Positions 1 to 41,065 of a stretch of DNA of 41,065 nt are shown here, in pieces (the first letter of the stretch is position 1; the number at the start of each line of letters is the position of its first letter). Below the pieces are notes generated by a model that worked only from the letters and a program-made list of their open reading frames with translations, did no database searches and had not been told where the DNA came from. Source of the stretch: an uncultured Coriobacteriaceae bacterium. Lineage in GTDB: Bacteria > Actinomycetota > Coriobacteriia > Coriobacteriales > Atopobiaceae. The stretch lies in contig CACXDP010000288.1 of assembly GCA_902766445.1 (NCBI GenBank), positions 1 to 41,065 on the forward strand, written 5' to 3'. Made by a program: the position numbers and the translations under genes.

Positions 1-983
1 TCCTGCTGCTGGCGATTCAGATCCTCTTGGCGCTGCTGCTCAACGGTACGCTGGAGGGTGAAGGTGACCGTGGAGCCTTGGTCGACCTCGGTGTTGGGGT
101 TGGGATGGACTGTGATGACCCTACCCGACTCGTCTCCGGAGTAGGTGTAGTTGAGCCCTGCGCTCTCCAAGGACCGCTTGGCCTCGTCTAGGGTGTACGT
201 GCGGATGTCCGGTACCAAGACGCGAGTGACGGGCTTCTTGCCCTGCGAGATCTCGATGGTGACAACCGTGCCCTTGGGGACCGTAATGTCCTTGGCCACC
301 GACTGGCTGATGACGCGGTCTGCCTCCACCGTATCGTTGTAGGAAGTGGTCGAGTCAACGGCCAGCCCTGCATTCGCGAGGGCATCGCGCGCCTCCTGCG
401 AGGTCTTGCCGACCAAGTCGGGCACATTCACCTGCTCCTTGCCCAGGCTCGTGGAGTAGGAAACCACTGGGAGATTGCCATCCTTGAGATCCTGTGGGTC
501 AAGGGGTATTTGCGAACCGGCCGCCGCCGACTGCGCGCACACCTTGCCGGGCTCCACGTCGTCAGAGTACACGGCATCGCTTGGCAGAGGTATGATGAAC
601 GTTGAGATAAGGGCTATCTCCGCCTCCTCGGGTGACAGGCCCCTGAGATCCGGAACCGTGAGGCTCGTGGGTATCGGGTTGCCCGTGGCGATGGTAATGT
701 TAATCGCCGACCCCTCCTCCACGGTCTCCTTCGCAGCGGGACTCTGGCTCAGGACGAGTCCGTCGAAAGACACGCCGTTGTTTTCCTCGGACACTTCACC
801 GACTTTCAGGCCAACGTCGGCGAGCATCTGCTCTGCCTGTTCCTGGTAGTAGTACCTCAGGTCAGGAACTTCTACCTGCTTCTTTGGCTGCTCTCCACAG
901 CCGGTAAGCGCCCCGATGATCGCGAGCACCACAGCGCCCATGACGAGGGGTACGATGAGCTTCCTTTGTCTCGTTTGTGCCAT
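1..983 (-). CDS. PASTA-domain lipoprotein, C-terminus beyond window
   Basis: The reading frame is open from ATG at 983 through the left edge, with 327 codons visible. Residues 1-29 form a lipoprotein signal: a basic start (QTRQRK), a hydrophobic stretch, and a lipobox LTGC with Cys29 as the lipidation site. Four PASTA-like modules follow, each opening with VPDL or VPDI, at about residues 37-101, 109-178, 185-248 and 255-311. The visible end is a Gln-rich, possibly coiled segment. PASTA domains bind muropeptides or peptidoglycan and usually form the outer part of StkP/PknB kinases or class A/B PBPs. Here they are tethered to a lipid anchor with no kinase domain in view. The start is supported by AAGGAG just upstream. 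It likely acts outside the membrane at the cell wall; its partner is unknown. Confidence 0.88.
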   Translation of the reverse strand, partial: MAQTRQRKLIVPLVMGAVVLAIIGALTGCGEQPKKQVEVPDLRYYYQEQAEQMLADVGLKVGEVSEENNGVSFDGLVLSQSPAAKETVEEGSAINITIATGNPIPTSLTVPDLRGLSPEEAEIALISTFIIPLPSDAVYSDDVEPGKVCAQSAAAGSQIPLDPQDLKDGNLPVVSYSTSLGKEQVNVPDLVGKTSQEARDALANAGLAVDSTTSYNDTVEADRVISQSVAKDITVPKGTVVTIEISQGKKPVTRVLVPDIRTYTLDEAKRSLESAGLNYTYSGDESGRVITVHPNPNTEVDQGSTVTFTLQRTVEQQRQEDLNRQQQ

Positions 984-1239
984 GAACCACTCCTTACTCT
1001 CATTTGTTTGACGCCAACCTTACGAACCAAAAGAGAAATACCGATACATTAGCATTTCTGGTTCATCTCGTATCAAGTGTTTCGTCCATAGGGAGTATGG
1101 ACGGTATCAAATGCAGGAGGGGAGGTGCCACAAGGAAGTAACGCACGTCTGCGTCATTTGTGCTGTTTGGAGACCCCTTTGCGCATATATCAAGGGGGTA
1201 TCGCCGAACAGCATCCCCGAACAGCTGGATGGTCGTCAG
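984..1239. other. Intergenic region upstream of the PASTA lipoprotein
   Basis: About 256 bases lie between the end of aroA and the start of the PASTA gene, both on the minus strand. No convincing gene is present. On the minus strand the AT-richer part at 1020-1080 has TTGATA-like and TAATGT-like boxes with a poor 19-bp spacing, so a promoter for the lipoprotein is likely here but not precisely placed. I see no clear intrinsic terminator for the aro operon. Confidence 0.4.
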
Positions 1240-2472
1240 CTACTCTTCTGTGGCCATACCTCCGAGGAGACGGTAGTCTTCCCAAAACCCAGGGTAGGAC
1301 TTTGCGACGCATTCCGAGCCATGCACGACGGTTGGACCTGTGGCATGGGTGGCCATGATCGCAGCCATCATTGCAATGCGGTGATCGTTGGCGGCATTGA
1401 CCTCGCCGCCCGTGATCTGTTTCACTCCTTCGACCAGAAGGTCGTCGCCTTCGATGGATGCGCGCCCGCCCATGGCGTTGACTACGGCGCAAATCGTGGC
1501 GAGACGATCGGATTCCTTGAGTCGGAGGCGGCCCGCATTGCGAAAGCGGCTCGTGCCAGGAACGGTTGCGGCGACCGCAGTCAAGGGGGGTACGAGGTCA
1601 GGGATGGCGCTTATGTCTAGAGATGCCGCGCGTGGCGTGTCGCGCGTTGCCCGTGCGGCATCACCATGTCGTGCGATGCGTGCGCCAAAGGCTGCGAGGG
1701 CAGCGAGGATGGAGCGATCACCTTGTGCGCTCATGAGGTCGAGTCCGCTAACGGTGAGGCCTTCGCGCTCCAGTGTCCCTGCCGCCAGCCAGAACGCAGA
1801 GTTCGACCAGTCTCCCTCGACCGCGAGGCGGTCGGGGCCGCGTAGCGTGTCGGGTTGAAGGGCAAAGCGTTCGCAAGCGGACGTACCCATGCCCACACGG
1901 TCGCAGACGACGTCAACGCCAAACTTGGAGAGGGCCTGTGTCGTGAGGTTGATGTAGGGGCGCGACTGCACCGGAGCCGAAACGAAAACCTCGATGGGCT
2001 CTGCGAGCAAAGGTGCTGCCATGAGAAGCCCGCTCACGTACTGGGAAGACACGTCGCCTGGCAAGGAAAAGCTTCCGCCGTGGAGCTGACCCTCCACCAC
2101 GAGATCGTCGCCGTCATCTGCGATGTGCATGCCGTGTGCCCGCAGTTGCGCATCGAACGGTGCAAGGGGCCGCTGTGTAAGGCGACCCCTTCTGTGGAAT
2201 CGCGCGCTCTTGCCAAGGGCGCCTACGACCGGCAAGAGGAAGCGCAGCGTTGATCCAGACTCCCCGCATTCGAACTCACACGGGCCGCTTGATGTTCGCA
2301 AGACGTCCAAGCAATGCCTTGTTGCCTCGATATCCTCCGAGGTGGAGGAGCACACGAGCTCGCTGGGACACTCGGCCAGTGCATTGAGAATCATCAGTCG
2401 ATGAGCCATTGACTTCGAGGCGACGGCGGAGACGGTGCCGCTCAGCGAACTCGGGTGGATGGTGACGTTCAT
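1240..2472 (-). CDS. aroA: 3-phosphoshikimate 1-carboxyvinyltransferase (EPSP synthase)
   Basis: This 410-residue enzyme transfers the enolpyruvyl group of PEP to shikimate-3-phosphate, the sixth step of the shikimate pathway, in the cytoplasm. Its length fits the family. Visible signatures are the N-terminal SKSMAHR (the usual SKSxxxR substrate loop), GESGSTLRF (the family's GxSGTxxR region), RLKESDRL and NDHRIAM near the C-terminus. The start ATG at 2472 has AAAGGAG upstream. It is the last gene of the aroF-tyrA-aroB-aroA operon and is separated from aroB by 90 bases containing a strong perfect hairpin, which could reduce or stabilise downstream message. No key residue appears to be missing. 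Confidence 0.95.
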   Translation of the reverse strand: MNVTIHPSSLSGTVSAVASKSMAHRLMILNALAECPSELVCSSTSEDIEATRHCLDVLRTSSGPCEFECGESGSTLRFLLPVVGALGKSARFHRRGRLTQRPLAPFDAQLRAHGMHIADDGDDLVVEGQLHGGSFSLPGDVSSQYVSGLLMAAPLLAEPIEVFVSAPVQSRPYINLTTQALSKFGVDVVCDRVGMGTSACERFALQPDTLRGPDRLAVEGDWSNSAFWLAAGTLEREGLTVSGLDLMSAQGDRSILAALAAFGARIARHGDAARATRDTPRAASLDISAIPDLVPPLTAVAATVPGTSRFRNAGRLRLKESDRLATICAVVNAMGGRASIEGDDLLVEGVKQITGGEVNAANDHRIAMMAAIMATHATGPTVVHGSECVAKSYPGFWEDYRLLGGMATEE

Positions 2473-2512
2473 GAATGCGTGTGCTCCTTTACATTTAGCG
2501 GATTCCGAGGTA

Positions 2513-2566
2513 CTGAGGGGACAGTCCCCCCTGTACCCAAAGGTACAGGGGGGACTGTCCCCTCAG
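2513..2566. repeat. Perfect 25-bp inverted repeat, REP-like element between aroB and aroA
   Basis: The arms at 2513-2537 and 2542-2566 are exact reverse complements, with a 4-base CAAA loop. The arm contains GGGGACAGTCCCC, itself a palindrome, followed by CCTGTACC. The aroB stop codon (2563-2565 on the minus strand) lies inside the right arm. There is no T-tract on either side, so it does not look like an ordinary terminator. The nested palindrome and the degenerate partial copy at 11967-11984 suggest a dispersed REP-type element. No RAYT transposase is in the window. Confidence 0.85.
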
Positions 2567-3657
2567 CACCGGTGCATTCCGAGGCGGATAACCTCGAACA
2601 GCTCATCAAAGCTTACGCGCCGTATCTCGACCTGCCCGATGCGTGTGGGCACCACGAGGTTGACGCCTGTGCCGTGCCGCTTCTTGTCGTGGGTGGCCTG
2701 TGCCACGAGCTCTGACGTGGGCAGGTCGCTTGTCGAGGGAAGGCCCTGCGCGGTGACGCAGGCCGCGACGCGCTCTGCGAGGCCAGTCTCGGCCCAGCCC
2801 AGCTGCTCGGCCGCACGTGCCACGGCGCAGAGTCCGACTGCAACGCAATGCCCATGCCCAAGCGTATATCCGCTTGCAGCTTCGATGGCGTGGCCGATGG
2901 TGTGGCCGAGATTGAGCGTCTGACGTACGCCGCGTTCCCGTTCGTCGCCAGAGACCACGTCACGCTTGATCGCGACGTTGCGGGCGACCACGTGCGTCAG
3001 ATAGTCTGGGTCGCTGGTCTGGAGCAAAGGAGTGTATGCCAGCTCATCAAAGAGGCTCTCATCGGCGAGCACTCCATGTTTAACCACCTCGCCGATGCCG
3101 TCAACGAAGACCTCGGGCTCAAGGCTCTGGAGGCATCCCACATCGGCAACGACGAGCGAGGGCTGCAAAAACGCACCGACGAGGTTCTTGCCACAGCTGA
3201 GGTCAATGGCGGTCTTGCCGCCCACAGATGAGTCCACCATCGAGAGGAGCGTCGTCGGAACCTGTACCACGCGAATGCCGCGCATGTAGCTTGCCGCCGC
3301 AAAGCCGGCCATGTCGCCCACCACGCCGCCGCAGAGGGCCACCATGATGCTGTCGCGTGTGAGGTCTGCCTTGGCCATGGTCTCGAGGATAGTGCCGAAG
3401 GTGGTGAGATTCTTGTGCACTTCGCCGGCTTCGACGACAAGCGACGCTACCGAGAAGCCTGCTTCACAAAGGGAAGTCTCCACCTGCTCCAAGTAGAGCG
3501 GCGCGACGTTTGTGTCACTGACGATAAATGCCGCATCTGCTGGCGCAGCCTCGCGCACGCGCGCGCCGACCTCGGCAAGCAGTGCCGTTCCCACAATGAC
3601 GTCGTAGTCGGCTGAGGTGGTGCTGACGTGTACGGTCTCGCGAATAACCGAGCTCAC
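2563..3657 (-). CDS. aroB: 3-dehydroquinate synthase
   Basis: This enzyme converts DAHP to 3-dehydroquinate, using NAD and a divalent metal (second shikimate step). The 364-residue call begins at GTG 3655-3657, which overlaps the TGA of tyrA as GTGA and is preceded by GAGGA, so translation is probably coupled. The open frame continues upstream to 4287, but that part lies across tyrA in another frame and is low-complexity Arg-rich, so I reject it. Family motifs are clear: GGVVGDMAGFAA, VPTTLLSMVDSSVGGKTAID, NLGHTIGHAIE (metal-binding His) and GHGHCVAVG. The C-terminus ends HRC inside a REP-like palindrome, so the last residue or two may have been altered by that insertion. Confidence 0.95.
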   Translation of the reverse strand: MSSVIRETVHVSTTSADYDVIVGTALLAEVGARVREAAPADAAFIVSDTNVAPLYLEQVETSLCEAGFSVASLVVEAGEVHKNLTTFGTILETMAKADLTRDSIMVALCGGVVGDMAGFAAASYMRGIRVVQVPTTLLSMVDSSVGGKTAIDLSCGKNLVGAFLQPSLVVADVGCLQSLEPEVFVDGIGEVVKHGVLADESLFDELAYTPLLQTSDPDYLTHVVARNVAIKRDVVSGDERERGVRQTLNLGHTIGHAIEAASGYTLGHGHCVAVGLCAVARAAEQLGWAETGLAERVAACVTAQGLPSTSDLPTSELVAQATHDKKRHGTGVNLVVPTRIGQVEIRRVSFDELFEVIRLGMHRC

Positions 3658-4565
3658 TGTTCCTCGACCTCCTTCTTGCGCCTGTCGCCCTCGGCGAGTA
3701 GCTCTTCGAGCCGGTCGGCATCGCCTGCGTCGATGGCATCCTTGTACTGCTGGAGGTTGTCGATGAGTATGCCGATTTCGTCGGAGAGGTAATCGCCGTT
3801 CTCGAGGAAGAGTTCCGTCCACATGCGGGCATTGAGTCTGGCCACGCGCGTGAGATCCTTGTAGCTGCCCGCGGAGAAGCCCTTGTGTACCTGTGCGGAG
3901 GGGCTCTTTACGTAGGCGTTCGAGACGACGTGAGCGAGCTGCGAGGTGAAGGCAATGACCTCGTCGTGGTGCTCGGGCGTGGAGAGCGTATATGTGCCGA
4001 ATCCGCAAGGGGCGAGTAGGTGTTGCAAGCGCTCGAGGACATCGAGGCGGACGAAGTCGTCCATCTCGGCGGGCGGAACCACCACCATCGGCGCCCCTTG
4101 AAACATGTTTGCCCGCGTGTAGGCGAAGCCCGAGTATTGGGTGCCGGCCATGGGATGGCAACCCACGAAATACCAGTCGTGGTTGGCGGCGATGTCGAAG
4201 CACTCGGCGCAGATGCTGCGCTTGACGCCCACGATGTCGATTACGATGGCTCCTGGCGAGATGAGCGATGCCATGCGTCTGAGCCATTCTACGGAGACTT
4301 TGGGATAGCCGGCGAGGATGATGAGCTCGCAGCTTGGCACCGCTTCGTCATCGAGCTCAGCGTCCACGCACTCGATCATCGCGAGCTCGAGCGTGGAGTG
4401 CGTGCGGTTCCAAGCAAAGACCTCGGTGCCGCCCTCGTGCAGGGCCTTGGCAAAAGACCCGCCAATGAGGCCGAGTCCCAGGACACCGACGCGTCCGGGT
4501 ACGAAAGTGGCTCCGTCGGGCACGCTGAGGTGCTCAGGAACGGGGTTCTCGGTGTTTGCGCCCAT
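3654..4565 (-). CDS. tyrA: Prephenate dehydrogenase
   Basis: This 303-residue enzyme carries out NAD(P)-dependent oxidative decarboxylation of prephenate to 4-hydroxyphenylpyruvate in tyrosine synthesis. A Rossmann nucleotide-binding loop, VGVLGLGLIGGSFAKAL, is present near residues 27-43. Downstream motifs typical of the family are VDIVGVKRSI and VGCHPMAGT, whose His and Gly-rich segment bind prephenate. There is no C-terminal ACT domain and no fused chorismate mutase, so tyrosine feedback through an ACT domain is not expected. The ATG at 4565 follows the aroF stop by two bases, with GGAGGAGGAG serving as both the aroF C-terminal Glu codons and the ribosome binding site. It lies within the aro operon. 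Confidence 0.93.
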   Translation of the reverse strand: MGANTENPVPEHLSVPDGATFVPGRVGVLGLGLIGGSFAKALHEGGTEVFAWNRTHSTLELAMIECVDAELDDEAVPSCELIILAGYPKVSVEWLRRMASLISPGAIVIDIVGVKRSICAECFDIAANHDWYFVGCHPMAGTQYSGFAYTRANMFQGAPMVVVPPAEMDDFVRLDVLERLQHLLAPCGFGTYTLSTPEHHDEVIAFTSQLAHVVSNAYVKSPSAQVHKGFSAGSYKDLTRVARLNARMWTELFLENGDYLSDEIGILIDNLQQYKDAIDAGDADRLEELLAEGDRRKKEVEEQ

Positions 4566-4567
4566 GC

Positions 4568-5593
4568 CTACTCCTCCTCCAGGTCAGCGGTCACGGCTTC
4601 GCGGATGAGGGCGATGCGGCGTATGGCGTCGCTGAACTGCGCGGGCGTGAGTGCCTGAGCGCCGTCGGAGAGGGCCTCGCTCGGGTTGTTGTGGACTTCG
4701 ATTTCGAGTCCGTCGGCACCGGCCGCAGTCGCGGCGTAGGCGGCTTGGCGTACGTAGCGCGTGTAGCCGGTTGCGTGGCTGGGGTCGCCCACCACAGGCA
4801 GGTGGCTCAAGTGCTTGAGCACGGGAATGGCGTTGATGTCGAAGGTATTGCGCGTGCGCGTCTCGAACGAGCGGATGCCGCGCTCGCAAAGAATGACGTT
4901 CGGGTTCCCCTCGCTCATGATGTACTCGGCTGCCATGAGCAGCTCGTCGATGGTGCCTGCGATGCCGCGTTTGAGCAGGACCGGTGTCGTGGTTTTGCCC
5001 ACCTCCTTGAGGAGGTTGAAGTTCTGGGCATTGCGGGCGCCGATCTGCATGACGTCGATGCCCTTGTCGACAAAGAGCTGTACGTCGCGGGGGTCCATGA
5101 CCTCGCTAACGACGGGCATGTCGAGCTCGGCGGATGCCTCGAGGAGCAGGTCAAGGCCCTCCTCGCCCATGCCTTGGAATGCGTAGGGGGAGGTGCGCGG
5201 CTTGTAGGCGCCGCCGCGCAGCATTGAGGCACCGGCCTCCTTGCAAAGCCGTGCTATCTCGATGAGGTTCTTTCCCTCCACGGAACACGGGCCTGCCATC
5301 ACCTGGAAGTTGCCTCCGCCGATGAGGACGCCGTGACCGCAGTCGACGATGGTGTCTTCGGGGTGGAACTTGCGGTTGGCCTTCTTGAACGGCTCCGAGA
5401 CGCGCTGCACCCGCTCGATGATGCTCATTGACTCGAGCAGGAAGGGATCGATTTGCGTGGTGTCACCGATGATGCCGACGATGGTCTCGTTGTCGCCCTG
5501 CGAGACATGCGTCTTGAATCCGCGTCCCTCAATCCAGGCAACGAAATGTCCCAGTTGCTCCTCGGTTGCCGTCTGCTTGACCACTGCGATCAT
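4568..5593 (-). CDS. aroF: DAHP synthase (3-deoxy-7-phosphoheptulonate synthase), type I-beta
   Basis: This is the first committed step of the shikimate pathway, condensing PEP with erythrose-4-phosphate. I choose ATG 5593 (341 residues, MIAVVKQ...) because AAGGAGG sits 7 bases upstream; the frame also offers an ATG at 5626 without such a site. Residues about 1-70 resemble the ferredoxin-like regulatory domain of the Thermotoga-type enzyme (GxxETIVGIIGD), which in studied homologues mediates feedback by Phe/Tyr. The barrel carries AGPCSVEG, RGGAYKPRTSPYAFQG, GDPSHATG and GLEIEVHNNPSEALSDGAQ. It heads the aro operon, so regulation of flux at this gene would affect tyrA, aroB and aroA. Confidence 0.95.
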   Translation of the reverse strand: MIAVVKQTATEEQLGHFVAWIEGRGFKTHVSQGDNETIVGIIGDTTQIDPFLLESMSIIERVQRVSEPFKKANRKFHPEDTIVDCGHGVLIGGGNFQVMAGPCSVEGKNLIEIARLCKEAGASMLRGGAYKPRTSPYAFQGMGEEGLDLLLEASAELDMPVVSEVMDPRDVQLFVDKGIDVMQIGARNAQNFNLLKEVGKTTTPVLLKRGIAGTIDELLMAAEYIMSEGNPNVILCERGIRSFETRTRNTFDINAIPVLKHLSHLPVVGDPSHATGYTRYVRQAAYAATAAGADGLEIEVHNNPSEALSDGAQALTPAQFSDAIRRIALIREAVTADLEEE

Positions 5594-5809
5594 GGTCTGC
5601 CTCCTTGCGTCATTGCGTTCATGCAAGTCGGTATGGTAGCACGACGGGGGAATGCGTGGGGAGGCGGAAACCTAGCGGCTACGTGCGAGATGGTGCCTTG
5701 GTCCTCCGCAAAAGAGCCCACCTTTCGTGGCCCGCAGAACAGACTTCTCGTCGTTTGCGCCAGTCACGTGCGCGGACGTATGATGAAAGGCCCCAAAGAA
5801 AGGATGACT

Positions 5810-8800
5810 ATGGTGGTGAGCGGTTTGCTGGCAAGCATCAAGCGCGAGGCGGCGCTGACGACCACGTATTCGCGCGGCAGCGATCTCGTGCGACAGGGAA
5901 AGGTGCGCTCCATCCACTCGGAGCGCGACCCTGACATTCCCGGCATCATTGACGTCACGGGCAGGGTTGGGGGTAGCGGTCCAGCGGATTATTCGGTGAT
6001 GGTGGCGCTCGACCTCGACAACGACATGGTCTTTGACCACGTCTGCGACTGCATGGCGCACGTGAAGTACGGTGGCATGTGCAAACATACCGTGGCGCTT
6101 GCGCTGGCCTACCTCGAGGACGCCGGCTACATCGACCCCCCGAGACCGATAAACCGCTCGTCTTCGCGCGGAGCCGGATACTACGTTCGCCCAAAGCCAA
6201 AAGCCTACACCAGTCCGCAGATCGAGCGCCTCATCTCCGACTACGCCGCACGCACGGCCCGCGAGCTCGATCGCGAAATTCCTGCCCCTGAGGTGGGAGG
6301 TGCGCCGAAGGAGCTGGCTGAGCTACAGTGCATCATCTTGACAGCCGACGCGGCATGGCGATACAGCAGCTCCAGAGACACCTGGGCGCTCGGTCTGAAG
6401 ATTATTCGTGGCAAGACGAGCTACGTTGTCAAAAGCGTGGCCGACCTCGTTCGCGCCTGGCGGTCGGGAGCCGTCTACAGTTACGGAAAGAAGCTCGAAT
6501 TTGCCCATCGTCGGCAGGCCTTCACGCCCGAGGCCAACGAGCTGCTCGAGTTCCTCTCGGCCATGGTCGATGCGCAGGCATCGCTCTTTGCCGTGCAGGT
6601 GAGCAGAGGCGCGGGTTCGTATTACGAGTCGTCACCGGCCCGCGTCCCGCAGAAGACCCTTCCCATCTCGACGGTGCAGCTCATGGAGGTGTTGCGCATC
6701 GTGGAGGGCAGCAAGGTCGTCGTGGAGGACTACGACATGGGCCGTTCGTACGAGCAGCGCAAGCAGCGGAGGACGGTGGTGGTACGTCAGGCAGATGCCG
6801 AGCTCGATGTGGCGCTCGCGCACGGGGAGGCTGACACCTACGAGATCTTTGTGTCGCCGGGCGAGCTGACGCCCATCTACGACGGCACCACGCTCGCCCT
6901 CGTCGGTACCAAGACGCTCGACATCTGTTCGCAGGACTTCTCGCGGGCTTTGGGGTCATTCTGTGCGGCACTGCTTCCCGCGCGTGCGCCTCTGAGGATT
7001 CTCGAACGGGACATGCAGGGCTTCTGTGCGGCCGTGCTCCCTGCGCTGCGTGCCCACACACACCTTGTGGCACCCGAAGGGGTGGACGGCTACCTGCCAC
7101 CGACGCCGGAGTTTACCTTTGGCATACGGCTAGACCATGGATTCGTCACCTGTGATGCCAAGGTGAGTTACGGCACCACGACGATGTCGCTCTATGAAGA
7201 GGTGCGTGAGGGTCAGGTGGTGCGCGACGCCCGTCGTGAGATGACGGCACAGCGCGCTGTCATGGCGTACTTCCCTGAAGGTGGCTATGACACCCCCGTC
7301 TACGCGCATCCTCTCCCCAAGAGCTACCATCTGAAGCGCATGTCGTACTCGGACTACGTGCACGAGGTGATCGGCGATGATTCCTTCGTACCCGACGATC
7401 CATTCTTCTATGAGGATGACGACGAGGCGTATTTCTTGCTCTTTACCGAAGGGCTGGCACGGTTGGCCGAGCTAGGAGAGGTGCTGCTGAGTGAGCGTTT
7501 GCGTGGCGTCACCGTGCGTAGCGCGCCTTCGGTCCGTGTGGACGCGAGTGTGCGGGGCGGGCTGCTTGATCTGGAGGTCGTCTCCGACGACATGGACGTC
7601 AGCGAGCTGGTCGCTTACCTTTCGTCGTATCGGCGTAAGCAGCGTTTTGTGCGGTTCTCCGGAGGCGATATTGTGCGCCTCGACGGCTCGGTGGGGGCAA
7701 TTGCTGACCTCGCCAATGGCCTCGGTGTCGAGCCCGAGGATTTGGTGGACGGCCCCATGGAGCTTGCCGCGAACCGCACACTCTTTGTGGATGCCATACT
7801 CAAGCGTGCAGAAGGCGTGCGCTTCGAGCGCAACCGGGCCTTTCGAAAGATCGTGCGCGACTTCGAGACGGTTGCCGACGCCGACTTCACGCCTCCCGAG
7901 GTGCTGCGCGGCGTCTTGCGCCCATACCAGAGCGAGGGCTTCAAATGGTTGTGTACATTGGGAAAGTCCGGCTTTGGCGGGATTCTTGCCGATGACATGG
8001 GCCTGGGCAAAACCTTGCAGCTCATTGCCTACCTCGCGCACGAAAAGGAGGAGGCCGAGATTGGGGAGCCTCACGGGTTGTACGGTGAGGCCCAAGGTTC
8101 GAAGGCCGACGACTTGCGCGATGTCACCACGCCACGCAAGCCATCGCTCGTGGTCTGTCCGGCGTCGCTCGTCTACAACTGGCGCGCCGAGGCAGAGCGC
8201 TTTGCTCCTGACCTTGAGGTGGCCTGTCTCGTGGGAACGAAAGCCCAGCGCCGCGTAATCATCGCCGACGCCTCCTCCTACGACCTGCTTGTCACTTCTT
8301 ATGACCTCATGCGCCGCGACGTGGAAGACCTCTGCGAGCAGGAGTTCGCCTGCGTGGCCCTTGACGAGGCGCAGTACGTGAAGAATCACGCTACCAAGGC
8401 AGCGAAGGCAGTCCGTCAGCTCAAGGCCGATGTGCGCTTCGCGCTTACGGGCACGCCGATCGAGAACCGTCTGCTCGAGCTCTGGAGCATCTTTGACTTC
8501 CTGATGCCGGGGGTGCTTGGCTCGTCGGAGTCGTTTGCCCGGCGCTTCGCCAACCCCATCGGCTCAGGCGACGAAGAAGTGGCTGAGAACCTGCGCCGTC
8601 TCGTTGGTCCCTTCATCCTGAGGCGCAACAAGCGCGACGTCCTGCGAGATTTGCCCGACAAGAGCGAGTCTGAGGTTCTGGCCATCATGGAGGGCGAGCA
8701 GGACAAGCTCTATCGGGCAAGCGCTACCAAACTCGCTCTCTCCCTCAAAAAGCAACTCCCACAGGAGTTTGCCAGCTCGCGCATCAAGGTCTTGGCTGAG

Positions 8801-9403
8801 CTCACCAAGCTCAGGCAGATCTGCTGTGACCCGCATCTCTTGTACGAGAACTACAAGGGAGGCTCGGCCAAGCTCGAGACTTGCGTGGAGCTGGTGCGAC
8901 AGGCGGTGGAGGGTGGCCACCAACTGCTGCTCTTCTCGCAGTTTACGAGCATGCTCGAGATCATCGGCCAGCGACTGAACAAGGAAAAGATCAGCTGGAT
9001 TACCCTCACCGGCTCGACGAGCAAAGAGGCACGTGTGCGACTGGTCGAGCGGTTCCAAGCAGGGGAGGTGCCGGTCTTTCTCATCTCCCTCAAGGCGGGC
9101 GGTACCGGTCTCAACTTGACGGCGGCCGCTGTGGTGATTCACTACGATCCGTGGTGGAACCTCGCTGCGCAGAACCAGGCGACGGACCGCACCCATCGCA
9201 TCGGGCAGACGCGCGAGGTGAGTGTCTTTAAGCTTATAGCAAAGGACACCATCGAGGAGCGCATCGTCAAGATGCAGGAGGCTAAACAGGACCTTGCAGA
9301 CACGGTGCTCGGAGGCGAAGCCGCCCAGAGCAGCGCCATCTCGCGCGATGACATCCTCGCCCTGCTTGACCACGATCCCACTGTGGGAAAGTGGTCACGT
9401 TAG
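5810..9403 (+). CDS. SWIM zinc-finger SNF2-family helicase/translocase
   Basis: This protein of about 1,197 residues has an N-terminal SWIM finger (CDC, nine residues, CKH) and a C-terminal SNF2 ATPase. ATPase motifs in order are YQSEGFKWL (Q-like), DDMGLGKT (Walker A), VVCPASLVYNW (Ia), LDEAQYVKN (DEAQ box), LTGTPIENRLLELWSIFDFL (III), KAGGTGLNL (V) and QATDRTHRIGQ (VI). Such proteins translocate on double-stranded DNA; bacterial members (HepA/RapA relatives) remodel DNA-protein complexes, but the partner here is unknown. The frame is open from 5453, across aroF on the other strand; I start at ATG 5810 because AAAGG lies six bases upstream, with ATG 5780, 5783 or 5804 as alternatives. It is divergent from aroF. 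Confidence 0.93.
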   Translation: MVVSGLLASIKREAALTTTYSRGSDLVRQGKVRSIHSERDPDIPGIIDVTGRVGGSGPADYSVMVALDLDNDMVFDHVCDCMAHVKYGGMCKHTVALALAYLEDAGYIDPPRPINRSSSRGAGYYVRPKPKAYTSPQIERLISDYAARTARELDREIPAPEVGGAPKELAELQCIILTADAAWRYSSSRDTWALGLKIIRGKTSYVVKSVADLVRAWRSGAVYSYGKKLEFAHRRQAFTPEANELLEFLSAMVDAQASLFAVQVSRGAGSYYESSPARVPQKTLPISTVQLMEVLRIVEGSKVVVEDYDMGRSYEQRKQRRTVVVRQADAELDVALAHGEADTYEIFVSPGELTPIYDGTTLALVGTKTLDICSQDFSRALGSFCAALLPARAPLRILERDMQGFCAAVLPALRAHTHLVAPEGVDGYLPPTPEFTFGIRLDHGFVTCDAKVSYGTTTMSLYEEVREGQVVRDARREMTAQRAVMAYFPEGGYDTPVYAHPLPKSYHLKRMSYSDYVHEVIGDDSFVPDDPFFYEDDDEAYFLLFTEGLARLAELGEVLLSERLRGVTVRSAPSVRVDASVRGGLLDLEVVSDDMDVSELVAYLSSYRRKQRFVRFSGGDIVRLDGSVGAIADLANGLGVEPEDLVDGPMELAANRTLFVDAILKRAEGVRFERNRAFRKIVRDFETVADADFTPPEVLRGVLRPYQSEGFKWLCTLGKSGFGGILADDMGLGKTLQLIAYLAHEKEEAEIGEPHGLYGEAQGSKADDLRDVTTPRKPSLVVCPASLVYNWRAEAERFAPDLEVACLVGTKAQRRVIIADASSYDLLVTSYDLMRRDVEDLCEQEFACVALDEAQYVKNHATKAAKAVRQLKADVRFALTGTPIENRLLELWSIFDFLMPGVLGSSESFARRFANPIGSGDEEVAENLRRLVGPFILRRNKRDVLRDLPDKSESEVLAIMEGEQDKLYRASATKLALSLKKQLPQEFASSRIKVLAELTKLRQICCDPHLLYENYKGGSAKLETCVELVRQAVEGGHQLLLFSQFTSMLEIIGQRLNKEKISWITLTGSTSKEARVRLVERFQAGEVPVFLISLKAGGTGLNLTAAAVVIHYDPWWNLAAQNQATDRTHRIGQTREVSVFKLIAKDTIEERIVKMQEAKQDLADTVLGGEAAQSSAISRDDILALLDHDPTVGKWSR

Positions 9404-9419
9404 TCCTTGGGTGGGTCCC

Positions 9420-9428
9420 TGCTATAAT
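9420..9428 (+). promoter_or_regulatory. Extended -10 promoter (TGCTATAAT)
   Basis: A perfect TATAAT at 9423-9428 is preceded by TGC, giving an extended -10 box. There is no good -35 (TTAGTC at 9400-9405 with a 17-base spacer), as is common with extended -10 promoters. It lies 40 bases before the start of the phospholipase-like gene and just after the SNF2 stop, so the next gene probably has its own transcript. Confidence 0.7.
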
Positions 9429-9467
9429 GCTTGCACGCTTGTACCTATGTGATGAGAGGAGACCGCA

Positions 9468-10418
9468 ATGCCCGCATTGCTAGCACATGATTTCTTTGCA
9501 CAGGACGCCTATGGTTCGGCACTTTCGACTGTTGACCTTTACGCACCTGACGAGCGTGACGCCTTTTTGCTGGGCAGCCAAGGCCCTGACCCGCTCTTTT
9601 ACCTGCTGCTCCTCCCGCCGCTCGATGACTTTAAGAGGCTTGGGTATCGCATGCACGACGAGAGTCCCAGCTCGTTGCTCGTGGCTATGCGGCAGGCGAC
9701 GGATGCGATTGATGAGAGCGGGCAACCCATCGCGCGAGCGTACCTGGCCGGTTTCGTCTGCCACTACCTGCTCGACCGTGCAATTCATCCGCTCGTAGGC
9801 TTCTGGGAACGTGGCATCTGCCAAGCGGGGGTGCTTGACCTCGACGCTAGCGATTCCTCGGCTGTGCATGCCGACGTCGAGCGTGATCTCGACGAGATGG
9901 TTCTCTTTGCCAAGCGTAACCAGACGATTCTCGCGTATCGGCCCTACGAAGAGGTGCTTCGTGCGAGCGATGAGGTGCTGAACATCATTGGCAAGCTGTA
10001 CTTCTCGGCGGTCGTGTCCGCTGTCGCTGGTGGTGAGCCGACGGCGGTGCGCGTGTTTCCCCTTGCCGTGCAGTGCTATCGACGCGCCATGTGGGCAATG
10101 TACTCTCCTCGTGGGATGAAGGCCAAAGTCGTAGGTGCCGTCGAGCGCTTGGCGATGCGCAGTCGCTACCCGATGTCCGCCACGATGGCGCATCGCGTGC
10201 GTGCCGAGGCAACGAGCGTCTACGCTAACGCCGATCACCGTCCGTGGCGTGACCCCTACACCGACGAGGTGCGCACAGAGTCGTTCTGGGATCTCTATGA
10301 GGGGGCACTTGCGCAGGCGGGTTCTGCCATCGCGACGGTATTGTCACCTGATTTTGACAAAGACGCTGCGGCGGAGCTAACGCTTGGTCTGAACTTCAGC
10401 GGAGAACCTGTGGAATAG
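9468..10418 (+). CDS. Zinc-dependent phospholipase C family protein
   Basis: This 316-residue protein has the layout of the zinc-dependent phospholipase C-like group common in Clostridia and Coriobacteriia. It has an N-terminal LLAHDFFAQD, then GSQGPDPLFY, a helix with AGFVCHYLLDRAIHP, and HADVERDLDEM. The His and Asp residues in these segments are the expected metal ligands. No signal peptide is visible, so it is probably cytoplasmic and its substrate is unknown. GAGAGGAG precedes the ATG, and its own extended -10 promoter lies upstream. The DUF218 gene follows closely and may be co-transcribed. Confidence 0.8.
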   Translation: MPALLAHDFFAQDAYGSALSTVDLYAPDERDAFLLGSQGPDPLFYLLLLPPLDDFKRLGYRMHDESPSSLLVAMRQATDAIDESGQPIARAYLAGFVCHYLLDRAIHPLVGFWERGICQAGVLDLDASDSSAVHADVERDLDEMVLFAKRNQTILAYRPYEEVLRASDEVLNIIGKLYFSAVVSAVAGGEPTAVRVFPLAVQCYRRAMWAMYSPRGMKAKVVGAVERLAMRSRYPMSATMAHRVRAEATSVYANADHRPWRDPYTDEVRTESFWDLYEGALAQAGSAIATVLSPDFDKDAAAELTLGLNFSGEPVE

Positions 10419-10476
10419 GGTGGCACTTCAAGCGCATCTCATGTGTACTGCCAGAAGCTACAGAATAGAGGTGAAT

Positions 10477-11955
10477 ATGACTCGCGATTCATCAGCTATG
10501 GAAACTCCCACCAAGGGCATCTGGAATCGTTTTCTGCTGCTGATACCGTTGCTCCTTGTGCTGGCGGTCACCTCGTATGTCTACATCCGTTCAAAGGCTG
10601 GAACGCTCGTGCTTAGCGGGTACTACTGGCCCGATGAGCATAACGCTAGCGCCTTGATAGCCACACCTACAACTCCCGGTGTGATCGAAGTGGATTCTGT
10701 CAAGATGCACCCGAGCGGGCTGGTAACCATCACCATGCATGCCGTGGGAGATGGCGCGACCGAGGTACTTCTCGAGTCGGCGGGATTCGAAATGGAGGCA
10801 CCATCCAAGACGCTGCCTGTCGAGGTGCACGACGGAATCGTCGTCGAAGGTGGTATCAACTTTGAGGGCTGGGGGATTATCCATGCGAGCCTTGTCGTGC
10901 TGCTTGCCGCACTTGCCGCGCTCTTCGCGAGTGCCTTCGTGAAGCTCTGGCGCGTCTCGTGGTATGGTTATACGATGGTCGCGAGCGGTGGCGGATTTGT
11001 GTTCTGCTTCTTTCAGTTCCTCTTTTTCCTGTCGCTTCTGATTTGGGGCAACAACCCGGAGTTCTATTTCTTTCTCCAAGACATTGCGGAGATGCCGACT
11101 TGGTTTGCGGCTGTGGCGCTCTTTCCCATGCTACCTTTGGCAGTTCTCGTCTCGCTCAGCAACATTGCCCTTATCCGGCATGAGGGAAGACGTCCTATCA
11201 ACTTGCTGGGTGTTGCCGCGAGCGTGGTATGGTTGGGGGCGTATGCCATTTGGTATATGTGGTCCGCAAGTTGGAGTGCGGTCTCGCTTGCCCTATCGCT
11301 CTTGGTTTCCACTGCCATTGCCTTTGGAGAGTGCCTGCTGCTATCCATTATGCTGTGCGCTTGGCTCGCCGCGTGCCATGAACCCAAGCATGGAATGGAC
11401 TACCTCGTGGTGCTCGGCTGTGGCATTCACAAAGATGGTACGCCATCTCCGCTTCTGGCTGGTCGTGTGGATAGAGCCTTCGCGTTCGATCAGGCGCGTC
11501 AGGAGCAGGGTGATCCAGCGGCGGTGTTTGTGCCGAGTGGGGGGCAAGGGCCTGACGAGCCATGTAGCGAGGCCGAGAGTATGGGTGAGTACCTAGTCTC
11601 TCGAAAAGGGGTGGAACGCGAACGCATCGCCTTGGAGGATCGCTCCACTACCACTCGCGAAAACATGGCCTTCTCTCGTGAGGTGATCGAGCGTCATGCG
11701 GGTCGTGATGCGAATGAGCTGCGTGTGGGCTTCTCCACCACTAACTATCACGTCTTTCGTGGATACGTGTGCGCTCACCAGGCGGGGATGCGCGTCGAGG
11801 GCATAGGGAGCAAGACGAAGTACTACTTCTGGCCCAATGCCTTCCTGCGCGAGTTCGTGGGGCTCCTCGCGGCGCAATGGCAGTCTCTGTTGCAGACCTA
11901 TCTCATCATTGCTGCAATCTACCTGATTGCCAGTTACATCGTTAGGTCAGTGTGA
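10477..11955 (+). CDS. Membrane protein with YdcF/DUF218 domain
   Basis: The call is 492 residues from ATG 10477, which has AGAGGTG upstream; GTG 10420 in the same frame lacks a site. One membrane segment lies near residues 19-37, followed by an outer loop, then about five more helices (for example IIHASLVVLLAALAALFA and AVSLALSLLVSTAIAFG). The C-terminal half is a DUF218 domain: DYLVVLGCGIHKDG, PSGGQGPDE, SEAESMGEYL, EDRSTTTRENMAFS and STTNYHVFR, followed by a final hydrophobic helix. DUF218 proteins such as SanA and YdcF affect envelope integrity in Enterobacteria, but the biochemical role is poorly defined. The N-terminal portion is not recognised. Confidence 0.8.
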   Translation: MTRDSSAMETPTKGIWNRFLLLIPLLLVLAVTSYVYIRSKAGTLVLSGYYWPDEHNASALIATPTTPGVIEVDSVKMHPSGLVTITMHAVGDGATEVLLESAGFEMEAPSKTLPVEVHDGIVVEGGINFEGWGIIHASLVVLLAALAALFASAFVKLWRVSWYGYTMVASGGGFVFCFFQFLFFLSLLIWGNNPEFYFFLQDIAEMPTWFAAVALFPMLPLAVLVSLSNIALIRHEGRRPINLLGVAASVVWLGAYAIWYMWSASWSAVSLALSLLVSTAIAFGECLLLSIMLCAWLAACHEPKHGMDYLVVLGCGIHKDGTPSPLLAGRVDRAFAFDQARQEQGDPAAVFVPSGGQGPDEPCSEAESMGEYLVSRKGVERERIALEDRSTTTRENMAFSREVIERHAGRDANELRVGFSTTNYHVFRGYVCAHQAGMRVEGIGSKTKYYFWPNAFLREFVGLLAAQWQSLLQTYLIIAAIYLIASYIVRSV

Positions 11956-11966
11956 GGCATATGGAG

Positions 11967-11984
11967 GAGACTGTCCCCTTTGTA
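11967..11984. repeat. Degenerate partial copy of the GGGGACTGTCCCC repeat
   Basis: The bases at 11967-11979 match 12 of 13 with 2550-2562 of the perfect palindrome, and a TGTAC follows, as in the full element. The second arm is missing. It lies just downstream of the DUF218 gene, as an eroded REP-type relic would. Confidence 0.5.
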
Positions 11985-12084
11985 CGCCTTGATAATTAAG
12001 GTGCCTGTGACAAGCTTGTAATGCTTGGCGAATGGATGTAAAGTTGTCCTTGTGTGTAACGTTCAGGGGAGAGGGCAGCCACAG

Positions 12085-13845
12085 ATGAGGAAGTATCTCG
12101 ACACCATCGAGAGTCCTGCCGATGTGCGTCGGTTGTCCTTGGATGCGCTTGAGACGCTGAGCGAAGAGATACGCGCTGCGCTGATTCGCGCTGTTCCGGT
12201 GACGGGTGGTCATCTGGGTCCTAACCTCGGCTTCGTGGAGGCTACGGTCGCGCTCCACTACGTCTTTGACACCCCGCGCGACAAGCTCGTCTTTGATGTC
12301 TCACATCAGTGCTATACCCACAAGATGCTTACCGGTCGCAAACAGGCCTACCTAGATCCAGACCGCTACAACGCATTCACCGGCTTCACGAATCCTTCCG
12401 AGAGCGAATACGACATCTTTCGTGCTGGTCACACCTCTCAGGCTGTGAGCTTGGCTCTCGGCCTTGCCAAGGCTCGCGACCTCTGCGGCCAGGCGCACAA
12501 CGTTGTCGCGGTGCTCGGTGACGGGGCGCTCAGTGGTGGCGAGGCTTTCGAAGGGCTTGACAATGCAGCTGTCATCGGGACGAACCTCATCGTAATCTTC
12601 AACGACAACGATATGTCCATCGCGCCGAATTCGGGCGGTGTCTATGGCAACCTCCGTGAGCTTCGTGAGACGCAGGGTGTGGCCAAGGAGAACTTCTTTC
12701 ACGCGCTAGGCTTCGACTATCGCTACGTGGAGGAGGGCAACGACGTTCGTTCCCTCGTCGAAGCCTTTGAAGGCGTGCGCGACATAGATCACCCGGTTGT
12801 GGTGCATATCCATACGCGCAAGGGCAAGGGTCTGCCATGGGCTGAGGCTAATCCCGAGGCGGCTCATATGGTGGCGGCAGGTACGGATGTGAGCGATGCC
12901 GTTCCCACAGTCGCTCCGGTGCAGGAGTCGCCCACCTATCAGCAGCTTACGCGTGACTATCTGAGCCAGAAACTTGCTGCAGACCCGAACGTAGTGATTG
13001 TCAACGCTGGTGCTCCCTCGGGCGTGGGGCTGACACCGGAGTTTCGCGCTGGCTGTGGTAGGCAGTTCGTGGACACGGGCATCACCGAGCAGCATGCGGT
13101 TGCCTTCTCCGCGGGGCTTGCGCGGGGTGGTGCCAAGCCAGTCTTTATGGTGATGGCGTCCTTTCTGCAGCGCTCCTTCGACCAGCTCGTGCAGGAGCTG
13201 GGGCTCAACCGCTCTCCTGCCACGGTGCTCGTCTTTGGCGCGGGTTTCTACGACATCGATGCCACACATGCGGGAACGCTTGACATCGTGATGACGGGCA
13301 ACGTTCCTGGCATTACGTGCCTGGCTCCTGCGACTAAGGCGGAGTATCTCTCGATGCTTGACTGGTCGATTGACCAAGACGAACGCCCAGTTGTGATACG
13401 CGTGCCCGAGCGGATTATCGAGGGCGAAGATGGATTCGATAGGGCTCGTCCGGGCGGCTGGCATCTCGCGCAGAAGGGCAAGCGGGTGTGTTTTCTCTCC
13501 ATCGGGAGTACTGTTGAGCTGGCACGGGGCGCTGCAAAGCTTCTCGATGAGCGAGACGGTATCTGTGCCACCATCGTGGAGGCGCTCAATTACTCGAGCT
13601 TCGACGAGCACCTACTCGATGGGCTGCTCTATGATCACGATGTGGTTGTGACACTCGAGGCGGGCATTCTCTGCGGTGGTTTTGGCGAGAAGGTCGCGCG
13701 CTATTTCGGCAAGACGCCCATGCGGGTGATGTGTTACGGAGGAAAGAAAGAGTTCCTCGATCGTGTACCGACCGATGAGTTCTTCCAAATCTATCACTTC
13801 ACAGCCGAGGACATCGTAGCTGACCTCGAGGCGCTGGGAAGCTAG
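12085..13845 (+). CDS. dxs: 1-deoxy-D-xylulose-5-phosphate synthase
   Basis: This thiamine-diphosphate enzyme condenses pyruvate with glyceraldehyde-3-phosphate, the first MEP-pathway step toward isoprenoids. Motifs are GGHLGPNLG, DVSHQCYTHKMLTG, the ThDP signature GDGALSGGEAFEGLDN followed by NDND, and GITEQHAVAFSAGLA in the central pyrimidine-binding domain. A transketolase C-terminal domain follows. At 586 residues it is somewhat shorter than the common 620-640 residue forms, resembling the short Firmicutes-type Dxs. ATG 12085 is preferred, with GGGGAGAGGG about nine bases upstream; an in-frame ATG at 12025 lacks a site. It is five bases upstream of the Vsr start. Confidence 0.93.
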   Translation: MRKYLDTIESPADVRRLSLDALETLSEEIRAALIRAVPVTGGHLGPNLGFVEATVALHYVFDTPRDKLVFDVSHQCYTHKMLTGRKQAYLDPDRYNAFTGFTNPSESEYDIFRAGHTSQAVSLALGLAKARDLCGQAHNVVAVLGDGALSGGEAFEGLDNAAVIGTNLIVIFNDNDMSIAPNSGGVYGNLRELRETQGVAKENFFHALGFDYRYVEEGNDVRSLVEAFEGVRDIDHPVVVHIHTRKGKGLPWAEANPEAAHMVAAGTDVSDAVPTVAPVQESPTYQQLTRDYLSQKLAADPNVVIVNAGAPSGVGLTPEFRAGCGRQFVDTGITEQHAVAFSAGLARGGAKPVFMVMASFLQRSFDQLVQELGLNRSPATVLVFGAGFYDIDATHAGTLDIVMTGNVPGITCLAPATKAEYLSMLDWSIDQDERPVVIRVPERIIEGEDGFDRARPGGWHLAQKGKRVCFLSIGSTVELARGAAKLLDERDGICATIVEALNYSSFDEHLLDGLLYDHDVVVTLEAGILCGGFGEKVARYFGKTPMRVMCYGGKKEFLDRVPTDEFFQIYHFTAEDIVADLEALGS

Positions 13846-13850
13846 CTCCC

Positions 13851-14360
13851 GTGGCCGAGGTGAGCATCGCCACACGCCATGTGATGCAGGCAAACAAAAG
13901 CAAGAACACCAAGCCCGAGCTGCTTGTGCGTCAAGCTCTGCGCGCAGCGGGACTCCCGGGCTATCGACTTCACTGGAAGAAGTGCCCCGGCAGACCGGAC
14001 GTGTGCTATCCGGGACGCAAGGTGGCAATATTCGTGAATGGTTGCTTCTGGCATCGCTGCCCGCATTGTAACCTCCCGATGCCAAAGAGCAATGTGCCCT
14101 TCTGGGAGGCAAAGTTCGCGCGCAACAAGGCCCGCGATGCCCGCAATCACGAGGCGCTGGTCGATGCAGGTTGGACGGTGCTCGTGGTGTGGGAGTGTGC
14201 GCTCAAGAAGGGCCGCTTCGAATCCACGATGTCTCGCTTGGTGCGCGAGATTGAGCTTGCTTCGGTGGGACTGCGCCCCGAGGGTCGCGTCGTAGAAGTG
14301 GGTTACCTCAAGCCTTGGCAGCTCCGCGTAGTGTGGAAGCGCCGGCATGGGCGGCGTTAG
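13851..14360 (+). CDS. vsr: Very short patch repair endonuclease (Vsr)
   Basis: This 169-residue DNA mismatch endonuclease resembles E. coli Vsr, which nicks next to T:G mismatches formed by deamination of 5-methylcytosine. Visible features are SKNTKPELLVRQAL, GRPDV (the catalytic Asp region), VAIFVNGCFWHRCPHC (zinc and active-site His/Cys) and VLVVWECAL (a further zinc Cys). The GTG start at 13851 has no strong ribosome binding site and lies five bases after dxs, so translation may be coupled. There is no cytosine methyltransferase gene in the window, although Vsr usually sits beside one. Confidence 0.9.
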   Translation: MAEVSIATRHVMQANKSKNTKPELLVRQALRAAGLPGYRLHWKKCPGRPDVCYPGRKVAIFVNGCFWHRCPHCNLPMPKSNVPFWEAKFARNKARDARNHEALVDAGWTVLVVWECALKKGRFESTMSRLVREIELASVGLRPEGRVVEVGYLKPWQLRVVWKRRHGRR

Positions 14361-14430
14361 GGTGAGTGGAAGATGCTGGTGAGTATACGAGGACGCCGAT
14401 GCCTTGAGGCCCACAAAGTTATGGCATGAA

Positions 14431-14550
14431 TCGAGTGCGTGGTTCTTGTCATCCTCAAGGCCCCGAGTGCGTGGTTCGACGTCCGAATCACGCACTCGGG
14501 CATTTGGCGATGACGTAAACCACGCACTCGATTCCGAATCACGCACTCGG
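14431..14550. repeat. Nested array of five 14-bp inverted repeats (REP/BIME-like)
   Basis: A unit of form YCGAGTGCGTGRTT occurs five times: plus orientation at 14431-14444 and 14463-14476, minus orientation at 14486-14499, 14518-14531 and 14537-14550. The copies at 14431 and 14518 are exact reverse complements, and those at 14463 and 14486 differ at one base, so they can fold as an inner and an outer hairpin. The spacing is irregular, unlike a CRISPR array. The location between genes and the paired orientation fit a BIME-type assembly of REP units. Confidence 0.75.
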
Positions 14551-14556
14551 TCGCCC

Positions 14557-14580
14557 ACCACGGGAATCATCCCTCGTGGT
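14557..14580. repeat. Hairpin after the repeat array
   Basis: ACCACG at 14557-14562 and CGTGGT at 14575-14580 form a stem, extended inward by GGGA/TCCC pairing with a small bulge. There is no T-tract, so a terminator role is uncertain; it may be part of the same repeat assembly or terminate the dxs-vsr transcript. Confidence 0.45.
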
Positions 14581-14834
14581 CACGTCCCATGCCTTGCGGG
14601 CGTGAGGGGGCGGCTCCTTGCGCGTGTCCTCGACCCGTTCACGCCAGTGTTAATTAGATATGTTTTACCCGCAAGAAAGCCGTGTGGTCATTGTACAAGT
14701 GCCCTAGCAGAGGACTCGTACCATGGTTTTCGCGTCGGGGAGATGCATTCCCAGCGTGCGGCTTGTGTTGCGTTCAGTGTCAGCGCTACGTCAGTACAAG
14801 TATTGGCTTCGGGACTTCGAAAGAAGGAAAGACT

Positions 14835-16469
14835 ATGGCGTTTCATTGCGTGAGTTGCAACGGATCGATGGCGTTCGACCCGGCTTCCCAGCAAATGGTA
14901 TGCGAGCACTGTGGTGCCACCTGCGCACCTGGTGACTTCGTCGTCGGGAAGGCCGACACAGGCGTTCCCGATGTCGCCATGGCTCGCTTCTCTTGCCAGA
15001 GCTGCGGCACGGAGCTGGAGGCGACGGACGACTCCATGATTGGCCTCTGCCCATTTTGCGGTGGTCAAAGCTTGGTGATGGACGCCGGTGGGGGCTTACG
15101 CGTCGAGGGAATCCTACCCTTCCGTGTGGGCAGGGAGGACTGCCAACGTCTGTATAGCGAGTTTACCGAGGGAATCCACTATCTCCCGGATGACTTCGGG
15201 GATGCGCGGCACCTAGAGAACTTCACGGGCATCTACGTGCCCTTCTATCAGTACGACGTAGAGTTTGGTGACGCATCGATTGAGGGCATACAGACCGTGG
15301 GAATGTCGGGCGGCTACGACGAGATACGGTATTATCACATCGTGGGGAGGGCCGATGGGCCCTGTCTCCATGGCCCGACCTTCGATGCCAGCAGCTATTT
15401 GGACGACGAGCTAGCCGCACGCATAATGCCCTATGACATGAGCAAGTTGTGTCGATACAACCCCGCATATCTCGCGGGCTTCTATGCGGACACCCCGACG
15501 GTCGGGCTCGGGCACTACGTCGCGGATGCATAGGCCCATGCCCAGAGGGTGGCCATCCATGAGATAGCGGCGCATCTGAAGAAGAGGAAGCGTCCCATTG
15601 TTGTGGCCGAGAATGCGTCATCGGTAGATGCCAAGGTCGTAGGACGTCATTGCGTGCTGCTGCCCATGTGGTTCCTCACCTGGCGCAAGGGCGATCGTGT
15701 GGCGTATGCGGTGATAAACGGCCAGTCTGGTAAGGTTTCCTCAGACCTGCCGGTGGACATGCGCACGTTTTGGAAGGTCGGCGCCGTCATTGCGACTACC
15801 ATATTCATCCTACTCGAGCTCTTAGTCCAACCCACCCCGCTCGTCACTTCGCTCATGAGCCTTGTCGCCGCCCTCTGCATGGCTGGCGGTATCCGCAGGG
15901 AGGGCGAGGCGGAGTATGTGCGCCAAACGCATCTCAACGACAAGGGCTGGTGGGGAAGCGGGGACGAGGATGCTGAGGTACTTCGTGAGAGTGGGCTTCA
16001 AGTCGAGAGGTCCGCTGAGAAGAACAGGAAATTTTGGTTTCGATTGCGTGTAGTAGGGCTCTTCTTGCTGGCAGTATCGGTGACTGTCCTCTTCACGGAT
16101 TTCATCTCGGATCCGCGTGGTGGGTTTTCCGCGTTCGTCAGTTCCCTTGGGTGGTGTGCTGTCGTGCTGCAATGGGTCTTGCCGCCTGTCGTGGGAGGCT
16201 ATGCCATAAGCGTCGTCAGGCGAATCGAGGGCTGGCATCGAGAGGTTCCGTCCATGCGAGATGCACTCACTTCCTCCGTGGTGCTGCTCGTGAGCGTGAT
16301 CATCAACGCTGGCATCACGTATGCGTCGCCGGTGAACGATGAGTGGTACTACCTAGGGGACGAGCTGTGTGTTGCGGGGCTGGTGTACGCGTCCGTGGGC
16401 ATGATGCGCATCTACAACCAGAGCACCACTCGCCCGCTTCCCAGGCTCTTTGGGCGAGAGGAGGTGTAG
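14835..16469 (+). pseudogene. TFIIB-type zinc-ribbon membrane protein split by an in-frame TAG
   Basis: ATG 14835 (AAGAAGGAAAG upstream) opens a frame with two zinc ribbons, CVSC...CEHC and CQSC...CPFC, then a soluble domain including FTGIYVPFYQYDVEF and NPAYLAGFYAD. A TAG at 15531-15533 stops it at residue 232. The same frame continues with no shift for 311 codons: AHAQRVAIHEIA, LLPMWFLTWRKGDRVAYAV and VNGQSGKV-like text, then several membrane helices ending near VGMMRIYNQ. In related proteins as I recall them, AGFYAD and PVWFLxYRxKDRVAYAxVNGQTGKV belong to one polypeptide, so this is one gene with a nonsense codon. If it is translated as two pieces, the second could start at GTG 15549. TPM-domain proteins often sit beside this family, as here. 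Confidence 0.75.
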
Positions 16470-16474
16470 GACGC

Positions 16475-17245
16475 ATGCGTAGAAGCTCGTTGGGTTCCGC
16501 CCACTCGGTGTGGGCCGCGCTTCTCGAGGCGGTTGCAGTCGCGTTCGTCCTGCTCGCATCGCTGTGGGCGCCTGTCACGGCTTATGCCCGGCAGGAAGCC
16601 TTGCGGGTGGACGATCAGGCTGGCCTGTTGACCGCTGAGGAAGAGCGTTCTTTGCAAGGAAGGTACGCGTCGCTATCCAGATACGTGGACGCGGGATTCG
16701 TGACGACTACAAATCCCGGCGGGAGCACCGAGAGCTTCTGCAACGCCTACGTGAACCGTGAGTTCGGAAGCGACCCTGCGGTCATCTTTGCCATCGACAT
16801 GAATAATCGCAACATCTACGTATATGCGAACCAAGCGGGGCTTAGCGTCATATCACAGGCCGACGCACGGGCGATCACAGACAATATCTACCAGTATGCC
16901 AGTAGGGGGGAGTACTACGAGTGTGCCGACGCCGCCTTTTCGCAGATTCTTGCCAAGTGTCAGGGAGGCGGCATCGCGAGGCCGGTCAAGCACATCACGA
17001 ATGCCCTCATAGCCGTCGTGCTGGGCGTTCTCATCAACTATTGGGCCTGCGTATACGTGCGTGCCAAGGCGCGGGGCAATGCCGACGAGGGAATGGCTTT
17101 GCAGATTGAGAAGACGATGCCAAACTTTGAACTAGATGATCCCGTCCTCATAAAGACAGAGCGAGTCTATCGTAGTAGCGACTCTGGCGGAGACGGAGGC
17201 GGCGGCGGAGGCGGCGGAAGAGGTGGTGGTGGACACAGCTTCTAG
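16475..17245 (+). CDS. TPM-domain (YgcG-like) membrane protein
   Basis: The 256-residue call starts at ATG 16475, after GAGAGGAGGTG that overlaps the end of the previous gene, so the two form an operon. An N-terminal signal/anchor (VAVAFVLLASLWAPVTAYA) is followed by a TPM domain: DDQAGLLTAEEERSL, then FAIDMNNRNIYVYAN. A membrane helix (ALIAVVLGVLINYWACVYV) follows, then a cytoplasmic tail ending in a Gly-rich stretch and HSF. The TPM fold is exported and its function is not well established (phosphatase and photosystem-repair roles in plants); the Gly-rich tail is typical of bacterial members. Confidence 0.82.
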   Translation: MRRSSLGSAHSVWAALLEAVAVAFVLLASLWAPVTAYARQEALRVDDQAGLLTAEEERSLQGRYASLSRYVDAGFVTTTNPGGSTESFCNAYVNREFGSDPAVIFAIDMNNRNIYVYANQAGLSVISQADARAITDNIYQYASRGEYYECADAAFSQILAKCQGGGIARPVKHITNALIAVVLGVLINYWACVYVRAKARGNADEGMALQIEKTMPNFELDDPVLIKTERVYRSSDSGGDGGGGGGGGRGGGGHSF

Positions 17246-17259
17246 CCGTCTATGCGGAC

Positions 17260-17287
17260 GGGGCGCTTGTACAAGCGCCCCTTTACC
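17260..17287. terminator. Perfect palindromic terminator between convergent genes
   Basis: GGGGCGCTTGT (17260-17270) pairs exactly with ACAAGCGCCCC (17271-17281) and is followed by a short TTT. It separates the TPM gene (plus) from the XRE gene (minus) and could work in both directions. Its centre CTTGTACAAG recurs at three other places in the window. Confidence 0.8.
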
Positions 17288-17293
17288 ATTCCG

Positions 17294-17572
17294 CTATGAT
17301 GGTGGCGCCAGCTGCGGCGTGACGCGTCGAGTGAGCGAATCGGCGTCATCGAAGTTGACCAGCACGTGCGGGGCAACGCCGAGTCCTGCGGCGATGCGTT
17401 CCACCATGTCGTAGGTGGGACTTGCTGCAGCGGTCTCTAGCTTACGTAGGTATGTCCTGCTGATGCCTATCATCAGCGAGAACTTACGTGTAGAGAGACC
17501 CTGCTCAACGCGCAGCGATCGAATGCGCTCTGCGAGCTCGGAGCGGTGCGAAGTATAGTCTGTGTGTTCCAT
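17294..17572 (-). CDS. XRE-family HTH transcriptional regulator
   Basis: This small protein of 92 residues is essentially a lone HTH_3 domain: RSELAERIRSLRVEQGLSTR, then LMIGISRTYLRKLE (recognition helix region) and PTYDMVERIAAGLGVAPHVL. I choose ATG 17572; GTG 17578 in frame is possible, and neither has a clear ribosome binding site. It is divergent from the lipoprotein gene at 17834 and convergent with the TPM gene. A dyad-symmetric 18-bp motif lies 34 bases upstream of its start and recurs before two other units downstream, making this protein the obvious candidate to bind it; that is inference. Confidence 0.88.
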   Translation of the reverse strand: MEHTDYTSHRSELAERIRSLRVEQGLSTRKFSLMIGISRTYLRKLETAAASPTYDMVERIAAGLGVAPHVLVNFDDADSLTRRVTPQLAPPS

Positions 17573-17605
17573 GCCCACGATGCTAGACTCATGAAGTCAT
17601 GAAGA

Positions 17606-17627
17606 GGGAAACTAAAGTGTGCCATAT
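17606..17627 (+). promoter_or_regulatory. Candidate operator, copy A (GG-N3-ACWAWAGT-N3-CC)
   Basis: This copy reads GG-GAA-ACTAAAGT-GTG-CC followed by ATAT. It lies between the divergent XRE gene and the lipoprotein gene. It shares 22 aligned positions with copies at 18831 and 25308 and has partial two-fold symmetry, as expected for a dimeric HTH regulator. Confidence 0.55.
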
Positions 17628-17663
17628 GCTCAAGGATGCCACATGCGGCATACGTTCGATTTT

Positions 17664-17730
17664 GCTGAATTAGCTGAATTAGTTTTCAGATATTTGCGCT
17701 ACGACTATAACCCGGACTATCTCAGACTAT
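17664..17730. repeat. Short direct repeats in the xre-lipoprotein intergenic region
   Basis: A 9-bp unit GCTGAATTA is repeated in tandem at 17664-17681. Downstream, GACTAT occurs three times, at 17703-17708, 17715-17720 and 17725-17730. The region is AT-richer than its surroundings. These could be regulator half-sites or slippage products. A TATTAT-like -10 for the lipoprotein may lie near 17780, but no -35 is clear. Confidence 0.45.
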
Positions 17731-17833
17731 ATCTCGGTGAACGGTGAGTGGTTTTGTGGGTGACCTCATGGCGTTTGGTTATTATAGTTGTATGGATATG
17801 GCCTAGGAATGGGTTGAAGTGAGGGGGACAGTT

Positions 17834-18727
17834 ATGCGTAAGGAAAAAATCGGGGCAGTAATGGGAAGCGCGATGCTCGTGATGTCGTTGCTTGGAGGGT
17901 GCGGAGCGCCGTCCGATCCTGCAGCGGTACAGGATAATGCGCCAGCGGTACAGACGATACCGGATCCGACGAATGCGGCTGAGCTTTACGAGCGGTATAT
18001 GGCAAACGAGAATCACGACAACTACCACATGAGCATGACGTTCGACATGGGTATGACGATGGTGGGCGAGGAAATAAAGACGACAATGGTTGAGGAGGTA
18101 GACACTGCCGGCAACGGAGCTCATGGCACAATAAAGGCGTTGGCGAACGACGAAACAACGGAGACGGAACTCTACGTTGCAGAGGAGGACGGGTCGTATG
18201 CTGCGTATGTCAAGGAACCTGAAACCGACACTTGGATGAGACAGGAATACGGATACGCTAGTCCCACAGATGTGGATTCGCTTTTTGGGGACGAAGGTAA
18301 GTACGCTGACGCCGAGTTCGAGAAGACCGATGATGGCTATTTGGTGACGATTAGTGGTCTCGGTGCAGAGGAGTTGTCCTCGCAGCTTGGCTCTCTCGAT
18401 TCTCTCGGCACGGACGTAGCCGATGCAGTCCAGGACGCATTCAAGAATACAACAATGGTCGTCGAGTTCGACAAGGATTGCCTGCCAAGAAAGGCGAGTT
18501 TTGGGGTGAACATCCCTCTCGAGGATACGAGTGTGGGATCTCTCATCTCGAACATTGCCTATGACATGACGATGAAGATGGACTCCTACGGGACAATCGA
18601 CCCCGAGTCCGTTGCCCTTCCTGAAAGTATCAAGAAGTCGGCGGTAGTCTCGGATGCGACGACGGAACCGCAGCTGCCCTTAAGCGAGAACGACAAAGGA
18701 GTCGCTAGCGACGGCAAAGACAACTAA
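17834..18727 (+). CDS. Secreted lipoprotein, function unknown
   Basis: ATG 17834 follows AGGGGGACAGTT; GTG 17819 in frame is less likely. The 297-residue protein has a lipoprotein signal (MRKEKIGAVMGSAMLVMS, then LLGGC) and a Thr/Met-rich β-rich body with alternating patterns such as YHMSMTFDMGMTM and TTMVVEFDKDCLPRK. This style is seen in LolA/LppX-like or DUF6612-type lipoproteins, but I do not firmly recognise a family. The last 30 residues are hydrophilic and probably disordered. It likely sits on the outer face of the membrane. Candidate operator A lies upstream and it is closed by a hairpin at 18765. Confidence 0.82.
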   Translation: MRKEKIGAVMGSAMLVMSLLGGCGAPSDPAAVQDNAPAVQTIPDPTNAAELYERYMANENHDNYHMSMTFDMGMTMVGEEIKTTMVEEVDTAGNGAHGTIKALANDETTETELYVAEEDGSYAAYVKEPETDTWMRQEYGYASPTDVDSLFGDEGKYADAEFEKTDDGYLVTISGLGAEELSSQLGSLDSLGTDVADAVQDAFKNTTMVVEFDKDCLPRKASFGVNIPLEDTSVGSLISNIAYDMTMKMDSYGTIDPESVALPESIKKSAVVSDATTEPQLPLSENDKGVASDGKDN

Positions 18728-18764
18728 GAGCGCTAAAAGCAATTCTCAAACTAATAACGCCATC

Positions 18765-18791
18765 CATCGGCGCGCTTTTGGCGCGCCGATG
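18765..18791. terminator. 11-bp hairpin downstream of the lipoprotein
   Basis: CATCGGCGCGC (18765-18775) pairs perfectly with GCGCGCCGATG (18781-18791) across a TTTTG loop. There is no following T-run, so it is a hairpin with probable termination or RNA-stabilising effect rather than a textbook intrinsic terminator. Confidence 0.6.
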
Positions 18792-18830
18792 CGCTTAAGA
18801 AACGGCCTGTGGGCGAACGTGGACCAAAGT

Positions 18831-18852
18831 GGATAACAATAGTGTCCCACTT
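18831..18852 (+). promoter_or_regulatory. Candidate operator, copy B (GG-N3-ACWAWAGT-N3-CC)
   Basis: This copy reads GG-ATA-ACAATAGT-GTC-CC followed by ACTT. It ends 15 bases before ATG 18868, which has GAGAGGAG as its ribosome binding site. A bound protein would therefore overlap the start of the propeller-kinase-FHA operon. Confidence 0.55.
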
Positions 18853-18867
18853 ATGAGAGAGGAGCTC

Positions 18868-18957
18868 ATGGATGGTGACGTTTACTTCATCGATTGTGAC
18901 CTGCAGCAGACTCTCAAGATAAGCGGCCTCGAGTCGTATACGGGAGAGGGTAAGTAG
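18868..18957 (+). CDS. Short ORF: leader peptide or frameshifted start of the propeller gene
   Basis: ATG 18868 has a strong site (GAGAGGAGCTC) and encodes 29 residues beginning MDGDVYFIDCDLQQTLKISG, then stops at TAG 18955. The long propeller frame downstream (+1 relative to this one) is open from 18923, just after a stop at 18920-18922, and reads RIRERVSSAITVNAV before its first GTG. That first GTG has no ribosome binding site. A single-base indel near 18930-18950 would join the two into one protein. Either this is the true N-terminus broken by a frameshift (real or a sequence error), or it is a translated leader coupling into the long frame. Confidence 0.5.
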   Translation: MDGDVYFIDCDLQQTLKISGLESYTGEGK

Positions 18958-18967
18958 CGCGATTACG

Positions 18968-21823
18968 GTGAATGCCGTGGCGCTTGGCGCTGTCACCGTA
19001 TGTGTTGGAGATATCACCAATGATGGCAAAATCGCGGGTGGACGCTTGTATTTGGCGGCCGCCTGCGGTTTTCTATCATCAGAACGTGCGGATGGCATGG
19101 CCGACGATGAGTATGGGAGGATGGCGGCCAAGGGCCATGTAGTTTGGAGGCAGGTCGTGGCGGTGGTTGCTGACAAGCTCGATGGACTTCCTATCGTGCG
19201 CCAAGCTCGGCGGCGGTGGCTTTTGATGGGAGTTGTGGTGGGAGCGGCAGTTGCGTGCGCGTTGTGCGTGGCTGTGGTCGCTTGCCAGAATTACCCGCGT
19301 CCGGAGGAGGAGACCGCGCGTCAGGTGCTTGCAAGCGAGTCGGAGCTCTTGGCGGCCGAGGCAGAAGATCTTCTGGGTCGGGGTGACGTGGATCAGGCGG
19401 TGCAGGTTGCAATGAGCGCTTTACCCAAAGGTGCCGACGATAACGATGTCCCCTTCGTTCCCGCTGCGCAGATGGCGTTGGAAGATGCGCTGGGCGTCTA
19501 TCCAAAAGACGGCGTGTGGGCACCGAGCTTCTTCTCACGTTATAGACTGCAACAGAAAGGGTGTGCGTACAGCGATTCTGGGTTGCTCGCGGCCTTCGAT
19601 CGTGCGGGCAACGCGGTGATATGCGATGTGGACGAAGGGGTACAGAAGGCGCTCATAGACATATCGGCCAAGGGCAAGGAAGCTGCGGCATCGAACGGCA
19701 AGAAACAGCTGTGCTTTGTGGGCGAGAGAATCGTTTGTGCCGGATGTGGCACCGTCTCATGCTACGAGATTGAGGATGGCAGCCAACTCTGGAATCTGGA
19801 GATGGGAGATGGCTCCTCGTTGGCTGCGTGTGCTGTGTCATCCGATGCGAAGACACTTGCGATACTCGCACGTCCTACGGGTAGTGTTCCCGCACTCAAT
19901 GTGATTGACGTGGACACAGGCGAGTTACGAAAAACCGAGCTGTCAGGATTTGAGAAGCGAAATGATGGCGCTGATAGCATAGCGGTTGCCTTCGATGAGA
20001 GCGGTTCGCGTGTTGCATGTGGCATTGATGGTGTCATGGTCGTTGTGAACCTTGCGGATGGGAGTATGGCACAAGCGTCTTTGGGGTTGCCATTGGCCGA
20101 GGACGTTGGCTTTTTTGGCGATGAGGTTATGGCGGTGTCTGCGGACTCTTCCGGAGTTAAAGCGTGCGCGCAAGCGTTTGGCTCGGACCTCAGTGAATTG
20201 TGGTCACATGAGGACGAGGGTGTGAACGGATTCGATGCAGATGGCATGATGCTTGCGTCACGGACCTGCATCTGTGGACAGCAGGGATTCGGTAAAGAGC
20301 CGTTGGTCTTCACGATCTTGCAAGGTGTTTTGGTGGGGTTGGACCCCCTTTCAGGCACGGAATCCTATCGACTTGAGCGCGACGCACCTATCATCGATTG
20401 CTTCTTCCAGCATGGAGGCGAGACCGATTCAGGTGCTACGGATGTTCTTCTGGCTGTGTCGAGTGCAGGCGAGGTGCTCATACGAACGCTTCAGGATAAA
20501 CAAGACAAAGGTTCTGCGAATGCCTACGACACTCGTCTCGGCGATACCACCGACGCGCGTTTTGTGCTACAAGATGGCGTATTGCATCTCGTGATGTGGT
20601 GTACAAATCCAGATAAGTGTCGGTCATACGTATTTGGTGGGCGTGGCATGATGCTCGACGAAGGGCAGGTTGCTGGCTTGCTCGATGCTGGTGCGTCATA
20701 TCGCTGGAGCGGTGATTGCCGCGTTGCGATGACGGATTCGGAGATTCTCTTGCTTGACGAGGCCTCGCTCGACCCGGTACTGCGCATTGACCTCTCTGCG
20801 CTCCCAAAGCTCGATCATTCCAAGGAAATGGAAGTTTGCTCATCAAAGGATGAGGTCCTGTATGTCTACGGTGCGCAGAAAGATGATGGGGCGGGGGGCA
20901 TAGCCGTCTACAAAGTCAGTACACGCGACGGTTCTGTCCTGGGTGAGTTTCCCCTTCGCGGCTTGGATTCGTCCTTTTTTGGCGATGGGGACATCAAGGA
21001 GCGGAGTACAAGGTCTGGTGAGAGATGTCTCTTGGCGTTCGATTCGTCAACGCTCCGAGTGCTTGATGCAGACGACGGAACAGTACTGCAGGACGTGTCC
21101 GTCGATGGAGGCATAGAGGCTGCATACCTTGTGGGTGACGTGCTGCTCGTATATCGCAGAGCCGATTCGCTCGATGTTGGGAGCTTCGAGACGTTTGACG
21201 TGACTAGCGGTGATCCTTTGGACGTGGGCATAGGATCCTATGCCGTTTGGGACGATAACAAGAGATACATAGCGGTGGATGAGGGTGCCGAGCAAGTGGC
21301 AATTGGCTGCTCGGATGGCGTTGTACGACTGTTTGACATAAGCAACCAGTCGATGTTGTGGGAGTCTTCGGAGATTACCCTCGGGATACGAGCCCTGTAT
21401 ATAGTGCCCGATAGTGGTCGCGTGCTGCTGCAGGACGAGCATGGGCATCTTATGCTGCTTTCCGGTGCGGATGGTAGTGTGCTTGCGGCATCCTCTGCGA
21501 TTGTGCCTCCCCTCGACTGGTTTAGTAAGATAGACAAAGGGGATACGTGTATCGGCTACTACAAGAACCCCGGCTTGGCTCAGAACACTGGTATCGTGGT
21601 CATCTCGACAGCCAATGAGGAGTTTGGACCAGTGAGTACCATACGCTACGGCATGTTCGCCAATGCGGATGCATCGCGCGTGGCTATCTGGGACGTGTTT
21701 CGCGACCAACCTGTGATTGCCCGCAGGCTCACGCTTGACCAGCTGCTGGAGATGGGGGAAATCATCGCTCAGTCGCGACCACTCAATGACATGGAGTGTC
21801 TTGTCTATAAGACGCATAGATAG
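18968..21823 (+). CDS. Membrane-anchored WD40/PQQ-like propeller protein
   Basis: This 951-residue frame starts at GTG 18968, without a ribosome binding site; the true start may be ATG 18868 through a frameshift. Residues 1-82 are a cytoplasmic region I do not recognise. Residues 84-106 are a membrane helix after ARRRW. Residues about 115-165 form a helical linker (SESELLAAEAEDLLGRGD, then AVQVAMSALP and VPFVPAAQMALEDAL), like the linker that in TIR- or kinase-linked WD40 proteins joins the membrane helix to the propeller. The remainder has repeated blades such as VIDVDTGELRKTEL, VLDADDGTVLQD, VRLFDISNQSMLWES and LSGADGSVLAAS. The propeller is predicted outside. It is followed after eight bases by the kinase gene. 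Confidence 0.78.
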   Translation: MNAVALGAVTVCVGDITNDGKIAGGRLYLAAACGFLSSERADGMADDEYGRMAAKGHVVWRQVVAVVADKLDGLPIVRQARRRWLLMGVVVGAAVACALCVAVVACQNYPRPEEETARQVLASESELLAAEAEDLLGRGDVDQAVQVAMSALPKGADDNDVPFVPAAQMALEDALGVYPKDGVWAPSFFSRYRLQQKGCAYSDSGLLAAFDRAGNAVICDVDEGVQKALIDISAKGKEAAASNGKKQLCFVGERIVCAGCGTVSCYEIEDGSQLWNLEMGDGSSLAACAVSSDAKTLAILARPTGSVPALNVIDVDTGELRKTELSGFEKRNDGADSIAVAFDESGSRVACGIDGVMVVVNLADGSMAQASLGLPLAEDVGFFGDEVMAVSADSSGVKACAQAFGSDLSELWSHEDEGVNGFDADGMMLASRTCICGQQGFGKEPLVFTILQGVLVGLDPLSGTESYRLERDAPIIDCFFQHGGETDSGATDVLLAVSSAGEVLIRTLQDKQDKGSANAYDTRLGDTTDARFVLQDGVLHLVMWCTNPDKCRSYVFGGRGMMLDEGQVAGLLDAGASYRWSGDCRVAMTDSEILLLDEASLDPVLRIDLSALPKLDHSKEMEVCSSKDEVLYVYGAQKDDGAGGIAVYKVSTRDGSVLGEFPLRGLDSSFFGDGDIKERSTRSGERCLLAFDSSTLRVLDADDGTVLQDVSVDGGIEAAYLVGDVLLVYRRADSLDVGSFETFDVTSGDPLDVGIGSYAVWDDNKRYIAVDEGAEQVAIGCSDGVVRLFDISNQSMLWESSEITLGIRALYIVPDSGRVLLQDEHGHLMLLSGADGSVLAASSAIVPPLDWFSKIDKGDTCIGYYKNPGLAQNTGIVVISTANEEFGPVSTIRYGMFANADASRVAIWDVFRDQPVIARRLTLDQLLEMGEIIAQSRPLNDMECLVYKTHR

Positions 21824-21831
21824 GAAATCGC

Positions 21832-23763
21832 ATGTTTTCCGTCGAGGATGTATGGACGCAATGGCAAACGCAGGAGCGCTTAGGTGAGGGAGCGTTTGGT
21901 ACCGTGTGGCGTGTCATATGCTCAAAAGGGGGGCGTGATGCGGTTGCTGCTGTAAAGCTTATCGAGATACATCGCGATGATGCCGAGTTCGTGGCATTGC
22001 GGGACATGGGTCTTGGGGATAGCGATACCGACGGGATGGTTGAGGCGCGCGCGATGGATGTGCTGTCCGAGATTGAGGCGATGGATGCGCTCAAGGATTG
22101 TCCGCACATCGTACGTATAGAAGACTATCGTTTGGTGGAGCTCCCCGAAGGTGCGGGGTATGCCATTGCAATTCGGATGGAGTTGCTGACGTCTTTGCCG
22201 GATTACGTACGTGCGGCTGGTGCTCTCTCTCGTGCGGAGGTTGTGCGCATGGGCATAGAGCTGTGTCGTGCGCTCGAGGCATGTCACAACAAGGGGTTCA
22301 TCCATCGAGACGTCAAGCCCTCGAATGTGTTTGTGGGGCCTGACGGTAGGTATAAGCTAGGAGACTTTGGTATCGCGCGAAGGCTTGAGCGAGAGACGGC
22401 CCAGACTATGACGCGCAAGGGAACTGGCCCTTACATGGCTCCCGAAGTGTACTTCGGCGAGCGGTATGCCGCTGATATAGACATCTATTCGCTGGGCATC
22501 GTGCTCTATCGCTATCTAAACGGGTTGCGGTTTCCGTTTCTTCCGTTGGCTCCGGCCCCGATTGGAAGTCGCGACATGGAGTCGGCGGAACGTCGAAGGC
22601 TGCGGGGCGAAGAGATGCCTTTGCCTGCTGAAGCGGGTGAGGAGCTGGGTCTCATCGTATGCCGGGCATGTGCATATGATTCAGCGCGTCGATACGCGGG
22701 AGCGGCTGACTTGCGGGAGGATTTGGAGAAGTGGCTCGATTCGCACGGGACAGAAGCTGAAGGCCGTGTGCATGTCGGAGATTTCGATGAGAGGCCAGAT
22801 AAGGCGGACCCCGGCTCCTCGTTGGTTGAGGCTCTCTCTGGCAGATTGTCTCGGAGGAGATTTGTAGGCGCCTGCATCGGATTGGGGCTTGCCGCATCAG
22901 TGGGCTTCGTCTCGGCATTGCGCCACTCGCTCGGTTCGCGTGGGGATGATTCTCACAAGTTTGTGGACATCTCTGCCGGCGACTACCATAGCGTTGCTGT
23001 GCGGGCTGATGGAACTGTCATTGCCTGTGGCAATAACGGTTCTGGTCAGTGCGAGGTGGATGCGTGGAACGATATCGTAGCAGTAGCCGCAGGTGCCGCC
23101 CATACTGTTGGTCTATGTGCGGACGGCACGGTCGTGGCTTGCGGAGAAAACAGGTTCGGGCAGTGTGACGTGTTTGGATGGAAGGACGTTACGTCCATTG
23201 CGGCAGGCCATTCTCATACGGTTGCGCTGTGTAAGGATGGGGCGGTGGTCGCGTGTGGCAACAACGAGTCTGGCCAGTGTGAGGTGACGTCTTGGGCAAA
23301 TGTCTCGTCGTTGGCAGCAGGTGCATCGCACACGGTTGGCCTGTGTGCGGATGGTACGGTGGCTGCTTGTGGCGGCGACAGGGAAGGACAGCTCGACGTG
23401 TCCGGTTGGGCTGACGTGAGGGCGGTCTCGGCGGGGCCAACGCATACGGTGGCGCTTCTCGCGGATGGGTCGCTGGTATCGACGGGAACGGGCTACTTTT
23501 GTGGCATGGTTGGCATGGCACGTCTTTCCAGCGTGGTAGCCGTCTCGACCGGGGCGTGTGGAACAGCTGCGACTCTTTCGGACGGTACCGTAGTGATTGT
23601 CGGTTCGATGAGACGCGAGGCTGAGGCGAATGATCTGCGTGCTTGGCGTGGCGCCAAAGTGATAGGCGTCGGGGATGAGCATATGATTGGAGTCAATCCG
23701 GATGGCATTGTGGTAGCCATGGGTTCTAATGCATATGGCCAGTGTGAGGTGGGCGTATGGTAG
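21832..23763 (+). CDS. Transmembrane Ser/Thr protein kinase with RCC1-like outer domain
   Basis: This 643-residue Hanks-type kinase has the P-loop GEGAFGTV at 18-25, catalytic Lys42 (AVK), HRDVKPSN at 158-165, DFG at 178-180 and APE at 203-205. All key catalytic residues are present. A hydrophobic helix at about 344-363 (FVGACIGLGLAASVGFVSAL) follows the kinase and a juxtamembrane linker. Residues about 373-643 contain some seven RCC1-like repeats of the type AGDYHSVAVRADGTVIACG and GQCEV, predicted to fold as a seven-bladed propeller outside the cell. PASTA-type kinases share this topology but use PASTA rather than RCC1 as the outer sensor. ATAGGAAAT precedes the ATG. The FHA gene overlaps its 3' end. 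Confidence 0.93.
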   Translation: MFSVEDVWTQWQTQERLGEGAFGTVWRVICSKGGRDAVAAVKLIEIHRDDAEFVALRDMGLGDSDTDGMVEARAMDVLSEIEAMDALKDCPHIVRIEDYRLVELPEGAGYAIAIRMELLTSLPDYVRAAGALSRAEVVRMGIELCRALEACHNKGFIHRDVKPSNVFVGPDGRYKLGDFGIARRLERETAQTMTRKGTGPYMAPEVYFGERYAADIDIYSLGIVLYRYLNGLRFPFLPLAPAPIGSRDMESAERRRLRGEEMPLPAEAGEELGLIVCRACAYDSARRYAGAADLREDLEKWLDSHGTEAEGRVHVGDFDERPDKADPGSSLVEALSGRLSRRRFVGACIGLGLAASVGFVSALRHSLGSRGDDSHKFVDISAGDYHSVAVRADGTVIACGNNGSGQCEVDAWNDIVAVAAGAAHTVGLCADGTVVACGENRFGQCDVFGWKDVTSIAAGHSHTVALCKDGAVVACGNNESGQCEVTSWANVSSLAAGASHTVGLCADGTVAACGGDREGQLDVSGWADVRAVSAGPTHTVALLADGSLVSTGTGYFCGMVGMARLSSVVAVSTGACGTAATLSDGTVVIVGSMRREAEANDLRAWRGAKVIGVGDEHMIGVNPDGIVVAMGSNAYGQCEVGVW

Positions 23764-25070
23764 TTTCGACGACAACAAAGATCGTGAGGAGTGCCATGCC
23801 GAGAAGAGAGACGCAAACCAAGGCGAAGGCATTTGCGTTCGTGATGGATCAGCTCGCGTGGATTGGCGATGACTTACTGGTCGATGCCAATGGTGGGCGT
23901 CCACTTGGCGGATCGAGACCGTCAAAGCTCGCGTTTTGGTCGTGGCTGTTTCCTGAGATTGGAAACGATGCAGCTAAGCGGAGTCGCCTTCAAGCGGGAA
24001 AGCGCCCCGAGGAGCTGCTTCAGATTGTGGGACGACCTGATGGCAAGGGCATGGAAGGTATGGCCAATGCCAAGTTGAGCCTTGATGTGCTCGCTTCGTT
24101 TGACTTGGCTTGTGTGTTGGGATGGCGCATGCGCTGCGAGGATGGTCCCTTTGAGGAGTTGTTTTCCTCGGACGCTCATTTTGCGAAACGCTTTGATGGG
24201 GAGGCAATCGACACGTTTTTGCGTCTGCTCAATGATGATTTCGCTGGTTGCCAACCTTACAGCTTCGAAGGCCTTCAGGATGCGATTACGGCGGTTCGCT
24301 TGGGCATCTCGCGTGCAGAGGAGGGGTGCGTGTGTTCGTGGCGCATGGACTTCGAGCGCTATGCTGGCTATCTGGTACGGAAGCATCGTGTTGGTGGAAA
24401 GAAGCAGGACTGGCGCGCCGACCTCGCAACGCTTCTTTTGATGTCGGCACTCCTTGGTCCTAAAGACTGGCGCGCCGATCTGCTTATCGATACGCCAGAG
24501 AAGCATGAGAGCACTGCCGATTATGACTCGCAGTTTGCGGTATCAGCTGATAAGGTGCGGAGTGGGGGAGTCGCACGCAAGCTCGACGTGCGAAGCCGAT
24601 TCTTCCTCACGCGCGTGACCTTCGATTGCGACCCACCTGACGAGATGGACTGGTTCATCTGCGAAGGCGATATCGGTGGGGTAAACAGTGGTAGGGGACA
24701 GTTGCTTGCCATCCCGCTTGACGGCAAGACAAGGGTTGTGATGGCCCGAGGTCTCCCGAGATTCAGCGACGTTGGCGAGAGCGTGGAGGTGCCTCTAAAC
24801 TGCCGCGATGCCTCATCGAAAGCGCATCTTGCGCTCGCTCTGGAGGGCGGCGAGTGGTTGGCGCGTGACCTCGGGTCGACTAATGGTACGCTTGTCGTGA
24901 GCCGCGATGGGATGCGCCGGATGCTGTGGCGCAAGGAGGCGGGTGGTGATCAGGCCGTCATCCTTCGCAATGGGGATGTGATATGCATTGCGCCGAATCA
25001 CCATACTGGCCATGCGGTTCCCACTAACCCCGCATTCCTGTTTCATGCCGTTACCAATACGTGGTTCTAA
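23757..25070 (+). CDS. FHA-domain protein, probable partner of the kinase
   Basis: ATG 23757 overlaps the kinase stop by seven bases and is preceded by GTGAGGTGGG inside the kinase gene, so the two are translationally coupled. The 437-residue protein has an unrecognised, largely helical N-terminal two-thirds (Trp-rich segments such as FAFVMDQLAWIGDDLLVD and KLAFWSWLFPEIGND). A C-terminal FHA domain lies at about residues 343-420: DASSKAHLAL, WLARDLGSTNGTLV and LRNGDVICIAP. FHA domains bind phosphothreonine, so it is likely to read autophosphorylated kinase or its substrates. In this domain the usual first Arg/Ser pair is NCRDASSKAH, consistent with binding. No membrane segment is seen. Confidence 0.88.
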   Translation: MVVSTTTKIVRSAMPRRETQTKAKAFAFVMDQLAWIGDDLLVDANGGRPLGGSRPSKLAFWSWLFPEIGNDAAKRSRLQAGKRPEELLQIVGRPDGKGMEGMANAKLSLDVLASFDLACVLGWRMRCEDGPFEELFSSDAHFAKRFDGEAIDTFLRLLNDDFAGCQPYSFEGLQDAITAVRLGISRAEEGCVCSWRMDFERYAGYLVRKHRVGGKKQDWRADLATLLLMSALLGPKDWRADLLIDTPEKHESTADYDSQFAVSADKVRSGGVARKLDVRSRFFLTRVTFDCDPPDEMDWFICEGDIGGVNSGRGQLLAIPLDGKTRVVMARGLPRFSDVGESVEVPLNCRDASSKAHLALALEGGEWLARDLGSTNGTLVVSRDGMRRMLWRKEAGGDQAVILRNGDVICIAPNHHTGHAVPTNPAFLFHAVTNTWF

Positions 25071-25223
25071 GGGCCATTACCAGGTTCCCTGCGTGATTTA
25101 ACTGCGAGCGTCTCAATGCATGAGACGAGGGAAGGTGGTTGTACAAGTGCTCATATACCCGTGCGATAGCATGTTTTCAGGTCCAACCGACGAGGACAAA
25201 AGGACATCGACGGGGGTGAGGCA

Positions 25224-25289
25224 ATGAAGTCGAAGACAAAGAACTGCTGGCTTACACTGTGGCGAATCGTTTGCCTATCTAAGGAGTGA
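25224..25289 (+). CDS. Possible small ORF, 21 residues
   Basis: ATG 25224 is preceded by GGGGGTGAGG. The product begins MKSKTKNCWLTLWRIVCLSK and ends with Glu; it is short, basic and Trp/Cys-rich with a hydrophobic middle. No family is recognised. The close, partly overlapping ribosome binding site and tiny length make chance likely. Confidence 0.2.
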   Translation: MKSKTKNCWLTLWRIVCLSKE

Positions 25290-25307
25290 GGCCACATACC
25301 GATGAAT

Positions 25308-25329
25308 GGGTAACTATAGTGTTCCATAT
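25308..25329 (+). promoter_or_regulatory. Candidate operator, copy C (GG-N3-ACWAWAGT-N3-CC)
   Basis: This copy reads GG-GTA-ACTATAGT-GTT-CC followed by ATAT. The core ACTATAGT is a perfect 8-bp palindrome. It is the best-conserved of the three copies and lies 75 bases before ATG 25405. Confidence 0.55.
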
Positions 25330-25404
25330 CATAATACTTATTCTTGTCGCACGGCTTGAGACCTCGGGCTCAATGCTTGGTTCGTATCTTGGAAAGGGGT
25401 AATC

Positions 25405-26820
25405 ATGAGAGTTAAGTTCCTTGCTGCCATAACGTTCGCATTTGCGCTTGTATGCGAATGCGTCTCTGGGGGAGCGGCACCTACAAAGGCGTTTGCTGCG
25501 TCCTCGCGGTCAAATAACGCGGTTGAGGCGCCAGATTATGAGTACACGATTGAAAAGGAGGCTTCTTTCTCTGGCGAGGAGGATGATCTGACTTTCGACA
25601 ATGGCGCGGCCATACTCGTGGACGGAGACTCGTATTACCTCATTGGACCTGATGGAAAGCAAATCATCAAGAACGAGGAAATCATTGGTGTCGAAAGCGT
25701 TGGGGATGGCTATTACATCGTAATCGTCAAAGACGGCAAGGACGAGGTAAACAAAACGGGTCTTGTCGACAAGAAGGGAAAAGTGCTCATTCCGTTTGAT
25801 GCGGCGTTCATCAAGTATACCACTGACGATCCCAAGGATGCCATGTTCCTAGAGGTGGGTTATGCGATGGAGGAGACAACAGACAAAAGCCAGTGCTTTG
25901 TCTATAGTGCGGACAACGACTACTCGCTGGGGCCTGATGAGGACGACACCATGTACAAGGGCTATGGCGAAGTCTTTTCCCTCGATGAGGAGGAGATGGT
26001 CAAGGGGATTCGCATAACGAATGGGTCGAGAACGGCATTCAACGACCTGCAAGACGCATTCACTGTTGAAGATGACGACGATACGACGACCATGTACAAT
26101 GCAAAAGGGAAAAAGCTTTGGGAAAGCCCCGAGAAATCGACGGTTTATATGGCGAAGAATGCCGTCATAGTGAGCTCTTCATCCGGCCAACAGCTCATCG
26201 ACTCGTCAGGGAAGGTAAGCTACGAGACAAAAGGCTACCTTCACGGTTTGAACGGTGATGACAAGCGCTTTACTGAAAAGAACGACGACGAAGTCACGGT
26301 CATTGACATAGAAGGAAAACAGGTGTTGGACAAGTCATATGACAAGGTAACGTATGCCTCGGGTGGCTTGTACGATGTTGGTAGCGGATCTGATGAGGCA
26401 ATTGTCGATGGCAGCGGAAAGGTCGTTGTTGAGTATTCCTCGGGTTATACGCTGAAGGAAGTCGTTCCTGGCTATTGCGTATCACGTGCGAATAATGAAT
26501 ATGTAGTGATTAAGTCCGGCAAACAGATTGTGAGCCTGAAGAATGGAGTTGTCGACAACCTCGTATTTAAGGACGATAGCGACAAGTACTATGTACTCAA
26601 TGACGAGAAGTTCAACTTGGAGATCAGGAGCGTGAGGGAGCTGGCGCCTGCTTTGGCAAGGGCTCGCATGAATGATTCAGCCGGCGTGGGACTCTACGAC
26701 CTCTTCACCGGCAAGCAGCTACTCGAAGACGAGTATGAGGAGATTCACATCGCTGGCGACTATATATATGCATTCGCCGATGGTACTTGGACAACGTATG
26801 AACTAGAGCTCAAGGATTAA
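25405..26820 (+). CDS. Secreted WG/propeller-like protein
   Basis: ATG 25405 has GGAAAGGGG upstream. The 471-residue protein has a Sec signal peptide (MRVKFLAAITFAFALV..., cleavage probably after KAFA). Its mature part is acidic and made of repeated β-hairpin units of the form DxxGKxxLxxxY, for example GLVDKKGKVLIPFDA, VIDIEGKQVLDKSYDKV, IVDGSGKVVVEYSSG and LYDLFTGKQLLEDEY. This pattern resembles WG-containing repeats and suggests a propeller-like fold. It has no lipobox or wall-sorting motif, so it is probably released or held by partners. It follows candidate operator C. The ligand is unknown. Confidence 0.82.
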   Translation: MRVKFLAAITFAFALVCECVSGGAAPTKAFAASSRSNNAVEAPDYEYTIEKEASFSGEEDDLTFDNGAAILVDGDSYYLIGPDGKQIIKNEEIIGVESVGDGYYIVIVKDGKDEVNKTGLVDKKGKVLIPFDAAFIKYTTDDPKDAMFLEVGYAMEETTDKSQCFVYSADNDYSLGPDEDDTMYKGYGEVFSLDEEEMVKGIRITNGSRTAFNDLQDAFTVEDDDDTTTMYNAKGKKLWESPEKSTVYMAKNAVIVSSSSGQQLIDSSGKVSYETKGYLHGLNGDDKRFTEKNDDEVTVIDIEGKQVLDKSYDKVTYASGGLYDVGSGSDEAIVDGSGKVVVEYSSGYTLKEVVPGYCVSRANNEYVVIKSGKQIVSLKNGVVDNLVFKDDSDKYYVLNDEKFNLEIRSVRELAPALARARMNDSAGVGLYDLFTGKQLLEDEYEEIHIAGDYIYAFADGTWTTYELELKD

Positions 26821-26848
26821 CTACATAACCGAGAGAAGGGAAGCCAAA

Positions 26849-27526
26849 GTGTATTGTCCATCTTGCGGTATGTCGTTGAAGGACACTGCCAAGTTCTGTC
26901 CCAGCTGTGGAACAGATGTTGAAGGTGAAAGATTTGATGACGCACCAAAGCCGGATTCTGGGGTTGAAGAGCAAGCGAACTCGCAGGTGCAACCTAGTGT
27001 GACACCAGCTGGCCAGGGCGTTCGTTCACGTGAGCAACAACTTGTTGCTGCGTCAGGGAATGGCCTCGGGATGATGTTTTACACGTGTCTAATAAACTTT
27101 GCCTTCTATTGCGTTGCTGTCCTGGCGGTGATCATAGGAATCCTCCTGATTACGGGTCTAATCTATGGCCCGTCCGTATCGCCTGAGTTCGACGCGTATG
27201 CATGGTTTCCCACGCTCAAGGTAACTGACACCCTATCGGGATTCGTATGGCTGGCACTCGCGGCATTATGCGTGTATTGCCGAAACCTCATGGCGCGGTT
27301 TAGCGCCAAAGCAATAAAGATGTACTACGTTTTCGCGGCAGTAGTGCCCATTCCAATAGTCATACGTGAGCTCGGCCGTGCATATTGCGTCGCCGGATTC
27401 TCATCGGCTGAGGGAACCAAAAAGATTATCACTTCATTATTGCTCGGTGCCGTTACCTTTGCAATACTTTATGCAATCGGCAAGGCATACTTCACGAAAC
27501 GCGAGTGGCTGTTTGTCAATCCATAA
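26849..27526 (+). CDS. Zinc-ribbon membrane protein
   Basis: GTG 26849 is preceded by GAGAGAAGGGAAG and opens directly into a zinc ribbon: CPSC at residues 3-6 and CPSC at 17-20. A charged, Gln/Pro-rich linker follows (to about residue 70). Four predicted membrane helices come next, for example CVAVLAVIIGILLITGLI, FVWLALAALCVYC, YVFAAVVPIPIVI and LLLGAVTFAILYAIG. The zinc ribbon would be cytoplasmic. No specific function is recognised. It is 28 bases after the WG-like gene and probably in its operon, ending at a good terminator. Confidence 0.82.
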   Translation: MYCPSCGMSLKDTAKFCPSCGTDVEGERFDDAPKPDSGVEEQANSQVQPSVTPAGQGVRSREQQLVAASGNGLGMMFYTCLINFAFYCVAVLAVIIGILLITGLIYGPSVSPEFDAYAWFPTLKVTDTLSGFVWLALAALCVYCRNLMARFSAKAIKMYYVFAAVVPIPIVIRELGRAYCVAGFSSAEGTKKIITSLLLGAVTFAILYAIGKAYFTKREWLFVNP

Positions 27527-27549
27527 GCGACGGTGAGCGAGATGGCTGG

Positions 27550-27582
27550 CGGGCACTTGTACAAGGTGCCCGTTCGCTTTTT
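27550..27582 (+). terminator. Intrinsic terminator after the zinc-ribbon gene
   Basis: CGGGCAC (27550-27556) pairs with GTGCCCG (27566-27572), enclosing TTGTACAAG, and TTTTT follows at 27578-27582. It is a good intrinsic terminator. The loop shares the CTTGTACAAG core with the terminator at 17260. Confidence 0.85.
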
Positions 27583-27603
27583 CATATATTGAAGGTGAAG
27601 TTC

Positions 27604-28980
27604 ATGGAACGCTGCAGAAGGAAGGGGCCGGTTATGGTGAGGGGCAATTTATGGGTGAGGCGAGCGCTTACGCTCGTGGTTGCGTGCCTGGTGGTTGTGG
27701 GGATGCTCCACGTGCCGGTCTTCGCAGAGGTAGCCGAGGGGAGTGGAATCCAGCCGCAGGGTATGGATGCCGTTGCGCCTTTTGAGGCGGGCGAGCTCGA
27801 TGGGGGGTTGCAAGTGGCGGATGCTGGGGCGGAGTCGGTAGAGGTCGCCGAAGACGCGCTGGATGCCTCAGCGGTAGTGGAGCTTGACGATGCACCTGAG
27901 GCGCAGACTTCCGATGGGGATGACTCTGCGATCGAGGTAGCGGAGCCCAACGCCGTTGAGCCCCTGTCTACAGGCGAGGACGAAGCCGCAGACTCATCGC
28001 AGAGCATCGCCCTCTCGGGGGAGGCCGATGCGCGGAGTACGGCTGACGAGGGCTCCGCGACGAAGAACGCGGCCCCCGGGGCCAAGGCCGCGAAGACCCC
28101 CCACGTCTACTACCGGGTGCACCGCCAGACCTACGGCTGGGAGAGTGGCTGGAAGAAGGACGGGCAGACCTCGGGCACCACGGGCCAGTCCAAGCGTCTC
28201 GAGGGCATCTACATGAAGCTTGGTAACCTCCCCGTCTCGGGGACACTCAAGTACCGCACGCACGTGCAGACCTATGGCTGGGAGTCGGGCTGGAGGTCGT
28301 CGGGACAGCTCTCTGGCACCACGGGTCAGTCCAAGCGGCTCGAGGCCATTCAGATCAAGCTCTCGGGGGCCATGGCGGACCGCTACGACGTGTGGTACCG
28401 CGTCCACGCCCAGACCTTCGGCTGGATGGGATGGGCGAAGAACGGCAGGTGCGCGGGCACGGTGGGCTACTCCAAGCGCCTAGAGGCGATTCAGGTCAGG
28501 CTCGTGAGGAAGGGCGGCCCCGCACCCGGCACTACCGCGAATGCCTTCAGGAAGTACGTGCCGCCAGCAATCTCTCAGAGCTACGTGGGTACGTATGTGC
28601 GTGAGGTGTATCGCGGAGGGACGCCGTACTCGGAAGAATTACCATACTCTATAGCCACTCTCCAAATTCGGTCCGTGTCAGGAAACAAGGTCACGTTCAA
28701 ATACAGCTATTTTAATGTGCGCATGGCCACAGAGCATGAGACAGTATGGATCACTTCCACTGTCAGTAACTCACGTTCGGACTTTCTTTACGAGACGGAT
28801 GACCTGTATGGCTATGAGTATGGGCATGGTTATCTCAGATTCTCGGGCGGAAAGGTGTTCTTGCTTTTGGAATCGGACTACCATCGCTCAGGTGTGCGAT
28901 ACACACTCGATACATATGGCGCAAATGAATCCCATGCAGAATTGGAGATGCATAAGGGCACACAGAGTTTCTATAGCTGA
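27604..28980 (+). CDS. Secreted ChW-repeat protein
   Basis: Two starts are possible: ATG 27604 (458 residues, GAAGGTGA upstream) and ATG 27634 (AAGGAAGGGG upstream). A signal peptide with LTLVVACLVVVGMLHVPVFA is followed by an acidic Ala/Glu/Asp-rich linker. Three ChW (clostridial hydrophobic Trp) repeats then follow, each with HxQTYGWESGW or HAQTFGWMGW, G(T/C)xG, and SKRLEAIQ, ending in a KL or RL pair. The C-terminal 150 residues are an unrecognised β-rich domain containing SYVGTYVREVY. ChW repeats are thought to bind the cell surface. The ChW part uses far more C/G-ending codons than the 3' end, which suggests a mosaic origin. Confidence 0.88.
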   Translation: MERCRRKGPVMVRGNLWVRRALTLVVACLVVVGMLHVPVFAEVAEGSGIQPQGMDAVAPFEAGELDGGLQVADAGAESVEVAEDALDASAVVELDDAPEAQTSDGDDSAIEVAEPNAVEPLSTGEDEAADSSQSIALSGEADARSTADEGSATKNAAPGAKAAKTPHVYYRVHRQTYGWESGWKKDGQTSGTTGQSKRLEGIYMKLGNLPVSGTLKYRTHVQTYGWESGWRSSGQLSGTTGQSKRLEAIQIKLSGAMADRYDVWYRVHAQTFGWMGWAKNGRCAGTVGYSKRLEAIQVRLVRKGGPAPGTTANAFRKYVPPAISQSYVGTYVREVYRGGTPYSEELPYSIATLQIRSVSGNKVTFKYSYFNVRMATEHETVWITSTVSNSRSDFLYETDDLYGYEYGHGYLRFSGGKVFLLLESDYHRSGVRYTLDTYGANESHAELEMHKGTQSFYS

Positions 28981-29048
28981 ATCTAGTCTCGGTATTGTTA
29001 GCGATGTGGCGACCATGAATCCGTTCATTGAGGGCGGCTTCGTGGTCG

Positions 29049-29870
29049 CTACTCTCCCTCGCGTATGGACTCGTAGAATTCCTCGCCATCGTCGAGGCGC
29101 ACCATGCCGATGCGTCCTCTGAAGTCATGGCCGCCAGCCGCCCCGCAGTCAATGGCCCAGCGATCAGCGATACCTCCGGTGGCTTTGCACGCACCCAAGT
29201 GCATAATCTGGCATTCGCCATTCTCGTTGCGTGGTCCTTGGTCCGCGGTTACCTCTGTGTCGCCGAGATTCAGGATGTCCTCCACATACGGTACTGGGGT
29301 GTGTCCAGCGATAACGATGGGACCCTTGCCGTCCTCGTCGACAAAGAGATGCGGCCAACCCCAGAATTCATCGCGGATCCACAAGAGGTCCTCGCGATTC
29401 TGATAGTGAAGTAGGTTGTCCATCGTGATGTCTGTCCATCGGCTGCGCGAAGAGAAGGTGAGTGGGTTCAGACCCGCATGCACGAGGATGTAGGACCTGT
29501 CACCAACCTCGACGTGGTCTCCGAGTGGGAGGTTCTCTACCCAGTTGATGGTGTCGATGAGCTCTGATTCCGAAAGCTTCGAGAGGCCCTTCTGGGTTGT
29601 GTGACCGCCGTTGAACCCCCATTGAAATGACATTACCCTGTCGTACGGGCGATGGAAGAACTCAAGCATCATATCCTCGTGATTGCCGAGGATAACATGC
29701 ACGTTGGGAATGGCACGACACGTGCGAATGACTCCCACCGGATCAGGTCCGCGGTCGACCATGTCGCCGAGCACCCACACCTCATCCTCACTTGAGGGCT
29801 GAACGCGCTCAAGCAGGCGTTCGAGCGTACGGTGATGTCCATGAACGTCAGAAAAGACGTAGGTTGCCAT
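29049..29870 (-). CDS. Metallophosphoesterase, PPP Ser/Thr-phosphatase-like
   Basis: I start at ATG 29870 (273 residues, AAAGG seven bases upstream); the longer frame to 30056 lies across the neighbouring gene and is rejected. Metal-binding motifs are in order: FSDVHGH, LGDMVDRGPDP, LGNHED, VHAGL and AGHTP. This arrangement matches the PPP/PrpA-type phosphoesterase group, which removes phosphate from Ser/Thr proteins or from nucleotides such as Ap4A. It could act against the kinase in this window, but no sequence feature links them. It lies 22 bases downstream of the histidine phosphatase, in the same operon, and converges with the ChW gene. Confidence 0.9.
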   Translation of the reverse strand: MATYVFSDVHGHHRTLERLLERVQPSSEDEVWVLGDMVDRGPDPVGVIRTCRAIPNVHVILGNHEDMMLEFFHRPYDRVMSFQWGFNGGHTTQKGLSKLSESELIDTINWVENLPLGDHVEVGDRSYILVHAGLNPLTFSSRSRWTDITMDNLLHYQNREDLLWIRDEFWGWPHLFVDEDGKGPIVIAGHTPVPYVEDILNLGDTEVTADQGPRNENGECQIMHLGACKATGGIADRWAIDCGAAGGHDFRGRIGMVRLDDGEEFYESIREGE

Positions 29871-29892
29871 AATTGAACCTTTCGCGTGGTTC

Positions 29893-30537
29893 TCAGCCGA
29901 TGCCCTTGGGGGCAGGGCGGATTTGGGTGGGCATGCCCTCGCGCTCGAGGTGTGCGAGATCTGGCACGAGGAAGTCGCGGGCGACGAACTCACCGCGTAG
30001 GTACTCATATACAAAGAGCATGCAATTGCTAAACGCGGTAGGAGTGACGCCCTCATGGCGTGAGCAATTCATAAAGAAATGCAGGCATGCGCCGGCATGG
30101 CTCACGGCTAGCACGCTCTCGTGGCCAGGCCGCTCCATCAACTCTGTGAGGGTGGCAAGTATGCGATGCTCTACCTCTTCGTCACTCTCCCCGCCGTAAG
30201 GGACAAAGAAGTCGCCGTAAGGCGGGCGTGGGTTAAGACACTCGTCCTTGCCCTCGAATTGTCCAAAACCGCACTCGCGCAGGCCTTTCAGACGCTCGTA
30301 GGGTAGCGGCTTGCCGTATGCCTCAGTGCAGGTTATCTCAAGCGTGTCGGAGCAGCGCTCTGCCGTAGAACAGTACGCATGTGTCGGTATGATTTCATTG
30401 TCGCGAAGCATCCTACCGGCGGCTTTCGCCTGCTCGATTCCACGTTTGGTGAGGGGAGAGTCGCACCAGCCTTGAATCTTGCACTGCAGATTAAAGAGCG
30501 TCTCCGCATGTCGCATGAGATAGAGCATCCGTGGCAT
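29893..30537 (-). CDS. Histidine phosphatase family protein
   Basis: This 214-residue member of the phosphoglycerate mutase-like histidine phosphatases carries the catalytic LMRHAET at residues 7-13, STAERCSDT, GFGQFEG and a second-His motif VSHAGACLHF. The phosphohistidine intermediate would form on His10. The substrate is unknown; relatives act on phosphoglycerate, sugar phosphates or phosphoproteins. ATG 30537 has GAGAGGAC upstream. It is the first gene of a two-gene phosphatase operon and is divergent from the HAD gene. Confidence 0.9.
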   Translation of the reverse strand: MPRMLYLMRHAETLFNLQCKIQGWCDSPLTKRGIEQAKAAGRMLRDNEIIPTHAYCSTAERCSDTLEITCTEAYGKPLPYERLKGLRECGFGQFEGKDECLNPRPPYGDFFVPYGGESDEEVEHRILATLTELMERPGHESVLAVSHAGACLHFFMNCSRHEGVTPTAFSNCMLFVYEYLRGEFVARDFLVPDLAHLEREGMPTQIRPAPKGIG

Positions 30538-30705
30538 AGCTAGTCCTCTCGTTAGTAAAAACCATATTCACTCTACCCATTCATTCCTGCCATGATGCTT
30601 TCGCGCGAAAAAACCGCGAGCAAACCGTGAAGACTGTATCAACGTACGCACCAGAGACGATTGGTTATACTGGGATGGCTGACGATGACGAGAGCGGAGT
30701 GAGAC

Positions 30706-31506
30706 ATGCAACGAATCAAGCTCGTGGCAGTGGACGAAGACGGCACTTTCCTGCGCGATCACGTACATTACGACGAGGCGCGCTTCGAACGTATCTGGGC
30801 ACGCATGCAAGAGGAGGACGTTCGCTTTGTGGTGGCGACGGGCAACCAATGCTACCAGGTACAGTCGCTCTTTGGCCGGCATGCGCACGAGATAGGCATC
30901 GTCTCCGGCAACGGAGCATACGTGCTCGACGGGGATGAGGCGGTATATGCCGCGCAGGCGTCTGACGAGGCGATTGCGCGCATGATCGAGAGCTGCCATG
31001 ATCTTCCGGACGTGCCCTTTTCCATGCTTGGTGTGAATGCGGCCTATGTAGAGCGGGGCACTTCGCAGGAGTTCTTTGATGACATGGCCCGTTATTGCTT
31101 CCGGCAGTACTGGGTTGATGATTTTGAGCAGGTAGACGATCAGATCTTTATGTTTTCATCGGTGGTGGACGAACGCGAGGTAGGGCAAAAGATCGAGCTC
31201 TTCCGCTCGGTGGTGGGCGACATGATGGACGTGGTTGGCTCGGGCGAGGGCTATTTCGACGTTGTCTGTCCGGGCGTAAGCAAGGCAACGGGTCTGCAGA
31301 GGCTTCTTGATCGTTGGGGCATTGCGCCTGAGGAATGCATAGCGTTTGGTGATTCTGACAACGATCTCGAGATGCTTGAACTCGTTGGTTGCAGTTATGC
31401 CATGGCCAACGCTCCAGAGAACGTGCGTGAGGCGGCTGATCGCCTGGCACCATCCTGTGCCGAAGACGGCGTGCTCCAGGTCTTGGAGGAGTTGTTGGGT
31501 CTATGA
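30706..31506 (+). CDS. Cof-type HAD hydrolase
   Basis: This 266-residue HAD phosphatase of the Cof/IIB group has motif I DEDGT (DxDGT, nucleophile Asp), motif II VVATGNQ, the conserved Lys near PGVSKATGL and motif IV GDSDNDLEML. The usual substrates are small sugar phosphates or FMN/PLP. The start ATG 30706 follows GAGCGGAGTGAG. Its stop overlaps the SGNH start as ATGA, so the pair is translationally coupled. Confidence 0.92.
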   Translation: MQRIKLVAVDEDGTFLRDHVHYDEARFERIWARMQEEDVRFVVATGNQCYQVQSLFGRHAHEIGIVSGNGAYVLDGDEAVYAAQASDEAIARMIESCHDLPDVPFSMLGVNAAYVERGTSQEFFDDMARYCFRQYWVDDFEQVDDQIFMFSSVVDEREVGQKIELFRSVVGDMMDVVGSGEGYFDVVCPGVSKATGLQRLLDRWGIAPEECIAFGDSDNDLEMLELVGCSYAMANAPENVREAADRLAPSCAEDGVLQVLEELLGL

Positions 31507-32693
31507 ATGGGGGCGACGTGACGATGCCGCGCATCTATGAAGTGCTCACGTCGGCAAGCTTGCACGCCGAGAGTGTCCGATCGATGCTGGTGAGTGTTTC
31601 CGCGCACGAGTTGGCGCGTGGCATGCATTCATTTGACGATGCGGGATCGGGATGGATGCGTCCAAGGCGACTCAGCGTCGCCCAGGCACGAGCCTTGGAA
31701 AGCTGTCTCGCATGGCATCCCGGGCTTTATCGGCAGATGGCAAGAACGAGCGCAGGCGTGTGTCTGCGCTTTGCCACCGATGGTGCCGAAGTGGCTCTGG
31801 CGGTGCGCCTAGACGAAGAGCCGCGAGGAACGGAAGTCGTGCTAGCCGCAATCGATCATGGCAGGCGCATGCCTCACGACGGCATTTCCGTCATGGTGGA
31901 CGGACAGGCAAGGGGCTGCGCAATGCCGCATCCCCTGAATCGCTCGCTGCCGTGGATGGAGGACGCACAGGGAGTGGGCATCTATTCCATTTCGTTAGAT
32001 GAGGCGGACGCTAGCGGCACCGCCACAATGGCTATCCCCGGACTTGGCGAACGACATGAGGTATGCATATGGCTGCCGTGTCTGAGGGGTTGTGAGCTGC
32101 GCGAGTTGTGGTCCGATGGTACCTACATCGAACCGCTTCCCGCGCGAAAGAGACTGCTCGTGCTCGGTGACTCTCTGGGTCAGGGATTCTGTGCGGATGA
32201 TCCGATGCTCGCATGGCCGTCTCTCGTTGCCGAGTCCCTCTCGCTCGACCTTGTCAACCATTCGATTGGGGGACAGGTCTTTCAGCCTACGGCGCTCATC
32301 GGTGAGCCAGTTCAGGACGTTGCCCTCGTGCTGGTCGAGTTGGGCAACAATTACCGGCACGAGATCTGTCCCGCATCGCTCGTCATGCGAGACTCGACGG
32401 CGTATTTGCGCGAGGTGGCGAGCCTATATCCCGAGGCGCGAAGGGTGGCTATCACGCCCACGGGACACGATGCTGACGCTTGCCCCGTACATGAGGGCTC
32501 CTGCGCGCGGGAGGTTCCCGCCATCGTACGTGTTGCTGCGCGCAAACGGGGCTTCGAAATCGTGGACGGCATGCGTCTGCTCGATCAGGGCGACGTGACG
32601 CTACTTGACGGGGAGCATCCATCGGCGGCAGGCCATGCGCAGATGGCCGCACGGCTACTCACCATGCTTGCCAGCAGCGGTGCCGCTTGCTGA
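31503..32693 (+). CDS. SGNH/GDSL-type hydrolase
   Basis: ATG 31503 overlaps the HAD stop by four bases. The 396-residue protein has an N-terminal domain of about 200 residues, β-rich and resembling the carbohydrate-module part of two-domain SGNH esterases. The catalytic domain follows: LVLGDSLGQG (block I Ser), SIGGQ (II), ELGNNYR (III Asn) and GEHPSAAGH (block V; HxxxxxxH-like Asp/His region). No signal peptide is seen. Such enzymes remove acyl or acetyl groups from carbohydrates; the actual substrate is unknown. In block V the usual DxxH appears as GEHPSAAGH with DGEH, so Asp and His are available. Confidence 0.85.
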   Translation: MNGGDVTMPRIYEVLTSASLHAESVRSMLVSVSAHELARGMHSFDDAGSGWMRPRRLSVAQARALESCLAWHPGLYRQMARTSAGVCLRFATDGAEVALAVRLDEEPRGTEVVLAAIDHGRRMPHDGISVMVDGQARGCAMPHPLNRSLPWMEDAQGVGIYSISLDEADASGTATMAIPGLGERHEVCIWLPCLRGCELRELWSDGTYIEPLPARKRLLVLGDSLGQGFCADDPMLAWPSLVAESLSLDLVNHSIGGQVFQPTALIGEPVQDVALVLVELGNNYRHEICPASLVMRDSTAYLREVASLYPEARRVAITPTGHDADACPVHEGSCAREVPAIVRVAARKRGFEIVDGMRLLDQGDVTLLDGEHPSAAGHAQMAARLLTMLASSGAAC

Positions 32694-32773
32694 TTGCGCT
32701 ATCTCGACGTCGATAATGAGAGGCTTGCTCACTTCGGGTAAACGCAACCGAAGCGAACGGCCTTCTTTTCAGG

Positions 32774-32790
32774 TAATAGAACATATGTAC
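32774..32790. repeat. 17-bp direct repeat, copy 1 (TAATAGAACATATGTAC)
   Basis: The 17 bases are identical to 32937-32953, 163 bases apart. The core ACATATGT is a perfect palindrome, consistent with a regulator site. It lies about 120 bases upstream of the putative -10 box of the adhesin. Confidence 0.7.
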
Positions 32791-32890
32791 AGCTTTTTTT
32801 GGCTAACAAGTCCATGAGTGCGTTCTTTCAATATTTTTTCTAAAACATTTATCTCCCTTTTGCTTCCTGTGAAAGAAATGATGCTTCACA

Positions 32891-32918
32891 TTTTCGGACT
32901 GATATACTAAACTATAAT
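32891..32918 (+). promoter_or_regulatory. Putative promoter of the adhesin gene
   Basis: TATAAT at 32913-32918 is a consensus -10. The best -35 candidate is TTTTCG at 32891-32896, weak, with a 16-base spacer. Transcription would begin near 32925, giving a leader of about 80 bases that includes the second 17-bp repeat. Confidence 0.55.
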
Positions 32919-32936
32919 ACAGTATTTCGTTTTTCA

Positions 32937-32953
32937 TAATAGAACATATGTAC
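32937..32953. repeat. 17-bp direct repeat, copy 2 (TAATAGAACATATGTAC)
   Basis: This is identical to 32774-32790. It lies about 20 bases downstream of the putative -10, that is, just after the likely transcription start, a position suited to repression. Confidence 0.7.
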
Positions 32954-33006
32954 GCGTTGAAGAACAAGATGCAGGTTTTCAGTAAGCGTCGATGGCGGGA
33001 GGGCAT

Positions 33007-36000
33007 ATGGGCCAGAAAAAGCGACACGAGCGACTTATGTCCATGACGCGCTTTCTCAGCATGGTGGTTAGCGTGTCGATGGTCCTGAGCCTCATGCCGA
33101 GTCAGGGACTCGTGTGGGCTCAGCAGGAGGCCACGGAGGTTCGATTAGAAGCGCTTTCGCAAGTTCAAGACAATGCTGGAGAGCTCACGCCCGAGGATGA
33201 GGACGTAAGCGGGGGAACGCCCGCTCAGGCAAAACCTCCGGAGCCAGGGCAGATGGAAGCCAAGCTTGTCTTGCGACTTGAGAATGCCGTACTTACATAT
33301 GACGGTTATGATTTTGACGCCGAGTTCCAGGAGCTCACCGTACCCCTCGATATCGACATGGTCTTTGCCGTGAAGGTAGACGACGGCTACGAGATTGCTC
33401 GGGTAACATACGAGGCCGATGACGATGAGATCGAGCTCACCGCGCGCGAGGCCGGTACCTACTTCATCGCCAAGGACGACCTTAAGGATGGCGCGACGAT
33501 AGCTGTTGCAACCGAGGCCATATCCGAACAAGAGACGGAGCCCGTACCTACTCATACGAAGGACGACGACAAACAACCGGAAAAGTATGCTGCCGAACAG
33601 GTTGAGCCCAGCTCAGTTATAACGACCGACGAGCAGCTCAAGGACGATGAGAAGTCCGCCAACGATGTCGAGGCCGATGTGCAGCCCAAAACAGAGGAGC
33701 AGCCCGCCGACGAGGAGCAACCCGACGTTAAGGTCGAGGCCGATGAGCAGCCCAAAGCAGAGGAGAAGCCCGTCGACGAGGAGAAGCCCAAGGGGGAAGA
33801 GGAGCGCGCCGATAAGACCAAGGATGGCAAAAGGCTTGAAGCCGAGGACGAAGGGCCGCCCGAGGAAGAATCATCGGTGCCCGTCGCCACGAACTCCCGC
33901 GTGCGCGAAATCAGCGATACCCTCAGGGCACAGGGAGCAGAAAGCACCAATCTCGCGAACTTCTTGACGAATGTCTCCCTCTCCGCGCATACCAACGAGC
34001 AGGGACAGTACGTGGTGAAGCCCGGGGAGGACTATACCATTAGGTTGTCGTTTGCAGAGACTAACGGAGGACTGCAGTTCGATAATGACGGTCCCTTGAC
34101 GTATCAGATTCCTGGTGACATCCATGTTGACGAGCAGAGCGGCTCGCTGAACATCAACCTAAAGATCGGTACCAAGACCTACAAGATCCAGAACAATCCC
34201 TACAGCATATCTGAGACGGGGCTCATAACGTTTAACTGGAACATCGACGATCCTAACTATGCAAGGCTGACCGGTGCCTCAAACACGCATTTTGACCTGT
34301 ATTTCGAAGGTGACTTCACAAATGAACGAGACAAGATCGTGTTTTCCGACTCGGTGGAAAAGGATATCCACGTTGACAGATCCAACAGCGTAACAGCCTC
34401 CAAATCGGCGAGTGTCGATAGGATAAACGACAAGCTCTGGTACACCGTGTCCGTACGCTCCAGCGGAAACAGCGTTGATGTAAAGCTGACCGATGTCCTT
34501 ACGGGTACAGGACTCACCCTCGACGCAGATAGCTTTAGCGCGAGCTCAAGCAAGGGAGGGCAGGTTTCTGGCACGACTTCGGTAGATGGCAACAGTTTCG
34601 AGTATACGCTTGGCGACATGTCAGATGGTGAAGTCATCACCGTGAGGTATTCTGCCACCATCGATCCTTCCGTCCTCCAAAAGCTGGAGAATGGCAAAGT
34701 CGTGACGACTACAAACAACTCAGTCAAAGTCGTCAGCCACGATGATCCCGAGAACGAGCCGATCAACGTAAGGCGAGAGATTGATTACACGCCCACCATT
34801 GAAAAGAGCGGTGCCGTCGATGCCGGCACCACGGTGGACGGCAAGAAGATTCTGAAGTGGACGGTGACGTACAACGGCGAAGCCAAGGTGAACGCTAAGA
34901 GTGGCTCCATCACGGACTCAATAAAGGAGTCGTCGCGAAACATCATGACGATGTATGGCGACGGCATCAAGATTACGAAGAAGAACCGCAACGGAGAGAC
35001 CGTGAGCGGTCCGACGGAGGTTGCTTGGGACCAAGGACAGCTGACGAAGCTAGACGAATATTCTTGGCGATACGTGGTGCCAGAGAACGAGGATGGACCA
35101 TACAAGTACATCATCGAGTACGAGACGCAAGTGGATGTCAGCGAGATTGAGCACATCACCGCTGTTGACAATACGGCGACGACAGAAGACCACCAGGAAT
35201 CGACGGGCACTGGCAAAGTAGGCCCAAATCATGACGTCCCTCTGATTAGAAAGAGTGTTGAGAAGATTGACCTTGCGAACAGGGAGGTCACGTGGACCGC
35301 GAGCATCAATGTGCCCAAGGAGGGCCTGACTAAGGCGGTCATCACGGACACCTACCCAACGTCGTTCAACTATGACACCATGCAACGGTGGTACGACGTT
35401 GTCAAGGAAGGCTCCGTTGAGGTGACGGGCCTGGTGGACGGCGAAGACAAGCAGGTTTCGATAGGGGCTACGTCCGCGACGATTACTCTGACCCATAACG
35501 GGCAACCGGGTCTCGCGGCGACTGATTCGTCGCGTGTCGTTACGGTGACGCTCAAGACAAACCTTACCGAAGAGTGGCTCGAGTTCTCAAAGGAGCATAC
35601 AGACAGGCGCACACGCGTCAACAACATCTCGCTTGACTACGGGACTGACACGATCACGGATACAGCGACTGTCGTCGTGGCGGCTCCTGAAGTCAAAAAG
35701 TCAGTACAGCAGATCGGAACCCGTACGGTCAACGGCATCGAACTGCCAATCTATCAGTATGTCATCAAGTTGTTCGGACTCGAAAACGTGCATTCCACAA
35801 TCGAGGATACGTTCGACACGAGTCTTCTTGAGGTGTACAGGAACGCAGCAAACGGTTTCTGGGTATATGTCGGGACTCAATACGAGGGTGATGTAGACAT
35901 TCCCGAGTCAATGGACAGCACGGACCTCTCGCATACTACCGGAGTTCCCTGCACCTACGTTGATACAGCCGATGGCATAACCATCACCACAAACGCTGAT

Positions 36001-39000
36001 GCGCTGAAGAAGGGACATGACGGGAACCCGAATGCGCTGTATCCTATATACGGTATCGTATATTATCTCACCATAAAGGACGCGAGCGCCCTGAACAAGA
36101 TTATGGGCTATGCGGCGCAGAGTGAGAATGGGTATGACCTTACCAATAGTGCAGAGTGGGGAGGCCAGACAGGCATCGGGAAGGTCACGTTTGGGTACGA
36201 GGGTCTCACCAAAGAGCTGCTGACAAGTGAAGAGGAGCTTAGCAAGGTAGACGATGACATCTGGGCAGATTTCCAAATCACGCTGAATCCGGGTGCCCAG
36301 CGTTTGAATGACGGTGACCCACTGGTCATGACCGATAAGGTCGAGGGGTTGAGCGTCGACCTAGCCTCAATCAAGGCAGTGCAGGGCGAGATTCTGTCGT
36401 GTGACATGGATGATGACACTGTGACCTACACGGTTCCTGATGCGACCAAGGTAGTAATCAGGTATCGCGCGAAGGTCGTGTATGACAACATCGGAGAACC
36501 TCACACGACGGTTGACGTACACTTCAAGAACACCGCGACGATGGAAGGCTACAGCGACTACGTCGAGGGAGATGCGCATCGCTACAACAGTGGCGAAGGG
36601 CAAGCAAGCATCCCCGTCATTCATATCCTGAAGTACGAGGCAGGTAACCTTGGGGGCCGACTGAACGGTGCGGTGTTCGAGCTTCTTGACGCTAACAAAC
36701 AGCCCATAACTGACAAATACAATAGGCCGGTGACGGTTACGACTCAGCGTACCAATATGGGAACCGATGAGGAACCGGATTGGCAGGATGGCGTAGCGCG
36801 TGTCCAAGGCGATGAGACGACCTTGGGCTGGAACCTTGAATCCAACACGAACTACTACCTGCATGAGATAACCGCGCCGGACGGTTTCATGCTTGACGAT
36901 TCATACTATGAGTTCATGATCTCCGAATTCGGAGAGACGGACTATACAGCACATCCGCGCATCTACTATTCCGGCGACAACATGACGGTCAAGAACTACC
37001 CGGGAACTGATGTCACAGTCGAGAAAGTCTGGGCGGATGGCAACGAGAATCACGAGAGCGAAGAAGTCACCGCCAAGCTTCAGCAGCGTATAAAGAACAA
37101 CGATGGCGACTGGGGTCCATGGTCCGACACCATCCGCAAGGAAGTCATGCAGGGCGACGAATACGTATGGGTGGATACCACCGAGCCCACGACGATTGTC
37201 CTGAAGAAGGAACAGGACGAGTCTAAAAGCTGGAAGGGTGCATTCTACAGCCTTCCGCTAGATGTGCCAGCGCAATTGCCCGCGACCGAGAGAACCGAAG
37301 ATGTCATCGTTGAATATCGTGTCATAGAGACCAAGGTCGGTAATCGGGAAGTCATCTACGATGGTGATGACTATACCCAAGGCACGTATGATGGAGGGAC
37401 AGCGAGCATAAGCGCGTCCTCGGGGACTGGCGGGACGTATCAGTACACTATCATCAACAGCGTCGAGGAGACCGAGGCGAGCATCGAGGCGAGCAAGATA
37501 CTTGCGCCATGGGTCGATGGCAACGCGTTCGACCTCAGGCTCGTGCCGATGAACGACGCGCCGATGCCTGAGGGGGCGACCGCTGAAGCCTTCTACGACT
37601 TTGGTTCCAACGCGATTCAGACAACCATTCCGACTGTAGTTAAAACAGCTACAAAGTCCGCCCCGGTCGTTGATTTCGGCACGATACACTATGGCGCGAT
37701 TGGCACATACGCGTATACGGTGCAGGAAGTCTTACCCGACGATGCGACGAATGCTTCTGGAGCAACGTGGGGGAGCTTGTTCGAGGCCGGTGCCGTCGAT
37801 ATGCTTCAGGCTGGCAGCTTCAAGAGAAACGGCGTAACTTACGACAAGACCGCTCACCAAGTCATTGTAGTCGTGACCAAAAACGATGATGGCAATCTGG
37901 TTGCTGCGGTGACGTATGAGAACAACAAGGCCACGGCCGAGGTTACCAATACCTATGAGGCCACAGGTTCAATCGATTTCGACGGGTCCAAGACCATGGA
38001 CGGCCGCGACTTCGAGGAGGGCGACGAGTACACCTTCACTGTGTCCGCCGCCGGCGTTCCCATGCCGGAGGAGACCTCGGTGACCATCAGGCCCACGAGC
38101 GGTACCAAGGCCGACTTCACTTTTGGCAAGGTCAACTACGCTCTCGCCGACGCAGGAAATACGTATGAGTACACCGTGACCGAGACTGGTACCGTCGACG
38201 GCGTCGCCATCGACGGCGCGAAGAAGGTCAGGGTGACAGTCGCGGACAACGGTGACGGAACCCTGAGGATTTGCAAGGACGACGATGCTGGCCAGGAAGC
38301 GGTTGCGTCCTTGTCTGCGGACTTCACTAACAGGTTCACACCCGCAGAGGCGAGGATCGAGGCCACTAAGCAGATCAACGACTGGGGCAACGCGACGTCG
38401 TTCACCTTCGTGCTTGAGGCGGATGAGGGTACCCCGATGCCTGAGGGGGCCCGGGACTGCAGGGTCGTCAGGACCGTGACGAAGGACAGCCTGGTCGCCG
38501 ACTTCGGCGAGATCGAATACGCCAAATCTGGCACCTACAGCTACACCATCACCGAAGTTGATGACGGCGTCGACGGGGTCACCTACGACACGACCCCGCA
38601 CGTCGTGGATGTCGTGGTGGCGAGGGACGTGACCACGAACGCGCTGAGCGCTGAGGTGACCTACGACGGAGGAAGGGGTCCCCTTTCCATCGTCAACAGC
38701 AGCTCGTCCTCGAAGGCGAGCCTGTTCGCGACGAAGTCCATAAATAGCTGGGGCAATGCCGGGTCTTTCACCTTCGTACTTGAGGCCGGCAACAACACAA
38801 CCGACGGGGGTGTGGCGACGCCGATGCCCGCAAGCGCGCGGGACGGCAGGGTCGCCAAGACCGTGGCCAAAAACATCCCGACCGCCGACTTCGGCGAGAT
38901 CGAGTACGCTAGATCTGGCACCTACAACTACACCATCACCGAGACAGGCGGCGGCGCGGGCGGCATCACCTACGACAGCGACCCTCACGTCGTGACTGTG

Positions 39001-41065
39001 ACCGTGGGCAAGAAAGACGACTCCAACGAGATTGAAGTCAAATCCATTAAATACGATGGCGGGGACAGCCTGACGATTGAGAACGAATACGAGGCGACTG
39101 GTACGGCGAACTTCTGGGCGCAGAAGGACCTCTCCGGGCGTGAGGCCCGGGACGGCGAGTTCAGCTTCGTGCTGGTCGGGCGCAACGTGGGCGGCGCGGA
39201 GCACGCAGACGGCTCCGAGACCATAGACAACAAGGGTGAGGAGCGAGTGTACTTCACGGACGTGTCCTACGACTTGAGTGACCTCACCAGAAATGCCGAT
39301 GGCGACTATCTCGATACCACCTACATCTATCATGTTAGCGAGGTCATCCCTGAAGACGAGACCGATCGCGTCAAGGGTGTCACCTATGATGACACCGACG
39401 TAGTGATTGAGGTTACCCTACACGACAACGGCGACGGCACAATCTCTGCGACGTACAGGAACATGACCACCAACGGCAACGCGCACGGCTACACCTTCAA
39501 GAATAAGTATGAAGCCTTCGGCAAGGCCGTCCTCAAGGCCAAGAAGGCCGAGAATGAGAAACTCAGTGATAGGACCTTCCAGTTCGAGCTCACCAGGCCT
39601 AATGGGACTACGCAGACGAAGTCGGCGAGGCAAGGACAGACCGTGGAGTTCGACGCCGAGGTGTACACGCTTGAGGACGTCGGCAAGGAGTTCATCTACA
39701 CGATCCGTGAGGTAGTGCCCGAGGGCGCCGAGGAGGTCGGCGACAGGTGGGTCAAGGATGGCGTCACCTACGACCCCGATATCGAGACCATCAAGGTCAC
39801 GGTATCTGACAACGACGACGGTACCCTGGCCGTCAGGTACGATGGCTCCGACACACTCGAGGTCCCCGCGTTCGAGAACGACTATAAGGCCGAGGGGGAT
39901 GCTGAGGTAAGGGTCCAGAAGGTCCTGGACGGACGCGACTGGAAGGACGACGACGAGTTCGCCTTCACCCTGACGCCCGCCGACGCCAACACCCCGATGC
40001 CCGCAAAGGACCGGGTCGAGATCACCAAGGCCGACGCCGACCGGACCAAGTCCTTCGGCAAGATCAAGTTCACCGAGGAAGGCACCTACACCTACACCGT
40101 CAGGGAGGCCAGGGGCGACGGCAAGGGCATCACCTACGACACCGTCGACCACGTCGTGACCATCAGGGTTGTCGACAACGGCAGGGGCCACCTTGTAGCC
40201 GGTGAGGGCTCGGCGCTTGTGCAGACCGTGAAGATCTCCAACACCTACGAGGCCTTCGGCGAGGCGATTCTCAAGGCGGAAAAGGCGGAGAACGAGAGCC
40301 TCGGTGATGCCAAGTTCTCCTTCGAGCTCACTAGGCCGGACGGTACCACCCAGACGAGGTTGGCAAAGCAGGGCCAGACCGTGGAGTTCGACGCCGACCA
40401 GTACACGCTCGACGATGTCGGCGGGGAGTTCGCCTACACGATTCGCGAGATTGTCCCAGAAGGCGCTGAGGAGAGGGACGGCAAGTGGGTCAAGGATGGT
40501 GTCGTCTACGACGACGAAGCAAAGACCGTCGTGGTCACCGTAGCCGACAAGGGTGACGGTACCCTCGCCGTCAAGTACGACGATTCGGACACGCTAAAGG
40601 TCCCTACGTTCGAGAACGCTTACAGTGCTGAGGGATTTGAGCAGCTCGAGGTCAGGAAGGACGTCAAGGACGGCACCTGGCCCGAGGCCGACGGCAAGAA
40701 GCTGCCCGCCACCTTCAAGCTGACCGCCGTGACCGAGGGCGCCCCGATGCCCGCAGAGGGCGGCGACGAGGCCAGCGTCAGCGAGGCCAACGTGGCGGCC
40801 AAGTTCGGCAAGATCAGCTGGGGGCTCGCCGACAGGGGCAAGACCTACGTGTACGAGATCTCCGAGACCTCCAGCTGGGGCGGCGCCTGGTCCGACGGCG
40901 GCCCGGTCACGGCCACCGTCACCGTCGCCGACGACGGGGCCGGCAAGCTGACCTCCACCGTGTCCTACGACCCGGACAACGCCACCGTCACCAACGAGTA
41001 CTCCGCCGAGGGCAAGGCAGTCCTCAAGGCGAGGAAGGCCGGCAACGCCAGGCTCGGCGACAGGA
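33007..41065 (+). CDS. Giant cell-surface adhesin with pilin-isopeptide/Cna-B-type repeats, C-terminus beyond window
   Basis: The frame is open from ATG 33007 to the right edge (2,686 full codons). GGGAGGG precedes the ATG. A signal peptide (FLSMVVSVSMVLSLMPSQG, cleavage near VWA-QQ) is followed by a small domain and an acidic E/P/K linker at about 33520-33880. β-sandwich adhesin-like domains follow (34000-36600). A SpaA-like domain at 36601-37005 has ILKYEAGNLGGRLNGAVFEL and YYLHEITAPDGF. A Cna-B domain at 37006-37461 has VTVEKVWADGN. Nine full Spy0128/FctA-like pilin-isopeptide domains and part of a tenth fill 37462-41065, each with VxK near the start, YTxxE or YTIRE in the middle and a closing FxNxY. 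Those Lys, Glu and Asn are the residues that form intramolecular isopeptide bonds in this family. An LPXTG anchor is expected further right but not seen. Confidence 0.93.
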   Translation, partial: MGQKKRHERLMSMTRFLSMVVSVSMVLSLMPSQGLVWAQQEATEVRLEALSQVQDNAGELTPEDEDVSGGTPAQAKPPEPGQMEAKLVLRLENAVLTYDGYDFDAEFQELTVPLDIDMVFAVKVDDGYEIARVTYEADDDEIELTAREAGTYFIAKDDLKDGATIAVATEAISEQETEPVPTHTKDDDKQPEKYAAEQVEPSSVITTDEQLKDDEKSANDVEADVQPKTEEQPADEEQPDVKVEADEQPKAEEKPVDEEKPKGEEERADKTKDGKRLEAEDEGPPEEESSVPVATNSRVREISDTLRAQGAESTNLANFLTNVSLSAHTNEQGQYVVKPGEDYTIRLSFAETNGGLQFDNDGPLTYQIPGDIHVDEQSGSLNINLKIGTKTYKIQNNPYSISETGLITFNWNIDDPNYARLTGASNTHFDLYFEGDFTNERDKIVFSDSVEKDIHVDRSNSVTASKSASVDRINDKLWYTVSVRSSGNSVDVKLTDVLTGTGLTLDADSFSASSSKGGQVSGTTSVDGNSFEYTLGDMSDGEVITVRYSATIDPSVLQKLENGKVVTTTNNSVKVVSHDDPENEPINVRREIDYTPTIEKSGAVDAGTTVDGKKILKWTVTYNGEAKVNAKSGSITDSIKESSRNIMTMYGDGIKITKKNRNGETVSGPTEVAWDQGQLTKLDEYSWRYVVPENEDGPYKYIIEYETQVDVSEIEHITAVDNTATTEDHQESTGTGKVGPNHDVPLIRKSVEKIDLANREVTWTASINVPKEGLTKAVITDTYPTSFNYDTMQRWYDVVKEGSVEVTGLVDGEDKQVSIGATSATITLTHNGQPGLAATDSSRVVTVTLKTNLTEEWLEFSKEHTDRRTRVNNISLDYGTDTITDTATVVVAAPEVKKSVQQIGTRTVNGIELPIYQYVIKLFGLENVHSTIEDTFDTSLLEVYRNAANGFWVYVGTQYEGDVDIPESMDSTDLSHTTGVPCTYVDTADGITITTNADALKKGHDGNPNALYPIYGIVYYLTIKDASALNKIMGYAAQSENGYDLTNSAEWGGQTGIGKVTFGYEGLTKELLTSEEELSKVDDDIWADFQITLNPGAQRLNDGDPLVMTDKVEGLSVDLASIKAVQGEILSCDMDDDTVTYTVPDATKVVIRYRAKVVYDNIGEPHTTVDVHFKNTATMEGYSDYVEGDAHRYNSGEGQASIPVIHILKYEAGNLGGRLNGAVFELLDANKQPITDKYNRPVTVTTQRTNMGTDEEPDWQDGVARVQGDETTLGWNLESNTNYYLHEITAPDGFMLDDSYYEFMISEFGETDYTAHPRIYYSGDNMTVKNYPGTDVTVEKVWADGNENHESEEVTAKLQQRIKNNDGDWGPWSDTIRKEVMQGDEYVWVDTTEPTTIVLKKEQDESKSWKGAFYSLPLDVPAQLPATERTEDVIVEYRVIETKVGNREVIYDGDDYTQGTYDGGTASISASSGTGGTYQYTIINSVEETEASIEASKILAPWVDGNAFDLRLVPMNDAPMPEGATAEAFYDFGSNAIQTTIPTVVKTATKSAPVVDFGTIHYGAIGTYAYTVQEVLPDDATNASGATWGSLFEAGAVDMLQAGSFKRNGVTYDKTAHQVIVVVTKNDDGNLVAAVTYENNKATAEVTNTYEATGSIDFDGSKTMDGRDFEEGDEYTFTVSAAGVPMPEETSVTIRPTSGTKADFTFGKVNYALADAGNTYEYTVTETGTVDGVAIDGAKKVRVTVADNGDGTLRICKDDDAGQEAVASLSADFTNRFTPAEARIEATKQINDWGNATSFTFVLEADEGTPMPEGARDCRVVRTVTKDSLVADFGEIEYAKSGTYSYTITEVDDGVDGVTYDTTPHVVDVVVARDVTTNALSAEVTYDGGRGPLSIVNSSSSSKASLFATKSINSWGNAGSFTFVLEAGNNTTDGGVATPMPASARDGRVAKTVAKNIPTADFGEIEYARSGTYNYTITETGGGAGGITYDSDPHVVTVTVGKKDDSNEIEVKSIKYDGGDSLTIENEYEATGTANFWAQKDLSGREARDGEFSFVLVGRNVGGAEHADGSETIDNKGEERVYFTDVSYDLSDLTRNADGDYLDTTYIYHVSEVIPEDETDRVKGVTYDDTDVVIEVTLHDNGDGTISATYRNMTTNGNAHGYTFKNKYEAFGKAVLKAKKAENEKLSDRTFQFELTRPNGTTQTKSARQGQTVEFDAEVYTLEDVGKEFIYTIREVVPEGAEEVGDRWVKDGVTYDPDIETIKVTVSDNDDGTLAVRYDGSDTLEVPAFENDYKAEGDAEVRVQKVLDGRDWKDDDEFAFTLTPADANTPMPAKDRVEITKADADRTKSFGKIKFTEEGTYTYTVREARGDGKGITYDTVDHVVTIRVVDNGRGHLVAGEGSALVQTVKISNTYEAFGEAILKAEKAENESLGDAKFSFELTRPDGTTQTRLAKQGQTVEFDADQYTLDDVGGEFAYTIREIVPEGAEERDGKWVKDGVVYDDEAKTVVVTVADKGDGTLAVKYDDSDTLKVPTFENAYSAEGFEQLEVRKDVKDGTWPEADGKKLPATFKLTAVTEGAPMPAEGGDEASVSEANVAAKFGKISWGLADRGKTYVYEISETSSWGGAWSDGGPVTATVTVADDGAGKLTSTVSYDPDNATVTNEYSAEGKAVLKARKAGNARLGDR
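37462..39510 (+). repeat. Pilin-isopeptide-type domains 1-5 of the adhesin
   Basis: Approximate domain limits from the closing (F/T/I)xNx(Y/F/S) motif are 37462-37956, 37957-38337, 38338-38700, 38701-39090 and 39091-39510. Domains 3 and 4 are closest to each other (ATKQINDWGNATSFTFVLEA against ATKSINSWGNAGSFTFVLEA). Each would form one stalk segment. Codon use becomes distinctly more GC-rich from about 37960 onward. Confidence 0.75.
39511..41065 (+). repeat. Alternating two-domain super-repeat, domains 6-10
   Basis: Domain 6 (39511-39885) and domain 8 (40249-40623) are each exactly 375 bases and align without gaps; both start EAFG, contain GQTVEFDA and WVKDGV and end FENDY or FENAY. Domain 10 begins at 41002 with the same type (GKAVLKARKA). 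Domains 7 (39886-40248) and 9 (40624-41001) are a different type with TPMPAKD or APMPAEG. The order is therefore B-A-B-A-B, with a period of about 738-753 bases, cut by the window edge. Confidence 0.82.

Follow-up and report, generated by a model that had tools for sequence, protein, structure and literature searches.

The 41,065-nucleotide stretch analysed here (the window), from an uncultured gut bacterium of the Coriobacteriaceae, contains three similar dyad-like sites, one of them next to a gene for a small XRE-type protein. The question raised by this locus is whether the three sites are operators of that protein, and whether the protein thus governs its own gene and two neighbouring operons. 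A first-pass annotation of the sequence had proposed an autoregulated XRE regulon of envelope genes; we conclude that the motif first seen is real and that the XRE reading is largely right, with the exceptions described below. The features discussed are listed in Table 1, and related genomes are designated by G numbers.

Table 1. Positions of genes, candidate operators and promoter-like elements in the window
Feature	Position	Strand	Basis or remark
XRE regulator (HTH_3/HTH_31), 92 aa from ATG 17572	17294..17572	-	Pfam and subfamily profile match
TAGCAT, predicted -10 of leaderless XRE transcript	17580..17585	-	13 nt before ATG; TANNNT position conserved in relatives
Box A, candidate XRE-promoter operator	17606..17623	.	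core 17611-17618
Promoter-like GTGACC-17-TATAGT, likely the lipoprotein gene's own, separate from box A	17760..17788	+	sequence match
Lipoprotein-like gene (weak DUF6612)	17834..18727	+	Pfam; 49% orthologue in G014
Box B, candidate operator before propeller-kinase-FHA operon	18831..18848	.	
34-codon ORF between box B, which it adjoins, and the propeller gene	18853..18957	+	read from sequence
Beta-propeller protein (PQQ_2-like)	18968..21823	+	Pfam; 42% orthologues in G010 and G014
Ser/Thr protein kinase with RCC1 repeats	21832..23763	+	Pfam
Protein with C-terminal FHA domain	23757..25070	+	Pfam
Box C, candidate operator before WG-like operon	25308..25325	.	contains TATAGT 25315-25320
WG-like protein	25405..26820	+	WG repeat only E=0.025, below cut-off; 33% orthologue in G014
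Zinc-ribbon protein	26849..27526	+	Pfam
ChW-repeat protein	27505..28980	+	Pfam

Sequence and occurrence of the three boxes

Boxes A, B and C are sites of 18-22 bp, spread over 7.7 kb, which all fit the form GG-N3-ACWAWAGT-N3-CC; their sequences are GGGAAACTAAAGTGTGCC(ATAT), GGATAACAATAGTGTCCC(ACTT) and GGGTAACTATAGTGTTCC(ATAT), respectively. The 22-base alignment reported earlier proved correct in sequence and coordinates: 15 of its 22 columns are identical across the three sites, with pairwise identities of 15, 19 and 17 of 22. Among 22-mers drawn from three different intergenic regions of the window (2.35 kb of intergenic DNA), A, B and C form the best triple, and 15 identical columns were reached in none of 1500 dinucleotide-preserving shuffles, in which the maximum was 14, attained 8 times. 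The dyads are imperfect (6/9, 5/9 and 6/9 paired positions for A, B and C), so that the common direction assigned to the sites in the first-pass annotation means only that they share one asymmetry, AAC to the left and GTGT to the right.

We observed the exact pattern at 3 places in the 4.07-Mb draft genome, namely A, B and C, all of them intergenic; the claim that the window holds no further copy was therefore borne out and extends to the rest of the draft genome, and the genome scan that had been called for found the pattern confined to intergenic DNA near these genes. In 100 related genomes, the background for the same pattern was about 0.2 places per genome. When the symmetric version GGNACACTATAGTGTNCC was allowed up to 3 mismatches, 8 places were found genome-wide, of which A and C were the top two, while B tied with five others, 4 inside predicted genes and 1 at a contig end. 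Of the three sites B is the most degenerate, and on its own it does not stand out from a few other genomic places. This weakness of B, together with the fact that the motif was defined from the very sites it describes, could suggest a chance resemblance chosen after the fact; given the outcome of the shuffles, and the independent prediction of box A from the promoters of relatives as described below, we regard such an origin as very improbable.

The XRE gene, box A and the promoters of relatives

The 92-aa protein has the HTH_3-type helix-turn-helix domain of XRE/HTH_3 transcription factors (Pfam HTH_31, 1.5e-11, and HTH_3, 3e-11, both above cut-off). Box A had been described as a site in the promoter of the lipoprotein gene, an assignment that we do not retain: the box is 33 nt before the XRE start, with its core at -46, but about 211 bp separate it from the lipoprotein ATG, and the promoter-like TATAGT lies in that interval (about one match of the GTGACC-17-TATAGT type is expected by chance). 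We therefore assign box A to the XRE promoter. On the + strand (17613-17673), a -10-like hexamer in box A also lies 13 nt before the ATG of a 15-codon ORF.

We compared 22 XRE promoters, that of the window and those of 21 relatives, using a strict dyad definition; the relatives' promoters were read without reference to boxes B and C. The closest six homologues in the genus are 65-49% identical to the window XRE; a further one occurs in Olsenella intestinalis, and other families of the order contain more distant homologues. Matches in the XRE profile search came from Olsenella intestinalis and from uncultured Atopobiaceae/Coriobacteriales MAGs, several of them from rumen or sheep gut. A search of the literature on this XRE group in Coriobacteriia found nothing relevant. 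Many of the genus relatives end in a short acidic tail, E(Y/F/W)(D/G/R)G, which the window XRE (17294-17572) does not have.

A ACTATAGT-type core dyad was present 45-48 nt before the start codon in 19 of the 22 promoters, and such a dyad appeared in only 0-2 of 400 shuffles per promoter. The hexamer TANNNT occurs 12-15 nt before the ATG in most of these genes, and in 14 of the 15 promoters having both features it is separated from the core by 33 nt (32 in the remaining one). The window promoter follows this order-wide pattern, with TAGCAT at -13 and 33 nt downstream of the start of the core. So short a distance between TANNNT and ATG predicts that the XRE transcripts of the group are leaderless or nearly so. 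The dyad would then be centred near -41.5 from the predicted start, with the box lying over the -35 region; inspection by eye revealed no -35 consensus at these promoters. The 22 sequences do not amount to 22 independent events, since many of them are related, but the flanks vary around a constant core and position, which argues against mere common descent.

The boxes themselves are of several kinds. In G007 the box is a perfect 18-bp palindrome, TGCGCACTATAGTGCGCA, whose core precedes the ATG by 45 nt. Two dyads, 23 bp apart, occur in G010 and at one of the G004 copies, while the other G004 copy, like the window promoter, has one. The box is GTACCACTTTAGTGGTAC in O. intestinalis and mostly [CT]GTAAACTATAGTTTACG in the more distant families, and only degenerate boxes were found in G008 and G006, 2 of the 8 nearest homologues. 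In 14 order-level genomes searched with up to 2 mismatches, the operator occurs at the XRE gene; three of these genomes have one further 2-mismatch place. Elsewhere in G008, GGTTGACTATAGTCAACC and GGTTGACTATAAGTAACC (L111:6923-7033, G008:C71) precede a more distant XRE gene; they show the same core with other flanks and are nearer to the canonical C-box. In G004, a tandem TGTGCACTATAATATGCACTATAATAC (L112:3055-3092, G004:C52) lies in the interval that separates the gene of a LytTR-type response regulator from a divergent gene. It is a possible extra target of the G004 XRE proteins, whose own boxes are GTGCACTATAATGCAC, and extra targets may thus have arisen more than once.

In the aggregate, XRE relatives at genus, family and order level agree in the core of the dyad and in how far it lies from the start of the gene, and box A fits this geometry. 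The autoregulation proposed in the first-pass annotation is well supported by these comparisons, and the window XRE gene is likely to be autoregulated through box A.

Recognition helices and operator flanks

Recognition-helix residues and operator flanks appear to vary together, as judged by eye from a small table: SRTYLRK (window, G008) is paired with GGCAC half-sites, SRRYLIK with TGYGC, SR[KQ]YLID with TGTAA, and SKTHLAN with GTACC. A matrix built from the relatives' XRE boxes, flanks included, placed A only 54th, B 305th and C 124th in the window and was rejected as a site finder; because the flanks are not the same from one XRE protein to the next, the family signal is carried by the core only. 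The GG flanks of box A recur in B and C, an agreement that points to the XRE of the window itself. In G008, whose XRE has a recognition helix identical to that of the window XRE, a site GGCACACTATAGTGGTAC (L200:6673-6690, G008:C105) with one half a perfect GGCACACTATAGT occurs upstream of a gene and may be due to chance; the protein encoded downstream starts MCTGIRFADKNGNMYFGRNLDW and looks choloylglycine-hydrolase-like by eye.

Boxes B and C at their operons

In most relatives the XRE operator is single and located at the XRE gene itself; moreover, at B and C we did not find TANNNT at the 33-nt spacing, unlike at the XRE promoters, and the genome encodes other, weaker XRE homologues. By these observations, box A could be the only operator of the window XRE, with B and C bound by another regulator or by an XRE paralogue recognising a similar core. 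We consider this unlikely, because the GG flanks, a feature that varies from one XRE protein to another, are common to A, B and C, and because no additional copies exist genome-wide. As B and C share the flanks of A and the boxes occur nowhere else in the genome, control of both operons by the window XRE is the simplest reading.

Each box also contains a -10-like hexamer on the + strand, located 13 nt before an ATG in A and B. Possibly, then, a shared sigma factor recognises the boxes as core promoter elements, with TATAGT, TAAAGT or TAGTGT as -10 in conserved surroundings. Such elements would be expected to recur genome-wide, yet there are three copies only; A, B and C share no -35, and the perfect palindromes of relatives point to a dimeric binder. 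We accordingly judge a sigma-factor origin very unlikely. A sigma-B/F-type reading, with GGGWAA as -10, was abandoned because no -35 accompanied it.

For control by the XRE protein, the direction of its action at B and C depends on the same hexamers. TAGTGT (18840-18845) inside box B is 13 nt before ATG 18853 of the 34-codon ORF, and TATAGT (25315) is inside box C; if these served as -10 elements, bound XRE would repress, and this is the weakest step of the argument. Since the boxes overlap a possible -10 or abut a start codon, we lean towards repression or a roadblock at B and C. C.Kpn2I, a C-protein that serves as an elongation roadblock (PMC6237814), is a precedent by which sites downstream of a transcript start are also possible.

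Conservation of the gene cluster

The genes for the lipoprotein, propeller, kinase-RCC1, FHA, WG-like and ChW proteins are conserved as a set. The window's gene set recurs in a different order in G014 (L057:7634-19439, G014:C34), with an additional 356-aa lipoprotein-like gene before the propeller gene, and seems to be a conserved module for signalling and the cell surface; in G010, the propeller, kinase and FHA genes are kept and the contig ends there. The ACTATAGT dyad was absent from the cluster promoters of these two same-genus genomes, neither cluster was found to have a close XRE homologue next to it, and a search of the G014 cluster for another shared motif gave only a triple of 12/22, which is chance level. 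The idea that the box is kept at orthologous operons thus did not hold for G010, whose operon is boxless despite an XRE homologue in the genome, although that XRE is at another locus and its orthology is uncertain. With neither box nor adjacent XRE at the G010 and G014 clusters, the putative link of B and C to the XRE would be lineage-specific at best, and boxes at the cluster are known from one genome. At the same time, that the box is missing where no XRE gene adjoins the cluster speaks for the XRE as its binder. Further along the window (32992-41065), an ORF for a surface protein of >2691 aa, with nine FctA isopeptide-type stretches and one SpaA domain, runs off the contig end.

Comparison with known regulators

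The controller (C) proteins of type II restriction-modification (R-M) systems (C.Esp1396I, C.AhdI, C.Csp231I) resemble the window XRE in being small HTH proteins with an operator in their own promoter. Their operator is a TATA-centred quasi-palindrome of consensus GACTTATAGTC (PMC4321490), close to the ACTATAGT core of the window and its relatives; leaderless transcripts, probable for the window XRE, are common among them (PMC4824078); and Esp1396I, with one protein and three operators (PMC4041747), parallels the three candidate sites here. RTY in the recognition helix of the window XRE can be compared with T36-Y37 of C.Esp1396I. In contrast, C-proteins are linked to R-M systems, whereas Pfam scans of the main window ORFs found no restriction or methyltransferase gene near the XRE gene. 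Adjoining OL/OR dyads before the C gene have no counterpart in the single dyad of the window XRE or in its relatives, most of whose promoters hold one dyad and two of which have pairs spaced 23 bp apart, and the candidate targets, a kinase-FHA operon and surface-protein genes, are unlike those of C-proteins. Among solved structures, the DNA-binding domain matched SinR best (1.9e-10; C.AhdI, 1.7e-6). Lacking R-M linkage and adjoining OL/OR dyads, and closer in sequence to SinR, the window XRE is not classed as a C-protein. It also differs from SinR, as neither a SinI-like antagonist nor a C-terminal oligomerisation domain was recognised here, and the SinR recognition sequence differs from the window boxes. 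The lone XREs of the order (G007, G010, G288, Olsenella intestinalis and others) have the same promoter architecture and ACTATAGT-type core, but other flanks, and their operator is usually present once per genome, as against three copies in the window genome.

Proposed regulation and its meaning

From sequence comparisons, we consider it probable that A, B and C are operators of the 92-aa XRE, A being autoregulatory and B and C placing both operons under the same protein. An XRE dimer would bind the quasi-palindrome through the ACTATAGT-type core and GG...CC flanks. The geometry of box A, centred near -41.5 of the predicted leaderless start and over the -35 region, is as observed, and autoregulation would follow from it. 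Class II activators and -35-blocking repressors both use such a placement, so that regulation could go either way: with no recognisable -35, the XRE may activate its own promoter at low level and then repress it, as C-proteins do, or simply repress it. Through B and C, the propeller-kinase-FHA operon and the WG-like/zinc-ribbon/ChW operon would join a three-site local regulon, as suggested by the identity of the sites and the lack of other copies. Of the XRE-controlled regulon first proposed, the motif, autoregulation and, as the simplest reading, control through B and C stand; the lipoprotein assignment and the conservation of the regulon do not.

More tentatively, and with somewhat less than even confidence, we suggest that the window XRE belongs to a family of XRE proteins spread across the order, which are lone, leaderless and self-regulating, with a C-box-like operator and no R-M system, and that it was recruited here to kinase-FHA and surface-protein genes by the gain of two operators. 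The XRE/three-box system offers a testable regulator-operator pair with conserved geometry, the dyad core being 33 nt before the -10, and this geometry could help to locate the targets of unannotated XRE proteins across the order. With one site in relatives and three here, it would also represent a small case of the birth of a regulon.
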